Shown in pieces: positions 1 to 64,000 of a stretch of 64,000 bases of DNA; the first letter of the stretch is position 1, and every line of letters starts with the position of its first letter. Position numbers and translations under genes: made by a program. The notes beneath the pieces were generated by a model. It saw only the letters and a program-made list of their open reading frames with translations, ran no database searches and was not told the origin of the DNA. The stretch comes from Lachnospiraceae bacterium (GTDB lineage Bacteria; Bacillota; Clostridia; Lachnospirales; Lachnospiraceae): positions 1 to 64,000 of the forward strand of contig JAIDFQ010000063.1 in assembly GCA_029054245.1 (NCBI GenBank), read 5' to 3'.

Positions 1-11
1 GTACTCCCCGA

Positions 12-69
12 CAAGATTTAGCATTTCGTGCCCACGAAATGCGTATCTTGCGGCGTTCCATAGAACGCC
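12..69 (+). other. oriT: oriT-like region with nested inverted repeats
   Basis: Seen: CAAGAT (12-17) pairs with ATCTTG (45-50) around a perfect 10-bp inverted repeat, GCATTTCGTG (21-30) and CACGAAATGC (33-42), with a 2-nt loop. A second perfect hairpin, GGCGTTC (52-58) and GAACGCC (63-69), lies next to it. The sequence TATCTTGC (44-51) resembles the ATCCTG|C nick consensus of MOB-P/IncP-type origins. Placement just upstream of mobC and a MOB-P-like relaxase is the usual arrangement. I infer nicking after G50. The exact nick is not proven, and the origin may extend left of the window. Confidence 0.6.
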
Positions 70-96
70 CTCTCCCCAAAAAGGAAGGAGTGGCAC

Positions 97-444
97 ATGG
101 CAAGACCAAAAGGCGAAAATGTAATCAGGAAGCACTTTAAACTGACCGAAGAGACAGCAAAACTTTTAGCGGAGCGTTCCAAAGCTGAAAATATGAATGA
201 ATCCGAATACATCCGTTATCTGCTCCTGAACCAGTCGGAGCATCCAAGGAGCAGGAAATTAGAACTTGAGATCATGCGGTTGCGGAATGAGATTAATAAG
301 ATTGGTGTGAATATTAATCAGATAGTAAAAAATAATAATTCCCATATATATAGTGAAGATGATAAAATAAAGATATTACAGTTGATGAATGAAATTAGGC
401 TTGCGTTGATTGAATTCGTGGAATACCCAAGAATAAATTATTGA
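97..444 (+). CDS. mobC: MobC-like relaxosome accessory protein
   Basis: 115 residues. The N-terminal half (residues 10-50) looks like a ribbon-helix-helix DNA-binding unit, with the phrase LTEETAKLLAERSKAENMNE. The C-terminal half carries the helix INKIGVNINQIVKNNN typical of MobC proteins, which bind oriT and help the relaxase nick it. A clear Shine-Dalgarno (AAGGAGT, 83-89) fixes the ATG at 97. In related elements mobC runs directly into the relaxase gene; here a 5.4-kb foreign-looking gene lies between them. The last residues, rich in AT codons, may have been altered by that insertion. Confidence 0.75.
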   Translation: MARPKGENVIRKHFKLTEETAKLLAERSKAENMNESEYIRYLLLNQSEHPRSRKLELEIMRLRNEINKIGVNINQIVKNNNSHIYSEDDKIKILQLMNEIRLALIEFVEYPRINY

Positions 445-464
445 TGCACAGATGAGAGGTCATT

Positions 465-3400
465 ATGAAGAGATCAGATAACATTATTTTACACTTAAGT
501 GATTTGCATTTTTCAACAAAATTATCTGGAACAGATAAGGTGAATTCTGATAGTGTATTGGAAGAATTGACGGAAATATTAAAAACTGTTGACTGGAAAC
601 CAACAATCATCTGCATTACAGGGGATATTGTGGATAAATACGATATTGAGGGCTTTGCTTTAGCTAAGATATGGATAAAGAACTTGGCTGAAATACTTAG
701 CGTGCCGATGGAAAGAATTTTAATATGCCCCGGAAATCATGATTGCTCACGTGATATATTGATTTGCCCAGAAATAAATGTTGCAGATTCGCAAAAGGCA
801 GATCAAATACTATCATATCCGATACCAGATTATTTGTTGAAAAGATTTAGTCAATATAATGATTTTTGTCAGGAATTAGGCATAGTTCCTTACAAGTTTA
901 TGGGGGAAGAATCATATTTAGTCGGTACGAGAATAATTGACAATATATGCTTTTGGGGCTGTAATAGCGAATGGTTTTCATTTCATGACAAATCAGAACT
1001 ATGGCTGGGCAAAAATTATTTAGAGCAAATGAAGCAACAGGATAGCCAAGAAAATAGTGATATTAGAATTGCTATTATGCATCATGGAACAGAATCAGAT
1101 TTTGCTGAAAAGGAAAAGGGATTTTACGAAGATAGAAGACCGGCGTTGAGATATTTGTGGTCGCTTTGTAATATGCTTTTATTTGGGCATACGCATGAAG
1201 GAGCAATTGGTAAACCGAGTTATATGGAAAGCAACTGTTGGAGTGTACGTGCTGGGGCAACTAATATTAATGAAAAATATCCTAATAATGTTAATTTATT
1301 AAAGATACAAAGTGATGGGTTTGAATTAAGACATATTATTTTTTCACCTGCTCAATTAGAAAATCGTTGGACAATAGAGCAACCTGAGAAAAAAAACTTT
1401 TGGAAAATGCAAACAGAAGATTTAGAGAAAGAATCTTGTTTTAGTGCTGATAGAATCAGGAAATTAATGAAAGATTATGTACAAGAGGTAATTGAAAATA
1501 AGGTAAGAGAAATAAATTGTCCACTCAATAGTTTAAAGCAGGAAAAATTAAAGGTAAGACTTGAGCGTATTTATAAAGAATTGCTCAATGGAAAAGAAGA
1601 AAGAAATAGTAAAAATGATTTAACATCCTTATATAATGTTATTGAAAATAACAAGAAGGTGCTGCTTATTGGGGAATTAGGAATGGGAAAAAGCACATTG
1701 ATGGCGCAAACTGTGATTGATGTTTTGGAGAATGGAGAAGAGGTTATTCCGGTTTTTGTACCAGCTAAATCTTTAACATTGACAGATGAAAATAGCGCAA
1801 TCGAATTGCGTGAAGAGATAGATCGTTTTTTGATAGAAAGTTTTCTATTTGAAAATACTTTTCAAGAAGTAATCTTGAATGCAAAGAAAGTATTTCTTTT
1901 TATTGACGGACTGGATGAAATTAATATCACACATATTAAAATTTTATTGAGGCAGATCGAAAGGCTGATGAAGGCTTATCGTAATCTAGCAGCAGTGGTT
2001 TCTACAAGAGTGGCTGAAATTGGAGACATTAATATTTCACAGTGGACAGTATGCGAGATGCCTCCATTGGATATGGAACAAAGAAAGAGAATGTTATTGC
2101 ATGAAGCAGAAGCGCATGGAAAAGTAGGGCAGGAAAAAGATATATTTGTTCAGAAGAGTATGAGCATTATTAGAAAGAATCCTTCTATATACGGATTGTC
2201 CAATACGCCCTTATCTATAAGATTATTATATAAATCTTTTGATTCGGATTTGGATATAGAGAAATTAACAGTGGGCGATTTGTTATTTGAGTTATTGAAA
2301 ATGCGTGCTGCGGAGTGGAGTGAATTGGATTTAAAAGATAATACAAATAATAATTATTTGGCAGCATTTCCAACAGATGATGATAAAATTTATTTGGTTG
2401 GCAGAGTAGCTTATGAGGCATTATCCAATGAAGTATTATCTGTAAAAAGTGCAAAAGTAATCGTAAAAAGTCTTATTCAAAATCAAATGCTTAATAACAA
2501 TCTAGTGGCAGATGAAGCTATAAAGACTCTTATTTTTAATGGACTTATCAGTACAGGCGATAGAATCCGATTCACATATCAGCCATTAGCTCAAGTCGCG
2601 GCGGGCTATTACATGGCAGAGGAAATTATTAATGAGAGGTTGAATATAAGTCAGATACCAGTGGAGTTGTGGCGGGAAATAGCATTTGCAGGCAGTATAC
2701 TAAGAAATTGGAAGGTATTTCCGAAATACAAAGAACTTTTCAAAAATTATATTACGAAGTTGCTACATGAAAATAATAATATAATATATATAATTAGTTA
2801 TATATGCAGTGAACTTATGGATGAGGACATTGCTGTTTGGTCTTTGGAATGCGTAAGTAAAGTGGGATTCAGACCTCTTTGGTATTATGAAAGAGAGAGG
2901 AAGTATTCCGTTACAGTTATTGCTAAAATGATTGTTTTAGCAGGTGATAAAGGGACAAACTGGCTTATTGATGAATACTTAGATTTGAGAATTCCTCTAA
3001 TTAACAGAGGAAGCGGATTTATACATGATTTTCTGGATCAATGGGTTGTATTAGTTGAAGGACGGTTAAACAATGAACAAAAGGAAAAACTGAAAAGAAT
3101 AATTAGAGTCTTAAGTTTTGGGTGTAGTGTTGCCTATTTTTCTGTAAGAGAAGTATTGTGTTATTTGTTGCCAGAAGAGTACGAAGTTGTAGACAGGCTG
3201 GATTGTGTTTTGCAGTTGGCGTGCAAAGAAGAGTTTTATTATTGGGGGCAAAAGCAGTTCTGCCAGATGGCATTAAGTAATAAAGCTATATGTAATTCAG
3301 TTTTAGAAAACAGCGATTATAGCATAAGTGCATTGTATTGGTTGAAAATTAATGATAATGAAATTCCTCCAGTAACGGTTCTTAAGAATTTGTTGCGGTA

Positions 3401-5861
3401 TGTATATGATGGAAAGGATAAAATCAATGAAGATAGCAGTATTTTATTGGAAAAATGTATTGATCGGATCGGGCATAGTAGATGGAAAATTATTTTAAGA
3501 AGAATTATTGCTGAGGGCGATAAAGCACAGGCAGCAGCGGCAGTAGAGTTAGTTAAATATGAGAATGAGAATTTGTTTTTTATCGCGAAAGCATTGACAG
3601 ATGGCATGGTTAATGCTCCAGCGCATTGCATTTATGAACAGACAATGGAATTAGTAGTGCATATGATGGAGAAAGAAAATGTAGAATGGAGTGAAATTTT
3701 ATTTGATAGGGTGCATTTTGTAGCTGGAGCAAATTCAGGGTGTTATAGAATTTTTTTAAAATATCTTTTGGATATACAAGAGGTAGAAGTAGATTTGTTT
3801 ATGGGATGTATTAAGCATATTGGTCCTTATACTCTGCCAAGGTATGCAGAAATCAGGGAGTTGTTTGTCCAAATTTTGAAACGTGTAGAATATAGAAGTG
3901 CATTGATTAAAGCATTGGATTCTTATGATGGAAAAATAAGAGAAGCAGCTAGTATGATTTTGGCGGCCTGTGATAAGAATGATAATGGAAATGCTCTGAT
4001 AATGGCCATTCTTGGTATGCATGATGGCACAGAATATAATGAGTGGCATAAGTTACTTGCTTCTCAAAAATATAATGACATAGCATTAAACCATTTACTG
4101 GGAATGGTTGATTCATTAATGGGAGAGCAAAGGATATTGGCACTGGTAATACTGGCATATAATGGCGTTAAAATTACTGAATACAATAAAGAAGAAGTGG
4201 TTAATGCTAAGTCGAATTGGAAATATTTTTATATCAATGAAATTAATTTGAGTGATTTTGAGTTAAGTGATGAAAATGTCTTTAGAAGATTATATGAGCA
4301 GGAAAAAGAGGACAACATAGAATATGATGTTGCAAAAACTTTATTATGGAAATACCATGATAAATTATGTTTAGAGGAGAGGGTAAAATGTATTCTTTCA
4401 GTGTGGGCGAATGGTTCAGTTCCTAATATTGAAGAAATAATTTTTAATGTGTCTCAACCTGAGCTTGGAAATCTGTTTTCCAAGTTCAGAGAGAATTATT
4501 CACAAAGCAAAAATTATAAAATATTAAGGTGCTTTAACTTTGAAGATGAATTATGTATCGATTGGAAGGGGCTTGTATGGGAGATTTTTTGCAATGATAT
4601 AGATTTAGTTGGAATGGATAAAGATGAGATAGGATTACAGTGGTTATTGCTGGGAAGAAAAAATCCAGCTTATGGAAAAGCGATGGGCGAAGAGATAAGG
4701 AAGGTAATCGACGATGATAGATTGCAGAAAGACAGGTGGCTGGAAAAATATCAGTGGCTGCTAATTTTGGTTGATGAGTTTACAGATTATGATAAAAAAA
4801 TTCTAGCAGAACATGTACATATGGATAGAGAAATTATGCATGAAACTTCCAGTTCGTTAATATGGAGATTGGGTGAAGAATTGTTAACGGGGGAAATAGA
4901 AATAAACGAAAAGGAAATAAAAAGGAGAGAGAAAATTGGAGATATTGATTTAAAATTGCTAGAAACGACAAAGGAATCAGAATTATTACAAAAAGATACT
5001 TTAGATATTTTGTTTGCAAAAGCCGAAAATGATGAAGTATTAGAAGACGGTTTGTTGACAGATATTGAAGAGCAAGGGAAAAATGGCATATTAATCGGAG
5101 CAATGCTTAGATATATTTACGGAAGAAAAATGACTGTAGAAGCTGGCTTTGAATGCAATAAGATTTTCTTCACGTTTGCCAGAGTTGAATCAAAAGAGTT
5201 TCAGAAAATATTGTCATGTGTCAGAACAGAATTTTCTTATAAAATTCGGTATGACTTAGAATTTAAACGACAGTATAACGAATTAATTATGAAAAAAATG
5301 CAAAATTGTAAGGATGATTTGCAAAAAGATTTTATAATGTATGAATTTACCAAAATGAAAAAAGAAGAGATGACAATAGCACAATTAGAGAATGTATTAA
5401 TATATCTGTTTGGATATGGTTCTATGAATATGTACGGAATATACATTATGAAAAATATATTACCCATTATAAAAAGTGTGTCTAATGTCGAGAAAAAAGA
5501 AAAAATTTCAGAAACGATTTATAGATGTTTATTGAAGAATGAATATTCGTCTGATAATGAAAAAATATTTAAGAGAAACTCATATTGTGATATGGCATTA
5601 GTTGTTGTTTATTGGTGGCTTAAGGATGATGTAACTGATTTTGGGATGAAGCTATTTGCAAATGGTATGACAAAATTTTTCTATGAAAAAGAAAAATGGG
5701 GATTAGAAGAGAAAGAGAAGTCATTTATGGAGAAATACGAAGAGTTTACAGAATTAATAGAATTTTTGACAAGTGATATGAAAGAAAAGATTTTGTTAAA
5801 ATTGCATGATTATCCGTTGTTAGAAGCAAGAGTAATGGGGAAATTACTGAAAGGTATTTAG
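465..5861 (+). CDS. metallophosphoesterase-NACHT STAND protein, probable anti-phage defence
   Basis: 1798 residues. Residues 1-250 form a calcineurin-like phosphoesterase with all its metal motifs: SDLHF (D13, H15), GD at 53-54, GNHD at 90-93, MHH at 205-207 and GHTH at 241-244. A NACHT-type P-loop NTPase follows: Walker A GELGMGKST (403-411), Walker B FLFIDGLDEI (ending near 486), and a helical segment to about 740. The last 1000 residues are helical with no motif I recognise, probably the sensor. Proteins with effector-NACHT-sensor layout act as bacterial NLR-like immune sensors; nuclease activity of the phosphoesterase is inference. It is strongly AT-rich compared with mobC and the relaxase on either side and interrupts their usual adjacency, so it looks like later-acquired cargo. 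SD GAGAGG (453-458) supports the ATG at 465. Confidence 0.75.
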   Translation: MKRSDNIILHLSDLHFSTKLSGTDKVNSDSVLEELTEILKTVDWKPTIICITGDIVDKYDIEGFALAKIWIKNLAEILSVPMERILICPGNHDCSRDILICPEINVADSQKADQILSYPIPDYLLKRFSQYNDFCQELGIVPYKFMGEESYLVGTRIIDNICFWGCNSEWFSFHDKSELWLGKNYLEQMKQQDSQENSDIRIAIMHHGTESDFAEKEKGFYEDRRPALRYLWSLCNMLLFGHTHEGAIGKPSYMESNCWSVRAGATNINEKYPNNVNLLKIQSDGFELRHIIFSPAQLENRWTIEQPEKKNFWKMQTEDLEKESCFSADRIRKLMKDYVQEVIENKVREINCPLNSLKQEKLKVRLERIYKELLNGKEERNSKNDLTSLYNVIENNKKVLLIGELGMGKSTLMAQTVIDVLENGEEVIPVFVPAKSLTLTDENSAIELREEIDRFLIESFLFENTFQEVILNAKKVFLFIDGLDEINITHIKILLRQIERLMKAYRNLAAVVSTRVAEIGDINISQWTVCEMPPLDMEQRKRMLLHEAEAHGKVGQEKDIFVQKSMSIIRKNPSIYGLSNTPLSIRLLYKSFDSDLDIEKLTVGDLLFELLKMRAAEWSELDLKDNTNNNYLAAFPTDDDKIYLVGRVAYEALSNEVLSVKSAKVIVKSLIQNQMLNNNLVADEAIKTLIFNGLISTGDRIRFTYQPLAQVAAGYYMAEEIINERLNISQIPVELWREIAFAGSILRNWKVFPKYKELFKNYITKLLHENNNIIYIISYICSELMDEDIAVWSLECVSKVGFRPLWYYERERKYSVTVIAKMIVLAGDKGTNWLIDEYLDLRIPLINRGSGFIHDFLDQWVVLVEGRLNNEQKEKLKRIIRVLSFGCSVAYFSVREVLCYLLPEEYEVVDRLDCVLQLACKEEFYYWGQKQFCQMALSNKAICNSVLENSDYSISALYWLKINDNEIPPVTVLKNLLRYVYDGKDKINEDSSILLEKCIDRIGHSRWKIILRRIIAEGDKAQAAAAVELVKYENENLFFIAKALTDGMVNAPAHCIYEQTMELVVHMMEKENVEWSEILFDRVHFVAGANSGCYRIFLKYLLDIQEVEVDLFMGCIKHIGPYTLPRYAEIRELFVQILKRVEYRSALIKALDSYDGKIREAASMILAACDKNDNGNALIMAILGMHDGTEYNEWHKLLASQKYNDIALNHLLGMVDSLMGEQRILALVILAYNGVKITEYNKEEVVNAKSNWKYFYINEINLSDFELSDENVFRRLYEQEKEDNIEYDVAKTLLWKYHDKLCLEERVKCILSVWANGSVPNIEEIIFNVSQPELGNLFSKFRENYSQSKNYKILRCFNFEDELCIDWKGLVWEIFCNDIDLVGMDKDEIGLQWLLLGRKNPAYGKAMGEEIRKVIDDDRLQKDRWLEKYQWLLILVDEFTDYDKKILAEHVHMDREIMHETSSSLIWRLGEELLTGEIEINEKEIKRREKIGDIDLKLLETTKESELLQKDTLDILFAKAENDEVLEDGLLTDIEEQGKNGILIGAMLRYIYGRKMTVEAGFECNKIFFTFARVESKEFQKILSCVRTEFSYKIRYDLEFKRQYNELIMKKMQNCKDDLQKDFIMYEFTKMKKEEMTIAQLENVLIYLFGYGSMNMYGIYIMKNILPIIKSVSNVEKKEKISETIYRCLLKNEYSSDNEKIFKRNSYCDMALVVVYWWLKDDVTDFGMKLFANGMTKFFYEKEKWGLEEKEKSFMEKYEEFTELIEFLTSDMKEKILLKLHDYPLLEARVMGKLLKGI

Positions 5862-5886
5862 AAGAGAGAGCTAGGAGGAGTGCTTT

Positions 5887-7470
5887 ATCGCAATCACTAA
5901 ACTATCCTGCATCCACCAGACAGGAAAAAAATACATGGCTATGCACCTTGCAAACGCCATTTCCTACATCACAGACGAAGAAAAGACGCAGGCAGGCGCA
6001 CTGGTGGGAAGCCATAACTGCAACGCAGATACCGCCCTGCAGGAAATGCTTGCAACGAAAAGGAAGTTTGGAAAGATAGATAAGCGGCAGGGCTACCACT
6101 TTATCATATCTTTTAAAAAGCAGGAAGTAAGACCGGAAACTGCTATGGAGATCACACAGAAGTTTGTGGAGAAATATTTTGGGGATGATTTCCAGTGCCT
6201 GTATGCCACCCATGATAATACAGGGCATGTTCACAGCCACATTCTTTTCAACAGCGTGTCATGGCGTACCGGAAAAAAGTACCGCTACGAAAAAGGCGAT
6301 TGGGCAAAAGAAATCCAGCCCATTGTCAATGAACTCTGCAAGGAGTATGGTCTTTCCATACAGGATATTGAGGTAGGCACAGAAAAAGAGCCAAAGAAAT
6401 GGGATAAAACAAAACAGGGTATTTTCAAATGGAATCACCAGATCAGACTGGATGTGGAGGATTCCATTTCTTTTGCAAATAATTATGAAAATTTCCTGAA
6501 ATTAATGGAATTGAAAGGATATGAGATAAGGCGGCAGTCAGGGGAGGCTTATCTGAAACCTATGGGAGAAAAGCGGTTTATCCGCCTTACGGATATTTCA
6601 GGATATTATACAAAAGAATCCATTAAGAATCAGATAGAAAAGGGAATACGGCGTAACACTGTCAGGACGGAAAACCGTACCCCAAGGATTATCGGGTGCA
6701 GGAAAAATTACCGAAGATATATTCCGCCAACATCATACCAAAAGGCATTTCTTGCAAAAATGTACCGCACCGGACAGCTAAAACGGAAGCCCTACAGCCA
6801 GATGTGGAGATACAGGGAGGAAGCTGCTAAGTTTGAAAAACTGCAGTCGCAATACCTGTACCTGTGCAGGCACAGCATCCGCTCCGCAGAGGAATTAGAA
6901 AAACGGAAAGAGAATCTTGACATCCGCATGAATGATCTGGACGAAGCAAGACATCAGATATACAAACAGAGATACCCACATAAGTCAGCCCTTGCGCTAT
7001 TAAATATAATTGAAGAGAATGAGACACGTGCTTCCTATTACAAACAGGGAAGCCTTTTTTATGCCCCTAATTATGAGAAATGGAAGGAGGCGGCAGAAAT
7101 TTTAGTACAGAAGGGATATACGATAAAACAGATTTCAGAAATGAAGGAGGCATATCAGAAGGAGCTTGCATCCGTAGCAAGGGCAAAGCGTGAGCTTAAA
7201 AAAGAAGAAACCCTGATCAGCGGTATTCTTTCAGGAAGAAGCAGGACGCAGGTAATGGAGATTACAGTACCGGAGATAAATGCACCGCATAAAGCACAGA
7301 AAAATATAGAAGAGACAGATAGCATACGGAAAGCTATTTCCGCCGGGAAAGGGGGTGATGCAGAAAATATAGGATCAATCCGGGCAGAAATGCCAGCCCA
7401 TACAGAAGCAGGCCATTTAGAAAAGCAGCCAGCCCATAATGGGAAGAAACAGCCGGAACAGGCAAGATAG
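5887..7470 (+). CDS. MOB-P-type relaxase, apparent ATC start
   Basis: Nicks oriT and leads the transferred strand. The catalytic signature HVHSH-ILFN lies at about residues 114-122 and the motif I tyrosine at Y27 (NAISYIT), counting from 5887. The first ATG is at 5935, but the frame is open upstream and reads IAITKLSCIHQTGKKY, the expected first strand of this family (normally MAITK...). A strong SD, AGGAGG (5873-5878), sits 8 nt before codon ATC at 5887, where relatives have ATG. I therefore place the start at 5887. If ATC is not used, translation would begin at 5935 and lose 16 residues of the fold. The C-terminal third is basic and coiled-coil-like. Total 527 residues; 511 from the internal ATG. 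Confidence 0.85.
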   Translation: MAITKLSCIHQTGKKYMAMHLANAISYITDEEKTQAGALVGSHNCNADTALQEMLATKRKFGKIDKRQGYHFIISFKKQEVRPETAMEITQKFVEKYFGDDFQCLYATHDNTGHVHSHILFNSVSWRTGKKYRYEKGDWAKEIQPIVNELCKEYGLSIQDIEVGTEKEPKKWDKTKQGIFKWNHQIRLDVEDSISFANNYENFLKLMELKGYEIRRQSGEAYLKPMGEKRFIRLTDISGYYTKESIKNQIEKGIRRNTVRTENRTPRIIGCRKNYRRYIPPTSYQKAFLAKMYRTGQLKRKPYSQMWRYREEAAKFEKLQSQYLYLCRHSIRSAEELEKRKENLDIRMNDLDEARHQIYKQRYPHKSALALLNIIEENETRASYYKQGSLFYAPNYEKWKEAAEILVQKGYTIKQISEMKEAYQKELASVARAKRELKKEETLISGILSGRSRTQVMEITVPEINAPHKAQKNIEETDSIRKAISAGKGGDAENIGSIRAEMPAHTEAGHLEKQPAHNGKKQPEQAR

Positions 7471-7491
7471 CAATTACAGGAAGGAAAACAG

Positions 7492-8562
7492 ATGGAAAAA
7501 GATTTGAATGATAAATTGAAACAGGAAAAACTTTCTTATTTCAGGTCAAAAGAATACCGGGGAGAGCAGCTTAAGGTGATCATGGATGCCATTGACTACG
7601 GTATTGGCACAGACTACCTGCAGCTTTTTGATGATACCGCTATCCCGGCAGGGATAATGAAAAATATGCTCACTGCTATGAAGGAAGATTACGGTGTACA
7701 GGAAGCGGCATTTTTATCTGCTGTCAGGCAGGAAGAATCAGGGCGCATTTTACTGGAAGCCTTAAAGTCAGGCGTACCTCTCCCGGAATTACAGGCAGCC
7801 TACCGGGATGGGATGTTCCCCATAGAACTACGGGAAAAGATACTTCCCCTCATGCAGGGGAGGGAAGCCATACCGGAGAAGATCGGGGAAAAGATGGAAT
7901 TCATTACGGAAGCGGTAAGGGAGCTGAAAGAGAGTTTTTCAAGGCAGAACAGCTTCATAGAGGATTTGAAGAAAGCCATGGAAGATAAGCCGGATATTTT
8001 TTCGGCGCAGGAAAAGGGAACGGAAGCAGATACAGAAGTTGATCCTTATTATCTGGAACTGGAAGAGCAGTTCCGGCAGGCAAGGGAGGATGCGGAGAGG
8101 CTTTTAGAGGAACGGGAAGAAACTGTCAGGAAATTAAGGGAGCTGGAAGCTGAAAATAAAAACCTCCATGAGCAGTTGCTGGCACAGAAGTCATACATGA
8201 CAGGGCTGCAGGAAAAGCAGGCGGCACAGGAAAGCAGAAATATGCAGGAAAAACAGAAGCCAGACAGCAGCCCTGAAATAAAAAACTGCCAGAGGCAGGA
8301 AGCAGGAGGAGCCGGAAATAAAAAGCAGGACAGCTTCTTATCTTCATTCAGTTTTCCGTTCATCCGCAGGAAAGTAGGTTTACTGGAAAAGTTAGCCGGG
8401 GAACTGGATGCCGGGCAGATAGCGGAGATTCGCCTTGGCATTGAGGACGGACTTACGGAAGGGCAGCTTGCTATCCTTGCAGATAAGGTCATGGATGCAG
8501 AAAAGATCAGGGAACTCCGAATGACCATGAAGATATTAAACGAAAGGGGGCAGGGGGCATGA
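7492..8562 (+). CDS. conjugation-module protein of unknown function, coiled coil
   Basis: 356 residues. I do not recognise a named family. The first 140 residues contain repeated short helical units with the pattern 'a-a-gqLk-im-a' (for example YRGEQLKVIMDAIDYGIGTD), resembling the degenerate helical repeats common in ICE proteins of Clostridia. Residues about 185-255 are a glutamate/arginine-rich coiled coil, followed by a basic linker and a last helical unit (residues 295-350) of the same repeat type. It lies 21 nt after the relaxase stop and overlaps the next gene by 4 nt (ATGA), so it is translationally coupled to the mobilisation genes. A relaxosome or coupling accessory role is inference. 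Confidence 0.6.
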   Translation: MEKDLNDKLKQEKLSYFRSKEYRGEQLKVIMDAIDYGIGTDYLQLFDDTAIPAGIMKNMLTAMKEDYGVQEAAFLSAVRQEESGRILLEALKSGVPLPELQAAYRDGMFPIELREKILPLMQGREAIPEKIGEKMEFITEAVRELKESFSRQNSFIEDLKKAMEDKPDIFSAQEKGTEADTEVDPYYLELEEQFRQAREDAERLLEEREETVRKLRELEAENKNLHEQLLAQKSYMTGLQEKQAAQESRNMQEKQKPDSSPEIKNCQRQEAGGAGNKKQDSFLSSFSFPFIRRKVGLLEKLAGELDAGQIAEIRLGIEDGLTEGQLAILADKVMDAEKIRELRMTMKILNERGQGA

Positions 8563-8867
8563 CACAGCAATTGCAGGAATTTATCTATGCATCAGAGGAT
8601 TTTAAGGGAAAAAGTGAAAAGCTGGCGCAGTCCATAGAGATTAACAGTTTCCTTTTAGCTGACAGCAGTACCGAAAAAGCAGGGCAGAGAAATACCATAC
8701 TTAGTAAGCTGTGCAGGCAGGCGGCACAGGCAAAGGAAGCAGGGAACGCTATGGAGGCGACAATGCAGAATCTTGAAAAGGAACTTGCGGCAGTGAGAGA
8801 CCGCCAGTACCAGCAGCAGAAAGAATTGCAGCAGTCCAAAGGGCAGGAGAAGGGGGCTTCCAGATGA
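8559..8867 (+). CDS. small helical conjugation-module protein
   Basis: 102 residues, overlapping its neighbours on both sides by 4 nt (ATGA junctions at 8559 and 8864), which marks it as a coupled member of the operon. It is predicted all-helical: residues 1-60 form one or two amphipathic helices and residues 60-102 a glutamine-rich coiled coil ending in a basic tail. There is no signal peptide, membrane segment or cysteine pattern. Function unknown; its position between the relaxase group and the PcfB-like gene suggests DNA processing rather than channel assembly. Confidence 0.6.
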   Translation: MTQQLQEFIYASEDFKGKSEKLAQSIEINSFLLADSSTEKAGQRNTILSKLCRQAAQAKEAGNAMEATMQNLEKELAAVRDRQYQQQKELQQSKGQEKGASR

Positions 8868-9973
8868 GCAGTGAGATTACGGATGCGGTACAGGTCATCC
8901 ATATATTGTTTGAAGGCACAGACCTATTTCTTCGTGTTGCCGGTGCAGGAATAAAACCGTTGAAGCAGCTTGCGAAGCTTTTCATGGGAATCCTTGCAAA
9001 GGAAAAAATGGAAGGGAAGACATCCATGAAAAACCTCCTAAAGCGTGGCGGCGATATGCACGTTTTCAAGTTCCCGCAGGAGCAGCTTAAGAAAGTGGAA
9101 GCGATGGCAAAGAAATATGGAATCCTCTACTCCCTGCTCCCGGATTTTAATAAAGACGGTATGAGGGAGCTTGTTTTCCATGCGGAATCCCTTCCCCGTA
9201 TGAATGCCCTGGTTGAAAAGCTGAAAGCCGGGCAGGTCATGGGATTGGAGGAATATTTTCAGGACACTTCCGGCAGGGATATAGATAAATTTTATGAAGA
9301 AATGAAAGGCAGGGCGGCGGAAATGGGAACAAAGGAAGCAGAAATCAGGCAGGGAAATATGGAAAATAAATCATATTCTGTAAGCGGAATGGGGCAGGAG
9401 CAGAAACAGCCATGGATGGAGACTGGCTACCTGAAGATGAAGGATATTGAGGCGATCCCCTTAGACCAGCGGTTAAATATCTTAGACCGCTACCAGTCCG
9501 GGGAATATGACCCTATTACCATTACAAGTAAATTAGTAACCAAACAGGCAGAGGATCATGTAGTAGTGCGGCTCCCAAGGCAGTCCGGTAAATTTATACG
9601 AATCCCGGCAGAGGACTTCTATTTCCCGGAGGGGAGCCGTACAGCATTGGCGTTCCTTAAGAAGAAAGAGGAAATGAAGGTATATACGGAGCATGGGAGC
9701 GAAATGTTTTCCATGAAAGGCAGTGAAGTCTTCCATAATTATTTTGATACCGTCAATGCAAATATCCGCACTGCCATGGAGCATAAGGCAGATGAAAGGG
9801 AGAGGGATCAGGGAAGCCGGGAAAACAGCAAAGAAAGCGGCAGGGAAGGGAGAACCAGCCAGCCGGAAACCGGGAAGCCGGCAAAAGATATGGCAGAGAA
9901 AACAGCAAAAGATACAACAGAAAAAATAAGGACTGCCAGGAAAGAAATCAAACAGCCGGTGAAAGGCAGGTGA
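8864..9973 (+). CDS. PcfB-like (DUF3801) conjugation protein
   Basis: 369 residues. Residues 1-125 match the pattern of the PcfB/DUF3801 family (short hydrophobic helix, then a K/R-rich block, then FKFPQEQLKKVEAMAKKYGI and LLPDFNKDG). In pCF10-type systems this family works with the coupling ATPase to bring the relaxosome to the channel. The middle (residues 185-300) is a second folded region, and the last 60 residues are a low-complexity lysine/glutamate tail. This protein is about twice the length of classical PcfB. It sits directly upstream of the VirD4-like gene, the conserved order in these elements. Confidence 0.65.
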   Translation: MSSEITDAVQVIHILFEGTDLFLRVAGAGIKPLKQLAKLFMGILAKEKMEGKTSMKNLLKRGGDMHVFKFPQEQLKKVEAMAKKYGILYSLLPDFNKDGMRELVFHAESLPRMNALVEKLKAGQVMGLEEYFQDTSGRDIDKFYEEMKGRAAEMGTKEAEIRQGNMENKSYSVSGMGQEQKQPWMETGYLKMKDIEAIPLDQRLNILDRYQSGEYDPITITSKLVTKQAEDHVVVRLPRQSGKFIRIPAEDFYFPEGSRTALAFLKKKEEMKVYTEHGSEMFSMKGSEVFHNYFDTVNANIRTAMEHKADERERDQGSRENSKESGREGRTSQPETGKPAKDMAEKTAKDTTEKIRTARKEIKQPVKGR

Positions 9974-9977
9974 GTAT

Positions 9978-11804
9978 TTGAAGAAATTAAACGTGTTTAC
10001 CTGTCTTTTTTATGGAACAGTGACAGCCGGATGCACCTATCTGGGGGTTTTTCTTGGCAGCATCATCCATCCGGGCACGACGCTGTATTCTTTTGTTCCG
10101 GCACTTAAGGAGCAGATGGCGAATCCGCTAAAAATCAAAGTGACAGCCTACACCCCATACACCATGGCGGCAGTATTCTTCACAGCACTTTTATCTGTCA
10201 TGGTGCAGAAAACAAACCGGAAGAATTACCGTTTCGGGAAGGAGTATGGTTCGGCAAGGTGGGCGGATGCGGCAATGCTGACAAAACAGCTAGGGGATAA
10301 GGATAATTACCACCGCATCCTCTCACAAAACCTGCGCCTTTCCATGAATACAAGAAAGACTATGCGCAACAACAACATCTTCTGTATCGGCGGCTCCGGC
10401 GCAGGCAAGAGCATGTTCCTCATCAAATGCAACATCATGGAGATGCAGGGCAGTTTTGCCGCCACTGACCCAAAAGGGGAACTGCTTGGGAGCGCAGGAA
10501 ATTATTTAAAGGCAAACGGTTATCAGATAAAGGTTTTTAACCTGATCAGCCCGAAGGAGAGCAACAAATACAATCCCTTTTCCTACATAAGGACGGAGAC
10601 GGATGTACTCAAGCTGATTACGAACCTGATAAAAAATACCACGCCAAAGAAAAGCAGCAGCAACGATCCATTTTGGGAAAACGCAGAAAAACTTTTCCTA
10701 CAGGCGTTATTCTATTATGTGTGGATGGAGATGCCGCCGGGCAGGAAAAATATCGTGTCCGTACTGGAATTGCTGGCAGAAGCAAAAAGGGAAAAGGATG
10801 AGCCCAGCAGGCTTGACCGCCGCATGGAGCTTCTTGCAAGGAGCAGCCCTTTAGGGGAAGACCACCCGGCGGTGCGCCAGTACAGGAAAGTCATGGACGG
10901 AGCGGATAATACCGTAAAGAGCATCATCATCAGCGTAAATGCCAGGCTTGCTTTCCTTGAAAATGAAGCCATAAAGGAACTGTTAGAAACGGATGAGCTG
11001 CATTTTGGTGAATTAGGCACAGGGAAGAACAGTGACAAAAAGACAAAAACGGCTTTATTTATTGTCACGCCGGATTCCGATAAATCCTATGCGTTTCTTG
11101 TGGGAATGCTCTATGAACAGTTGATGCAGGAACTTTATTTTCAGGCAGACACAAAGTATGGCGGCAGGCTCCCCATCCATGTATCGCTCCTGATGGACGA
11201 ATTTTACAATACGCCGCTCCCTGATTCCTACCTGAATTTCTTAAGCACCATGCGGAGCAGGGAGATATCCAACGTGATCGTGGTGCAGAATATCGCACAG
11301 ATCAAGGAACTGTTTAAGGACGGATGGGAGACCGTACCGGGCAATGCGGACACCCTTGTCTATCTTGGCGGCAATGAGCAGTCAAGCCATAAGTACATCA
11401 GCGAATTGCTGGGGAAAAGCACAATAGATAAAAGAAGCAGCGGTGAGACCCTGGGAAAGCGTGGCAGTTCCAGCCGGAATTATGATGTCCTTGGGCGTGA
11501 GCTTATGACGTCCGATGAAGTGAGGAAACTGGATAATAAAAAATGCATTGTCCTGATCCGGGGCTGTGACCCGGTGATAGATTTTAAGTTCAACACCTTT
11601 AAGCATCCCATGTTCAAAAGGAGCGGTGACGGGGAAGGGAAGTGGTACATCCACCACCCGGAAAGGAAAAAGGGCATAGATATCATAGATAAAGAAACAG
11701 CAGAACGCCTGAAAAAAGAGGCAGGGGAAGATGGGAATGTCATCATCACCACCATAACCGCAGAAGATCTGATAAGGCTTGGAAATGCATCAGGAGAGAA
11801 GTAA
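9978..11804 (+). CDS. virD4: VirD4/TraG-type coupling ATPase
   Basis: 608 residues. The type IV coupling protein links the relaxosome to the secretion channel and powers DNA export. Two N-terminal membrane helices (about residues 6-28 and 53-72) are followed by Walker A GGSGAGKS (138-145) with the downstream phrase TDPKGELL, and Walker B LLMDEF (404-409). The family phrase NVIVVQNIAQIKELF is present. The start is TTG at 9978, just past the upstream stop; the best SD-like sequence is the AGG inside the upstream stop region, so initiation may depend on coupling. Confidence 0.9.
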   Translation: MKKLNVFTCLFYGTVTAGCTYLGVFLGSIIHPGTTLYSFVPALKEQMANPLKIKVTAYTPYTMAAVFFTALLSVMVQKTNRKNYRFGKEYGSARWADAAMLTKQLGDKDNYHRILSQNLRLSMNTRKTMRNNNIFCIGGSGAGKSMFLIKCNIMEMQGSFAATDPKGELLGSAGNYLKANGYQIKVFNLISPKESNKYNPFSYIRTETDVLKLITNLIKNTTPKKSSSNDPFWENAEKLFLQALFYYVWMEMPPGRKNIVSVLELLAEAKREKDEPSRLDRRMELLARSSPLGEDHPAVRQYRKVMDGADNTVKSIIISVNARLAFLENEAIKELLETDELHFGELGTGKNSDKKTKTALFIVTPDSDKSYAFLVGMLYEQLMQELYFQADTKYGGRLPIHVSLLMDEFYNTPLPDSYLNFLSTMRSREISNVIVVQNIAQIKELFKDGWETVPGNADTLVYLGGNEQSSHKYISELLGKSTIDKRSSGETLGKRGSSSRNYDVLGRELMTSDEVRKLDNKKCIVLIRGCDPVIDFKFNTFKHPMFKRSGDGEGKWYIHHPERKKGIDIIDKETAERLKKEAGEDGNVIITTITAEDLIRLGNASGEK

Positions 11805-11989
11805 GAGACACAGATAAAAGAAGCAATTACCAGATTTCAGATAGAGAGAAAGCCAGCCCATAAAAGCTGATAAAGCAAAAACAGCAGCCAGCCTGAAATA
11901 AGGCAGAATATAAAAACCAGACAGCCCATGGAACAAAAATATAGCAGCCAATAACCAGATAATTAGTATAAAGAAAGGATTCAACCATT
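11805..11989 (+). other. 185-nt intergenic leader before the pilin-like gene
   Basis: No ORF on either strand looks genuine. The stretch contains direct echoes of the segment 'gccagcccataaaagc' / 'gccagcctgaaat' / 'agccaataaccag', and ends with AGAAAGGA before the next ATG. I see no convincing terminator or promoter. It probably acts as a spacer or mRNA-processing leader for the highly expressed pilin-like gene. Confidence 0.3.
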
Positions 11990-12334
11990 ATGAAAAGAGA
12001 AAATATAACCGTAACCACATTCAGCAAAAAAAACAGATTTAAGAAACATTTCGTGCCTATGGCGGCAGGCATCATCACAGCCGCATCCCTGTATGCCCTG
12101 CCCGTCCATGCATCCGGGGTATCGGAAGTTTTAAATCCCATCAACAACTTAAAGACACTTGTACTTGCCATTATCGGCGCAGTAGGCGTGATCATCCTTG
12201 CCAAGAACGTGATGGAGTTCGCACAGGCATACCAGCAGCAGGATTCCTCTTCCATGAATTCCGCCCTTAAGGGGATCGTAGCAGGGCTTATCATGGCAGG
12301 CATTTCCGCAGTGATGACCTTCCTTGGATTTTAA
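11990..12334 (+). CDS. Maff2-family VirB2-like pilin or channel subunit
   Basis: 114 residues. A basic N-terminus is followed by a hydrophobic signal-like helix ending in ALPVHASG (cleavage plausible after residue 42), then two transmembrane helices (about 55-75 and 93-112) separated by a short polar loop AYQQQDSSSMNSA. This layout is that of the small VirB2-like Maff2 proteins of Firmicute conjugative elements. It sits immediately upstream of the VirB6-like gene, 14 nt away, the usual order. SD AAAGGA precedes the ATG. Confidence 0.8.
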   Translation: MKRENITVTTFSKKNRFKKHFVPMAAGIITAASLYALPVHASGVSEVLNPINNLKTLVLAIIGAVGVIILAKNVMEFAQAYQQQDSSSMNSALKGIVAGLIMAGISAVMTFLGF

Positions 12335-12348
12335 GGGGAGGCGTATTT

Positions 12349-13191
12349 ATGGAGATTTTTAAGTTAGGGGATGACATCCTTGCCCTGCTGGAAATGGTGC
12401 TTGGGTTCTGGAATAACCAGATCAGCCTTGTGTTCTCCCTGCTGGGGCAGTCGCCTGTCTCTTTCAAGGGCGGCGGCCCATGGGCGGTAGTGGAAAACCT
12501 GCAGCCTTTGTTTGTAGGAGTGGGGAGCGGGCTTGTGGTGCTGTTCTTTGTGATAGGATTTTGTGCAGAGAGCGTGGATATCAAAAGCGAGTTCCGCTTG
12601 GAAGCAATGCTCCGTATGCTGATACGCCTTTGGATAGCGCAGTGGCTTGTGGCAAACAACCTGACGATCTTAAAGGCATTTTTCAGCAGCATCGGGGCTA
12701 TGGTAAGCCATATCGGGAATACCACCATGGCGCAGGCATCGATCGGGGCAGGGGAAGCGGAGGTCATAGAAAACCTTGGCTTTGCAACAAGCCTCCTGTT
12801 CCTGATCCTGTCAGTGATCCTGTCGCTTATCATACTGGTATGCGGATTTTTCATTATCTACACTGTATATTTCCGGTTCCTGAAAATAATGGTGATCGTG
12901 CCGCTTGCGGCGATCGCCTTTTCCACCCTTGCAGGAAACCGGACGGTGAGCGCTACATGTGTCAGATATTTCAAGTATTTCTTATCCGTTGTGATGGAGG
13001 CAGTCACTATGGCGCTTGCTATTCTTATCTGCAATGCATTTATCAGCGCAGGGCTTCCGTCCTTTACAGGGGGCTATGCGGATTGGGCGCAGGTGCTTAT
13101 ATATCTGTGTGAAATCACCTTTACCATAGCCCTGACAGTCGGGGCATGTAAAGGCGCACAGTCACTGACAGGCAGGGCATTGGGATTGTAA
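12349..13191 (+). CDS. VirB6/TrbL-like conjugation channel membrane protein
   Basis: 280 residues with about six transmembrane segments (near residues 20-38, 55-75, 92-112, 143-172, 178-198, 210-230 and a last one at 243-265). The conserved run YFRFLKIMVIVPLAAIAFST in the middle is characteristic of the VirB6-like protein of CTn/ICE modules in Clostridia. It is predicted to form the inner-membrane part of the mating channel. SD AGGGGAGG lies 6 nt before the ATG. It follows Maff2 and precedes PrgI, as in related elements. Confidence 0.8.
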   Translation: MEIFKLGDDILALLEMVLGFWNNQISLVFSLLGQSPVSFKGGGPWAVVENLQPLFVGVGSGLVVLFFVIGFCAESVDIKSEFRLEAMLRMLIRLWIAQWLVANNLTILKAFFSSIGAMVSHIGNTTMAQASIGAGEAEVIENLGFATSLLFLILSVILSLIILVCGFFIIYTVYFRFLKIMVIVPLAAIAFSTLAGNRTVSATCVRYFKYFLSVVMEAVTMALAILICNAFISAGLPSFTGGYADWAQVLIYLCEITFTIALTVGACKGAQSLTGRALGL

Positions 13192-13205
13192 CAGGGAAGT
13201 AAGAA

Positions 13206-13233
13206 ATATGGCAGGGATAAATCTCTGCCATAT
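13206..13233 (+). other. 9-bp intergenic hairpin
   Basis: Perfect inverted repeat ATATGGCAG (13206-13214) and CTGCCATAT (13225-13233) with a 10-nt loop. There is no T-run after it, so it is not a standard terminator. It lies in the 119-nt spacer between the VirB6-like and PrgI genes and may stabilise or separate transcript segments. Confidence 0.4.
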
Positions 13234-13310
13234 GGGAAGCTGAAAACATAGAGACCGGGGAGCGGTAAACAAAAAGGAAGACAGCCGCATCCCGGCAGGA
13301 AGGAGAAAAA

Positions 13311-13748
13311 ATGATTATTGAGATAAACAAAGACATTGAAAAATATCAGGAGAGCGTGGCAATGGGGCTGAGCGCAAAGCAGCTTGCCTATTCCATCCTT
13401 GCCCTTGGCAGTGGATGTATCATAGTATTCCTATTGTATGAAAAGATCGGGCTGACCTTTAGCTGTTACGTGGCGGTTCCCATAGTTGCCCCTATTGCAT
13501 TATGCGGCTTCTATTCCTACAACGGCATGGGATTCCGGGAAGTGTTCACCCGGTATATGCGGAGCATTTTCAGGAATAAGGCACTTGTGTTTCAATCCGG
13601 CGGCTACAGGGAAATGGTGTCGGAGATAAAGGCAAAGGAGGAAGCAGAAAAGAGGGCGGCAGCAAGAAAAGCGAAGGAGGAACGGAAACGGATGCAGAAG
13701 GGGAAAGTGAAAAGCAGGGTAAGATGCTTATTTAAAAAGAAAGCATAA
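13311..13748 (+). CDS. PrgI-family conjugation membrane protein
   Basis: 145 residues. The N-terminus MIIEINKDIEKYQESVAMGL and two adjacent transmembrane helices (about residues 27-48 and 52-70) followed by a basic cytoplasmic tail match the PrgI family, which partners the VirB4 ATPase at the inner membrane. The tail after residue 105 is almost entirely K/R/E/A. SD AAGGAGA precedes the ATG by 7 nt. The virB4 gene lies downstream, separated by a small ORF and a terminator-like hairpin. Confidence 0.8.
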   Translation: MIIEINKDIEKYQESVAMGLSAKQLAYSILALGSGCIIVFLLYEKIGLTFSCYVAVPIVAPIALCGFYSYNGMGFREVFTRYMRSIFRNKALVFQSGGYREMVSEIKAKEEAEKRAAARKAKEERKRMQKGKVKSRVRCLFKKKA

Positions 13749-13825
13749 ATCAATATTTTACCGTAGAAGAAATGGGGAAAATATGATATGCTTGCAGCAG
13801 GAAACTTGAAAGGGGAAAAGCGTAT

Positions 13826-13999
13826 ATGGCAGATATGGAAAAGGAAAGAAGAGTTTACGATATTGGCGAAATAAAAATAGACGGTCTTGAACCCACACCG
13901 GAAATGAAGGAACTGCTGGAAAAGGAAAAGCGTGGTGAGATCACCAGGGAAGAAATATGGGATATATTTAACAGCAGGGGGTACAGGATGAAACCATAG
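13826..13999 (+). CDS. 57-residue small protein with VbhA antitoxin-like motif
   Basis: ATG at 13826, stop TAG at 13997-13999. It reads MADMEKERRVYDIGEIKIDG then a helical part ending EKEKRGEITREEIWDIF. The phrase 'x-G-E-I-T-x-E-E-x' after a charged helix is reminiscent of the VbhA-type antitoxin domain, which inhibits Fic toxins. It has plausible coding character and an upstream GGGGAAAAG. The family match is weak at this length. It lies between PrgI and virB4 and is a likely real gene of the ICE. It could equally be an unclassified small accessory protein. Confidence 0.5.
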   Translation: MADMEKERRVYDIGEIKIDGLEPTPEMKELLEKEKRGEITREEIWDIFNSRGYRMKP

Positions 14000-14109
14000 A
14001 AATCCGTTAATGTACCATAAGCCAGCCCAAAGTACAGTATTACAAAAGAATTCCAGCCAGACAGAAGAGATTCCAATAAATCTATTAGAAACATAAATCA
14101 ACCATCAGA

Positions 14110-14148
14110 CCCGGAAGGGAGTGCAGAAAACTCCCTTTTGGGTTTTTT
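14110..14148 (+). terminator. intrinsic terminator or attenuator inside the conjugation operon
   Basis: CCC (14110-14112), AAGGGAGT (14115-14122), loop GCAGAAA, ACTCCCTT (14130-14137), GGG (14140-14142), then TTTTTT. The stem and T-run are textbook. It stands between the 57-residue ORF and virB4, so it either limits read-through from upstream or acts as a regulated attenuator. Confidence 0.75.
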
Positions 14149-14220
14149 CTGCATATGGGAGCGGTTATATAAAAGATTGTTCCCATCCCCTTCCGCTTAT
14201 AAAAGGAAGGAGCAGACAGA

Positions 14221-16629
14221 TTGAGGTTATTCCAGGACAAATTTTCTATCTATAAAAAGGCAGGGGAGCCTTTATACAAAACCCCGAAGAGCGTGCAGGA
14301 GTGCATAGAGATCCTTAAGATTGCACCGGACGGTATCTTTGAAGTGGCAGGGAACCGCTACAGCAAAAGCTACCTGTTTTCGGACGTGAACTACAACACC
14401 ACCAGCGAGGCGGAGCAGGTGGGGATATTTGAAAGCTACTGCAAATTCTTAAATGCCATGGACGTGGAGTTCAAGATCACCATCAACAACAAAAACCGGA
14501 ACATGAGATCCCTGCGTGAAAAGGTATTGTTCCAGAAAAAGGGTGACGGGAACGATGTGGAGCGTGGCTGCTACAACCAGATCATGGAGAAGAAGATCAT
14601 GGAAGGAAAGCAGGGCATAGAGCAGGAGAGATACCTGACTGTCTCCATCATCAGGAAGAATTATGAGGAAGCAAAGGCGGCGTTTGCCAGCCTTGAGGCA
14701 GTATTGCAGAAAGGTTTCGGGGAGCTGGGGAGCAGCCTTGCCACTTTAAACGGAGTGGAACGCCTGCGTACCCTCCATGATTTTTACCGTATGGGCGAAG
14801 AGGAATATTTCTCCTTCGATTTTGAAGAGGCGGTAAGGGTGAGCCGGGATTATAAAGATGATATCTGCAACAGCATGTTAAAGTTTTACCCTACCTATAT
14901 GCAGGATGAAAAGCGGTTTGCCAAGGCACTTTTTATCAAGAAATACCCAAGTTCCTTATCGGACAGATTCCTCACAGAACTTGCAACCGTTCCGGCGCAT
15001 ACCATTATCAGCATTGATGTAGCGCCCATCCCCAAGGATGTGACCACCAGTACCCTACAGAAGAAGTACATGGGGATCGAGAGCGACATCATCCGCCAGC
15101 AGAGGGTAAGGAACAAGAATAACGATTTCTCTTCCGATATTTCCTACAATAAGCGGACAGAGAAACAGCAGATCGAGGAGATCATGGATGACGTGCGGGA
15201 GAATGACCAGCGGCTCTTCTATGTGGCAGTGACCATCATCATCAAGGCAGATACGAAGGAAGAACTGGAAGCCATAGGGGAAACCTTAGTGACTATCGGC
15301 AAAAGGAACTCCTGCCAGATAGAGGCGCATTACCTGAAACAGAGGGAAGCACTGAATACTGCATTGCCGGTCGGTGTGCGTCAGGTGGAGACCATGCGCA
15401 CCCTTATGACACAATCCCTTGCGGTACTCATGCCCTTTAACGTGCAGGAGCTTTACCTTCCGGGAAAAGGAGGCACGTATTATGGCGTGAACCAGGTCAG
15501 CCGCAACATTCTCTTTGGAAACCGGAAAAGGCTGGTAAATGGGAACGGTTTTATTTTTGGCGTACCCGGATCGGGGAAGTCCTTCTTTGCCAAGATGGAG
15601 ATGGGGAATGTATTTTTGAATACGGATGATGATATTATTGTGATTGATCCCCAGCATGAATATTTCGGCATTGCGGAGCGGTTCGGCGGCCAGGTGGTAG
15701 TCCTCTCCACCTATACAGGGAACTACATTAACCCTATGGCACTGCCGGAGGATGTATCTGACATTCAGGGCATCATTGCGGAAAAGGGAGAGTTCATGCT
15801 TGGCATCTGTGAGCAGTGTATGGGAGAGGCGCTTAATTCCCGACAGAAATCTATTATAGACCGCTGTGTACGCCTGCTCTATCAGGAGATTAAAGAGGAA
15901 TGCATGAGGAACAGGGGGAAACAGGAAGGGGAGAAAACAAAGACTTTATGGAATCAGAAAACCTTACAGGACTATTATGAAATATTGATTGTACAGCCGG
16001 AGATGGAGGCAAAGGAACTTGCCCTTTCGCTGGAATTATTTATCGGCGGTTCATTAAATATCTTCGCCCATGAAACAAATGTGGATATCGACAACCGCTT
16101 TCTGGTCTATGGCATCCGGGATATGGGGAAGGAATTATCCGCTATCTCCATGCTTGTGATGATGGAGAATATCGGGAACCGCATCATGGAGAATGCAAAG
16201 CGGGGCAGGGCTACATGGCTTGTGATAGATGAATTCCATGTGCTTCTTGATAAGGAATATTCTGCAAAATACCTGTTTTCATTATGGAAGAAGGTGCGGA
16301 AATTAGGTGGGCTTTGTAGTGGAATTACGCAAAATGTGGTCGATATGCTGCAGAACTATACAGCCACCACCATGCTTGCCAATTCGGAGTTTGTGGCATT
16401 ATTGCGGCAGGCACCTACTGACCTTGAAAAGCTATCGGAAGTGATCAACATCAGCCCGGAGCAGCTTAAGTTTGTCCGGGGAGCGCAGAGCGGAACAGGG
16501 ATATTGAAGCATGGCAACATGATCGTGCCTATGGATATCACTGTCGATAAGGACAGCCCCATCTATAAATTATTTTCCACCAACCCTTTTGAGGACGGGA
16601 AGGAGGCTGCCCATGAAGAAGGACATTGA
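14221..16629 (+). CDS. virB4: VirB4/TraE-type conjugation ATPase
   Basis: 802 residues. Energises assembly of the type IV secretion channel. The N-terminal region (1-400) is the VirB4 CagE-like part. The C-terminal ATPase has Walker A GVPGSGKSF (447-455), the phrase IVIDPQHEY, and Walker B WLVIDEFHVLL (D670, E671). The start is TTG at 14221 preceded by AAAGGAAGGAG, which is a strong SD. The last codons overlap the next gene by 17 nt. Length fits the ICE VirB4 group (about 790-810). Confidence 0.9.
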   Translation: MRLFQDKFSIYKKAGEPLYKTPKSVQECIEILKIAPDGIFEVAGNRYSKSYLFSDVNYNTTSEAEQVGIFESYCKFLNAMDVEFKITINNKNRNMRSLREKVLFQKKGDGNDVERGCYNQIMEKKIMEGKQGIEQERYLTVSIIRKNYEEAKAAFASLEAVLQKGFGELGSSLATLNGVERLRTLHDFYRMGEEEYFSFDFEEAVRVSRDYKDDICNSMLKFYPTYMQDEKRFAKALFIKKYPSSLSDRFLTELATVPAHTIISIDVAPIPKDVTTSTLQKKYMGIESDIIRQQRVRNKNNDFSSDISYNKRTEKQQIEEIMDDVRENDQRLFYVAVTIIIKADTKEELEAIGETLVTIGKRNSCQIEAHYLKQREALNTALPVGVRQVETMRTLMTQSLAVLMPFNVQELYLPGKGGTYYGVNQVSRNILFGNRKRLVNGNGFIFGVPGSGKSFFAKMEMGNVFLNTDDDIIVIDPQHEYFGIAERFGGQVVVLSTYTGNYINPMALPEDVSDIQGIIAEKGEFMLGICEQCMGEALNSRQKSIIDRCVRLLYQEIKEECMRNRGKQEGEKTKTLWNQKTLQDYYEILIVQPEMEAKELALSLELFIGGSLNIFAHETNVDIDNRFLVYGIRDMGKELSAISMLVMMENIGNRIMENAKRGRATWLVIDEFHVLLDKEYSAKYLFSLWKKVRKLGGLCSGITQNVVDMLQNYTATTMLANSEFVALLRQAPTDLEKLSEVINISPEQLKFVRGAQSGTGILKHGNMIVPMDITVDKDSPIYKLFSTNPFEDGKEAAHEEGH

Positions 16630-17296
16630 AAAAGCATTGAAAGAATTTTTGATGGATGTAAGGACTACCGGGGAAGAGAGGAAGAAGGGAATCCCGCTTA
16701 TCACATTTGTATATAAGGAAGAGGACAAGGCAGTGCTGCTTAAGGCGCTGCCTTTGCCGTTGGCGGATATCCAGCCGGAAAGGGATATACCTGTGGGGAA
16801 GGAACTTTTATATAGGGTGGATTTCTTCAGGGAAGGGGAAGCGAAGGTATCGTTCGGCGTACTGCCTGCAATAAAAGAACCTGCCACATTTTTAACGCTC
16901 CTTGACAATGCCATCAAAACCGGCGACAGGAAAGCCGGGTATCAGGGTCTTTGCGATTACCTGAAATTCCACAATGCATTATGCGGTCTGGAAGCCCTTG
17001 CGGAAGGGGAACTGCCGCTTATGGGGCAGACACCGGAAAATACGGGAGAAACCAAAAAGTCCGGAGAAGATGCAGCGGCAGAAAATGCAGCGCAGGCAGA
17101 AAAAAGCAGGGAAGCAGGAGCACAGGACAGATATACCCCTGCCAACACAGCGTACTACAAGGAAGTCCTCTCTTATGTGCAGACAGGCAGGGATATCCTG
17201 AACGCCTGCCCTTATGGAACGCCCTTGCCGCCATTCCCTGACCGCAGCGCATTTATGGCAGGGTGGTATCGGGAGAACGGGCAGGGGAGCCTATGA
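16613..17296 (+). CDS. conjugation-module protein of unknown function
   Basis: 227 residues from the ATG at 16613, chosen because AGGAGG (16601-16606) sits 6 nt before it; longer in-frame starts lie deep in virB4. Residues 1-115 are a small alpha/beta domain with SseB-like character in its rhythm, but I cannot assign a family with confidence. Residues 145-185 are a low-complexity E/K/A linker, and 186-227 a short helical end. No signal or membrane segment. It overlaps virB4 by 17 nt and the NlpC/P60 gene by 4 nt (ATGA), so it belongs to the channel operon. Confidence 0.65.
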   Translation: MKKDIEKALKEFLMDVRTTGEERKKGIPLITFVYKEEDKAVLLKALPLPLADIQPERDIPVGKELLYRVDFFREGEAKVSFGVLPAIKEPATFLTLLDNAIKTGDRKAGYQGLCDYLKFHNALCGLEALAEGELPLMGQTPENTGETKKSGEDAAAENAAQAEKSREAGAQDRYTPANTAYYKEVLSYVQTGRDILNACPYGTPLPPFPDRSAFMAGWYRENGQGSL

Positions 17297-19647
17297 GGAT
17301 TAAAAGGACAGATAAAAATTTTACAGTCAGGCAGAAAGCGGGCAGGAAGATCCATTACGCCGGGCAGGGGAAGAAATATACGGAGAATACTGCAAATTTC
17401 TCCCCAAAAGAAAAGCAGGATGCGATCCGGCAGAAGAACCTTCCAGGGGCAGGTACAGGAATACAGGCGAAAACGCAGATACAGAGACAATCCAATGCTG
17501 GAAGGGATGCAGGGGAATTTCTTGCAGATGATACAGCAAAATCCTGTCAGCAGGAGCATGGGAACAGTGCAGGCGGCAGTAATGGAAGCAAATGTGGAGA
17601 TTTGGCTGTATTTGGAAATCTCCATGTAAAAAGACCACTGCAGAAATACCGGAAGGAATCTGTTCTGAATCAGGAACAGCCAGCAGGGAGCCGTCAGCCA
17701 GAACAGCAACAGTATCAGAATCAGGGGCAACAGGTGCAGAGACCTTCCGCTTGCCATGAAAATACCATAAAGACAAAAGAGCCAGCCTTTCACAGGAAAA
17801 CAGATACTCCATCCAGTATTAAGAGGGCAGATGGTTTTATTTTGAAAGAGCGTAAAGGTAAAAAAGAAAAAGCACAGAAATCAAAATCAGTAACATCCAA
17901 AGCACACAGGGAAAAATATGCCGGGGAATCCCGGAGGGAAATATCATCAGGAAATTTTGCTACAGAGAATAAAGCAGGAACCCTTTCTGCAAGAGGGTAT
18001 ACGCAGACTTTTTCCGACAGGAGGGATGTGCAGATTTCCAAATATAAGAGGAAGAAGTTTTTCAGGTCAGGAAAAGAAAAATACAGCCGCATGAAATCAG
18101 GCAGAGAAAATGCAGGTGTAGAGGCAGATACAGCAAAAAACGCAGGAACACCCAAAATACCAGAGAATTACCGGATAGAAGCACAGCCGCCCCAAATGCA
18201 GGGTACGGGAGAACCGGCTTTATTGCAGGTGCAGAATAATATTCCAATAAATAACACCAGCACCAGCACCAGCCATATCCAGAAAAGGAATGCCGGGGAT
18301 TCCATCCGCCAGCGTGAGGGAGACATCCCCGGCAGAAAGGACGGAACGGGCAGGAAGGATAAAAAGAATAAAAAAGGCAAGGGAAAAGATAAGGATGCGA
18401 AAAAAGATAAGAGCCGCAGCAATAGCAAGAAAGGGAAGGACAGGGCAGCCGCTTTCAGGCTGCTCTCCTATGCTTCGGATAAATTTTCACAGGAAGAACA
18501 GAAGGACAGCCTTTTAAAAGTGGCAAAGGATTTACTGGCCGGGAAAGCAAAAGCGGCAGTTGCGGGGAAACTTCTTTCTATAGGTGCATCCCTGCTCCCT
18601 GCTCTTATCCCTGTTTTTATTGTGACAGTCATCATCACCCTGCTCTTTAATTCCCCTTTCTCTATCCTGCTCCCGAAGCTGTCAGAGGAGCCGGGAGCGG
18701 TGGAGGTGCTTGCGGAATATACGGAGGAGTTCAGGGAAAAGGTACAGGAGGAGCTTGCCGGTTCCGGCAGCGGGGATGAAACAGAGCTTATTTATGAGGA
18801 CTATGAGGGCGACGGGGAGCCGGACAACATGGCGGATATCCTTATGGTTTACATGGTGAAGCATGGGTTCGGCGATACCGCAACGGTAATGACGGAAAAG
18901 AACAGGAGGGCATTAAAAGATACTTTTGATGAAATGACATCCATGAGTACCTCTTACCGCAGGGAGGTTGTGGAGCAGTCTTACGAGGAAGAGGATTTTT
19001 ATGGAAACGTCACCATAAGGACAGAGGAAGTGGAGATAAAAATAAAGGAAGTACGCATTACGCTCCTTACCAGTGAGGATATCATCAGGACAGGGATATT
19101 TACAGAGGAAGAAACAGAAATCTTACGTTACTTAATGTCGCCGGAGGTACTGGAAAACATAGAAGGGCTGACAGGCGGCTATGGAAGCCCCGGTGCAGGG
19201 AGCCTGACACCGGAGGAAGCGGAACGATTAAACCTTGGCGGTGATGTGGGATCGCAGGCAGTCAAAAATGCCCTTGCAAGGCTTGGCAAGCCATACAGCC
19301 AGGCAAAGCGTGACAGCGGGGATTATTACGATTGCAGCTCCCTCACTTATTATTCCTATAAAGAGGCAGGAATCACCCTTTCTTACCATGGTTCCAACAC
19401 TGCCGCATCACAGGGGCAGCTTTTATCCGACAGGGGATGTGAAATAGCTTATGAGGATATCCAGCCGGGAGATCTGATCTTCTACAGCTTTACCAGAAAT
19501 GGCAGGTACAAAAATATATCCCATGTGGCGGTCTATGCAGGGAACGGTTATCTTGTGGATGCATCTTCCTCAAAGGGATATGTGGTGTTCCGTCCGGTCT
19601 ACTCCACAGGGAAGATCGTCATGTGTGGCAGGCCGTCATGGCTGTAG
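17293..19647 (+). CDS. membrane-anchored NlpC/P60 peptidoglycan hydrolase of the conjugation system
   Basis: 784 residues from the ATG at 17293 (ATGA overlap with the gene before). Residues 1-420 are a long basic, low-complexity cytoplasmic region rich in K, R, Q and S. A single membrane helix follows at about 425-455 (LLSIGASLLPALIPVFIVTV). The extracellular part ends in an NlpC/P60 domain (about 650-784) with the catalytic cysteine in YYDCSSL (C681), the histidine in ISHVAVYAG (H744) and the phrase PGDLIFY. It likely opens peptidoglycan for the mating channel. The huge basic cytoplasmic region is unusual, but the reading frame and coding bias are continuous. Confidence 0.85.
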   Translation: MRIKRTDKNFTVRQKAGRKIHYAGQGKKYTENTANFSPKEKQDAIRQKNLPGAGTGIQAKTQIQRQSNAGRDAGEFLADDTAKSCQQEHGNSAGGSNGSKCGDLAVFGNLHVKRPLQKYRKESVLNQEQPAGSRQPEQQQYQNQGQQVQRPSACHENTIKTKEPAFHRKTDTPSSIKRADGFILKERKGKKEKAQKSKSVTSKAHREKYAGESRREISSGNFATENKAGTLSARGYTQTFSDRRDVQISKYKRKKFFRSGKEKYSRMKSGRENAGVEADTAKNAGTPKIPENYRIEAQPPQMQGTGEPALLQVQNNIPINNTSTSTSHIQKRNAGDSIRQREGDIPGRKDGTGRKDKKNKKGKGKDKDAKKDKSRSNSKKGKDRAAAFRLLSYASDKFSQEEQKDSLLKVAKDLLAGKAKAAVAGKLLSIGASLLPALIPVFIVTVIITLLFNSPFSILLPKLSEEPGAVEVLAEYTEEFREKVQEELAGSGSGDETELIYEDYEGDGEPDNMADILMVYMVKHGFGDTATVMTEKNRRALKDTFDEMTSMSTSYRREVVEQSYEEEDFYGNVTIRTEEVEIKIKEVRITLLTSEDIIRTGIFTEEETEILRYLMSPEVLENIEGLTGGYGSPGAGSLTPEEAERLNLGGDVGSQAVKNALARLGKPYSQAKRDSGDYYDCSSLTYYSYKEAGITLSYHGSNTAASQGQLLSDRGCEIAYEDIQPGDLIFYSFTRNGRYKNISHVAVYAGNGYLVDASSSKGYVVFRPVYSTGKIVMCGRPSWL

Positions 19648-19686
19648 AAAGATTCAGAATTATGGGGCAGGGGAAGGAGGGAAGTG

Positions 19687-20634
19687 ATGAAAGGTATCAT
19701 TTATACAAAAGATATTTACCGGGAGATCGTGCCGAAGATCATCCAGGATGAAGCGTCATGGAGCAGCTTTTTAAACTTTTCAGCAGTGCATTACCAGATG
19801 GGCTTTGAGAACGCCAGCCTGCTCTATGCCCAGAGACCGGATGCCAGGATGGTGGAGACCTACAGCGGATGGCGGGAAAAGGGGCGGTATGTACGCAGGG
19901 GCAGTAAAGGCATTGCCATCATAGATTCCTCCCACTACAGGCCGTATGTAGACCATGTTTTTGATATTGCTGACACCAACGGGAGGGGAAGGCCGGAGAT
20001 ATGGCGGCTGGATAAGGAGAACGAAAAAGAGATACTTTCCCTGCTCCATGCAAAGTCAGGCAACGTGCAGGGATATGTGAGGGAAGCGGTGGAGAGTGAA
20101 ATCTATGGGAGAGATAAGAATTATATTGAAAATATCAGCGACTTATGCCGCTGCCATGATTCCCAGAACCCGGAGCACATCTACGATATCACAAAAGCAG
20201 TGATCCAGAGCGCACAGTACATGGCGGCGGTACGAATCCGGGCAGAACCGCCGCCAGTCTCCTCCCTCCTGCCTGTGCTTGCCACTGCCCCAAGGCTTAT
20301 GGTATACGGGCTTTGCAGTACCGCCCTGTCAGTGGCGGGGCAGGTGCTTAAGGGGATAGAGCAGGTATTTGAAATAAAAAGGGAAAAGCAGAGGGTAGCA
20401 ATAGAGAAAGGAACAGAAAAGGAGCAGCGTATTGGAAGATCAGACAAAAGCACAGAAAAAGGAACTGCCGGGCATGGCATACCAGCCATCCGGCATCAGC
20501 CTCACCAGGACGCAGACACCCATAAGCGTCAGGGCAATGGAAGCCATAAGGGAATTGAAAAGGCAGGATATGAACAGCTATCTCTATCTTTTGATGGAGG
20601 ATATGCTTTTTGCGACTGCGGAAAGGCTTTGTAG
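19687..20634 (+). CDS. ArdC/LtrC-like N-terminal domain protein
   Basis: 315 residues from the ATG at 19687 (GTG 19684 also possible); SD GGAAGGAGGG lies upstream. Residues 1-100 match the ArdC-type N-terminal ssDNA-binding domain (DUF1738), seen in phrases such as FLNFSAVHYQMGFENASLL, YSGWREKGRYVRRGSKGIAI and the following aromatic YRPYVDHVFD. Such proteins protect incoming single-stranded DNA or block restriction. There is no metallopeptidase HExxH, so it is the short form. The last 70 residues (from about 250) have poor coding character because another gene runs in a second frame there; the true end of selection may be nearer 20,430. Confidence 0.65.
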   Translation: MKGIIYTKDIYREIVPKIIQDEASWSSFLNFSAVHYQMGFENASLLYAQRPDARMVETYSGWREKGRYVRRGSKGIAIIDSSHYRPYVDHVFDIADTNGRGRPEIWRLDKENEKEILSLLHAKSGNVQGYVREAVESEIYGRDKNYIENISDLCRCHDSQNPEHIYDITKAVIQSAQYMAAVRIRAEPPPVSSLLPVLATAPRLMVYGLCSTALSVAGQVLKGIEQVFEIKREKQRVAIEKGTEKEQRIGRSDKSTEKGTAGHGIPAIRHQPHQDADTHKRQGNGSHKGIEKAGYEQLSLSFDGGYAFCDCGKAL

Positions 20635-20737
20635 GAAGCAGGGGGATATGGCGGATGTTGTAGCAGGGTATCTGGAAGGATTTTACAAAAGAAATGGCAG
20701 GGGAAAAAGAAAAATAACCCTAACTGCAAAAGCGTAA
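20432..20737 (+). CDS. small ICE protein overlapping the ArdC-like gene
   Basis: 101 residues, TTG start at 20432 with AAGGAG (20419-20424) 7 nt upstream. It overlaps the ArdC-like gene by 203 nt in another frame. The product has well-behaved sequence, with a proline/threonine-rich start and then two amphipathic helices (AMEAIRELKRQDMNSYLYLL and TAERLCRKQGDMADVVAGYL), whereas the competing frame there is compositionally odd. Function unknown. The overlap may reflect translational coupling or an old frameshift that separated the end of the ArdC-like protein. Confidence 0.55.
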   Translation: MEDQTKAQKKELPGMAYQPSGISLTRTQTPISVRAMEAIRELKRQDMNSYLYLLMEDMLFATAERLCRKQGDMADVVAGYLEGFYKRNGRGKRKITLTAKA

Positions 20738-20909
20738 AGGGAGATAAACTCCGGCGGAGCCGGAAAAATGTTTCGGAGAAAGCATGAAATATTTAGAAAA
20801 CCTGAAAAACATATGAAAAAGACCTTCAGGCGGAAAGTGCTGAAAAATAAGAGCGCAAAATGCATCCATATGTTTATCCATAGATGCAACAGCGCAGAAA
20901 GAGGCAGAT

Positions 20910-21242
20910 ATGAAGGAAAATAATAATACAAATACAATCAATGCAGGCGGCATGAGTATCAAAGTAAATGTAATTCCAATGAAAGAGCAGGAGGGCTGCC
21001 TTAAGGCAAATGCATCCATCATCCTGAATGACGCATTTAAAGTGACCGGAATCCGTATCGGCATCTCCCAGAAAGGCAACGTATTTGTCTCCATGCCGGA
21101 TTACAAGACCGGTCGGCTTGATGATAACGGAAAGGACGTATATCAGGATATCGCTTACCCTGTGACAAGGCAGTTCCGGCAGGAATTGTATGATGAGATT
21201 GTGCAAGAATTTAATGCTGTTATGGGGCAGGATATACAGTAA
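20910..21242 (+). CDS. SpoVG-like protein
   Basis: 110 residues. Residues 13-90 show the SpoVG fold pattern: IKVNVIPM, LKANASIILNDAFKVTGIRI, then KGNVFVSMP and a C-terminal helix beginning FRQELYDEIVQEF. SpoVG proteins bind nucleic acid and regulate gene expression; ICE-borne copies are common in Clostridia. SD GAGGCAG-like sequence precedes the ATG. It is the last gene of the conjugation block before the metabolic cargo. Confidence 0.75.
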   Translation: MKENNNTNTINAGGMSIKVNVIPMKEQEGCLKANASIILNDAFKVTGIRIGISQKGNVFVSMPDYKTGRLDDNGKDVYQDIAYPVTRQFRQELYDEIVQEFNAVMGQDIQ

Positions 21243-21449
21243 ATAGGAGAGGAATAAATAGCACAGATACAGCATAGATTCAGCAGAAATGATAGGTGCT
21301 ATACCTTATGCGGTTCATCGTATTATGCGTAATTTTTTTAGCCGGGGCAGTGGTATGGTGTCTTTTTGATATGAATTGTTAGTGGATGATTATACAGAAA
21401 TAGAAAACTGGAAAAAATTTTTTGAAATATCCCTCATACAGGTAGACAG
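21243..21449 (+). other. boundary between conjugation block and metabolic cargo
   Basis: About 210 nt with no convincing gene. The sequence becomes distinctly more AT-rich toward 21,400. It contains TATGCGGTTCATCGTATTATGCG, an imperfect repeat of TATGCG, but no clear terminator. This is probably one edge of the acquired cargo. Confidence 0.35.
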
Positions 21450-21478
21450 TTGCTTTTTGGCAAATAAAATGATATACT
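21450..21478 (+). promoter_or_regulatory. sigma-A-type promoter of the ROK regulator
   Basis: TTGCTT (21450-21455), 17-nt spacer, TATACT (21473-21478). Transcription would start near 21,485, just upstream of the palindromic operator-like site at 21488-21500. Confidence 0.65.
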
Positions 21479-21487
21479 TAAAAAAAC

Positions 21488-21500
21488 ACTTTAATAAAGT
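21488..21500. promoter_or_regulatory. operator-like palindrome before the ROK gene
   Basis: ACTTTA-A-TAAAGT is a perfect 13-nt palindrome around a central base, at the expected start of the transcript. Eleven of its bases (TTTAATAAAGT) recur at 22817-22827 in the leader of adhE. Shared sites next to both promoters suggest binding by the ROK protein itself. Confidence 0.55.
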
Positions 21501-21512
21501 ATGGGTGACGAT

Positions 21513-22640
21513 ATGGATAAAAAGAAAATAACTAATATGGAAGTAAAGAAGAAAAACAGGAATGAAGTTTTCCGTTATATCTGTAAACAGGGAACGGTGT
21601 CAAACCCCGATATTTCATATAATATGAAGATCAGCCTGCCTACGGCAACGCAGATTACAAAAGAACTGACGGCGGAAGGGTTATTGGAGGAGAAAGGGGA
21701 ACTTAAGTCAACCGGAGGAAGAAGGGCGAAAGCCTTATCAGCAGTAGTCAATGCCAGACTGGCGGTAGGGCTGGATATTACTAAAAACCATATTGCGCTG
21801 GTGCTTACCAATATTGTGGGAGAAATTCTGAAATATGAACGTATTCACCAGCCATATGTCTCCGGAGAGGTTTATTATCGAAAAGTAAGTGAAAGATTGG
21901 AACATTTTCTGGATGAAAGCGGCATTGAAAGGGATAGAGTTTTAGGGGTAGGCATATCCTTTCCGGGAATTATTGATTTGGATAAAGGGCAGATCACTTA
22001 TTCCCATATATTAGGTGTAGAGGCTGTACCACTTGATTCGGTAAGCGCCTTTTTTTCCTATCCATGCTTTTACCTCAATGATGCCAATGCAGGGGCTTAT
22101 GCAGAGGGATTTCATGGGGATGAGGCGGAGCGTTTTTTTTATCTTTCATTAAGTAATACGGTTGGCGGAGCGATTTTCGGCGGAAAAGAGCTGATACAAG
22201 GCAAAAATTTCCGGTGCGGTGAAGTCGGACATATGACAGTTGTTATGGACGGGGAAAGCTGCTATTGTGGGAAAAGGGGATGTCTGGACGCTTATTGTGC
22301 TGCATGGCATTTATCTGATGCGGCGGATGGAAAACTGGAACAGTTTTTCTGCCTGCTGGACCAGGGGGATGCAGGGGCGGTGAAGATATGGGATTCTTAT
22401 ACAGATTATCTGGCTATTGCAGTGAATAATATTTACATGGTTCTGGATTGTGATATTGTTTTAGGCGGCTATGTGGGAAGCTATATGGGTACGCACCTTC
22501 AGGAACTATGGGATAAAGTGGCTGGGAGAAATACTTTTGGGGAAAAGAATCCATATGTAAAAGCCTGCAATTATAAGGTGGGTGCGGCTGCATTAGGAGC
22601 GGCTTTGAAAGTGATAGAGAGTTTTGTCAGCCAGATATAA
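21513..22640 (+). CDS. ROK-family transcriptional repressor
   Basis: 375 residues from the ATG at 21513 (an in-frame ATG at 21501 overlaps the operator and would add 4 residues). Residues 1-70 are a winged helix (KKNRNEVFRYICKQGTVSNP ... SLPTATQITKEL). The rest is a ROK sugar-kinase-like domain with GLDITKNHIALVL, GVGISFPGIID, and the zinc-binding run CYCGKRGCLDAYC. Such XylR/NagC-type regulators sense a sugar or sugar phosphate. Its gene has its own promoter and sits at the head of the cargo cassette, with a terminator after it, so it very likely controls the adhE operon. Confidence 0.85.
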   Translation: MDKKKITNMEVKKKNRNEVFRYICKQGTVSNPDISYNMKISLPTATQITKELTAEGLLEEKGELKSTGGRRAKALSAVVNARLAVGLDITKNHIALVLTNIVGEILKYERIHQPYVSGEVYYRKVSERLEHFLDESGIERDRVLGVGISFPGIIDLDKGQITYSHILGVEAVPLDSVSAFFSYPCFYLNDANAGAYAEGFHGDEAERFFYLSLSNTVGGAIFGGKELIQGKNFRCGEVGHMTVVMDGESCYCGKRGCLDAYCAAWHLSDAADGKLEQFFCLLDQGDAGAVKIWDSYTDYLAIAVNNIYMVLDCDIVLGGYVGSYMGTHLQELWDKVAGRNTFGEKNPYVKACNYKVGAAALGAALKVIESFVSQI

Positions 22641-22660
22641 AATAAGGATTGTATAGTTGC

Positions 22661-22695
22661 AAGAAGAAGTTTCAGAAATGGGACTTCTTTTTTTG
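22661..22695 (+). terminator. terminator after the ROK gene
   Basis: AGAAGTTTC (22665-22673) pairs, with G-T pairs, to GGGACTTCT (22680-22688) and is followed by a run of T to 22694. It separates the regulator transcript from the adhE operon. Confidence 0.65.
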
Positions 22696-22768
22696 TGTGC
22701 ATTTTTAATAAAAGCATGGGCGAGGTTTTGGCAGAAATGACGAAAGTGTAGGATTTATAGAAAATATA

Positions 22769-22797
22769 TTGACAAAATGAGTTCTGAACAATAGAAT
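22769..22797 (+). promoter_or_regulatory. strong sigma-A-type promoter of the adhE operon
   Basis: TTGACA (22769-22774), 17-nt spacer, TAGAAT (22792-22797). A start near 22,804 places the shared operator-like site (22817-22827) just downstream, where a bound repressor would block elongation or open-complex escape. Confidence 0.75.
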
Positions 22798-22816
22798 AAA
22801 ATACATAATAAAACTA

Positions 22817-22827
22817 TTTAATAAAGT
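22817..22827. promoter_or_regulatory. second operator-like site, adhE leader
   Basis: TTTAATAAAGT is identical to 11 bases of the palindrome at 21488-21500; the left arm here reads ACTATTTAATAAAGT, so the palindrome is interrupted by one base. Likely ROK-repressor site. Confidence 0.5.
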
Positions 22828-22863
22828 AATAATTAAAGTGATATATAAAAAGGAGGAAGAACA

Positions 22864-25485
22864 ATGGAGCGAAAGAGCAATGGAGCGGTGGAAGAGGTGG
22901 GAAAAGTCGATAATGTTGACGCACTGCAGGAGCGCATGAAAGAACTGCGGAAAGCACAGGAAATTTTTGCTACATATTCACAGGAGCAGGTGGATAAGAT
23001 TTTCTTTGCGGCAGCCATGGCGGCGAATAAGGCAAGGATATCCCTTGCTAAAATGGCAGTGCAGGAAACAGGCATGGGTGTTGTTGAAGACAAGGTGATC
23101 AAAAATCATTATGCTTCGGAGTACATTTATAACTTTTACAGGAAAACCAGAACTTGCGGAGTGATCGAAGAGGATTCGGTTTATGGCATCAAGCGGATTG
23201 CAGAACCGATCGGCTTAGTCGCCGCAGTCATTCCTACAACCAATCCCACATCCACTGCAATCTTTAAAACATTGATCTGCCTAAAGACCAGAAATGCGAT
23301 CATCATCAGCCCACATCCACGTGCGAAGGATGCAACGATCGCGGCGGCAAAGATCGTATATGATGCGGCTGTTGCGGCGGGGGCGCCTGAAAATATTATC
23401 GGGTGGATTGACGAGCCAAGCCTCGAACTGACAAATGAGGTAATGCGGGATGCGGACATCATACTGGCTACCGGCGGCCCCGGCATGGTAAAGGCGGCAT
23501 ACTCTTCCGGCAAACCTGCAGTGGGCGTAGGGGCAGGCAATACGCCGGTAATCATTGATGAGACCGCTGATATCCAGATGGCGGTAAGCTCCGTTATCCA
23601 TTCCAAAACCTTTGATAATGGAATGATATGCGCTTCGGAACAGTCGGTTACGGTGGTGGGCAATGCGTATGATGCGGTAAAGAAAGAGTTCCAGTACAGG
23701 GGATGCTATTTCTTAGAGCCGGAGGAACTGGATAAGGTACGCCATACTATTTTGATCAACGGTTCATTAAACGCAAAGATTGTAGGGCAGTCTGCCCATA
23801 AGATTGCGAAAATGGCAGGAGTGGAAGTGCCGGAAAGCACCAAGATTCTGATAGGAGAAGTGGAATCAGTAGACATTTCGGAAGAATTTGCACATGAAAA
23901 GCTTTCCCCCGTATTAGCGATGTACCATGCGGCGGACTTTGACGATGCCCTTGCCAGGGCGGAGCAGCTTGTGGCTGATGGCGGCTATGGGCATACTTCT
24001 TCCCTCTATATTCATCCGGCACAGAAGGAAAGGATCGCTAAACATGCACAGGCTATGAAAACCTGCCGCATCGTGGTCAATATGCCGGCGGCACAGGGTG
24101 CCATTGGCGATTTATATAATTTCAAGCTGACACCGTCGCTGACATTAGGCTGCGGTTCATGGGGCGGCAACTCTGTCTCAGAGAATGTGGGTGTCAAGCA
24201 CCTGTTAAATATAAAGACTGTGGCGGAGAGGAGAGAGAATATGTTATGGTTCAGGGCGCCTGAAAAGGTGTACTTTAAAAAAGGCTGTATGCCGGTAGCA
24301 TTGGATGAATTGGGAACGGTTATGGGAAAGAAGAAATGCTTTATTGTTACAGATACTTTCCTGTATAAGAATGGCTATGTGAAGCCCATAGAAGAAAAAC
24401 TGGATCAGATGGGAATCCAGCATACCTGTTTCTATGAAGTAGCACCGGATCCGAACCTTTCTTCCGCAACAGCAGGGGCAAAGGCAATGGCTTCTTTTGA
24501 GCCGGACTGTATTATCGCATTGGGCGGTGGCTCTGCCATGGATGCGGGGAAGATCATGTGGGTAATGTATGAGCATCCGGAGGTAGATTTCCTTGATCTG
24601 GCAATGCGGTTTATGGATATCCGCAAGAGAGTCTATACATTCCCGAAGATGGGGGAAAAGGCATATTTTGTTGCAATCCCCACATCTTCCGGCACAGGAT
24701 CGGAGGTAACGCCCTTTGCTGTTATTACTGATGACAGGACTGGCACAAAATATCCGCTGGCAGATTATGAACTGCTTCCCAATATGGCGATTGTTGACGC
24801 AGACAATATGATGAACCAGCCGAAAGGGCTGACCAGCGCTTCCGGTATAGATGTGCTGACCCATGCACTGGAAGCATATGCATCCCTTATGGCTACCGAT
24901 TATACAGATGGTTTGGCATTGAAAGCGATGAAGGGCGTGTTTGACTATCTGCCGAGAGCTTATGAAAATGGGGCGGCTGATCCGGTCGCAAGGGAAAAGA
25001 TGGCGGACGCTTCCTGTATGGCGGGTATGGCATTTGCCAATGCGTTTTTAGGTGTATGCCATTCTATGGCACATAAGTTAGGAGCCTACCACCACCTGCC
25101 CCATGGCGTAGCGAATGCATTGATGATATGTGAGGTTCTGCGTTTTAACGCAGAGGAAGTACCGGTGAAGATGGGAACATTTCCGCAGTACCAATATCCG
25201 CATACACTGGAGCGGTATGCAGAGTGCGCTCACTTCTGCGGTGTCAGCGGCAGGGATGATAAGGAAACACTGGAATTGTTCATAGCAAAGATTGAAGAAC
25301 TGAAAAAGGCAATCGGGATTAAAAAAAGCATCAGGGAATATGGCATTGATGAAAAATATTTCTTAGACAATCTGGATCAGATGGTTGAGGATGCATTTGA
25401 TGATCAGTGTACCGGCGCAAACCCCAGATATCCATTGATGAGTGAGATTAAGGAAATGTATTTGCGGGCTTATTATGGAAACTAA
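22864..25485 (+). CDS. adhE: bifunctional acetaldehyde-CoA/alcohol dehydrogenase
   Basis: 873 residues, the full AdhE length. The N-terminal aldehyde dehydrogenase half (1-445) has the catalytic cysteine in NGMICASEQ (C256) and the phrase IPTTNPTSTAIFK. The C-terminal iron-dependent alcohol dehydrogenase half (455-873) has GGGSAMDAGKIMW, TSSGTGSEVTPFAV and the metal-binding HSMAHKLGAYHHLPHG. It converts acetyl-CoA to ethanol with use of two NADH. As first gene of the cassette, ahead of a polyol-type dehydrogenase, it probably re-oxidises the surplus NADH made from a sugar alcohol. SD AAGGAGGAAG precedes the ATG. Confidence 0.95.
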   Translation: MERKSNGAVEEVGKVDNVDALQERMKELRKAQEIFATYSQEQVDKIFFAAAMAANKARISLAKMAVQETGMGVVEDKVIKNHYASEYIYNFYRKTRTCGVIEEDSVYGIKRIAEPIGLVAAVIPTTNPTSTAIFKTLICLKTRNAIIISPHPRAKDATIAAAKIVYDAAVAAGAPENIIGWIDEPSLELTNEVMRDADIILATGGPGMVKAAYSSGKPAVGVGAGNTPVIIDETADIQMAVSSVIHSKTFDNGMICASEQSVTVVGNAYDAVKKEFQYRGCYFLEPEELDKVRHTILINGSLNAKIVGQSAHKIAKMAGVEVPESTKILIGEVESVDISEEFAHEKLSPVLAMYHAADFDDALARAEQLVADGGYGHTSSLYIHPAQKERIAKHAQAMKTCRIVVNMPAAQGAIGDLYNFKLTPSLTLGCGSWGGNSVSENVGVKHLLNIKTVAERRENMLWFRAPEKVYFKKGCMPVALDELGTVMGKKKCFIVTDTFLYKNGYVKPIEEKLDQMGIQHTCFYEVAPDPNLSSATAGAKAMASFEPDCIIALGGGSAMDAGKIMWVMYEHPEVDFLDLAMRFMDIRKRVYTFPKMGEKAYFVAIPTSSGTGSEVTPFAVITDDRTGTKYPLADYELLPNMAIVDADNMMNQPKGLTSASGIDVLTHALEAYASLMATDYTDGLALKAMKGVFDYLPRAYENGAADPVAREKMADASCMAGMAFANAFLGVCHSMAHKLGAYHHLPHGVANALMICEVLRFNAEEVPVKMGTFPQYQYPHTLERYAECAHFCGVSGRDDKETLELFIAKIEELKKAIGIKKSIREYGIDEKYFLDNLDQMVEDAFDDQCTGANPRYPLMSEIKEMYLRAYYGN

Positions 25486-25513
25486 AAACACAAAAAGGAG
25501 GATATGAACGTTT

Positions 25514-26272
25514 ATGGAAGCGACAAACAAAGAAGTTATCTTTACAAGACCCCATAAAACAATTTATGCTGCCGGAGATAAGGTTATCAAGGTATTTGAC
25601 GAACGCTATACCAAGGCGGATGTGTTAAATGAAGCCCGCAATGAGGCACTGGTAGAGGAAAATACCGACCTGAATATCCCGGCATTGCTTGAGGTGTCGC
25701 ATATGGAGGAAGGCTGGTGCCTTGTGCGCGAAAAAGTGGAAGGGAAAACATTGGAGCAGCTTATGCAGGAAGAGCCGGAGAAGTTAGAAACCTATATGGA
25801 AATGTTTGTTGACCTGCAGTTGGATGTCCACAAACAGAAGGTTGCCACAATCAAACGCCTGCGCCATAAATTAATGGATCAGATCAACAGTTTAAAAGAT
25901 TTGGATGCGACAGCCCGTTACGAGTTGGCTACCCGTCTGGAAAGTATGCCCAAACATACAAAACTTTGCCATGGAGACTTCAATCCGAGCAACGTTATTG
26001 TGGATCAGCAAAACAGGCTCTGGATCATTGACTGGGCGCATGCGGCACAGGGAAATGCGTCCGCAGATGCGGCAATGACATTCCTGCTGTTCTCTTTGGA
26101 GGATGAAAAAAAGGCAGAAATATATATGAAATTATTCTGTAAAAAGAGCGATACGGCAAGGCAGTATGTAAACCGCTGGCTTCCGATTGTGGCTGCGGCA
26201 CAGATGACAAAGAAAAAGGAAAAAGAAAAAGATTTCCTGATGAGATGGATTGATGTAGCGGAATATCAATAG
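25514..26272 (+). CDS. APH-family small-molecule phosphotransferase
   Basis: 252 residues with the protein-kinase-like fold of the aminoglycoside phosphotransferase/choline kinase group. The catalytic loop is HGDFNPSNVIVD (about residues 154-165), followed by the metal motif LWIIDWAHA. The N-terminal lobe has a lysine in KVIKVF. It lies 28 nt after adhE and before the sorbitol-type dehydrogenase in the same operon, with SD AAAAGGAGG. The substrate is unknown: a sugar or polyol is a reasonable guess from context, and drug resistance is unlikely. Relatives are annotated only as putative phosphotransferases. Confidence 0.75.
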   Translation: MEATNKEVIFTRPHKTIYAAGDKVIKVFDERYTKADVLNEARNEALVEENTDLNIPALLEVSHMEEGWCLVREKVEGKTLEQLMQEEPEKLETYMEMFVDLQLDVHKQKVATIKRLRHKLMDQINSLKDLDATARYELATRLESMPKHTKLCHGDFNPSNVIVDQQNRLWIIDWAHAAQGNASADAAMTFLLFSLEDEKKAEIYMKLFCKKSDTARQYVNRWLPIVAAAQMTKKKEKEKDFLMRWIDVAEYQ

Positions 26273-26301
26273 AAAAATTAAGGAAAATGGAGGAAACGAT
26301 C

Positions 26302-27351
26302 ATGGAAGGAAAAATGAAAGTAGCGGTCATGCTGGGAATTGGAAAGATGGGATTTGAGGAGAGGGATATCCCGAAAGCAAAGGACAATGAGGTGCTTGTC
26401 AAATTGGAGTATGTGGGAATCTGCGGCAGCGACCTGCACTATTACGAGACAGGGGCAATCGGTGATTACGTGGTAAAGCCGCCCTTTGTACTTGGGCATG
26501 AGCCGGGCGGAACCGTTGTGGAAGTTGGGAAGGACGTGAAGCACCTGAAAGTTGGAGACAGGGTTGCGTTAGAACCGGGCAAGACCTGCGGACACTGTGA
26601 GTTCTGTAAGACAGGGCGTTACAACCTCTGCCCGGATGTGGTCTTTTTTGCAACGCCGCCGGTGGACGGGGTATTCCAGGAATATGTGGCTCATGAAGCG
26701 GATCTTTGTTTTAAACTGCCTGATAATGTAAGCACAATGGAGGGCGCCCTGATTGAGCCTCTGGCAGTGGGATTCCATGCCGCCATGCAGGGAGGCGCAA
26801 GGGCAGGACAGACAGCGGTTGTCATGGGGGCAGGCTGCATCGGCCTTGTGACAATGATGGCGTTAAAGGCAATGGGCGTTTCAAAGGTGTATGTGGTTGA
26901 TATCATGGAAAAACGTCTCCAGAAAGCATTGGAGCTAGGGGCAGACGGTATCATAAATGGAGCGCAGACAGACGCTGTGGAAGAGGTAAGGAAGCTGACG
27001 GATGGAAAAGGCTGTGATCTTGCAGTGGAGACTGCAGGCACACAAGTGACCACTGTACAGACAATACATATGACGAAGAAAGGTGCAACAATTGTGCTGG
27101 TAGGTTACAGCAAGAGCGGGGAAATGACACTGCCCATGAGCCTTGCACTGGATAAGGAGCTGACCTTTAAGACAGTATTCCGCTACCGCCATATCTATCC
27201 GATGGCGATAGAGGCTGTTGCGGCAGGCAAGGTAAACCTGAAAGGTATCGTGACGGATATCTTCGGGCTTGATGAGGCACAGAAAGCCATGGACTACAGC
27301 GTAAATAATAAAGCCGATATTGTAAAAGCAGTGATACGCATTGCAGAGTAG
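26302..27351 (+). CDS. zinc-dependent polyol dehydrogenase (sorbitol/L-iditol type)
   Basis: 349 residues from the ATG at 26302 (GGAGG 13 nt upstream). Medium-chain dehydrogenase with catalytic-zinc residues in [11 protein letters not shown] and GHEPGG, the structural-zinc cysteine cluster [15 protein letters not shown], and a Rossmann motif GAGCIGL. The pattern [17 protein letters not shown] is characteristic of the sorbitol/xylitol dehydrogenase group. It would oxidise a polyol such as sorbitol to a ketose (fructose) with NAD+. Substrate is inferred from family and from the PfkB kinase and symporter in the same operon. Confidence 0.85.
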
Positions 27352-27361
27352 CCAGGGTGCA

Positions 27362-27416
27362 GTATACAGAGCCTCGGAAACTGCATACCGGATTAGTTTC
27401 CGGGGTATCTGTGTAT
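27362..27416 (+). other. long intra-operon hairpin
   Basis: GTATACAGA and TCTGTGTAT form the base, and CCTCGGAAACT with AGTTTCCGGGG the upper stem (core CGGAAACT/AGTTTCCG perfect), with a 12-nt loop. No T-run follows. It lies just after the dehydrogenase stop and before the VOC gene, so it may protect the 3' end of the upstream mRNA or act as a processing site. Confidence 0.55.
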
Positions 27417-27448
27417 GAATTCGGAAATTACAGGGATGGAGGATTCAT

Positions 27449-27847
27449 ATGGAGAATAATTTTCAGAAATATATAACAGGGCTGCAGCATATTGGGATTC
27501 CGACAAATGACTTGGAAGCAACCAGTGCCTTTTATGCAGCTCTTGGATTTCAGGTTGCGTTTCAGACGGTGAATGAAGCGGCAGATGAAAGAGTGGCATT
27601 CTTAAGGCTGGGGGATGTTACGGTTGAGACATATGAAAATAAGCAGGCGGCACTGGTTAACGGCGCACTGGATCATGTTGCACTGAATGTGACGGATATT
27701 GAGGAAGTATTCAGGATGGCAAAAGAAAATGAATTTTGTATGCTGGATGAAGAGATTCAGTTTCTTCCTTTTTGGGAAAATGGGGTAAAGTTTTTTACGC
27801 TTATGGGACCGAACAAAGAGAAAATTGAATTTAGCCAGTATTTATAG
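27449..27847 (+). CDS. VOC-superfamily (glyoxalase-like) protein
   Basis: 132 residues, two beta-alpha-beta-beta-beta modules as in glyoxalase I-like proteins: ITGLQHIGIPTNDLEATSAF, then VAFLRLGDVTVETYE, GALDHVALNVTDIEEVF and NGVKFFTLMGPNKEKIEF. Putative metal ligands are H14, E70-region and H79-region. Function in the cassette is uncertain: methylglyoxal detoxification or epimerisation of a sugar intermediate are both possible. SD ATGGAGGA precedes the ATG. Confidence 0.75.
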   Translation: MENNFQKYITGLQHIGIPTNDLEATSAFYAALGFQVAFQTVNEAADERVAFLRLGDVTVETYENKQAALVNGALDHVALNVTDIEEVFRMAKENEFCMLDEEIQFLPFWENGVKFFTLMGPNKEKIEFSQYL

Positions 27848-27865
27848 CGGGAGAGGAGGATTGCA

Positions 27866-29242
27866 ATGGAGCAGAAGAATACAGATGTAAAAGTGCCATT
27901 GATCAGTAAGATCGCATATGGCATGGGGGATGTGGGATGTAATTTCAGTTGGATGTTTGTGGGGAACTTCCTGATGATATTCTATACGGATGTTTTTGGG
28001 ATAGGGATGAGTGCGGTTGCAGGACTGATGCTGTTTTCGAGATTCTGGGATGCGATCAATGATCCTGTGATCGGAGGTTTGAGTGACAAGACGCATACGA
28101 GGTGGGGGAGATACCGCCCCTGGCTTTTGATCGCTGCGCCGCTGACCGCCCTTGTATTGATACTGACTTTCTGGGCGCATCCGGACTGGCCATCTACAGC
28201 AAAGATTGTGTACATGGCAGTTACTTACTGCATTCTGGTATTAGGCTATACCTGTGTCAACATCCCTTACGGAACTTTGTGCGGCGCGATGACACAGAAT
28301 ATAGAAGAACGGGCAAAAATTAACACGTTCCGTTCCGTCAGTGCGATGGTCGCAATCGGAATTATCAACATCATTACGGTTCCCCTGATCGCAGCGCTTG
28401 GAAAGGGAAGTGACAAGAGGGGATATCTCCTGATAGCAGTCATATATGGGTGTATTTTTGCAGCATGCCATATCTTCTGTTTTGCAAAGACAAAGGAAGT
28501 AGTGGAGGTGCCGGAGAAAGAGAAAACACCACTGAAAGTGCAGTTATCCGCTGTTGCGAAAAACAGGCCGTATCTGATTGCAGTGGCAGGGCAGTTCCTG
28601 TTTGGGGTAACGCTTTATGGAAGAAATGCGGATGCACTCTACTATTTTACATATGTGGAGGGGAATCAGGCATTATTCAGTACCTACTCCCTTTTTATCA
28701 TTATCCCTTCCATCATTGGTGCAGCCTGCTTCCCGGTGGTATTTCGGCTGACAAACAATAAAGGGCGTTCCGCTTCCATATTTGCGCTGCTTACGGGGAT
28801 CAGCATGTTTTGTATGTACTTTTTTACGGTTGGAAAATCACCGGTTCCATTTTACCTGTTTTCGTGTCTGGCACAATTTTTCTTCTCAGGGTTCAACACA
28901 GCGATTTATGCGATTGTGCCGGATTGCGTGGAGTATGGGGAGTGGAAAACAGGGCTCCGTAATGACGGCTTCCAGTATGCTTTCATTTCTTTAGGGAATA
29001 AGATTGGTATGGCGATTGGAACTGCCGCATTGGCAGGCGTTCTGGGCAGCCTCGGATATGTAGCGAACCAGCAGCAGAACCCGGCAGTACTGGCTGTGAT
29101 CAAGCATTCTTTTACCACAGTTCCCGGTGTGCTGTGGATCATAACAGCGGCAGTTTTATTTTTCTACCGCCTGAATAAGAAAGCTTATAACAAGATCGTG
29201 CAGGAAATTCAGGAAAGAAAGGAGAGTGGCAGACATGTATGA
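27866..29242 (+). CDS. GPH-type (MelB-like) sugar or polyol:cation symporter
   Basis: 458 residues, 12 transmembrane helices. The N-terminal phrase KIAYGMGDVGCNFSWMFVGN and the loop RFWDAINDPVIGGLSDKTHT with R-x-G-R-Y-R-P are hallmarks of the glycoside-pentoside-hexuronide symporter family (MFS). It would import the cassette's substrate with Na+ or H+. The stop overlaps the SD region of the next gene by a few bases. Substrate cannot be read from sequence; a hexitol fits the neighbouring enzymes. Confidence 0.9.
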   Translation: MEQKNTDVKVPLISKIAYGMGDVGCNFSWMFVGNFLMIFYTDVFGIGMSAVAGLMLFSRFWDAINDPVIGGLSDKTHTRWGRYRPWLLIAAPLTALVLILTFWAHPDWPSTAKIVYMAVTYCILVLGYTCVNIPYGTLCGAMTQNIEERAKINTFRSVSAMVAIGIINIITVPLIAALGKGSDKRGYLLIAVIYGCIFAACHIFCFAKTKEVVEVPEKEKTPLKVQLSAVAKNRPYLIAVAGQFLFGVTLYGRNADALYYFTYVEGNQALFSTYSLFIIIPSIIGAACFPVVFRLTNNKGRSASIFALLTGISMFCMYFFTVGKSPVPFYLFSCLAQFFFSGFNTAIYAIVPDCVEYGEWKTGLRNDGFQYAFISLGNKIGMAIGTAALAGVLGSLGYVANQQQNPAVLAVIKHSFTTVPGVLWIITAAVLFFYRLNKKAYNKIVQEIQERKESGRHV

Positions 29243-30443
29243 TGTTGTTGCATTGGGAGAATTGCTGGTTGATTTTATCCAAAATGGCAGCGGTGCGAAA
29301 GGAAACCCAATATTTGAAGCAAATCCGGGCGGAGCGCCATGCAACGTACTGGCAATGCTTTCGCGTCTGGGTTATCAGACCGCATTCATTGGCAAAGTAG
29401 GGGAAGACTATTTCGGGCGGATGCTTGGGAAAACGATCAGGGAGACGGGGATTTCCGATGAGGGGCTGCTTTATGACCAGAATGTGAATACTACACTGGC
29501 TTTGGTTCATACACTGCCGGACGGAGACCGGGATTTTTCATTTTACAGAAAACCGGGAGCGGATATCATGCTGACAGACGGGGAGGTCAACAGGAAGCTG
29601 ATAGATGAATGCAGGGTATTCCACTTTGGCTCCCTCTCGCTTACAAATGAACCGGCTGCTACGGCAACAAAAGCGGCTGTCACATATGCAAAGAATGCAG
29701 GGAAACTGATTTCCTTTGATCCCAATTTACGGGAGCCTTTATGGGAGAATGAAGGGCAGGCAAAAGAGGCAATCTGGTATGGAATCGGGGAATGTGATGT
29801 CTTAAAGATTGCGGATAATGAGATAAAGTGGCTGACCGGAAAAGAAGATTATGATGAAGGCGTGCAGATGATCAAAGAACGGTCAAATGTTAAGCTGGTC
29901 AATGTAACTTTGGGGAATGAAGGAAGCCTTGCATACTATAGGGATCAGAAAGTTTATGGAAGACCGTTCCTGAGTGACAGGACGATTGATACGACAGGAG
30001 CAGGAGATACCTTTTGCGCCTGCGTGATCGGCTTTCTGCTGGAGAATGGCCTGGATGGTCTGGCAGAGGCGGATTTGGAAAGAATGCTTTCCTTTGCGAA
30101 TGCGGCGGCATCCATTATAACAACCAGAAAAGGTGCGATCCGGTCCATGCCGGACAGGGAAGAGGTAGGTGTCCTGCTTGCAAATTATGGGCAGAATCAG
30201 GAGGAACCAAAGGCTGCGAGAACATTTGATATTTTGCTTGGCTCTGTGGATAAGGTAAAAGCATTTGTCAATGATATGAGCAAAATAGAAGGGGATGTAT
30301 TGCTTTGTGTGGGGAAATATGTGATTGATGCAAAATCAATCATGGGAATTTTCAGTTTAGAGCTGTCAAAGCCATTGCGGCTTGAAATTGAGAACTGGAA
30401 AGAAGAGTATGCGGCAATCCTTGAAAAATATTTAGATAATTAG
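29235..30443 (+). CDS. PfkB-type (fructo)kinase with C-terminal HPr-like domain
   Basis: 402 residues from the ATG at 29235 (GGAGAG upstream). Residues 1-315 are a PfkB sugar kinase: GELLVDF, NPGGAPCNVLAMLSRLG, and the catalytic DTTGAGDTFCACVIGF. Fructokinase is the likely activity, turning the ketose from the polyol dehydrogenase into fructose-6-phosphate. Residues about 329-402 do not belong to PfkB. They resemble the PTS phosphocarrier HPr, with KYVIDAKSIMGIFSLELSK aligning to the HPr Ser46 region (Ser368 here). The position of the HPr active-site His15 holds serine, so phosphotransfer is not expected. A regulatory role through the Ser46-like site or ligand binding is inference. Confidence 0.85.
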   Translation: MYDVVALGELLVDFIQNGSGAKGNPIFEANPGGAPCNVLAMLSRLGYQTAFIGKVGEDYFGRMLGKTIRETGISDEGLLYDQNVNTTLALVHTLPDGDRDFSFYRKPGADIMLTDGEVNRKLIDECRVFHFGSLSLTNEPAATATKAAVTYAKNAGKLISFDPNLREPLWENEGQAKEAIWYGIGECDVLKIADNEIKWLTGKEDYDEGVQMIKERSNVKLVNVTLGNEGSLAYYRDQKVYGRPFLSDRTIDTTGAGDTFCACVIGFLLENGLDGLAEADLERMLSFANAAASIITTRKGAIRSMPDREEVGVLLANYGQNQEEPKAARTFDILLGSVDKVKAFVNDMSKIEGDVLLCVGKYVIDAKSIMGIFSLELSKPLRLEIENWKEEYAAILEKYLDN

Positions 30444-30492
30444 TTGTTTTGCTTAACGTAGCATATGATAATTGTCTGGCGGATGCCAATTA

Positions 30493-30535
30493 GAATGCTG
30501 ATTCAAACCGAAAGTATTGGGATGGATCAGCATTC
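30493..30535 (+). repeat. 10-bp inverted repeat after the cargo operon
   Basis: GAATGCTGAT (30493-30502) and ATCAGCATTC (30526-30535), perfect, 23-nt loop. No T-run follows. It may end the operon transcript weakly or be an operator. Confidence 0.45.
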
Positions 30536-30571
30536 GATTATATTTGGAAATAATTATATTTTCCTACAGGG

Positions 30572-30595
30572 CTATCCTGCAAATATGCAGGATAG
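30572..30595 (+). repeat. 10-bp inverted repeat upstream of the small HTH gene
   Basis: CTATCCTGCA (30572-30581) and TGCAGGATAG (30586-30595), perfect, 4-nt loop AATA. It lies 21 nt upstream of a TATACT (30616-30621), a position suited to an operator for the HTH protein that follows. It could also be a weak terminator for the kinase operon. Confidence 0.5.
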
Positions 30596-30644
30596 TAAAT
30601 AACCCCCATATCTTATATACTATAGATTACAGGTGTAGATGCCT

Positions 30645-30875
30645 ATGATGACATATGAACCGTTTTGGAGGATGATGAACGAAAGAAGGATATCCACATA
30701 CAGCCTTGAAGTTGACTATGGTTTTAATAAGGCGTTCATCCACCGTTTAAAACACAATAAAAACATGAACCTGTCATCTATTGACTACATCTGTGATGTA
30801 TTTTGCTGTCCGGTAGAGGATGTGGTAGTGCATATCAGAAACGATAAGGGTGTCGGTGCTGATGATTGCCTGTGA
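30645..30875 (+). CDS. small HTH (Cro/CI-type, HTH_26-like) regulator
   Basis: 76 residues from the ATG at 30645, 9 nt after AGGTG (30631-30635). The pattern YEPFWRMMNERRISTYSLEV followed by the recognition helix FNKAFIHRLKHNKNM and the tail YICDVFCCPVEDVV matches the short Cro/CI-like regulators common in Clostridia mobile elements. It likely controls ICE functions together with the XRE protein 215 nt downstream. Confidence 0.75.
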   Translation: MMTYEPFWRMMNERRISTYSLEVDYGFNKAFIHRLKHNKNMNLSSIDYICDVFCCPVEDVVVHIRNDKGVGADDCL

Positions 30876-31090
30876 TTGAGAGAAAGCCAGGGCAAAGTAG
30901 AAGATTTAAGGATTGTAACAAGTGGCGGATTCCAGTGAGAGAGCTGCCGCTGTTTTTATGTAATGGGTACGGAATGCAGCCATGTACGTTTACATTGGAA
31001 TGGATATTGCAGAGAAAATATATCGGGAAAGTGGGAGGTGTAAATCTGGAAAGGCGGCTGCAAATTTATTTTGGGAGAATCGTATAATAA
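30876..31090 (+). other. 215-nt spacer between the two HTH genes
   Basis: One frame (30866-31087) stays open but its product is basic, cysteine-containing and has no recognisable pattern, and it overlaps the HTH gene end. I see no terminator. TTGGGAGAAT just before 31091 supplies a weak SD for the next gene. Confidence 0.3.
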
Positions 31091-31450
31091 ATGGAACATT
31101 TTTCATGCGGAACATACTATGACAGGATCGGAGGAAATGTCAGGAGGATACGGATGGAAAAGGGATTGACGCAGGAGAGGCTTGCAGAAAAAACGGAGCT
31201 ATCCCTGACGGTGATCCAGAAAGTAGAGACAGGGCAGAGCGGGTCGAGGCTTGAAACGCTGATCAGGATAGCGCTTGCCCTTGGGGTTTCCCTTGATATC
31301 CTTATGGATATGAAGGAGAGTGATGTACAGGGCAGTGATTGGCGGGAAGAGGTATATCTGCTGGTCAGGGATAAAACGGTGGGTGAGGTTAAGTTTGCCA
31401 TAGCGGTGGCTGATTCCATATTCAGGTATAAGGATGAATTTCTGGATTGA
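31091..31450 (+). CDS. XRE-family HTH regulator
   Basis: 119 residues. Residues 12-68 are a Cro/CI helix-turn-helix: YYDRIGGNVRRIRMEKGLTQ, LAEKTELSLTVIQKVETGQS, then TLIRIALALGVSLDIL. The C-terminal 45 residues are a short unknown segment, too small for a peptidase-type CI domain. It probably represses ICE excision or transfer genes. A TATAAT directly before the ATG (31083-31088) has no matching -35. It is followed by a good terminator. Confidence 0.8.
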   Translation: MEHFSCGTYYDRIGGNVRRIRMEKGLTQERLAEKTELSLTVIQKVETGQSGSRLETLIRIALALGVSLDILMDMKESDVQGSDWREEVYLLVRDKTVGEVKFAIAVADSIFRYKDEFLD

Positions 31451-31548
31451 GTTTCTGGCGGTATGGCATTTACATAGGATGGAAGATGATTTTATTTATA
31501 ACCGGCTGGTGGTTACAGTTACAGGAGAAAATTTATTAAATTGTGGGA

Positions 31549-31590
31549 GGCATCCAAAGGAAGAGAAAATCTTTGGGTGTCTTTTATTTT
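31549..31590 (+). terminator. terminator after the XRE gene
   Basis: GGCATCCAAAG (31549-31559) pairs over 11 positions (two G-T) with CTTTGGGTGTC (31571-31581), followed by TTTTATTTT. It closes the regulator transcript. A second short hairpin, TGGGTA/TACCCA (31650-31655, 31670-31675) followed by CTTTT, lies downstream. Confidence 0.75.
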
Positions 31591-31699
31591 GTAGATTTTT
31601 GGAGCAAAATTGCAGAATTTGAAGACAGACAGCCTGACACTCACAAAGATGGGTAAGGATTGGAGAAAATACCCACTTTTATGAGTAAAAAAATTCCAG

Positions 31700-32124
31700 A
31701 CAATCTTTTATCATTAATACAGGCTTAATAGCCGGAGGCTTTCCGCCTGAATGTAGGAAACTTGACAACTGAATACCAGTATGCAGCGGCTTTAAGAGGT
31801 TTCCCCTTGATAAAGTTGCACCGGACAAGGAGCTTCGCCATGACCTGCCTGCCCATATAGGGTAAACCGAAAGACCGTAACAGGAGAAGGAAGGCAGCAA
31901 GCGGCATCCGGTGCGGGGCTTCCCATGGCAGGAAGCCCTAAGGGGAGCCATAATGATACTTCTGCCCGGTGAGGGCAGCCGGAACAGCACGCCGGAGGAC
32001 GGGCAGGGAAAAGGAAGCGCTCCCTGTTACGGACTATGGAGAGGTTTAGCCATCCCGCCCTGCATACTCCCTGCCAGTAGGGGGCTGGGCAAATGAAAAT
32101 CCCGTATGGGTACTGGCTTTTTAT
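31700..32124 (+). ncRNA. candidate structured non-coding RNA of unknown class
   Basis: GC-rich island of about 425 nt without a credible ORF. I can draw nested helices: GGTTTCCCCTT (31798-31808) with AAGGGGAGCC (31940-31949); inside it GCACCGGA (31818-31825) with TCCGGTGC (31907-31914); inside that CTGCCT (31845-31850) with AGGCAG (31892-31897). Also local hairpins GGGCTTCC/GGAAGCCC (31916-31938), CTGCCC/GGGCAG (31962-31978) and CAGGGA/TCCCTG (32004-32026). It ends with GCCAGTA (32073-32079)/TACTGGC (32111-32117) and TTTTTATT, a terminator. No group I or II intron core or known riboswitch motif was recognised. The 5' end is not defined. Confidence 0.5.
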
Positions 32125-32173
32125 TAGTGGAAAATAGTGATAGATGGAATTGATTTTTTAGAAGCATGATAAT

Positions 32174-32340
32174 CCAGCCATTCCATGGAAGCGCATAAAA
32201 GCAGGCGGTTATGTTTTTCCATGGGCTGGCTGGAAGGAGGTGGTGCTGGAAAATTACGCTGTAAATACAGCGTTGCTGTAAGCACAGGGGCTTTGCCCCT
32301 GAAACTATGTGGGGCAGCCTGGAAGTAAGAAACAGGCTGC
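32174..32340 (+). other. stem-loop cluster in the leader of the surface-protein gene
   Basis: Four successive perfect or near-perfect hairpins: CCAGCCA/TGGCTGG plus CCATGGAA/TTCCATGG (32174-32233); ACGCTGTA/TACAGCGT (32256-32273); CAGGGGC/GCCCCTG (32285-32301); GCAGCCTG/CAGGCTGC (32314-32340). None has a T-run. The SD AGAAAGGA follows, before the ATG at 32381. A long structured 5' leader controlling expression is one reading; a set of decayed repeats is another. Confidence 0.5.
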
Positions 32341-32380
32341 TTCCTGGCTAATTATCAAAATATAAAAGAAAGGAAAAAGT

Positions 32381-35300
32381 ATGGGAAGAAAAAGGAAATT
32401 TTCAAAACTTCTCCTGTTTGCCGCCATGTTATCCACCATTGGCGCAGGAGTATTGGGGAGCGTTCCCCTGCCTGTAAAAGCGGCGGAAGAGGAAGGAACC
32501 TACACAGTCAGGTTTGAAGCCTATGAGGGAACCTGTGAGACAGAGAGCGTTTCCGTACCCAGAGGGGAAAGTATCACCCTGCCGGGTGCATCCTATGAAG
32601 GGCATTACCTTGAAAGCTGGATGGATGTAACCGAAAATGGAAATGTGCATACCTTCAAGGCTGTAGGAACTGCCGGGAGTGAGTACACGCCGGAAAGGGA
32701 TTTATGGCTGTATGCCAACTGGAAACCTGAGCAGGAACAGGAGCCGGGGCAGGACATTACCGTCACTTATGAGGCAAGGATCGGAGATACCAGTTATGAA
32801 GAACTGGAGGAAGCTTTTGCAGATGCACAGGCTGGTGATACTATCACAGTCCTTAAGGACTGCAGGGTATCAGGCACACTTGAAGTCACTGCTGATAACA
32901 TCACCTTAAAAAGTGAGGATGCAGGGAATCCGGTAACAATCAGCCGGGAAGATGGATTTGCCGGGAAAAGCTACGGTATGAATACTGACACTGTCCTGCT
33001 TGCAGTCAGTGGCGGCAGCCTTACTACGCAGGATATCATCTTTGATGGCGGCGCAGTATTGGATAGTGATTTCAACAATTCCGGCAAAGTCTGGAACAGC
33101 CCCCTTATTTATGTGGATGGCTCTTACGCCATGGAGGGCGGAACCGTCCTCCAGAATAATTATAATACTGACGGCTATGTAAACAATGGCAGCGGCAGGC
33201 CGCTCCATACAGCCGGGGCATTACATATCAAAAGTGGCGGCAGCTTTACCATGGATGGCGGCCTGGTACGGAACTGCTATACATCCGGCGGAGGCGGCGG
33301 CATCCAGTCAGAGGCAGGCTCCCATGTGGAAGCTGCATCCGGCACAGTCACAAACTGTTATGCAACATGGGGCGGCGGAGTGGAACTCCGGGGAAGCGCA
33401 GAACTCTCCAACATGACTTTCACAGGAAATGCAGCAGGCTCCACAGGCGGCGGCATTTCCAGCAGCGCATCCCTGACGGTAACGGACTGTCTGGTTGAGG
33501 GCAACCGTTCCGCTTATGATGGCGGCGGGATCTATACCGGCACAGGACATCTGGCGCATATCACCGGATGCACCATTACCGGGAACATGGCAGGGCGTGG
33601 CAGTGCGGTCCAGACAGGCAAAGGGGAAGGGGAGCTCCCGCTTGTCATCAGAAACTGCACTATTACCGGAAACCTTTCAGAAGAGCGCAGCCATGCGGGC
33701 GGCGCAATCTGCTACATGAATGAGACCGGGATCATCTTATCCGGGAATATCGTCATGGAAGATAACCTTTCCATAGGCTATGAACCCTGTGACATCCACT
33801 ATTTTTACAACACAGGCGCATCCATCCTGTTGGATGAAGATTTCGAAAGCACCTCAACTTTCGTGCTTGGCGGATTTGACAGCATCAAGCCGGGCAGGGT
33901 GCTGATCGATGGCACACTGTACCATAAAAATGCAAGCACAGAACAGTTCATATGGCACTGCCCGGATTACTGTACGGAAAAGCGGGGCGAAAACCTCTAC
34001 CTTGCAGAAGTACCCAGGACATATTCAGTCAGCTATGATGCCAACAACAGCCCCACAGGATCAAGCGATATGTGTTCCGATCCGAATAAGTATACCAGTA
34101 AAGACACAGTGACCATCATGGACCAGGAAGCGCTTTTCCCGCTTATGGGAAATATCGTGAGATTCGGTTATAACTTCGTTGGTTGGAACACAGAGCCGGA
34201 CGGAACGGGAACCGATTATGCGCCGGGGCAGGAGACAAGCCTTACAGGGAACCTTTACCTCTATGCGAAATGGGAGGCAAAAGAGCCTGTCACCCTTACC
34301 TATATCTATAATGACGGGGAAGGAAGGACAGACAGCGCACAGGTGATCCCCGGGGCAAACATTGCTTTCCCGGACGCTTCCAGAAAGGGCTACAGCTTTA
34401 AAGGATGGTATGAGGATGAAGACCTGACAGTATTTGCAGGAAACGCAGGGGAGAAGCATTATGCACCCCAGAAAGATACCTTTTATTATGCCGCATGGGA
34501 AAAGACAGACGCGACAGTCACCTTTGACGCAGACGGTGGGAAGATGGAAGGTGGAGATATTACTGCCAAAGTAGGCGATACAATCACGCTTCCAAATTGC
34601 ACGAAGGAAGGTTATGAGTTTATCGGCTGGTATGATGGAGATACCTGTGCCGGGCAGGCAGGGGAAGAATACACTGTCTCTGATGATGTGACACTGAAAG
34701 CCCGTTATGAGAAGAAAGAAGCTGTTACCTGCACGATCACGTTTGATGCGGACGGTGGAAAGATGGAGGGCGGTACGGTCATTGCAAAAGCAGGAGATAC
34801 AATCTCTCTTCCAAACTGCACGAAGGAAGGCTACGAATTTACCGGCTGGTACGATGGCGATACCAGTATCGGGAAAGCAGGGGAAGAATACACTGTCTCT
34901 GCCGATGTTACCCTGAAAGCACGTTATGAAAAGAAGGAAGATGAAACGGTCATCTGCACCGTTACCTTTGACGCTGATGGTGGCGAGACTGCAAGGGAGA
35001 GCATTTCCGCAGAGAAAGGCAGCGCAATCATCCTTCCTGCCTGCAGTAAGACAGGCTATGAGTTCCTTGGCTGGTTCTTAGCTTCTGACGATAGCATCTG
35101 CACTGGACAGGCTGGCGAGGAATTTACCGTACAGGGAGATATTACTTTAAAGGCACATTTTGAGAAAAAAGAGGCAGTAAAAGTTACCATTACTTTTGAC
35201 GTAGACGGAGGAAAAGCGGTAAATCCGATCAAGGCAGAAAAAGGCAGTATCATCCGCTTACCCAAGACGGAAAAGGAAGGTTACAGCTTCCTTGGCTGGT

Positions 35301-36289
35301 ATACAGAAAAAGACGGCGGAATCCTTCTTGGAATCCCCGGCAGTGAGATGAAAGCGGTTAAGGATATGGCAGCCTACGCACTTTGGGAAAAGGAAACAGA
35401 AAAAGATTCTGATAATGACGCTGATCCCGAAACCTGTAAAGTGACTTTCCATGCAGGAAAAGGAACGATTAAGGTAAAAGAACTTACCATTATTAAGGAC
35501 GGAAGCTTTTACCTTCCCATGCCGGAACGTGAAGGGTATGATTTCACAGGATGGTATCTGGATGATGGCCTGACACAGTTTGCAGGGGCATACCATGATA
35601 CCTACCGGATCACCAGAGATACAGATTTCTATGCAAAGTGGGAAAAATCAAAAGAAAACAGCGGCGGTAATGGAGATTCAGGAAACAGTGGAAATACAGA
35701 AAATGGAGACAGTAGCAGCGGTGACAATACACAGGGTAGCGATAATGCTAATGAATCCTTAAATACCTACACCATCAAATATGATGCCAACGGTGGCAAG
35801 ACAAAAAATGCATCTGTCAAAGTAGTAAAAGGCGGCAGTGTGAAGCTCCCGGCGGCAGAGCGTGAAGGATATATTTTTAAAGGCTGGTACACAGACAGGC
35901 AGGTATTTATCGGAACCGAGGGAGAGACCTGTAAGCCCAGCAGGAGCATCAGCCTCTATGCAAGATGGGAAAAAGCAGAAAATGACGGTAAGGACGATTC
36001 GGACAATAACAGTACAGAAAACACCAACGATAAGGACAATAAGAACACTTCGGACAAAAATCAGAATACAAGCGGAACTGTCTCCGGCAATTCGGCAGGC
36101 AGCCCTTCAGATAAAAATACAGATACCAATACCGGAACGGAAGGAGGGAATGGAAATGCAGGAAAAGGATCAGAGCCGGTTATCCAGACTGGCTATGCGT
36201 CACCCTTTTATCTTCTTGCTGCCCTTGGGCTGTGCGGCGTTGTGCTTGCTGCTGCATCTGTGCTTGAAGGGAAGAAAATCTGTCCTTGA
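32381..36289 (+). CDS. surface protein with beta-helix and InlB B-type repeats, sortase substrate
   Basis: 1302 residues. A signal peptide (1-33, ending PVKAAEE) leads to a first InlB B/Flg_new-type repeat (about 40-115), a right-handed beta-helix-like region rich in GGG and N (about 150-500), then eight more B-type repeats from about 547 to 1200, each with the pattern 'VTFDADGG ... EGYEFTGWYDGD ... LKARYEKK'. Two of these, at 34,517 and 34,738, are nearly identical at the DNA level. A serine/asparagine/glycine linker follows. The C-terminus has VIQTG (about 1267-1271), a membrane helix and a short basic tail, a non-LPXTG sorting signal. The class B-like sortase downstream is the obvious partner. 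Likely an adhesin that anchors donor or host contacts. Confidence 0.85.
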   Translation: MGRKRKFSKLLLFAAMLSTIGAGVLGSVPLPVKAAEEEGTYTVRFEAYEGTCETESVSVPRGESITLPGASYEGHYLESWMDVTENGNVHTFKAVGTAGSEYTPERDLWLYANWKPEQEQEPGQDITVTYEARIGDTSYEELEEAFADAQAGDTITVLKDCRVSGTLEVTADNITLKSEDAGNPVTISREDGFAGKSYGMNTDTVLLAVSGGSLTTQDIIFDGGAVLDSDFNNSGKVWNSPLIYVDGSYAMEGGTVLQNNYNTDGYVNNGSGRPLHTAGALHIKSGGSFTMDGGLVRNCYTSGGGGGIQSEAGSHVEAASGTVTNCYATWGGGVELRGSAELSNMTFTGNAAGSTGGGISSSASLTVTDCLVEGNRSAYDGGGIYTGTGHLAHITGCTITGNMAGRGSAVQTGKGEGELPLVIRNCTITGNLSEERSHAGGAICYMNETGIILSGNIVMEDNLSIGYEPCDIHYFYNTGASILLDEDFESTSTFVLGGFDSIKPGRVLIDGTLYHKNASTEQFIWHCPDYCTEKRGENLYLAEVPRTYSVSYDANNSPTGSSDMCSDPNKYTSKDTVTIMDQEALFPLMGNIVRFGYNFVGWNTEPDGTGTDYAPGQETSLTGNLYLYAKWEAKEPVTLTYIYNDGEGRTDSAQVIPGANIAFPDASRKGYSFKGWYEDEDLTVFAGNAGEKHYAPQKDTFYYAAWEKTDATVTFDADGGKMEGGDITAKVGDTITLPNCTKEGYEFIGWYDGDTCAGQAGEEYTVSDDVTLKARYEKKEAVTCTITFDADGGKMEGGTVIAKAGDTISLPNCTKEGYEFTGWYDGDTSIGKAGEEYTVSADVTLKARYEKKEDETVICTVTFDADGGETARESISAEKGSAIILPACSKTGYEFLGWFLASDDSICTGQAGEEFTVQGDITLKAHFEKKEAVKVTITFDVDGGKAVNPIKAEKGSIIRLPKTEKEGYSFLGWYTEKDGGILLGIPGSEMKAVKDMAAYALWEKETEKDSDNDADPETCKVTFHAGKGTIKVKELTIIKDGSFYLPMPEREGYDFTGWYLDDGLTQFAGAYHDTYRITRDTDFYAKWEKSKENSGGNGDSGNSGNTENGDSSSGDNTQGSDNANESLNTYTIKYDANGGKTKNASVKVVKGGSVKLPAAEREGYIFKGWYTDRQVFIGTEGETCKPSRSISLYARWEKAENDGKDDSDNNSTENTNDKDNKNTSDKNQNTSGTVSGNSAGSPSDKNTDTNTGTEGGNGNAGKGSEPVIQTGYASPFYLLAALGLCGVVLAAASVLEGKKICP

Positions 36290-36401
36290 AGGACAGATGG
36301 AGAAATGCTGCCTGTAGTGGGTGCGTATTATAAGGATATATTTTATGGTACAGGAACAGGCAGGGATCAAATAATGCTGTGATAACCACAGTTTAAAATG
36401 C

Positions 36402-36478
36402 GGCAGGGGCTTTTGCTCCTGCCATTTGAAATCATGGCGGCAGGTATCCGATTTTTAGAATGTGGCGGTACCTGCCGC
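36402..36478 (+). other. two hairpins between surface protein and sortase genes
   Basis: GGCAGGGGC/GCTCCTGCC (36402-36424, one mismatch) and GCGGCAGGTA (36437-36446)/TACCTGCCGC (36469-36478), the latter a perfect 10-bp stem. A palindrome CTGTCCTT-G-AAGGACAG (36280-36296) also overlaps the stop of the surface protein. No T-run follows these. They may reduce read-through so that sortase is made at a lower level than its substrate. Confidence 0.5.
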
Positions 36479-36503
36479 TATTTACATAGAAGAAAGGGAG
36501 CGC

Positions 36504-37424
36504 ATGGAAAAAATAAAATATTTTATTAGCTGGCTTGGGGAGAATCTTTTCCCTGGCCTGCCGGAAAAGAAAAGGCGGCGGATCGCAGTGCAGATCATAG
36601 TGGGAATTTCCCTTGCCTTTGTCTGTATGGCTGCCATGGGGATATTCCGTTACAAGGCAGTGAAGCAGCTTGAAAAATATCAGGCGATAGCAGACGCTTA
36701 TGCACAGCTTGACATTATCTTGGAAGAAGAAAGGGAGCAGTCGCAGAAGGAAGCGGCGGCGGAACTGCAAGAACTTTTCTCCGAAATGGAAGCGGATGCA
36801 GAACGGTACAGGCAGGAGTATGAAGCGGAAATGAGGGAGAGGGGATTGGAAGCCTATGATTGGGATGCATTATGCAGTGAAAATGAGGATATCAAAGGCT
36901 GGCTCTGCATCCCTGATACCTTGATCAATTTCCCCGTAGTGGGAACAGATGACAACGCCTTTTACCTCTCCCATGATTTTACAGGAGATAAGAGCAGCGC
37001 AGGGTGCCCTTTTATGGATAAGGACACGCAGGTATGGGATTTCAACCGCATCATCTACGGCCACAACATGGGCGCAGGTTCAGAAGCTATGTTCTCCACC
37101 CTGTTAGATTATGAAAAAGAAGATTATTTCATGGAAAACCGGATTATCTATTTCACAGATGCTTATGGGAGCGCAACTGCCTACCAGGTAATGGCAGTGG
37201 TCAAATACAGCATAGACGATTTGGAAGAATGGGATTTCCGCATAAGGAACCATGCTGATATGGAGAACTACAATGCATGGATGGAACAGTTACAGGGAAG
37301 AGCCTTGTATTATGCAGAACCTGACAATGCGCCTACCAGCATCATCACCCTTGCCACCTGTGACAGGAGGATTCATGGGAAAAATGGGAGATTCCTTGTT
37401 GTGGCAGGGAAGATGGCCGGATAG
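36504..37424 (+). CDS. srtB: class B-like sortase
   Basis: 306 residues from the ATG at 36504 (AAAGGGAG upstream). One N-terminal membrane helix (about 26-48), a glutamate-rich coiled coil (60-105), then the sortase fold with the catalytic residues His in YGHNM (H187), Cys in TLATCD (C286) and Arg in GRFLVV (R296). The phrase WLCIPDTLINFPVV and the YGHNM motif are typical of class B. It should attach the neighbouring surface protein to the cell wall at its VIQTG signal. Confidence 0.9.
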   Translation: MEKIKYFISWLGENLFPGLPEKKRRRIAVQIIVGISLAFVCMAAMGIFRYKAVKQLEKYQAIADAYAQLDIILEEEREQSQKEAAAELQELFSEMEADAERYRQEYEAEMRERGLEAYDWDALCSENEDIKGWLCIPDTLINFPVVGTDDNAFYLSHDFTGDKSSAGCPFMDKDTQVWDFNRIIYGHNMGAGSEAMFSTLLDYEKEDYFMENRIIYFTDAYGSATAYQVMAVVKYSIDDLEEWDFRIRNHADMENYNAWMEQLQGRALYYAEPDNAPTSIITLATCDRRIHGKNGRFLVVAGKMAG

Positions 37425-37464
37425 AACAATATGGTATGTTTTCGGGAAAAAACAAAATAATACA

Positions 37465-37493
37465 CTGAAAATTGTCTTGTGATATGGTATAAT
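37465..37493 (+). promoter_or_regulatory. promoter of the metallophosphoesterase gene
   Basis: CTGAAA (37465-37470), 17-nt spacer, TATAAT (37488-37493) with a TGG extension just before it. It reads into the gene at 37536. Confidence 0.5.
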
Positions 37494-37535
37494 CAGGGAA
37501 ATGTATTTTTGGTATTCGGATAGGTGGCATACAGC

Positions 37536-38387
37536 ATGAAAGCATTATATGTTACAGATTTACATGGGGATAAAAGCAAATACAGGAAGTCACTGGATAT
37601 TGCCGTAGAAGAAGGTATCAGTGTCATTGTGAATGGCGGCGATATGCTTCCTAAACTTGGAGAAAGGCATTTGGAACAGCCCTTGTTCATCAACGGGTTT
37701 TTGAGGGATTATTTTTTTGAACTTCAAGAGCACAATATTACCTGTCTTGCCATGCTGGGAAATGATGACCTGCTAGCAGTGGACGCCCTGTTTGAAAAGG
37801 TCTGTGGGGAATTTGGAAACGTCCATAATATAGCAGGAAAAAAAGTTTGCGTTGGCGGGTATGAATTTATTGGGATGAACCATATATTAGACCATCCTTT
37901 CAGCTGTAAAGACAGGGTTGTTACAGAAACGCATTATATCCCACAAAGACAGTTAAGCCCTGTTGCGGGTATTTCCAATGAGTACGGGTATGACAGGATA
38001 TATAACTGGCTGGAATATTCAAGGACGGAGCTTCCACATATGGGCGATATCCTGAAAAAACTGCCGGAGCCGGAAAATCCACAGCAGACGGTCTATGTGA
38101 TGCATATGCCCCCTGCCGGGTTAAGGCTGGGGCAGCTCCTATATCAGGATTTAGACATAGGTTCAGCAGATATTTACGGGTTCCTTAAAGAGAAACAGCC
38201 GCTGCTTTCCCTGCATGGGCATATCCACGAAGCCCCTGACACAGAAAAAGGGAAATGGATCAACCAGATACGCCGTACAGCCTGCATCCAGACGGGGCAG
38301 ACGGAGCTTGATGATAAAGACATGGTCTATGCGGAGCTTGATTTACAAAAGCAGGAGTATTTGAGGAAAATCATAAATGTAAAATAA
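37536..38387 (+). CDS. calcineurin-like metallophosphoesterase
   Basis: 283 residues from the ATG at 37536 (AGGTGG 8 nt upstream). The metal motifs are present in order: TDLHGDK (D8, H10), NGGDMLP, LGNDD, MHMPP and HGHIHE. A stand-alone phosphoesterase of this type could cleave a nucleotide or act as nuclease; the substrate is unknown. It has its own promoter and terminator within the right part of the ICE, so it is an independent accessory gene. It is not closely similar to the phosphoesterase domain of the large NACHT protein. Confidence 0.85.
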   Translation: MKALYVTDLHGDKSKYRKSLDIAVEEGISVIVNGGDMLPKLGERHLEQPLFINGFLRDYFFELQEHNITCLAMLGNDDLLAVDALFEKVCGEFGNVHNIAGKKVCVGGYEFIGMNHILDHPFSCKDRVVTETHYIPQRQLSPVAGISNEYGYDRIYNWLEYSRTELPHMGDILKKLPEPENPQQTVYVMHMPPAGLRLGQLLYQDLDIGSADIYGFLKEKQPLLSLHGHIHEAPDTEKGKWINQIRRTACIQTGQTELDDKDMVYAELDLQKQEYLRKIINVK

Positions 38388-38388
38388 C

Positions 38389-38416
38389 AAAAAGCACCAG
38401 CAATGGTGTTTTTTTG
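38389..38416 (+). terminator. intrinsic terminator
   Basis: AAAAAGCACC, loop AGCAAT, GGTGTTTTTTT. The A-run and T-run extend the stem, so it could work on both strands. It ends the metallophosphoesterase transcript. Confidence 0.75.
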
Positions 38417-38439
38417 ATACCCGGAAATGAGGTGGAAAC

Positions 38440-38586
38440 TTGGAAAAGGAAGGGCAGCCGGAAAAAATCCAGATCGGAAACACGACGTTTTATGTAACAG
38501 CAGTCTTTTCCGGTTCAGTCCAGTTGCAGTATTTGGTAAAAAGACTGATCCGGAAGGAGATTGAACAGGAAAATAGTGCCCGCTAA
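38440..38586 (+). CDS. TnpW-like small transposon protein
   Basis: 48 residues, TTG start at 38440 behind AGGTGG, stop TAA at 38584-38586. The sequence has the pattern 'KIQIGNTTFYVTAVFSGS ... LVKRLIRKE', which matches the short TnpW family that precedes large serine recombinases in Tn4451-type elements of Clostridia. Its role is unknown, possibly to assist excision. It lies about 100 nt before the recombinase. Confidence 0.65.
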   Translation: MEKEGQPEKIQIGNTTFYVTAVFSGSVQLQYLVKRLIRKEIEQENSAR

Positions 38587-38684
38587 TTGGGGAAAACAGC
38601 ACAACAAATAGATGAAAAATTTGTGGAAATGTGATATAATCATACTATACAGAGTAGTTTGTTTGCTGTTGGAAAGGAGCAGGA

Positions 38685-40298
38685 ATGTTAAAACAGCAGA
38701 CAAAATTAAGGGTTAGATTATATGCACGATTATCCAAAGACGACGGGGATGCTGATAAAGAGAGCAACAGCATTACCAACCAGTTGCAGATGTTAAGGTA
38801 TCACGCTAAAGAAAAAGGCTTTGAAGTGATAGGAGAGTACGTGGATGATGGAATTTCCGGGACTACCTTCAACCGACCAGACCTGAACCGTATGATCAAG
38901 GATGCCATGAATGACAAAGAGTCAAGCGGCATCATGGTTAAGGATATGTCACGTTTCGGGCGTAACAATGCCATGTTCATGTATTACGTGGAAGAAATAT
39001 TCCCAAACAATGACATCCTGTTTATCGCCCTGAATGATGATGTTGACACAAGGTTCGATGAAAACGAGATGATGCCCTTTAAATCCATTATGAATGAGTA
39101 TTATGCACGTGACACATCAAAGAAAATCCGCAGTGTCAAGAAAACAATGGCTCTGAGTGGCGGCTTCTGTGGTTCCTTTGCCCCATATGGCTATATGGTT
39201 GATCCGGAAAACAAGCGGAAACTGTTGGTCGATCCTGAAACAGCCCCTGTTGTCAGACGCATTTTTGAACTGTCGAAGCAGAGTAACAGCGTCCACCAGA
39301 TTGCAAGGACATTATGTGAGGATGGAATTTTGATTCCGAGGGCATACAGGGCAATGAAAAACGGTACACTGGAAACAAGTACAGGATTTAAGTTCCCGAC
39401 GGACTGGGTAGGGAAAAATGTGAAGATGATCTTGGAAAATCAGGTGTATTTAGGGCATATGGTATCCCATAAGACACAGACAAAGTCATTCAAGAACAAA
39501 AAACTTGTGTCAGTTCCCGAAGAGGAATGGATCATAGTACGGAATACCCATGAGCCGATTATTGACGAGGAAACTTTTGAACTGGTGCAGAAATTTATCA
39601 GTGTGAAAAAGCAGCATAATAAAACAAAACGCCCCAATATGTTTGTAGGGCTTGTGAAATGCCCTGACTGTGGGCGCAACATGGCATTTTCAAATCCGAA
39701 TGGGAGAGAACCCCGCTTCCGCTGCAGAACCTATGCACGAAACAGCAATCTATGTACGACACATGCGATTTCATATGACGCATTGAAGCAGATAGTCATG
39801 GGCGATATCCAGAAGCATATCAGGAACATGGAATCGTTGGGAGAGCAGTTCATTGAAGAAATGCATGAGCTGAGCGAAAAGGGCGGCGGACAGAAAATCC
39901 AGCAGTTTGGACAGAACTTAGAAGCAACAGAAAAACGGATTGCAGAAATAGACAATATGATTATGAAGCTCTTTGAGCAGAATGCTTTAAGGAAGATTTC
40001 AGATGAACGGTTTGAAAAAATGTCATCAGCTTATGAGAGTGAGCAGAAGGAGCTTAACCAGAAGCGGAACGATTTAAAGGCAAAGATAAAAGCTGAGGAA
40101 ATGAAAACCCAAAACACCAATCAGTTTTTGGAAACCATCCGGAAATATGAAACAGTAACAGAGTTGAACCGTTCCATGCTGGTAGAGCTGATAGACAGCA
40201 TTTATGTGTATCAGGCAGAAGGGATCGGGAAGGAACGAAAACAGAGAGTAGAAATTAACTATCGTTTTCTTGCGGGGTCTCAATGTGGTATTACCTGA
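38685..40298 (+). CDS. large serine recombinase (ICE integrase/excisionase)
   Basis: 537 residues. The resolvase domain has the catalytic serine in LYARLSKDD (S17) and the arginines in MVKDMSRFGRN. A recombinase domain follows, then a zinc ribbon (CPDCGRNM, C326/C329, with FRC...C further on), and a coiled coil (about 400-480). It would integrate and excise the element. Its natural C-terminus is probably VEINYRFL; the last residues AGSQCGIT appear to come from the joining sequence at the attachment site. SD GGAAAGGAG precedes the ATG. Confidence 0.9.
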   Translation: MLKQQTKLRVRLYARLSKDDGDADKESNSITNQLQMLRYHAKEKGFEVIGEYVDDGISGTTFNRPDLNRMIKDAMNDKESSGIMVKDMSRFGRNNAMFMYYVEEIFPNNDILFIALNDDVDTRFDENEMMPFKSIMNEYYARDTSKKIRSVKKTMALSGGFCGSFAPYGYMVDPENKRKLLVDPETAPVVRRIFELSKQSNSVHQIARTLCEDGILIPRAYRAMKNGTLETSTGFKFPTDWVGKNVKMILENQVYLGHMVSHKTQTKSFKNKKLVSVPEEEWIIVRNTHEPIIDEETFELVQKFISVKKQHNKTKRPNMFVGLVKCPDCGRNMAFSNPNGREPRFRCRTYARNSNLCTTHAISYDALKQIVMGDIQKHIRNMESLGEQFIEEMHELSEKGGGQKIQQFGQNLEATEKRIAEIDNMIMKLFEQNALRKISDERFEKMSSAYESEQKELNQKRNDLKAKIKAEEMKTQNTNQFLETIRKYETVTELNRSMLVELIDSIYVYQAEGIGKERKQRVEINYRFLAGSQCGIT

Positions 40299-40300
40299 TG
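40265..40300. other. attR: probable right attachment junction (attR) in fic
   Basis: The recombinase frame ends within sequence that continues, in another frame, as the catalytic motif of a Fic protein (PDGNGRTGRLL). The recombinase stop (TGA, 40296-40298) lies inside the fic codons. The crossover is therefore somewhere in about 40275-40297; the core cannot be fixed without the left end. Confidence 0.6.
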
Positions 40301-40512
40301 GAAACGGCAGAACTGGGAGGCTGCTTGTGAATTTGGAATTGATGAAAGCCGGATACCTGCCAATTGACATTAAGTTTGCAGACCGGATTTCTTATTACAA
40401 TGCGTTTGATGAATATCATGTAAAGCATAATCTTGGTGCAATGGAAAAGCTGTTTGCAGGTTATGTGAATGCAAGGCTGGACAGTTACTTGATGATGCTG
40501 GAGATATCATAA
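40294..40512 (+). pseudogene. 3' fragment of a fic gene
   Basis: About 72 codons from the catalytic loop to the natural stop: PDGNGRTGRLLVNLELMKAG, then a helical end. In intact Fic proteins the motif reads HPFxDGNGRTGR; here the histidine and everything before it is missing because the ICE end replaces them. The 5' part should lie at the left end of the element, outside the window. Confidence 0.75.
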
Positions 40513-40579
40513 ATCCAAGAAACTATATGAAAAGCACAGGAGATTCTGTAATGATTGTATTACAATTACAAGTATATAA

Positions 40580-40720
40580 TTTTACGGAACTCAATTTGAA
40601 ATAATCAACCAACTTATAGAAAAAATTCTTGTTTCTGAACCCGTAGAAACAGACGGGCAGAAAATGCAACGACTTACTATCCATTACAAGTTCATTGGGG
40701 TATTGGAAACCCTTGAATAA
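40580..40720 (+). pseudogene. C-terminal remnant of a second serine recombinase
   Basis: Open frame of 46 codons ending TAA at 40718-40720 with no start. It reads FEIINQLIEKILVSEPVETD then QRLTIHYKFIGVLETLE, the usual last segment of large serine recombinases (DUF4368-like end with the 'I-I-Y-x-F-I-G' strand). A stop lies directly upstream. It marks an older mobile element at the same place, which may have carried the fic gene. Confidence 0.65.
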
Positions 40721-41211
40721 TGGATATTTTCTAAGTCACCTATTCCAACTATCCAACAGAGGCCGGGCGGGAGGGGTTCCAGAGAACTAAGAACTGGCGC
40801 AGAGGCTAAGAAATGGGTTTTTATCGTACAGTGTTTTCACTCAAGCGGGCTGCTCGTTTCTTTTTTTATTGCCAGAATATTATGGATGACATGAGCATCA
40901 GAGACAGACTCCGGCAGAAAGAGCAGATAGTATTCTGCATCTTTCCGGTATCTTCTATAGTGATGAGAGCAGGAGAGTTCTGTGGCAAGGACTTCCTCAA
41001 AAGCCTGCTATGCAGAGAAGAAAAACTGCTTTCACTTAGGGTAAAGACCATGAAACACAGGAAAACATAAAAAAATCAGAGGGGATGTTTCCCAAAATGC
41101 ATACAAAATTTGTGCAGTTATGATATAATTCAAATATTATGTTAATTGGATCTATTGAGTTTCATTTAAGCATTAAAATATAAATTTTGGCGAGGTATAG
41201 GAGGAAATCAA
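40721..41211 (+). other. intergenic remnant region and promoter of the next gene
   Basis: No credible gene. An 85-codon frame (40813-41070) exists but shows no family pattern. TGATATAAT (41121-41129) is an extended -10 element likely to drive the gene at 41212; no good -35 is seen. Confidence 0.4.
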
Positions 41212-41904
41212 ATGGCAGCGTTTTTTGCGAATGTATTGGATAAATTTTTGTCACCTGCTTTTTTAGAAGGAGTACGCAAAAAATTCCATTACGATGAAAT
41301 ACAAGCACTTGAATTTCAAGCAGTGGCTGAGGAAATGCTGCCATTGATGCGTGAAGAAGCCTTTTGGGAGAGAAGAGTATCTTTTGGAGAAAAGAAACAT
41401 CAAAGTGAAGCGTATAGCGTGATTCATGAACAGGTTGTTATGTCTTTAGGCAATGGTGTAGATTGTTTACAGGAAAGATATAGCGAAAGAGAACTGTTGT
41501 CACAAAGCTATATGATTGAGGTACTGGCAAGCGAACTTTTATTGCAGGGATATGCTGCTTATAACCATTATATCAAAGAAAATACGGACTGGCATGTTGC
41601 CAGGTATCATTTCCTTGGAAGTGAGGAGGATTTCCCATTAGAGATGCTGCCGGATCTGTTAAAAGAACTGACGCCGCTGATTACCTGTAATTCTGCTTTT
41701 TGTATGTTGCCGAAAAAGAGTGTTGCATTTATTGCAGAACTTACACAGGATGATAAAGTTCAGTGTAGAGGTATTTGCGCTGGATGTAATAATCTTGATT
41801 GTTCAAATAGAATGGAAGATGGTGGTTTGGTTCAGAAACGGTTTTCATTAATGGCTGATATGCCGTTGACTTACGGATATGGACGGATTTTCGGATTGGT
41901 TTAA
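41212..41904 (+). CDS. methionine synthase activation-domain-like protein
   Basis: 230 residues. The C-terminal half follows the pattern of the B12-dependent methionine synthase (MetH) reactivation domain as found in short Clostridial proteins: FPLEMLPDLLKELTPLI, SAFCMLPKKSVAFIAELTQD, then the cysteine-rich end CRGICAGCNNLDCSNR. In MetH this domain binds S-adenosylmethionine and repairs the cobalamin. The similarity is partial, so the activity is inference, but the adjacent cobalamin operon supports a B12-related role. SD TAGGAGG precedes the ATG. Confidence 0.55.
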   Translation: MAAFFANVLDKFLSPAFLEGVRKKFHYDEIQALEFQAVAEEMLPLMREEAFWERRVSFGEKKHQSEAYSVIHEQVVMSLGNGVDCLQERYSERELLSQSYMIEVLASELLLQGYAAYNHYIKENTDWHVARYHFLGSEEDFPLEMLPDLLKELTPLITCNSAFCMLPKKSVAFIAELTQDDKVQCRGICAGCNNLDCSNRMEDGGLVQKRFSLMADMPLTYGYGRIFGLV

Positions 41905-41940
41905 TATTTTTCTGATAATAAATATTTTGATTTGCAGTTG

Positions 41941-41968
41941 TTGACATTAAGAAAAAATATGTTATACT
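41941..41968 (+). promoter_or_regulatory. promoter of the cobalamin operon
   Basis: TTGACA (41941-41946), 16-nt spacer, TATACT (41963-41968). The start, near 41,975, precedes the riboswitch. Confidence 0.75.
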
Positions 41969-41983
41969 TTGTACAATTGAATA

Positions 41984-42168
41984 GATAGCATACAGGTGTC
42001 AAAACAATGCGTGAAATAAGCATTGGTTTTGGTGAAAAGGGAAACAGGTGTAAATCCTGTACGAACTCGTCACCGTAATTAGGGAGTAGAAGCCGATATG
42101 TCACTGGGAAACTGGGAAGACGGCAGATGTGATGATCTATAAGCCGGGAGACCTGCCTGAATGCTGTA
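41984..42168 (+). promoter_or_regulatory. cobalamin riboswitch aptamer
   Basis: Conserved blocks appear in order: ACAGGTGTC (41992-42000), GGTGAAAAGGGAAACAGGTG, TAAATCCTGTACGAACTCGT, GTCACTGGGAAACTGGGAAG, and the B12-box end AAGCCGGGAGACCTGCC (42141-42157). The P1 stem is TAGCATACAGGT with ACCTG...ATGCTGTA. It binds adenosylcobalamin and should turn the operon off when B12 is plentiful, through the terminator downstream. The segment CCTGCCTGAAT can instead pair with ATTCGGCAGG (42255-42264), a possible antiterminator switch. Confidence 0.93.
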
Positions 42169-42278
42169 CGGAAACATTTGTTTCGGACCACGAGTAACTG
42201 GTTGTACGTTTTGAACTTGCAGAAAGCACGATGTTCTATTGTTTGCATCGGAGTATTCGGCAGGCTTATTTTGTGTAT

Positions 42279-42319
42279 GAATCCTTTACCGTAGTTATGT
42301 TATGGTAGAGGATTTTTTT
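42279..42319 (+). terminator. riboswitch-controlled terminator
   Basis: ATCCTTTACC (42281-42290), 13-nt loop, GGTAGAGGAT (42304-42313), then TTTTTTT. It lies between the aptamer and the first gene of the operon, and is the expression platform. Confidence 0.85.
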
Positions 42320-42373
42320 ATATACAAATTAAAATAATATTCCTGTGGAGCAACAGGGAAGGAAGAGGAGAAA

Positions 42374-43645
42374 ATGAAAAAGAAATTAGTAGTTGCTTTA
42401 TTAACTGGTGCTATGACCTGCTCATTGGCACTGACAGGCTGTTCAAAGGAGGCTCCGGCATCGGCAGAAAATGCTGTACAGACAGAAATGGGCAGTATGG
42501 AGAACGCAGAATCAGCAGGAGAGAATAACAGCCAAGATCAGGCAGACGAATCAGGAGAAAATGACGAAACTTCTGATCAGGCAGCGGCGGATGAAGTTGC
42601 TGCATTGATTGATGCAATCTATGTACAGGAAAGAACAGAAGATACCGATGCACAGTGTGCGCAGGCAAAAGCGGCATGGGATGCGCTGACGGATGTTCAG
42701 AAAGAATTAGTGGAAGGTGAAGAGGCTGATCCTGATTATTTTGGCAGGGATACAGGCGACGCTTCCAAAGATGATCCTAGAAATCAGGATGATATCGGAG
42801 AAAATGAAATTCTGGTAGTCAGCTTCGGAACGTCATTTAACGATAGTCGTGTTAGTGATATCAAAGGAATTGAGGATGCAATACAGGCAGCAAATCCTGA
42901 CTGGTCTGTAAGAAGGGCTTTTACGGCACAGATTATTATCAACCATGTGCAGGCGCGGGATGGAGAGTTCATTGACAATATGGATCAGGCATTGGAACGT
43001 GCAGTAACAAATGGAGTAAAGAATTTAGTGATACAGCCTACTCATCTGATGCATGGGGCAGAGTATGATGAACTGATGGAAACAGTTGAAGCATACAGAG
43101 ACCGATTTGAAACAGTAAAAGTTGCAGAGCCGCTTCTTGGGGAGGTTGGTGCAGATGCATCAGTTGTCAATGAGGATAAGGCGGCGGTAGCAGAGGCAAT
43201 CCTTGCGGCAGCTGTGTCAGACGCAGGTTATGGGAGTCTGGCGGAAGCGCAGGAGGATGGAACGGCATTCGTATTTCTGGGACATGGCACTTCCCATGCG
43301 GCGAAGGTGAGTTACAGCCAGATGCAGACACAATTGACGGATATCGGCTGTGTCAATGCATTTATTGGAACAGTGGAAGGAGAACCAGAGGAAACATCCT
43401 GTGAGGCAGTGAAAGATGCTGTGACACAGGCAGGTTATACAAAAGTAATTCTCCGTCCGTTGATGGTTGTGGCAGGCGACCATGCCAATAATGATATGGC
43501 GGGAGAAGATGAGGATTCATGGCTTAATATGTTCAACGCAACAGGCAATTTTGAGAGTGTGGATGTACAGATTACAGGTCTTGGTTCCATTGATGACATT
43601 CAGAAACTTTATGTAGAACATACAGCAGCGGTAATGGAAGATTGA
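42374..43645 (+). CDS. cbiK: CbiK-like cobaltochelatase, predicted lipoprotein
   Basis: 423 residues. A lipoprotein signal (LALTGC, C23) is followed by an acidic, low-complexity linker (to about 135). The catalytic part then begins with EILVVSFGTSFNDSR and has the expected histidine motifs PTHLMHGAEYDE and LGHGTSHAAK, and VVAGDHANNDMAG, of the anaerobic sirohydrochlorin cobaltochelatase. CbiK inserts cobalt into sirohydrochlorin; a membrane-anchored, extracytoplasmic form is unusual for a biosynthetic enzyme. With the importer genes that follow, it may act on tetrapyrroles or metal outside the cell. SD GGAAGAGGAG precedes the ATG. Confidence 0.85.
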   Translation: MKKKLVVALLTGAMTCSLALTGCSKEAPASAENAVQTEMGSMENAESAGENNSQDQADESGENDETSDQAAADEVAALIDAIYVQERTEDTDAQCAQAKAAWDALTDVQKELVEGEEADPDYFGRDTGDASKDDPRNQDDIGENEILVVSFGTSFNDSRVSDIKGIEDAIQAANPDWSVRRAFTAQIIINHVQARDGEFIDNMDQALERAVTNGVKNLVIQPTHLMHGAEYDELMETVEAYRDRFETVKVAEPLLGEVGADASVVNEDKAAVAEAILAAAVSDAGYGSLAEAQEDGTAFVFLGHGTSHAAKVSYSQMQTQLTDIGCVNAFIGTVEGEPEETSCEAVKDAVTQAGYTKVILRPLMVVAGDHANNDMAGEDEDSWLNMFNATGNFESVDVQITGLGSIDDIQKLYVEHTAAVMED

Positions 43646-43662
43646 CAGGCGGGGTGAGAAGC

Positions 43663-44604
43663 ATGAAGAAGAATATAATAATTGTTATTGCTCTTCTCTC
43701 TGTCACGCTGTTTGGAGGTTGTGGAAATAACAATAATGCGCAGGAACCAGATTCTGCGGTAGATGTTACTGTAGAAGAGGATGCAGAGGAATCATCAGAA
43801 ACTGTAACGGAAACATTGCCCGAAGAACCGACGGAAGAAGAATCTGAAAGTGATGAAACAGCTAAGCAGAATCAGGATACAGCAGAGTTGCCGGATGGGA
43901 TTTATACAGCAGAGTTTACGACAGACAGCAGTATGTTTCGTGTCAATGAAACCTGTGAAAACAAAGGAACTCTGACAGTAGAGAACGGGGAAATGACAAT
44001 CCATATTACCCTTGGTTCAAAAAAGATTTTAAATCTTTATCCCGGACTGGCTGAAGATGCATCGGAAGAAGGAGCAGAGCTGCTTTTACCGACAGAAGAT
44101 ACAGTCACATACAGTGATGGCATGACAGAAGAAGTTTATGGTTTTGATGTGCCTGTTCCCGTGCTGGAGACAGAATTTGATCTGGCGCTTATTGGGACAA
44201 AGGGAAAATGGTATGACCATAAGGTCAGTGTCTCTAATCCGGTTCTGCTTGAAAATAATGAACAGGTAAAACATGCAGTATCTTTGGAAGATGGTACATA
44301 CAGCATGGGAATTACCTTTGAAGGTGGAAGCGGAAAGGCGGAAATTTTGTCTCCCGTATCTGTAACCGTGGCAGGTGGAAAAGCGATGGCAACCGTACAA
44401 TGGAACAGCCCTAATTATGATTATATGATAGTGAATGGAGAAAAATATCTGCCGGTAAATACGGAAGGCGATTCTTTATTTGAGATTCCTGTTCTTATAT
44501 TTGATGAACCAATGGATGTTATTGGTGATACTGTGGCGATGAGTAAACCTCACGAAATAGAATATACACTCACTTTTCATTTAGATACAGCAGTCAAAGA
44601 ATAA
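43663..44604 (+). CDS. lipoprotein with two immunoglobulin-like (NEAT-like) domains
   Basis: 313 residues from the ATG at 43663. Lipobox FGGC (C20), an acidic linker (25-75), then two beta-rich domains of about 110 residues: DGIYTAEFTTDSSMFRVNET... and DGTYSMGITFEGGSGKAEIL.... Their start pattern 'DGxYxxxxxF' recalls the iron-transport-associated (NEAT) fold but without its heme signature that I could see. Its place between cbiK and the binding protein of the importer implies capture of a metal or tetrapyrrole at the surface. Known relatives are uncharacterised. Confidence 0.65.
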   Translation: MKKNIIIVIALLSVTLFGGCGNNNNAQEPDSAVDVTVEEDAEESSETVTETLPEEPTEEESESDETAKQNQDTAELPDGIYTAEFTTDSSMFRVNETCENKGTLTVENGEMTIHITLGSKKILNLYPGLAEDASEEGAELLLPTEDTVTYSDGMTEEVYGFDVPVPVLETEFDLALIGTKGKWYDHKVSVSNPVLLENNEQVKHAVSLEDGTYSMGITFEGGSGKAEILSPVSVTVAGGKAMATVQWNSPNYDYMIVNGEKYLPVNTEGDSLFEIPVLIFDEPMDVIGDTVAMSKPHEIEYTLTFHLDTAVKE

Positions 44605-44622
44605 GAAAAAGTGGGGAATAAG

Positions 44623-45789
44623 ATGAGAGGAAGAAAAAAGGCGTTTGCTTTGCTTCTTACGGGGCTGCTATGGCTGTATGGCTGTGGTAGTCCTTCTCTC
44701 GATTCTGACGTAATGGCAGATATAGAGGAAGAATCCGGTTTTGATATAGGAGAAGAACTGGTTTATGAGCAAAGCATAGAGCTACAGTATGCGGAAAATT
44801 TTAAAATTGATTATTATGAGGGTGGTTATACCCTGCTTACGATAACAATGGATGGCACACAGTTTTTGATTATACCGGAAAATGGAGAAGTGCCGCAAAC
44901 TTTAGATAAAAAAATTGTGGTGCTTAGGCGTCCGATTAAAGACATCTATCTGGTGGCATCTTCGGCAATGGATATTTTTAGTGAATTGAATGGATTGGAT
45001 TCCATTGCTTTTTCGGGACATAAGGAAGACGGCTGGTTTATTGAAGCGGCAAGAGAGGAAATGCATAAGGGTAATATCCTTTATGCGGGCAAATACAGCA
45101 AGCCGGATTATGAACTGCTTCTTTCAAATCACTGTGCGCTTGCCATAGAAAACATGATGATTTCGCACTCACCTGAAGTAGTGGAAAATCTGGAGAACTT
45201 TGGAATCCCTGTTATGATAGATTATTCCAGCTATGAGTCGCATCCTCTTGGCAGGGCAGAATGGGTGAAATTTTATGGGGCGTTGCTTGGAAAGGAAAAG
45301 GAGGCAGAAAGAATATTTACAGATCAGGCGGCAATCCTTGAGAGGGTAAGTGCATCTGAGAGAACAGATAAAACAGTAGCCTTCTTTTTCATTACTTCTA
45401 ATGGTATGGTACAGGTACGCCAGTCTTCTGATTATGTTCCGAAGATGATAGAACTTGCAGGTGGCAGCTATATCTTTCAAAATTTAGGCGAGCCTGAAAC
45501 GAAGCGTTCTACCATGAATATGCAGGTAGAAGAATTTTATGCCGGTGCAAAAGATGCGGATTTCCTGATTTATAACAGTTCCATTGATGGAGGCGTTTCC
45601 AGTGTAGAGGAGTTGCTTGATAAATGTGAGCTGCTTGTGGATTTTAAGGCTGTGGAGAATGGAAATGTGTGGTGTACTACAAACGATATGTACCAGCAGT
45701 CTCTTGCAATCGGATATTTCATTGAGGATATCCATGCGATGATGCAGGGTGAAAATGATGAGATGCACTATCTTTATCACCTGGATTGA
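44623..45789 (+). CDS. FecB/BtuF-like ABC importer substrate-binding lipoprotein
   Basis: 388 residues from the ATG at 44623 (GTGGGG upstream). Lipobox LYGC (C21). The class III periplasmic-binding fold is seen in IVVLRRPIKDIYLVASSAMD, the region around GHKEDGWFIEAA, and PEVVENLENFGIPVMIDYSS, ending in helix EDIHAMMQ. Members bind siderophores, heme, cobalamin or corrinoids. Under a B12 riboswitch, a corrinoid or cobalt complex is the likely ligand. The stop overlaps the SD region of the permease. Confidence 0.8.
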   Translation: MRGRKKAFALLLTGLLWLYGCGSPSLDSDVMADIEEESGFDIGEELVYEQSIELQYAENFKIDYYEGGYTLLTITMDGTQFLIIPENGEVPQTLDKKIVVLRRPIKDIYLVASSAMDIFSELNGLDSIAFSGHKEDGWFIEAAREEMHKGNILYAGKYSKPDYELLLSNHCALAIENMMISHSPEVVENLENFGIPVMIDYSSYESHPLGRAEWVKFYGALLGKEKEAERIFTDQAAILERVSASERTDKTVAFFFITSNGMVQVRQSSDYVPKMIELAGGSYIFQNLGEPETKRSTMNMQVEEFYAGAKDADFLIYNSSIDGGVSSVEELLDKCELLVDFKAVENGNVWCTTNDMYQQSLAIGYFIEDIHAMMQGENDEMHYLYHLD

Positions 45790-45815
45790 AAGGCTGGCAG
45801 AGAGGGGAGATTTCT

Positions 45816-46835
45816 ATGAAGCTGGACAGAAAAAGTAGAAACATTACGGCTTTCTTTTTGCTTGGAGCCTGTGTTTTCATTTTTTTTATTTTAAATATTT
45901 GTATTGGAAGTGTCAGGATTGCATTATCGGATGTGGCAAGAGCATTTTGCGGACAGGAAAGTAATGAAACGGTAGCAAGGATTCTGTGGGATATCAGGCT
46001 TCCGAGGGCGACAGCGGTATTGATTCTCGGCGGGGCGCTTTCGCTTGCGGGTTATCTTTTGCAAACATTCTTCAATAACCCGATTGCGGGACCGTTTGTT
46101 TTAGGAATTTCCTCTGGAGCTAAAATGGTGGTGGCGCTTATCATGGTGTTTTTCATGGGGAAGGGAATCAGGGTGACATCGGTAGCCATGATTTTTGCAG
46201 CGTTGATTGGTGCCATGCTGTCTATGGGCTTTGTACTTATGATGTCCCGCAGAATCCATAATATGTCAATGCTGGTAGTCAGCGGTGTCATGATTGGTTA
46301 TATCTGTTCGGCGGTCACGGAATTAGTAGTTACCTTTGCCAATGATGCGGATATTGTAAATCTCCACAATTGGTCACGGGGGAGTTTTTCGGGAATGACT
46401 TGGGAAAACGTAAAGGTTATGGCAGTGGTGGTGTCCATAGTGTTTCTTGCAGTTTTTTTGATGTCAAAGCCGCTTGGCGCTTATCAGTTGGGAGATGTCT
46501 ATGCGCGGAACGTGGGTGTTAATTTACAGCTTTTGCGTGTGTGTATTGTAATTTTCTCCAGCATTTTATCTGCGTGTATTGTGGCATTTGCGGGACCAAT
46601 TTCTTTTGTTGGAATAGCAGTGCCGCATTTGGTTAAGAAATTGCTGAATACAACAGATCCAATTTGGATGATACCTGCCTGCTTTGCTGGGGGAAGCGCT
46701 TTTTGCTTGTTTTGTGACTTGCTTGCAAAAACAATACTTGCGCCGACAGAACTGAGTATCAGCACCGTGACGGCGATTTTCGGTGCGCCGGTGGTGCTTT
46801 GGATTATAAAACGAAAAGAGTATCAAAAACCATGA
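45816..46835 (+). CDS. FecCD/BtuC-type ABC importer permease
   Basis: 339 residues from the ATG at 45816 (GAGGGGAG upstream). About ten transmembrane helices, with the family signatures DIRLPRATAVLILGGALSLA, FFNNPIAGPFVLGISSGA, and GPISFVGIAVPHLVK (the loop that contacts the ATPase). The last codons overlap the ATPase start (ATGA at 46832). It should form a homodimer with the ATPase below. Confidence 0.9.
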   Translation: MKLDRKSRNITAFFLLGACVFIFFILNICIGSVRIALSDVARAFCGQESNETVARILWDIRLPRATAVLILGGALSLAGYLLQTFFNNPIAGPFVLGISSGAKMVVALIMVFFMGKGIRVTSVAMIFAALIGAMLSMGFVLMMSRRIHNMSMLVVSGVMIGYICSAVTELVVTFANDADIVNLHNWSRGSFSGMTWENVKVMAVVVSIVFLAVFLMSKPLGAYQLGDVYARNVGVNLQLLRVCIVIFSSILSACIVAFAGPISFVGIAVPHLVKKLLNTTDPIWMIPACFAGGSAFCLFCDLLAKTILAPTELSISTVTAIFGAPVVLWIIKRKEYQKP

Positions 46836-47626
46836 AAAAATACTATTTTTTCACACAAAAAATGTGCGTGGGGTATGATAATAAACCACTGATAAAGGAT
46901 ATGGAAATTGAACTGCGGGGAGGGGAAATCTTGTGTCTGATCGGTCCAAACGGTGCGGGTAAATCTACCGTTTTAAAAAGTATTGCAGGGCAGCTTGGGT
47001 TACTTGGCGGAACGGTATATCTTGGAGAAGATGATTTGTCTGAAATGAAGGCAGAGGAACTGGCAAAGAGGATGTCCGTAGTGTTTACCGAGAAAGTAAG
47101 GGCAGAACTGAAAAGCTGCAGAGACATGGTTGCAACTGGGCGTTATCCATATACCGGATGGTTTGGCATATTATCAGAAGAAGATGAGCGGATTGTAGAT
47201 GAAGTGATGGAACTTACCCATATAACAGGCATCAGTGAAAAAGACTTTGACAAGATAAGCGACGGTCAGAAGCAGCGAGTGATGCTGGCGAGGGCAATCT
47301 GTCAGGAGCCGGAAATCGTGATATTGGATGAACCAACGTCTTATCTGGATATCAAATACAAGCTTGAATTTCTGTTATTATTACAGGAAATGAGGGAGAA
47401 AAGGGGACTGACGGTTATTATGTCCTTACATGAACTGGAACTTGCAAAGATTGTTTCCGATAAAATACTCTGCCTGAAAGGAGAGTATGTAGAACGATAT
47501 GGGATGCCGGAAGAGATTTTTGAATCGGATTTTATCGAACGATTATTTGATATGAATGAAAAAGAATTTTTAGGAAACGAAAAGCTCCTTGCGTATATGA
47601 GACAGATTGGAAAATATGAGAGGTAA
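46832..47626 (+). CDS. FecE/BtuD-type ABC importer ATPase
   Basis: 264 residues from the ATG at 46832. Walker [12 protein letters not shown], Walker [13 protein letters not shown], and H-loop LHELE. The signature motif reads ISDGQKQRV rather than LSGGQ, a common variant. It drives import of the corrinoid or metal complex by the permease encoded just before it. CobQ follows 2 nt after the stop. Confidence 0.9.
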
Positions 47627-47628
47627 TT

Positions 47629-49119
47629 ATGGCAAAGGTTATTATGATTCAGGGAACTATGTCCGGTGCAGGAAAAAGTCTTTTGGCAGCGGGACTATGC
47701 AGGATAATGAAACGGGATGGGTACAGAGTCGCTCCTTTTAAATCGCAGAATATGGCGCTCAATTCTTTTGTTACAGAGGAAGGGCTTGAAATGGGAAGGG
47801 CTCAGGTCATGCAGGCAGAAGCGGCAGGGCTTGCTCCATTGGTCTGTATGAATCCGATTTTATTAAAGCCGACAGACCATACAGGTTCACAGGTGATTGT
47901 AAATGGACAGGTGCTTGGAAATATGAGCGCGAAGGAATATTTTTCCTACAAGCGCAAGCTAATTCCGGATATTAAGAGAGCTTTCCGAAAGTTAGAGGAA
48001 ATGGCAGATATCATTGTGATAGAGGGCGCAGGAAGTCCGGCAGAGGTAAACTTACGGGAAAATGATATCGTCAACATGGGACTGGCAGGGATTGTGGATG
48101 CTCCGGTATTGCTGGCAGGCGATATTGACAGGGGCGGTGTATTCGCACAGCTTCTGGGAACACTGATGCTGCTTGCCGAAGAGGAAAGGAAACGTGTGAA
48201 AGGACTGATTATTAATAAATTCAGGGGAGACCGCTCCCTGCTTGATTCCGGCATTGAAATATTGGAAGAAAAAGGAGGTATTCCGGTGGCAGGTATAGTT
48301 CCTTATATGGATATACAATTAGAGGATGAAGACAGCCTGACAGAGCGGTTTGGAAAAAAAGAAAAGGGAAAGATAGATATAGCGGTTATCAGATATCCCC
48401 GAATTTCTAATTTTACGGATTTTAATGTGTTTGAACAGATACCGGAGGTGTCTGTTCGTTATGTCGTTTCCGTGGAGGAATTAGGTTCTCCAAATATGAT
48501 TTTCTTGCCGGGCAGCAAGAATACTATGAGTGACCTCGACTGGATGCGTGGGAATGGGCTGGAAGCAGCAGTAAAAAAAATGGCGGAAAAGATACCGGTT
48601 TGTGGTATATGTGGCGGATATCAGATGATGGGAGAACATATTTCCGATCCGGAAGGAATGGAAAAAGGCGGAACCATGAAAGGGATGGAATTACTGCCTG
48701 TCACAACAATGCTGAAACATGAAAAAGTGCGCCGTCAGGTACATGGTACAGTGAATAAAATGGAAAGTTTTTTTTCCGTACTTTCAGGACTTGAGTTTGA
48801 CGGATATGAGATACATATAGGGGAAAGCGGGCATTCTCCGGGTAATTTTGGGATATTTGGAACAGAAGCGGCGTTTGTGACTGGAAGAAATAAAAATGTA
48901 TGTGGAACATATATACATGGGATATTCGACAGGGCTGCGATTGCAACTGCCCTTGTGGATGCATTGGCTGAGAATAATGGATTATCCATAAAATCCAAAT
49001 GCTGCATTGATTATAAGGATTTCAAAGAAAAACAGTATGATACGCTGGCAGATATCTTGTCGGAGTATCTTAACATGGAGGAAATATATGGAATACTCAG
49101 GGAGGCACATATTAGATAA
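47629..49119 (+). CDS. cbiP: cobyric acid synthase
   Basis: 496 residues, the normal length. The N-terminal ATPase half starts [20 protein letters not shown] and has [10 protein letters not shown], typical of CobQ/CbiP. The C-terminal glutamine amidotransferase half has the nucleophile in [10 protein letters not shown] and the end motif with YIHGIFD. It amidates adenosylcobyrinic acid a,c-diamide at four positions. The last codons overlap cobT. Confidence 0.95.
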
Positions 49120-50182
49120 CCGTACAGAGGAAACATTGAATAAATTGAAATTGCAGGAACCGGACTGTAAAATATACAAAAAGGTATTGAAAAATTGGGA
49201 TTCCATAGCCAAGCCTCTTGATGGGATGGGAAGATTTGAAACTATCACTGCACAGATTGGCGCGATTTTAGGTACGGATGAAATTGATATTACAAAAAAA
49301 GCTGTCATCATCATGTGCGCGGATAATGGAATTGTAGAGGAAGGCATCAGCCAGTCTGGTCCGGAAGTCACAGCGGCAGTAGCAGCGCAGATGGGAAAGG
49401 GTGCATCATCAGTAGGGAAAATGGCGGAGGAGGCAGGGGCGGACACGATTCCTGTAGATGTTGGAATCAATGGAAAAGAGCAGATTGCAGGAGTGCTTAA
49501 CAGAAAAGTCCGCCGCGGCACCAGAAACTTTAGTAAGGAACCGGCTATGACGAGAGAAGAAACTGTCAGGGCAATTTTTACCGGTATAGAAATTGTGGGA
49601 GAGTGCAAAAGGAAGGGGTATCAAATTCTCGCAACCGGGGAAATGGGGATTGGAAATACGACAACGAGCAGTGCTGTTGCAGCGGCTTTGTTAAGATGTG
49701 AGGCAGACGAGGTGACCGGAAGGGGCGCCGGACTTTGCGATGAAAAATTACAGCGAAAAAAGCAGATGATCACGGAGGCAGTCAAAAAGTATAAACTTTA
49801 TGAAGCGGGACCTCTCACTGTGCTTCAAACAGTTGGAGGATTGGACATTGCTGGGCTTGTGGGAGTCTGCATTGGCGGTGGCGTTTTTCATATACCAATA
49901 GTGCTTGATGGCGTGATCAGCATGGCAGCGGCACTGCTCTCAGAAAGAATGATACAGGGAACCATACAGTATCTGATTCCGTCACATAAAGGCAAAGAAC
50001 CGGCAGTGGAGAAACTTGTGAAGGAATTAAGGCTAGAGCCTGTGATAGACGGCAGGATGGCATTGGGCGAAGGAACGGGAGCCGTGATGATGCTGTCGCT
50101 ATTGGAAATGGCATTGTGTGTTTATCGTAAAAGAACCCTGTTTTCGGATATTAAAGTGGAACAATATGAAAGGCATTCATAA
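49088..50182 (+). CDS. cobT: nicotinate-nucleotide:dimethylbenzimidazole phosphoribosyltransferase
   Basis: 364 residues from the ATG at 49088 (GGAGGAAAT upstream; overlaps cbiP by 32 nt). Family motifs: [41 protein letters not shown], and the catalytic region [10 protein letters not shown] near the end. It makes alpha-ribazole phosphate for the lower ligand of cobalamin. Substrate (dimethylbenzimidazole or another base) cannot be decided here. Confidence 0.95.
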
Positions 50183-50184
50183 AT

Positions 50185-50718
50185 ATGATGGTTTTGGTTG
50201 TTGGAGGAAGCGGAAGCGGCAAATCTTCTTATGCGGAGAAAACGGCTGTTTCTCTTGCACAGGCAGGTATGAAAAAATATTATCTTGCAACGATGCAGGT
50301 TTTTGATGATGAAGGAAGGAAGAAGGTTGAAAGACATAGGTATCTAAGAAATGGGAAAGGTTTTTTCACGATTGAGCAGCCTACACGGATTTCTGGTGCA
50401 TTGGAAAAAATGGAAGATGGAGACAGGACTGTTTTGTTAGAATGTATCTCTAACTTGATGGCAAATGAGATGTTTTCAGAGAAAAAAGCTATGACGGAGA
50501 TGCAGGTTACGGATAATGTCATACGAGATATAAAGATGTTGAAAGATCAGACAAATCATTTCGTCGTGGTCAGCAATAATGTATTTGAAGATGGAATTAC
50601 TTATGACGAAACAACAAGGAAGTATATTCTGGCAATGGGAAAGATGAACCAAAAACTTGCGGCATTAGCTGAGCAGGTAGTGGAAGTAGTAGCAGGGATT
50701 CCGGTAATTATAAAATAA
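50185..50718 (+). CDS. cobU: adenosylcobinamide kinase/guanylyltransferase
   Basis: 177 residues. P-loop GGSGSGKSSYAE (residues 7-18), the guanylylation region KVERHRYLRNGKGFFTIEQP with a histidine, and ISNLMANEMF in place of the usual ECLTNL.NN. It phosphorylates and guanylylates adenosylcobinamide. It starts 2 nt after cobT. A second, shorter CobU-like gene lies downstream at 51519. Confidence 0.9.
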   Translation: MMVLVVGGSGSGKSSYAEKTAVSLAQAGMKKYYLATMQVFDDEGRKKVERHRYLRNGKGFFTIEQPTRISGALEKMEDGDRTVLLECISNLMANEMFSEKKAMTEMQVTDNVIRDIKMLKDQTNHFVVVSNNVFEDGITYDETTRKYILAMGKMNQKLAALAEQVVEVVAGIPVIIK

Positions 50719-50739
50719 TAGCGGTGAAAGGAAACAGAT

Positions 50740-51513
50740 ATGCAAGTAATAAAATCTTTTTTTATAGCAGTATCCATTTATTCTAAAATTCCTGTTCCCC
50801 AATTTGAGTGGAAAGAAGATGACATGAAATATGTTTTTTGTTTTTTTCCGTGGATAGGGGCATTGATTGGTGGCTGCATTTATTTCTGGAATTATTTATG
50901 CGGCATTTATCATATAGGGGTTTTGTGTAGAACTGCGGTAGGAATGGTTATTCCGATTTTTATTACAGGTGGATTTCATATAGACGGCTTTATGGATACG
51001 ATGGATGCGATACATTCTTATAGCCCAAAGGAGAGAAAGCTGGAAATATTAAAGGATGCCCATATTGGCGCTTTTGCAGTTATTATGCTTGCTGCTTATG
51101 GATTGGTTCTTTTTGGCGCATTTTCGGAAATGGAAAGTGCTGCACTGTTAAAAATTGTATGCTGTGGTTTTTTTCTGTCGCGTTGTCTGTGCGGTATTAG
51201 TGCCGTTTCCTTTCCGCTGGCAAAAAAAGATGGTATGCTTTATACTTTCGCAGACAGTTCCCATAAAAGGATTGTGAAAGGTTCGTTATCTTTACAAAGC
51301 GCGCTATGCATTGGTTTGATGTGCTTCCTGTCATTTCCAGCGGGCTTGACTGTGGCAGTGGCGGCTGTCTTAACGCTGGTTTACTATTTTCATCACAGCA
51401 GGAAGGAATTTGGGGGAGTGACTGGCGATACGGCTGGATTTTTTGTACTTCTTTGTGAAGGATGTATTGTGGTAGTTGCAGCATTTATGGATGTTTTTAT
51501 ATGGAAAGCGTAA
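50740..51513 (+). CDS. cobS: adenosylcobinamide-GDP ribazoletransferase (cobalamin synthase)
   Basis: 257 residues, several membrane helices. Conserved FIAVSIYSKIPVPQF at the start and the acidic motif GGFHIDGFMDTMDAIHS, which binds Mg2+, are the CobS hallmarks. It joins alpha-ribazole to adenosylcobinamide-GDP in the membrane, the last step with CobC. The end overlaps the upstream in-frame starts of the next gene. Confidence 0.95.
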   Translation: MQVIKSFFIAVSIYSKIPVPQFEWKEDDMKYVFCFFPWIGALIGGCIYFWNYLCGIYHIGVLCRTAVGMVIPIFITGGFHIDGFMDTMDAIHSYSPKERKLEILKDAHIGAFAVIMLAAYGLVLFGAFSEMESAALLKIVCCGFFLSRCLCGISAVSFPLAKKDGMLYTFADSSHKRIVKGSLSLQSALCIGLMCFLSFPAGLTVAVAAVLTLVYYFHHSRKEFGGVTGDTAGFFVLLCEGCIVVVAAFMDVFIWKA

Positions 51514-51518
51514 AGAAA

Positions 51519-51902
51519 ATGAAATTAATAATAGGCGGAACTGCGCAGGGGAAATTGGAGTATGTACTTTTAAAGTATGATGTGCAAAAGAATATGGTGT
51601 GGGATGGCGTTTTGCCAAATGATATGAAATTAAATGGAAACATCGTGATTATCAACCACTTTCATCAGTGGGTTAAGAGCCGTATGGCAAGTGGGGGATG
51701 TCCGGAAGATGAAATTATGTCATTTCTTGATTGCTATGAGGACTGTATTATTATATGCGATGAGATTGGAAATGGGATTGTTCCGATAGATCCGTTTGAA
51801 AGAGAATACAGGGAACGTGTAGGAAGGATTCTTGTGCAGCTTGCAAAGAGGGCGGAGGAGGTAGAACGTATCATATGTGGGATTGGGCAGAAAATCAAAT
51901 AA
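51519..51902 (+). CDS. short CobU-like cobinamide kinase-related protein
   Basis: 127 residues from the ATG at 51519; an in-frame ATG at 51501 overlaps cobS and would add six. MKLIIGGTAQGKLEYVLLKY is a relaxed version of the CobU P-loop, and the second half (IICDEIGNGIVPIDPFEREY, RVGRILVQLAKRAEEVERII) matches the CobU C-terminal half closely. It lacks the middle guanylylation segment of the full enzyme. It may phosphorylate cobinamide or act as a subunit; full CobU is encoded just upstream. Lachnospiraceae often carry both. Confidence 0.75.
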   Translation: MKLIIGGTAQGKLEYVLLKYDVQKNMVWDGVLPNDMKLNGNIVIINHFHQWVKSRMASGGCPEDEIMSFLDCYEDCIIICDEIGNGIVPIDPFEREYRERVGRILVQLAKRAEEVERIICGIGQKIK

Positions 51903-52519
51903 TGCTGGTATTCATCCGGCATGGTGTAACGCAGGCAAATAAAGAACGGAGATATCTGGGAAAAACGGATGAATCCCTTTCAGAAGAAGGGATAGAAATA
52001 TTGGAATCCTATAAAATGCTTAAAATTTATCCTGATGTGGAGTATCTGTTTACCAGTCCCATGAAAAGATGTACGGAGACTGCTAAAATTATTTATCCCA
52101 CATTATGCCCGATTGTTATTCCGGAATGGGAAGAAATCAATTTTGGACGGTTTGAATATAGAAATTATGAAGAATTAAAGGATGATGCACAGTATCAGGA
52201 ATGGCTCCGCAGCAAAGGCACACTGGATTTCCCAGAGGGAGAAAGCAGAAATAATTTTGCTCTGCGATGCAAAAGCGGTTTTATAAGAATGTGTCATGAA
52301 GTGAGTCATACTGTAGGACGAAATACAAAGAAGCCTGTATCTGTAGGAATGATTGTTCATGGAGGAACGATTATGTCATTGCTGAGTTTGTATGGTGGAA
52401 CCGATTATTTTGACTATCAGGTGCCAAATGGCAGAGGCTATGTATGCAGACTGACAGGACTGAATGACAAGACAACACCGGAAGATGATATACAGATTAA
52501 GGTGGTAGCGGAAATATGA
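51902..52519 (+). CDS. cobC: alpha-ribazole phosphatase-like histidine phosphatase
   Basis: 205 residues from the ATG at 51902, overlapping the preceding stop (TAATG). The histidine phosphatase core has the catalytic motif FIRHGVTQAN (H7), then YLFTSPMKRCTETA, a conserved glutamate in EINFGRFEYRNYEEL and the second histidine in MIVHGGT. In the operon it would remove the phosphate from alpha-ribazole phosphate or adenosylcobalamin phosphate. Confidence 0.85.
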   Translation: MLVFIRHGVTQANKERRYLGKTDESLSEEGIEILESYKMLKIYPDVEYLFTSPMKRCTETAKIIYPTLCPIVIPEWEEINFGRFEYRNYEELKDDAQYQEWLRSKGTLDFPEGESRNNFALRCKSGFIRMCHEVSHTVGRNTKKPVSVGMIVHGGTIMSLLSLYGGTDYFDYQVPNGRGYVCRLTGLNDKTTPEDDIQIKVVAEI

Positions 52520-53529
52520 GGCACTATATGAACTATCACATGGTTGCCTTTTTCATGGGATTCCTCTTAGATTTGGCTTTAGGTGATCCTTATTGTTTGC
52601 CGCATCCAATCCGTTTGATTGGGAAATTGATAACAGGAAGCGAAAAAATACTTCGTGGAATGGGGATAAGAGGAAAAGATAAAAAGGCAGATAGCAACGG
52701 AAAAGCGCTTCGGCAGGGAATAGAACTTGTGCTTATTGTGATTATCAGCGTGGTGGCAGTTACATCATTTCTGCTGTTTATGGCATATTGGCTGCATCCG
52801 GTTCTGGGAGTGGCGGTGGAGTGTATTATGACTTATCAGATACTTGCAGTAAAATGTCTGAAGGCAGAGAGTATGAAAGTCTATCAATGTCTGAAAAATG
52901 GGAATCTGGAGCAGGCAAGGAAAGCTGTTTCCATGATTGTAGGAAGGGATACGGAACATCTGAATGAAGAAGACGTTGCGAAAGCGGCGATAGAAACGGT
53001 GGCGGAGAACACCTCTGACGGAGTGACCGCGCCAATGATATATCTGGCAATTGGAGGTCCGATACTTGGGTTTTTATATAAAGCAATAAACACAATGGAT
53101 TCGACGATTGGATATAAAAGTGAAAAGTACCTGTATTTCGGAAGAGCATCGGCAAAACTTGACGATTTTGTGAATTTTCTTCCGGCAAGAATCAGCGCCT
53201 GCCTTATGATTGCCGCATCTTTTTTTGCAGGCAGACATTTTTCGGGAACAGGTGCATGGACAATTTATAAAAGGGATCGAAAAAAACATGCAAGTCCCAA
53301 TTCTGCTCAGACTGAGGCGGTATGCGCCGGTGCGCTTTCTATACGGCTTGCAGGAGATGCCAGTTATTTTGGAAAAAAAGTAAAGAAACCGTATATAGGC
53401 GAGGCGGTACGAGGGGTAGAATACGAGGACATAAAACGGGCGAATCATTTGATGTACATTACTGCATGGCTGTGTGAGGTATTATGTCTGTTGGCAATGT
53501 ACGTAATAGCAATGAGCAGTGCCATCTGA
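52516..53529 (+). CDS. cbiB: adenosylcobinamide-phosphate synthase
   Basis: 337 residues, membrane protein. The N-terminal phrase LLDLALGDPYCLPHPIRLIG, the central ETVAENTSDGVTAPMIYLAI with GGPILGFLYKAINTMDSTIG, and the C-terminal HASPNSAQTEA are CbiB/CobD markers. It attaches the aminopropanol (phosphate) arm to cobyric acid. Start overlaps cobC by 4 nt. Confidence 0.95.
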   Translation: MRHYMNYHMVAFFMGFLLDLALGDPYCLPHPIRLIGKLITGSEKILRGMGIRGKDKKADSNGKALRQGIELVLIVIISVVAVTSFLLFMAYWLHPVLGVAVECIMTYQILAVKCLKAESMKVYQCLKNGNLEQARKAVSMIVGRDTEHLNEEDVAKAAIETVAENTSDGVTAPMIYLAIGGPILGFLYKAINTMDSTIGYKSEKYLYFGRASAKLDDFVNFLPARISACLMIAASFFAGRHFSGTGAWTIYKRDRKKHASPNSAQTEAVCAGALSIRLAGDASYFGKKVKKPYIGEAVRGVEYEDIKRANHLMYITAWLCEVLCLLAMYVIAMSSAI

Positions 53530-53555
53530 AAAAATGACAAACGAAAGGAGCATAG

Positions 53556-54578
53556 ATGAGCATTCATGGAGGCGATGTTTATAGAAATCATGTGGATATT
53601 GATTTTTCAATTAATGTAAATCCACTCGGCACACCACAATGTGTAAAAGAGGCGCTTCATAGGGCAGTTGAAATGTGTGGGAAATATCCTGATATGGAAG
53701 CGGAAAGATTAGGAAAGGCAGTCAGTACATTTCTTGGAGTGCCAAAGGAATATTTGCTATTCGGAAATGGGGCATCAGAACTTTTTATGGCGATTGTTCG
53801 TGGCTTAAATCCCAAAAAGGTCGTGATACCAGTGCCTTCCTTTTATGGATATGAATATGCGGCAAAATCAGTAGACAGTGAGATTATTTATTATGAGACG
53901 ACTCAGGAAAATAACTTTTGTGTGAAAGAGGATATGAACCGCATCCTGACAGAAGATGTGGATATTCTTTTTCTTGCCAATCCGGGTAATCCGATTGGAA
54001 ACCTTTTAGATATAGAGATGATGAAAAAGCTGCTCTTGCATTGCAGGGATAAAGGAATTTATGTGGTAGTAGATGAATGCTTTATTGAATTTTGCGGGAA
54101 TCAGTTTTCGTTGCTGTCTGAGTTCCGGAAATATGAACATTTGATAATTGTAAGAACTTTTACGAAAATCTTTACAATTCCGGGAGTACGCATAGGATAT
54201 CTGGTGTGTAAAAATAAGATGGTACAAACCAAAATAGCCAGACAACTCCCTGAATGGAATCTTTCCTGTTTTGCGCAGGAAGCGGGATGTATATGTGCGA
54301 AACAGGCAGAGTTTATCCTGAAAACGAAAAATTTTATTGAAAAAGAACGACAGTATATGGAAAAAGGGCTTATGCAAATAGGATTAAGGACATTTCCGTC
54401 TGTGTCGAATTTTATCACTTTATACAGTGATAAACCTTTATATGAGAAGTTGCTGAAAAGAGGAATTTTAATCAGGGATTGCAGTAATTTCAGGGGATTA
54501 GAAAAAGGTTTTTACCGTATTGCAGTAAAGAACAGAAACGAAAATAAGATGTTACTCATGACCATAGAATCTTTGTGA
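53556..54578 (+). CDS. cobD: threonine-phosphate decarboxylase (class I/II aminotransferase-like)
   Basis: 340 residues. PLP-dependent fold with HGGDVYRNHVDIDFSINVNP at the start (CobD marker), FGNGASELFMAIVRG, LANPGNPIGN, VVVDECFIEF, and the PLP lysine in RTFTKIFTIPGVRIGY. It makes (R)-1-amino-2-propanol phosphate, the substrate of CbiB. It lies 26 nt after cbiB with SD AAAGGAG. A perfect 15-bp inverted repeat spans its stop codon. Confidence 0.9.
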   Translation: MSIHGGDVYRNHVDIDFSINVNPLGTPQCVKEALHRAVEMCGKYPDMEAERLGKAVSTFLGVPKEYLLFGNGASELFMAIVRGLNPKKVVIPVPSFYGYEYAAKSVDSEIIYYETTQENNFCVKEDMNRILTEDVDILFLANPGNPIGNLLDIEMMKKLLLHCRDKGIYVVVDECFIEFCGNQFSLLSEFRKYEHLIIVRTFTKIFTIPGVRIGYLVCKNKMVQTKIARQLPEWNLSCFAQEAGCICAKQAEFILKTKNFIEKERQYMEKGLMQIGLRTFPSVSNFITLYSDKPLYEKLLKRGILIRDCSNFRGLEKGFYRIAVKNRNENKMLLMTIESL

Positions 54579-54595
54579 AGCAAAGATTCTATGGT
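54561..54595 (+). other. perfect 15-bp hairpin over the cobD stop
   Basis: ACCATAGAATCTTTG (54561-54575), loop TGAAG that includes the TGA stop, CAAAGATTCTATGGT (54581-54595). No T-run follows, so transcription probably continues into cbiC. Candidate RNA-processing or stability element. Confidence 0.65.
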
Positions 54596-54627
54596 AGGAA
54601 AATTTATAGCATTATGGGGGATGGAAC

Positions 54628-55275
54628 ATGGAACATTCTAAAATAGAATATCTGCCGCCGGAGGAAATTGAAAAGAGGAGCTTTGAGATCATTACAGAAG
54701 AACTTTTAAAGAGAAATATCATTCTTCCAAAAGAGGAAGAGTTGATTACAAAGCGGGTAATACATACCAGCGCGGACTTTGATTATGCCGAAACGCTTTG
54801 CTATTCCAAAGGAGCAGTGGAAACATTGAAAGAGTTGATAAAAAATGGAGCCGATATCGTAACAGATACTAATATGGCATTGGCAGGAATCAATAAAAAG
54901 GTGCTTGCAAAATTTGGCGGGGAGGCGCATTGTTTTATGGCAAATGACGATACCCGGCGTTTGGCGAAGCAAAGAAATGTGACACGGGCAGCGGTCAGTA
55001 TGGAAAAAGCGGCAGCAATTGAAAAACCAGTTGTTTTTGCAATCGGCAATGCGCCAACGGCTCTGATAAAGCTGTATGAAATGATGGAAAAAATGGATTG
55101 GAAGCCAGCCTTTATTATTGGCGTTCCGGTGGGATTTGTCAATGTGGAAGCGGCAAAAGAACTTGTATTGAAAACAAATATTCCATATATCATTAACAGA
55201 GGACGAAAAGGTGGAAGCAATATCGCTGCGGCAATTTGTAATGCTGTATTGTATCAACTCGAAAAAAAAATCTAA
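54628..55275 (+). CDS. cbiC: cobalt-precorrin-8 methylmutase
   Basis: 215 residues. The N-terminal PPEEIEKRSFEIITEE, and RVIHTSADFDYAETL with the catalytic histidine, then FAIGNAPTALIKLYEM and VGFVNVEAAKE are the CbiC signatures. It moves the methyl group from C11 to C12. SD ATGGGGGATGG precedes the ATG. Confidence 0.95.
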   Translation: MEHSKIEYLPPEEIEKRSFEIITEELLKRNIILPKEEELITKRVIHTSADFDYAETLCYSKGAVETLKELIKNGADIVTDTNMALAGINKKVLAKFGGEAHCFMANDDTRRLAKQRNVTRAAVSMEKAAAIEKPVVFAIGNAPTALIKLYEMMEKMDWKPAFIIGVPVGFVNVEAAKELVLKTNIPYIINRGRKGGSNIAAAICNAVLYQLEKKI

Positions 55276-55336
55276 GCCTGTAAAGTACACAGGTTAAGAT
55301 TTTCTAAGTCTCGCCTAATATGAAGGGAAAATTAAA

Positions 55337-56458
55337 ATGCGATATGGTTTTACGACTGGGAGCTGTGCGGCTGCGGCTGCAAAAGCCGCTGCTTATATGC
55401 TGCTGACAGGATTTAAAAAGATAGAAATTACAATAGAAACGCCAAAAGGGATTCCGTACAAGGCAAACGTTTTGGATATCATGCGCAGCGAAAATGAAGT
55501 AAGATGCGCGGTAGAAAAAGATGGCGGGGATGATCCCGATATTACAACAGGTACATGGATTTATGCAGAAGTTTCATATGCAGAAGAAAATGTGAAACAA
55601 GGCATTATCATTGAAGGCGGAATCGGCGTGGGGAGAGTGACAAAGCTGGGACTTGACCAGCCCGTAGGCAATGCGGCAATCAATCGCGTTCCGAGGGAGA
55701 TGATAAAAAAAGAAGTATTAGAAGTTTGCAGACTGGCGGATTATAAAGGTGGCTTGCGGATTGAGATTTCAGTGCCGGAAGGTGAAAAGCTGTGCGAACG
55801 CACGTTTAACCCAAGACTTGGCATTGTGGGCGGTATTTCCATATTGGGGACGAGTGGTATTGTAGAGCCTATGAGCAGTCAGGCGCTGATTGATACCATT
55901 CGGGTAGAACTTCGTCAAAGAAGGGCTTTAGGATATGATTATGTTGCTGTTTCGCCGGGAAATTATGGTTTGGACTTTATGAAAAAAACATATGGATATG
56001 ATTTGGACAAAAGTGTGAAATGTAGTAATTTTATCGGCGCGACGATTGATATGGCAGTAGAAATGGGATTTCAGAAAATGCTCCTGACTGGTCATATAGG
56101 CAAGCTGATCAAGGTTGCAGGTGGAATTATGAATACCCATTCCAAAGAAGCAGATTGCAGGATGGAGCTTCTTGCGGCATTTTCCGTAAAGGAGCAGTTA
56201 GAACCTTTTCAGGTAAAAAGAATATTGGAGTGTGTGACAACAGAGGAAGCAGTTTCTGTTATAGAGAAAAGCGGGAAATTGCAGCAGGTCATGGAACAGA
56301 TTGCAGAGCGTATTTGCTATTATATGAAGAATCGCGCCGGAGGAAAAATGAAAACAGATTGTATTCTGTTTTCCAATGAATATGGGGAACTGGCAAAAAG
56401 CAAGGAGGCAGAGGAATGGTTTATTTTGTTGGGGCGGGAACAGGCGCAGCAGATTTGA
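55337..56458 (+). CDS. cbiD: cobalt-precorrin-5B C1-methyltransferase
   Basis: 373 residues. RYGFTTGSCAAAAAKAAAYM at the start, then VEKDGGDDPDITTG, GVGRVTKLGLDQPVGNAAIN, and GTSGIVEPMSSQALIDTI identify CbiD. It methylates C1 and releases acetaldehyde. The C-terminal 30 residues overlap the start of the CbiF-CbiG gene, in another frame, by 43 nt. Confidence 0.95.
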   Translation: MRYGFTTGSCAAAAAKAAAYMLLTGFKKIEITIETPKGIPYKANVLDIMRSENEVRCAVEKDGGDDPDITTGTWIYAEVSYAEENVKQGIIIEGGIGVGRVTKLGLDQPVGNAAINRVPREMIKKEVLEVCRLADYKGGLRIEISVPEGEKLCERTFNPRLGIVGGISILGTSGIVEPMSSQALIDTIRVELRQRRALGYDYVAVSPGNYGLDFMKKTYGYDLDKSVKCSNFIGATIDMAVEMGFQKMLLTGHIGKLIKVAGGIMNTHSKEADCRMELLAAFSVKEQLEPFQVKRILECVTTEEAVSVIEKSGKLQQVMEQIAERICYYMKNRAGGKMKTDCILFSNEYGELAKSKEAEEWFILLGREQAQQI

Positions 56459-58260
56459 TAACAGTCAGGGGAATGCGCTTATTAGAGCAGGCAGACGTGA
56501 TTATTTTTGCAGGCTCTTTGGTGAATCCCAAACTGCTTGCATATGCAGGAAAAGATTGCGAGATACATAACAGTGCGAAACTAACATTAGAAGAAGTGAT
56601 ACAGATTATCTCCGGTGCGGAAACCGAAGGAAAAACAACTGTCCGCCTGCATACCGGAGAGCCGAGTATCTATGGTGCGGTCAGGGAACAGATGGATGAG
56701 TTGGATGCGCTGGGCATTTCTTATGAGAGCTGTCCGGGGGTAAGCGCCTGTTTTGGCGCAGCGGCATCCCTGAATCTTGAATATACATTGCCGGAAATTT
56801 CACAATCCCTGATTATTACAAGAATGGAAGGCAGAACGAAAGTGCCGGATAGGGAAAGTATTGAGAGCTTTGCAGCACATAAGGCATCTATGGCAATTTA
56901 TTTAAGTGCCGGAATGATTAAAGAATTGAGCAGACGGCTGATTAATGGGGGGTATAAGGATACTACACCGGCAGCACTTGTTTATAAGGCAACTTGGGCA
57001 GAGGAAGAAGCATACCTGTGTACGATTGGGACATTATACGATGTATCGGTAGAACATAGGATTACGAAAACAGCCCTGATATTGGTCGGAGATGCAATCG
57101 CCCATCAGCACTACGGAAAATCAAGGCTATATGCGCCGGATTTTACGACTGAGTACCGAAAACGAAAAGACGGCGTTCTTCCTAAAAGGAAAGAGATGAA
57201 ATTAAATATTATAAGTTTTACCCAAAATGGGAAAAAACTTTCAGAGCGTATTGCAAAATTGTTGGAAGGGGAATTAGAAATCGGGTTATATACAAAATGT
57301 GAGACAGGCATAAATGACGAAATTTATTCAGACATCTTATTTGTAAAAGTATCTGTTGGAGATTGGGCAAAGGAACGGATGCAGGAGCAGGACGCCTTGC
57401 TGTTTATCGGTGCCTGTGGAATTGCGGTTAGGGCAGTAGCGCCACATCTTAAGGATAAGCTGCATGATGCACCGGTGCTTGTAATGGATGAAAAAGGGAA
57501 ATATGTCATTCCGGTTTTATCAGGACATATGGGTGGTGCAAACGATCTTGCGAACCATATAGCAGAGAAAACAGGGGCAGAAGCTGTGATAACTACAGCA
57601 ACAGATCTTAATAAAAAATTTGCTGTGGATTTGTTTGCAAAAAGAAATAGCTTATATATTGCAAATAAAGATGGGATAGTTAAGGTATCATCAAAGGTAT
57701 TAGCCGGAAAAGAGATTACGATATCTATAGAGACGGGACATGAAATCACTTTCGAAGAAACAGGTGTACAGATTGTTCCATATCCGCCAACTGGATTTGT
57801 TGATGTTGTGGTTACTTCCCAAGATGATGTGTTTGACGCCTCTATTTTGTTGAAACCAAGGGAGTATGTCATTGGATTCGGCTGTAAAAAAGGAAAAAAT
57901 GTAAGTGAAATTGATCAATTTATCACAAAAATATTAATGAAAATGGACATTTCTATCATGCAGATTTTTGCCCTTTCGTCTATTTCGCAAAAGTGTGATG
58001 AACATGGGATCATCGAATGGTGTGGAAAAGAAAGAATTCCGTTTTTTACCTATACGTCAGAAGAATTGCAGGAAGTAAACGGAAATTTTACGAAGTCTCT
58101 GTTTGTTAAGGATCAGGTTGGCGTTGATAATGTTTGTGAAAGGGCGGCAGTGAAAGCCTGTGGAGAAGATGGAAAACTGATTCTTCCAAAAGTCGCGGAA
58201 AATGGGATGACAATTGCGATTGCAATGCGAGTAAAAAGGGAGGATTACGATGGCAAATAG
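56416..58260 (+). CDS. cbiF-cbiG: CbiF-CbiG fusion (precorrin-4 C11-methyltransferase and precorrin-5A hydrolase)
   Basis: 614 residues. Residues 1-250 are CbiF: VYFVGAGTGAADLITVRGMR, LHTGEPSIYGAVREQMDELD, and a tetrapyrrole methylase end. Residues 258-614 are CbiG: LNIISFTQNGKKLSERIAKL, ALLFIGACGIAVRAVAPHL, and GHMGGANDLANHIAEKTGA with the C-terminal part VIGFGCKKGKNVSEI. Fusion of two steps that follow each other (C11 methylation then lactone opening) is efficient. SD AAGGAGGCAGAGGA precedes the ATG. Confidence 0.93.
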   Translation: MVYFVGAGTGAADLITVRGMRLLEQADVIIFAGSLVNPKLLAYAGKDCEIHNSAKLTLEEVIQIISGAETEGKTTVRLHTGEPSIYGAVREQMDELDALGISYESCPGVSACFGAAASLNLEYTLPEISQSLIITRMEGRTKVPDRESIESFAAHKASMAIYLSAGMIKELSRRLINGGYKDTTPAALVYKATWAEEEAYLCTIGTLYDVSVEHRITKTALILVGDAIAHQHYGKSRLYAPDFTTEYRKRKDGVLPKRKEMKLNIISFTQNGKKLSERIAKLLEGELEIGLYTKCETGINDEIYSDILFVKVSVGDWAKERMQEQDALLFIGACGIAVRAVAPHLKDKLHDAPVLVMDEKGKYVIPVLSGHMGGANDLANHIAEKTGAEAVITTATDLNKKFAVDLFAKRNSLYIANKDGIVKVSSKVLAGKEITISIETGHEITFEETGVQIVPYPPTGFVDVVVTSQDDVFDASILLKPREYVIGFGCKKGKNVSEIDQFITKILMKMDISIMQIFALSSISQKCDEHGIIEWCGKERIPFFTYTSEELQEVNGNFTKSLFVKDQVGVDNVCERAAVKACGEDGKLILPKVAENGMTIAIAMRVKREDYDGK

Positions 58261-59011
58261 AATTTATATAGTAGGAATGGGACCGGGCAAGGAAGAAATG
58301 ATGACAGAAGAAGCATTGAATGTGTTAGACCAGTCAGATGTGATTGTTGGTTACACATTATATTTAAAGCTGCTTGGCGGACGTTTTCAGGGGAAAGAAC
58401 TGTTATCCACACCGATGCGTCAGGAGGAGGAGCGGTGCAGGCTGTGTTTTGAGGAAGCTGAAAAAGGGAAAAAAGTAGCCCTTGTATGTAGCGGTGATGC
58501 GGGAATTTATGGGATGGCGTCTTTGATGTACGAGATAGGGAAAGCATATCCGAAAACAGAACTTCATGTGATTGCAGGGATTACTGCGGCGAGCAGTGGA
58601 GCAGCAGTTCTGGGAGCGCCACTGAACCATGACTTCTGTGTCATAAGCCTGAGTGATCTGTTGACACCGTGGGAGAGGATTGAAAAAAGGTTACATGCAG
58701 CCGCAGAAGGTGATTTTGTCATTGTACTGTATAATCCGTCCAGCCATAAAAGAAAAGATTATCTTATGAGGGCATGTGATATTTTACTGCGTGGCATGGA
58801 GGGGGAACGAGTCTGCGGATATGTTGAAAATATAGGAAGAAACGGAACAAAAGTGGAAACCTGTACCTTAGAAGAGTTAAGGGGTAGGGAGGTCAATATG
58901 TTTACCACGGTATTTATTGGGGGTTCAGGAACGGAAATCATAAATGGGAAATTAATTACGAAACGAGGATATCAAATTGAAAGAAATACTGATATTTGCA
59001 GGGACAACTGA
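58250..59011 (+). CDS. cbiH: precorrin-3B C17-methyltransferase
   Basis: 253 residues. Tetrapyrrole methylase with IYIVGMGPGKEEMMTEEALN, VALVCSGDAGIYGMASLMYE, HVIAGITAASSGAAVLGAPL and CVISLSDLLTPWE, the CbiH/CobJ markers. It adds the C17 methyl and contracts the ring. It overlaps the end of cbiF-cbiG by 11 nt and the next gene by 35 nt. Confidence 0.93.
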   Translation: MANRIYIVGMGPGKEEMMTEEALNVLDQSDVIVGYTLYLKLLGGRFQGKELLSTPMRQEEERCRLCFEEAEKGKKVALVCSGDAGIYGMASLMYEIGKAYPKTELHVIAGITAASSGAAVLGAPLNHDFCVISLSDLLTPWERIEKRLHAAAEGDFVIVLYNPSSHKRKDYLMRACDILLRGMEGERVCGYVENIGRNGTKVETCTLEELRGREVNMFTTVFIGGSGTEIINGKLITKRGYQIERNTDICRDN

Positions 59012-61052
59012 AGGAAGAAAATTATCGGAATATCTTGCAGAGGCTGAAATAAATCATACAGTTTGTGTGGCAACGGAGTACGGCAAAATTGTTTTAAAAC
59101 AGAATCCCTTTGCAAAAGTACATCAGGGAAGAATGAATCAGGAACAGATAGAAAAATTCTTGAGCAATGGAAAATTTGATATTGTAGTAGATGCAACACA
59201 TCCTTTTGCCAAGGAGATTACCTATAATATACAGGCAGCATTGAAAGAACTGGGGCAGATTGGAAAATCAATTCTTTATTTAAGGCTGAAAAGAGACGGC
59301 ATTGCGGAAAGGGAAAACGACATTACCTATTTTGAAACAAATGAAGCATGTGTAAAAGCGTTGGAAGATACAGAAGGGAATATTCTACTGACTACCGGAA
59401 GTAAAGAATTGTTCAAGTATTGTGTTTCTGAACGGATAAAGCATAGATTGTATGTAAGGGTGCTTCCAAGTGTGGAAAGTCTTTCTCTTTGTATAGAACA
59501 GGGCATCTATGGAAAACAGATTATTGCGATGCAGGGACCATTTACTACAGAGATGAATGAAGCTATCATCCGCCAATATGAAATAGCTTATCTGGTAACA
59601 AAAGAAAGTGGTGTTCCCGGCGGTTATCAGGAAAAAATGAACGCCGCAAAAAGGACTGGAACGAAGGTATTTGTAATAGGCTGTCACGAAGAGGGAGAAG
59701 GGTATTCGTTCTCTGAAATATGCCAAAAACTTGAATATATGGGAGGAGAAAAATTCCAAACAAAGAATCAGATAAAAGGAAATATGGAAATAATTCTGGC
59801 AGGCATTGGTATGGGACATGCAATCGGTCTGACGAAAGAAGCAGAGAGGGCAATCGACGAAGCAGACATTTTATTAGGAGCAGAGAGAATGCTTAAGACT
59901 GCTTGCTCTAAAGCAGAAAAACATCCTTTTTATCAGGCAGAACAGATCATTCCTTACCTGCATGATATACAAAGTGGAAATTTAGTTGCGGAAAATAAGA
60001 AAGTTATGATTCTTTTTTCGGGAGATAGCGGATTTTATAGCGGGTGTCAGTCTTTATATGCGGCGCTGGAAAAAGAAATCACTGAAGGACGCTTAAAGGC
60101 AGCTTTGCGTGTTCTTCCGGGCATTTCTTCCGTGGCTTATTTGGCTTCCTGCATTGGAGAAAGCTATCAGGATGCGGCCGTTTACAGTATACATGGGAAA
60201 AAAATATGCAACCTTGCACGCCGGATTAAAAGCAGTCCCAAAACATTTCTGATTACATCCGGTGTTGAAGATATAAACCAGTTGGGAAAACTAGTGACAG
60301 ATGCAGGGATGCATAAATGCGAAATCATAACAGGGTATCAGTTATCTTATGAGGAACAGCGGGTAGAGAGACATACACCATTAGAATGTATGGAATTGAA
60401 AGAGGAAGGTTTATATACATGTTTTGTCAAAAATCCGTATGCCATGCAAAGAAGACTGACACATGGTATTGCAGATGGACAGTTTATCAGGGACAGGGTT
60501 CCTATGACAAAAGAAGAAATCAGGGAGGTTAGTATCTGCAAGCTGCGAGTAAAAGAAAAGGCGGTAGTTTATGACATTGGAAGTGGCACAGGTTCTGTTG
60601 CAATAGAAATAGCGGACATTTCTGACGATCTACAGGTGTATGCGGTGGAGCAGAATCACGAAGCGGTTTCTTTGATAGAAAAGAATAAGAAAAAGTTTGA
60701 ACTGCAAAATGTAACAGTGGTAGAGTCGGGGGCACCGGAGGGATTAGCCGGACTTCCAATGGCGACACACGCATTCATAGGAGGAAGTGATGGAAGATTA
60801 AAGGAAATAGTGATAGCACTCCGGCAAATTAATCCAAACATGAGAGTTGTGGTGAATGCTGTCAGTATGGAGACAATTTGTGAGATGAGAGAGATTTTAT
60901 CAATGGATGAAATGATAAAAGAAGAGGAGATTGTACAATTACAGGTAAGCAGAACAAAAAAAGCAGGAAATCATCATTTAATGCAGTCCGAGAATCCGGT
61001 TTGGATTTGTTCATTTGAGTTTTGTGGCGGTGAGTCTGAAAGAAAGGTATGA
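58977..61052 (+). CDS. cbiJ-cbiE-cbiT: CbiJ-CbiE-CbiT triple fusion
   Basis: 691 residues, TTG start at 58977 with GAGG 8 nt upstream. Residues 1-250 are precorrin-6A reductase (CbiJ: FAGTTEGRKLSEYLAEAEI, VVDATHPFAKEITYNI). Residues 265-470 are CbiE, the C5 methyltransferase (EIILAGIGMGHAIGLTKEAE, MILFSGDSGFYSG). Residues 490-690 are CbiT, the C15 methyltransferase and decarboxylase (YDIGSGTGSVAIEIADIS, FIGGSDGRLKEI). CbiE-CbiT fusion (CobL-like) is widespread; addition of CbiJ at the front is less common. The three steps lie next to each other in the pathway. Confidence 0.93.
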   Translation: MKEILIFAGTTEGRKLSEYLAEAEINHTVCVATEYGKIVLKQNPFAKVHQGRMNQEQIEKFLSNGKFDIVVDATHPFAKEITYNIQAALKELGQIGKSILYLRLKRDGIAERENDITYFETNEACVKALEDTEGNILLTTGSKELFKYCVSERIKHRLYVRVLPSVESLSLCIEQGIYGKQIIAMQGPFTTEMNEAIIRQYEIAYLVTKESGVPGGYQEKMNAAKRTGTKVFVIGCHEEGEGYSFSEICQKLEYMGGEKFQTKNQIKGNMEIILAGIGMGHAIGLTKEAERAIDEADILLGAERMLKTACSKAEKHPFYQAEQIIPYLHDIQSGNLVAENKKVMILFSGDSGFYSGCQSLYAALEKEITEGRLKAALRVLPGISSVAYLASCIGESYQDAAVYSIHGKKICNLARRIKSSPKTFLITSGVEDINQLGKLVTDAGMHKCEIITGYQLSYEEQRVERHTPLECMELKEEGLYTCFVKNPYAMQRRLTHGIADGQFIRDRVPMTKEEIREVSICKLRVKEKAVVYDIGSGTGSVAIEIADISDDLQVYAVEQNHEAVSLIEKNKKKFELQNVTVVESGAPEGLAGLPMATHAFIGGSDGRLKEIVIALRQINPNMRVVVNAVSMETICEMREILSMDEMIKEEEIVQLQVSRTKKAGNHHLMQSENPVWICSFEFCGGESERKV

Positions 61053-61059
61053 CATTTGT

Positions 61060-62496
61060 ATGAAAATAAAAAGAGTTATGATTGCCGCTCCTAAAAGTGG
61101 AAGTGGAAAAACGATAGTCACCTGCGCTTTGCTTCAGATATTAAAGGATTACGGATGGAAAGTGGCTTCCTATAAATGCGGACCAGATTATATCGATCCG
61201 ATGTTTCATGAAAAAATAATAGATGTTCCAGCAAAGAATCTGGACACTTTCTTTACAAATGAAGAAAAAACAAGAGAATTTTTTTATTATAGTGCAAAAA
61301 AAATGGACTTCGCAGTTTTTGAGGGTGTTATGGGGCTATATGACGGATTAGGGGGAGTTAGAGAAGAAGGATCTTCCTATCATCTTGCAGAAGTGACAAA
61401 AACACCGATTGTGCTTGTTGTGGATGCGAAGGGGATGGGACGTTCCCTTGTACCATTGATAGCAGGATTTCTTAATTATGATAAGAAACATCTGATAAAG
61501 GGCATCATACTGAACCGGATGTCAAAAGGATATTATGAAATATTAAAACCATTGATAGAGGAAGAACTGCAAACCAGATTGGTTGGATTTTTGCCGGAAA
61601 AAGAGGAACTGCATTTTGAGAGCAGGCACTTGGGACTTTTTCTGCCGGATGAAGTGAATCATATAAAAGAGAAATTACATATGGTTTCGGAACTGCTTTC
61701 AAAAACCGTTTCCATAGAGTGTATCAAAGAAATAGCAGAAAGCGCGGAAGAACTGGAATTTGATGAAACAGTGTTGAAGGAAACGGTGAACGAAAGATAT
61801 GGAGATATAGGTCATGTGAAAGCAACCAGTGACTTAATGGAAAGAGTTGCTGTCAGGGATAGCCGTCCAACGATAGCAGTGGCAAAAGATGAAGCCTTTT
61901 GCTTCTATTATGCCGATAATATTCACTTGTTGGAGGAATATGGTGCAAATATAACGTATTTTTCTCTGTTACGGGATGAAAAGCTGCCAGAAGGATGTCA
62001 TGCCCTGTTAATTGGTGGTGGATATCCGGAATTGTATGCAGATCAGCTTAGCGCAAATACGAGAATGCGCAAGGCGGTCAAAAATGCGGTGGAGAGTGAA
62101 ATGCCGATCGTGGCAGAGTGCGGCGGTTTTATGTATTTACATTCTTTTTTAAAAGATAAAGAAGGATTTTGCTATGATATGGCGGGTGTTATTCCTGCAA
62201 CCTGCTTTTATACCGAGAGACTGGTTCGTTTCGGTTACATAGAGCTTCGGGAAAAGCAAAAGCATTTTCTGCTAAATGGTGAGGGTATAAAAGGACATGA
62301 ATTTCATTATTATGACAGTACATATAATGGAAAGAATGTAATAGCAGTCAAGCCGGTGAGTGGAAAAGAATATTTCTGTATCATAGCAAATAAAACGCAG
62401 TGGATGGGATTTCCGCATTTATATTATCCGTCAAATCCTGCGTTTGCAGGAGCATTGATTGAAAAAGCCAAGAAATATAAGAAAGCAATGATATAG
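61060..62496 (+). CDS. cbiA: cobyrinic acid a,c-diamide synthase
   Basis: 478 residues from the ATG at 61060; AAAGG lies 12 nt upstream. The ATP-binding half has RVMIAAPKSGSGKTIVTCAL and YKCGPDYIDPMFHE, the amidotransferase half ALLIGGGYPELYADQLS and AECGGFMYLHS with the catalytic cysteine. It amidates the a and c side chains. CbiA follows the CbiJET gene by 7 nt. Confidence 0.95.
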   Translation: MKIKRVMIAAPKSGSGKTIVTCALLQILKDYGWKVASYKCGPDYIDPMFHEKIIDVPAKNLDTFFTNEEKTREFFYYSAKKMDFAVFEGVMGLYDGLGGVREEGSSYHLAEVTKTPIVLVVDAKGMGRSLVPLIAGFLNYDKKHLIKGIILNRMSKGYYEILKPLIEEELQTRLVGFLPEKEELHFESRHLGLFLPDEVNHIKEKLHMVSELLSKTVSIECIKEIAESAEELEFDETVLKETVNERYGDIGHVKATSDLMERVAVRDSRPTIAVAKDEAFCFYYADNIHLLEEYGANITYFSLLRDEKLPEGCHALLIGGGYPELYADQLSANTRMRKAVKNAVESEMPIVAECGGFMYLHSFLKDKEGFCYDMAGVIPATCFYTERLVRFGYIELREKQKHFLLNGEGIKGHEFHYYDSTYNGKNVIAVKPVSGKEYFCIIANKTQWMGFPHLYYPSNPAFAGALIEKAKKYKKAMI

Positions 62497-62514
62497 GAAA
62501 GGAAGTTCGTAAAA

Positions 62515-62757
62515 GTGAGTATGGAAAATTCATACCGATTTTTTGAAAACAGGGACTGTAAATATTTTCCCTGTCATAAGGAATTGGGAGACTTTAACTG
62601 TTTATTTTGTTATTGTCCGCTGTATTTAAGGGAGAATTGTCCGGGGAATCCTTCATATATAGAAAAAGACGGGAGAAAGATAAAAGTTTGTACAAACTGT
62701 ACCTTTCCCCATCAGCCTAAAAATTATGATGTGGTAATTCAGATGTTGAAAGAGTAA
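62515..62757 (+). CDS. cysteine-rich small domain protein of cobalamin operons
   Basis: 80 residues, GTG start at 62515 preferred because AAAGGAAG lies 9 nt upstream; an ATG at 62521 is possible. Nine cysteines in the pattern RDCKYFPCHK, CLFCYCPLY, NCPG, CTNCTFPH define a small metal-binding domain often found at the end of cbi operons in Clostridia. Metal storage or delivery of cobalt is a reasonable idea. It is the last gene before the terminator. Confidence 0.8.
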   Translation: MSMENSYRFFENRDCKYFPCHKELGDFNCLFCYCPLYLRENCPGNPSYIEKDGRKIKVCTNCTFPHQPKNYDVVIQMLKE

Positions 62758-62943
62758 AGAAGCATCTCTGAAAGTATGTAACATAAGTATGCCGTTTGAA
62801 ATAAGAAATTGGATAATAAAGGCTATTGATGGAAATTGGAATTTGTTAGTAGTTTTAGGATATAGATTGGAGAGCATTATGATAAAAGGACATGGGAATG
62901 TATGAAAGCGTACAAAGAAAAGTAATGGCGGATTGTCACACAA
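62758..62943 (+). other. non-coding tail of the cobalamin operon
   Basis: No gene with coding character. I see neither promoter nor hairpin of note before the terminator at 62944. Confidence 0.3.
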
Positions 62944-62993
62944 TAAAAGGTGTATCGTGAGGAAATAAGAGTTCTAAACGATACACCTTTTTT
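62944..62993 (+). terminator. terminator of the cobalamin operon
   Basis: AAAAGGTGTATCG (62945-62957) and CGATACACCTTTTTT (62979-62993), perfect stem, 21-nt loop. The A-run and T-run would let it act in both directions. Confidence 0.9.
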
Positions 62994-63075
62994 ATGTTGA
63001 ATTTTGAGGGATTGCATATTTTTATCAACAATTTATAATTATAGCACAAAATCAGTTGAACGGACGGGAATCTTG

Positions 63076-63154
63076 CTACAAAAGTGGAATTTCAACTACA
63101 AAATTTGAAGGTCGCTTACAAAATGTGAAAGTCGTTTACAAAACGGGAAAGTCA
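63076..63154 (+). repeat. tandem array of four degenerate 19-20-nt repeats
   Basis: Units start at 63076, 63096, 63115 and 63135, with consensus CTTACAAAATNTGAAAGTCG. The third and fourth are closest to each other. They have no spacers, so this is not a CRISPR array. The last unit forms a hairpin with the next segment. Confidence 0.6.
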
Positions 63155-63182
63155 AGTTGCAATCGACCTTCCCTGCTTTTTT
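63145..63182 (+). terminator. terminator-like hairpin after the repeat array
   Basis: GGGAAAGTC (63145-63153), loop AAGTTGCAATC, GACCTTCCC (63165-63173) with one mismatch, then TGCTTTTTT. Confidence 0.5.
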
Positions 63183-63352
63183 AGCATTATTTGGTGACGT
63201 GAAATACACATATGGTGTCATAGCGGTTTACAGCAAGGCGCAAATGCCGATAAGATTTATGAGGAAAATATACCCGGACTTTTGATAAGAGGGTATAGGC
63301 AGCCCTGACTGACAGATGGGCAGCAAAAACATGAATAAATAAGGAGGAAAAA

Positions 63353-63868
63353 ATGAGCGTTCATGAAATTGGAACAGCAGGCTATCCAATGACAGGATAT
63401 GCGGCAAGGAAGGAATCCAGTAATTCAGCCCTCGGAATTACTGGATTTATGGAAACAGCGGCCGAAAAAGCAAGGAAGCCGGAACCAGACAAAAGGAAAA
63501 ACGAATATGATGAAAAGGCTTTTGCGTATGTGGGGGCAAATGCACCAGAGGAAGTGAAGCTGGCATGGATGGAGGCAGCAAAGGAAGCGGGGGTGAATGG
63601 GCTTGGTATGTCTGAAAACGGTATGCTGACACATTTGTCGAAGATGATGGTGCAGCGTGTAGAAAATTGGATGAATGGTATCGACAGGACAAATGATATT
63701 CTCGGGGATACGGTGCAGTCGGCAATCAGGGCAACGCAGCAGGCACTTTATGACCTAGATCATCCCCTTTCTCCTGAGAGTTTAAAGAGCATTGAGGTGC
63801 AGGGACTGCTTGTGAAGGAAAGAGCATTTTATCAGTTATTTCTGGATAAGCTGAGGGCATTGGCGTAG
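63353..63868 (+). CDS. Lachnospiraceae-type protein of unknown function, tandem family member
   Basis: 171 residues, SD AAGGAGGA 6 nt upstream. The N-terminus MSVHEIGTAGYPMTGYAARK is repeated in variant form by the next gene. The remainder is mostly helical, with WMEAAKEAGVNGLGMSENGM and a C-terminal helix SLKSIEVQGLLVKERAFYQL. No signal peptide or membrane helix. Proteins with this 'IG..GY...GY..RK' start appear in Lachnospiraceae and are uncharacterised. It follows a terminator, so it begins a separate operon. Confidence 0.7.
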   Translation: MSVHEIGTAGYPMTGYAARKESSNSALGITGFMETAAEKARKPEPDKRKNEYDEKAFAYVGANAPEEVKLAWMEAAKEAGVNGLGMSENGMLTHLSKMMVQRVENWMNGIDRTNDILGDTVQSAIRATQQALYDLDHPLSPESLKSIEVQGLLVKERAFYQLFLDKLRALA

Positions 63869-63904
63869 CAGGCAAACGATGTCATAAAACGGAGGAATAG
63901 AACG

Positions 63905-64000
63905 ATGAGTATTAACGGAATTGGAACACCAAATTATTCGATGGCAGGATATAGTGCAAAGCGGACAGAAAATCATGTGTCTGGGAAAAGTTTTGCAGAA
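63905..64000 (+). CDS. second member of the same family, cut by the window end
   Basis: ATG at 63905, with GGAGG about 14 nt upstream. The first 32 residues begin MSINGIGTPNYSMAGYSAKR, clearly related to the start of the gene before. It is open to the window edge and the rest is outside. Confidence 0.7.
   Translation, partial: MSINGIGTPNYSMAGYSAKRTENHVSGKSFAE

Follow-up and report, generated by a model that had tools for sequence, protein, structure and literature searches.

What a gene coding for a metallophosphoesterase (MPE) fused to a NACHT-type NTPase does between mobC and the relaxase gene, i.e., amidst the mobilisation genes of an ICE, is the question raised by the locus considered here. 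The gene locates to the window, meaning the whole stretch of 64,000 nucleotides from a Lachnospiraceae bacterium (contig JAIDFQ010000063.1) that was analysed, which begins at contig base 1, 96 nt 5' of mobC. The answer considered most probable (about 0.75) is that it encodes an NLR-like immune protein (NACHT/STAND) of the DS-8 type, which the ICE carries as defence cargo in a slot between these two genes and whose putative C-terminal sensor, NACHT switch and MPE effector would together give phage defence.

The reading frame is exact and uninterrupted, starts with ATG and encodes 1798 residues, whereby the MPE (residues 8-245) is followed by the NACHT domain (residues 399-547) and by residues 740-1798, an order that corresponds to the layout of effector, NTPase and large C-terminal region. 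The MPE part is matched by the calcineurin-like Pfam family PF00149 (E 2.8e-10, 41.4 bits, cut-off 21.5), and an alignment of seven MPE sequences, namely the window protein, its 91% identical homologue in L002 and the matches in L077, L078, L079, L080 and L003, revealed invariant metal-motif columns (D13, H15, G53-D54, G90-N91-H92, H206-H207, G241-H242 and H244). The profile built from these seven sequences matches LMO2642 (7e-10) and SbcD/Mre11 nucleases (2e-9 and weaker), with weaker matches to purple acid phosphatases and Rv0805/Icc, and as a consequence both a nucleotide signal and a nucleic acid come into consideration as substrate. For the NACHT domain, Pfam PF05729 scored 29.7 bits when the region was scanned alone (cut-off 26.7) and 26.0 bits, slightly below that cut-off, in the scan of the whole protein; the motifs GELGMGKST (with K409) and FIDGLDE, read from the sequence, are what we take to be its P-loop and Walker B. 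The original prediction of an MPE fused to a NACHT domain and a long C-terminal region is hence borne out by the intact frame, the Pfam matches and the invariant metal motifs, residues 1-250 and 400-490 both matching the families named for them.

Table 1. Features of the window, with positions counted from its first base and the basis of each assignment.
Feature	Position	Strand	Basis
Two perfect inverted repeats (21-30/33-42 and 52-58/63-69)	21..69		Repeat search; directly 5' of mobC
mobC, relaxosome accessory protein, 115 aa	97..444	+	Pfam NikA-like 8e-10, MobC 2e-7
Exchanged module: mobC tail, cargo gene and relaxase ribosome-binding site	371..5886	+	Column conservation, 10 loci; unrelated cargo, homologous flanks
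MPE-NACHT protein P0001	465..5861	+	1798 aa, ORF call; full-length L002 homologue 91% identical
MPE domain, residues 8-245, presumed effector	486..1199	+	Pfam PF00149, invariant motifs, dN/dS
NACHT P-loop NTPase, residues 399-547	1659..2105	+	Pfam PF05729
C-terminal region, residues 740-1798, presumed sensor	2682..5858	+	Isolated region matches neither a family nor a PDB entry; dN/dS 0.16
Relaxase ribosome-binding site AGGAGG, within exchanged module	5873..5878	+	Sequence
Relaxase, frame from ATC 5887 (first ATG 5935)	5887..7470	+	Pfam Relaxase 1e-38; ATC in 10/10 loci
VirD4-type coupling protein, ICE backbone	9978..11804	+	Pfam T4SS-DNA_transf 2e-53
VirB4/TraE-like ATPase, ICE backbone	14221..16629	+	Pfam P-loop_TraG 5e-13; VirB4 label inferred
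Large serine recombinase, probable ICE integrase	38685..40298	+	Pfam Recombinase 3e-24, Resolvase 1e-21; role inferred

The C-terminal stretch from residue 740 onwards comprises about 1060 residues and would be expected to determine the trigger. Searched alone, residues 740-1798 gave zero matches in Pfam at E 10 and zero in the PDB at E 1, residues 746-1798 gave zero matches in PADLOC at E 1, and in a sample of the phylum the latter stretch was found in 1 of 299 genomes, this being the window's own. Scans of the whole protein returned two sub-cut-off matches within this part, RelB_like_antitoxin (Pfam, E 0.0055, residues 754-775) and PRK14023 (NCBIfam, E 0.17, residues 1246-1319), both of which were put down to chance. 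The composition of the region, low in proline and glycine, would be compatible with a helical sensor.

Comparison with known systems identified defence proteins as the best models in both NCBIfam and PADLOC. In NCBIfam this is DS8_antiphage (NF053861), which aligns with residues 10-515 (E 8e-36) and yields 123.1 bits against a cut-off of 790; in PADLOC it is PDC-S60, a candidate family only, whose 1027-position model matches residues 8-526, i.e., the MPE and the start of the NACHT domain (E 3e-28), and leaves the C-terminus unmatched. According to the DefensePredictor report (Science 2026; PMC13092281), DS-8 is a single protein joining a metallophosphatase to a NACHT domain, its phage defence is lost when residues of either domain are mutated, and its substrate is unknown, the authors pointing to cyclic nucleotides. 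As DS-9 was described there to carry a related MPE and the phosphoesterase domains of DS-8 and DS-9 were tested in defence, the earlier statement that effectors of this type are little studied has been overtaken (PMC13092281). The window protein resembles DS-8 in holding an MPE with intact motifs and a NACHT domain in one chain, but it differs in size (1798 aa against a 994-position model, the match ending at model position 483, residue 515), in its longer and unrelated C-terminus, and in its origin from an ICE of a Lachnospiraceae genus, DS-8 having come from an E. coli screen. Membership in DS-8 proper was thus rejected on account of the score and of the C-terminal half, which is not homologous. 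Identity amounts to 19-20% with two proteins found by the DS8 profile whose alignment spans MPE and NACHT (L077, L078) and to 27-29% over the MPE parts of L079 and L080, and within the class the DS8 model was matched in 7 of 291 genomes at E 1e-20, the window's included, with one match above the cut-off.

The layout of effector, NACHT domain and C-terminal sensor is likewise that of the NLR-related bNACHT proteins, of which bNACHT25 has a DNase of the PD-(D/E)XK type as effector and NCH1 as its C-terminal domain (PMC12169576), whereas the window protein has an MPE in the former place and a C-terminus without Pfam family in the latter. The Avs (AVAST) proteins are, like the window protein, large STAND immune receptors, and an Avs3 relative occupies the equivalent slot in L097 (and, judged by DNA identity, in L094); however, the window protein matches the PADLOC models of Avs2 weakly (2.2e-5 and 5e-4), and since these matches cover the P-loop region only and not the NTPase together with the C-terminus, membership in Avs was rejected. 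Calcineurin-type domains were listed among STAND effectors in a survey of 2021 (PMC8195603). With DS-8 and this survey the MPE-NACHT layout has to be regarded as already known, which renders the window protein a distant variant with a C-terminus of its own.

A full-length homologue, 91% identical, resides in the same slot in L002, and between these two alleles dN/dS of the MPE-NACHT gene is 0.13 over 1798 codons, with values of 0.05 for residues 1-310, 0.12 for residues 381-740, 0.16 for residues 741-1798 and 0.53 for the linker (residues 311-380). In L002 the relaxase frame is broken (15421-17308) and its remnant runs, as judged by eye, into coupling-protein-like and other sequence, meaning that this ICE has decayed; that the MPE-NACHT gene is intact beside it hints at a value to the host. 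The protein is rare, occurring in 2 of the 37 genomes of the genus, the window's included. Plasmids returned partial matches only (11 records, none covering 80%) and phages returned none, while peptide patterns, which reach close relatives only, found it in no viral contig and, among genome contigs, only in L002. A search of 299 genomes of the family at E 1e-10 identified, besides the protein itself, only a separate 309-aa MPE protein.

The element was assigned as an ICE because it encodes a relaxase, a coupling protein, a VirB4-like ATPase, an NlpC/P60 hydrolase, which is also among the genes downstream of the relaxase, and a large serine recombinase. The inverted repeats 5' of mobC are, given their position beside mobC and the relaxase, probably part of oriT. 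The MPE-NACHT gene follows mobC in the same orientation after a gap of 20 nt, and a scan for terminator-like sites revealed none on the + strand (two sites, both on the - strand, with 2.1 in shuffles); from orientation, gap and the lack of such a site on the + strand, the gene may be co-expressed with mobC and the relaxase. Promoter-like sites occur at shuffle level (29 versus 28.1), which is compatible with a separate cargo promoter as well as with none. The GC content of the gene is 32.6% as compared to 43-48% in seven downstream ICE genes; as mobC is likewise AT-rich (35.7%, and 37.9% over codons 1-88), the contrast holds against the downstream neighbours, so that the AT-richness noted for the gene stands relative to these but not relative to mobC.

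The mobC-relaxase interval was surveyed throughout the genus by searching 37 genomes with the relaxase at E 1e-100, which gave 12 matches in 10 genomes. Two of these loci (L098 and L100) are truncated at a contig end and do not include mobC, wherefore they were left out and ten loci remained readable, all ten carrying cargo in the interval, with 1,621 to 7,183 nt between the starts of mobC and relaxase. The GC content of the cargo is low throughout (26-42%), and in none of the ten was an opposite-strand cargo ORF of at least 200 aa found. The MPE-NACHT gene takes the slot twice, in the window and in L099, which, judged by length and sequence, represents the same contig as L002. Four of the other eight loci hold recognised two-gene systems. 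L041, a second ICE of the same relaxase subfamily within the window's own genome, carries Lamassu LmuA and LmuB (4214-7143; PADLOC 8e-103 and 7e-177), L097 carries Avs3a (PADLOC E 0) and Avs3b (4.5e-38), which are considered divergent members because their NCBIfam scores lie under the curated cut-offs, L094 carries Avs3, called only via 73% DNA identity to L097 over 6.6 kb, and L096 carries Gabija GajA (PADLOC 2e-91) and GajB (4e-33) together with an 828-aa protein. NCBIfam, given LmuA, LmuB and GajB (GajA being outside that set), named neither Lamassu nor Gabija. A fifth locus, L093, holds a DUF2971 protein matching the PADLOC candidate PDC-S31 (4e-20). The slots of L091 (3171-5265) and L095 (2882-5057), 79% identical at the DNA level, contain a DUF4238/SEC-C protein with a partner of 276-292 aa, L091 in addition a 477-aa protein of unknown kind and a small ORF labelled Smr-like by eye; the L091 copy of the partner has no match in PADLOC, Pfam or NCBIfam, and the pair, which was not recognised as defence, is put forward as a candidate for a new defence pair. 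Finally, L092 holds a set of genes resembling, as judged by eye, those of flavodoxin and ferredoxin, and its cargo seems metabolic. With the latter locus and the pair of L091 and L095, the slot cannot be regarded as purely defensive. Two observations were made in passing: the 828-aa protein encoded after GajA and GajB in L096 (3294-5780) has no PADLOC, Pfam or NCBIfam match and is possibly the product of a Gabija-associated gene, and mobC of L092 (5143-5466), the sole readable locus with metabolic-looking cargo, has a premature stop at codon 75.

As a control, 35 other relaxase loci with 33-46% identity were taken from 397 genomes of the family. Here mobC and relaxase are at most 385 nt apart, 26 of the 35 loci show an overlap between the two genes (median interval -14), and the 385-nt intervals of L057 and L063 contain no recognisable cargo; intervals of 310 nt in L067 and L070 are not genuine, as the stretch is mobC itself. 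The mobC-relaxase pair is thus indeed interrupted in the window, as had been claimed. When ten genes from the window's ICE, among them mobC and the relaxase, were searched against PADLOC at E 0.001, just three matches came up, all of which were taken as spurious: the VirB4-like ATPase and the coupling protein were matched by mad8 (2.9e-16 and 1e-4, respectively) and the recombinase by LmuB (1e-4). Outside the genus, the relaxase matched 3 plasmid records, at 42% identity (E limit 1e-80), and no viral contigs, a search of 295 genomes of the order at E 1e-115 returned only the window's own, and relaxases in the 397 family genomes otherwise reach at most 49% identity; within these searches, the slot is confined to one genus. 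Among the literature matches listed, titles and the beginnings of abstracts contain no description of a defence slot between mobC and relaxase, nor of a relaxase started at AUC, and passages of PMC12479173, PMC10250203 and PMC11104534 did not concern the slot either. An anti-phage gene on an ICE is known with spbK of ICEBs1 (PMC8880864); both cases are ICE-borne, but in the window the cargo lies between mobC and relaxase, where sister elements hold unrelated systems.

Between the ten loci the flanks of the slot (mobC codons 1-88 and the first 600 nt of the relaxase) share 72.7-92.8% DNA identity, whereas blastn revealed related cargo in three pairs only, apart from a 242-nt stretch common to L091 and L092. 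Sister elements hence carry unrelated defence genes in the same interval between homologous flanks, by which an ICE defence hotspot is recognised. The nearest relaxase to that of the window is found in L092 (92.8%), yet the cargo there is a different one, and the cargo relative in L099 (91.6% identity) is bordered by flanks that are merely 86-88% alike, which together indicates that the movement of cargo is not tied to that of the backbone. The first ~90 codons of mobC are kept across the genus while its tail varies with the cargo; column conservation over the ten loci fades past position ~370, inside mobC, and resumes at ATC 5887, from which it follows that the cargo is exchanged together with the end of mobC and the ribosome-binding site of the relaxase. 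No site-specific exchange machinery was identified, and homologous recombination in the flanks would be enough to explain the exchange.

The point at which conservation resumes is most likely the start of the relaxase. While the relaxase had been predicted to start at ATG 5935, its frame most likely begins at ATC 5887-5889: ATC occupies this position in all ten loci of the genus (the window, L041, L091-L097 and L099), a cargo-specific ribosome-binding site of the GGAG type lies a few bases 5' of it, and in 8 of the 10 no in-frame ATG, GTG or TTG occurs between the preceding stop and the ATC, the candidates in L093 (TTG) and L094 (ATG, TTG) lying 5' of the ribosome-binding site. Over codons 2-16, most differences are synonymous (99 versus 59 pairwise codon differences), with amino acid changes at codons 6, 14 and 15 only. 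At the position of the ATC, 33 of the 35 distant loci have TTG, ATG or GTG, the alignment of the other two (L071, L075) being shifted, with ATG one codon further on. The simplest reading is that the relaxase is probably AUC-initiated and the ATC forms the right border of the exchanged module. A more far-reaching idea, which we put forward tentatively and hold to be possible though doubtful, is that the relaxosome operon of this ICE lineage contains a slot dedicated to immune cassettes, in which mobC tail, defence gene and relaxase ribosome-binding site would be swapped as a unit ending at the AUC start; immunity would thereby be wired to transfer, in that mobilisation genes and defence gene would be read jointly, and the weak start would hold relaxase output low irrespective of the cargo. 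If true, the slot would be a ready place to look for unknown defence systems.

That several related elements hold other phage-defence systems in the same slot renders a phage-defence gene probable also in the window, and the earlier proposal of an ICE-borne defence gene gains support from the survey of the interval, in which Lamassu, Avs3 and Gabija came to light. It was nevertheless considered that the protein may be mainly directed against competing plasmids and ICEs, sister ICEs in the same cell included, rather than against phages. Lamassu-type systems reportedly act on plasmids as well, and the presence of Lamassu in the same slot of the sister ICE L041, which shares the window's genome, reveals that such ICEs do meet, which together with the embedding of the MPE-NACHT gene in a transfer operon speaks for this idea. 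The very coexistence of the two sister ICEs in one genome speaks against it, as does the fact that DS-8, the nearest protein tested, was scored against phages (PMC13092281), and we regard it as rather unlikely.

Considerably less probable is a role as conjugation regulator or accessory factor, e.g., in the removal of a nucleotide signal or in DNA processing at the relaxosome, as might be reasoned from the position between two relaxosome genes and from the likeness of the MPE profile to LMO2642, SbcD/Mre11 nucleases and Rv0805/Icc. Given that unrelated genes, several known defence systems among them, fill the same place in sister ICEs and that no recognisable cargo occurs there in the 35 distant loci, transfer requires no fixed function at this place, and in L002 it is the relaxase frame that is broken while the MPE-NACHT gene persists. 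The least probable of these explanations is that a foreign gene was inserted by chance and serves neither ICE nor host, to which a GC content far below that of the downstream ICE genes might point; it is rendered unlikely by the dN/dS between the two alleles and opposed by the low GC and the uniform strand of the larger cargo ORFs in every readable locus.

For an NLR-like immune protein of the DS-8 kind, the following course of events is conceivable. Initially, the C-terminal region would sense a phage product or the damage resulting from infection, whereupon the NACHT domain would bind ATP and presumably oligomerise. The assembly thus formed may turn on the N-terminal MPE, which would then cut a phosphodiester substrate, either a nucleotide signal or nucleic acid, and this cutting is expected to halt phage growth, probably at the expense of the cell. 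With the window protein, MPE-NACHT proteins come to include a further type, which stems from a Lachnospiraceae genus and whose C-terminus is unrelated to that of DS-8. The locus moreover points to an address within a conjugation operon, namely a gap of some one to seven kb in which sister elements carry Lamassu, Avs3, Gabija and unclassified genes, whereby unclassified cargo such as the DUF4238/SEC-C pair and the DUF2971 protein becomes a set of defence candidates, and the conserved ATC start of the relaxase bears on how transfer is kept in check. The same ICE carries further genes of another kind: in the stretch that separates the conjugation genes from the serine recombinase (21501-30443), genes for ROK, aldehyde/alcohol dehydrogenase, zinc-type dehydrogenase, MFS sugar transporter and PfkB kinase proteins form an apparent sugar-use cargo.
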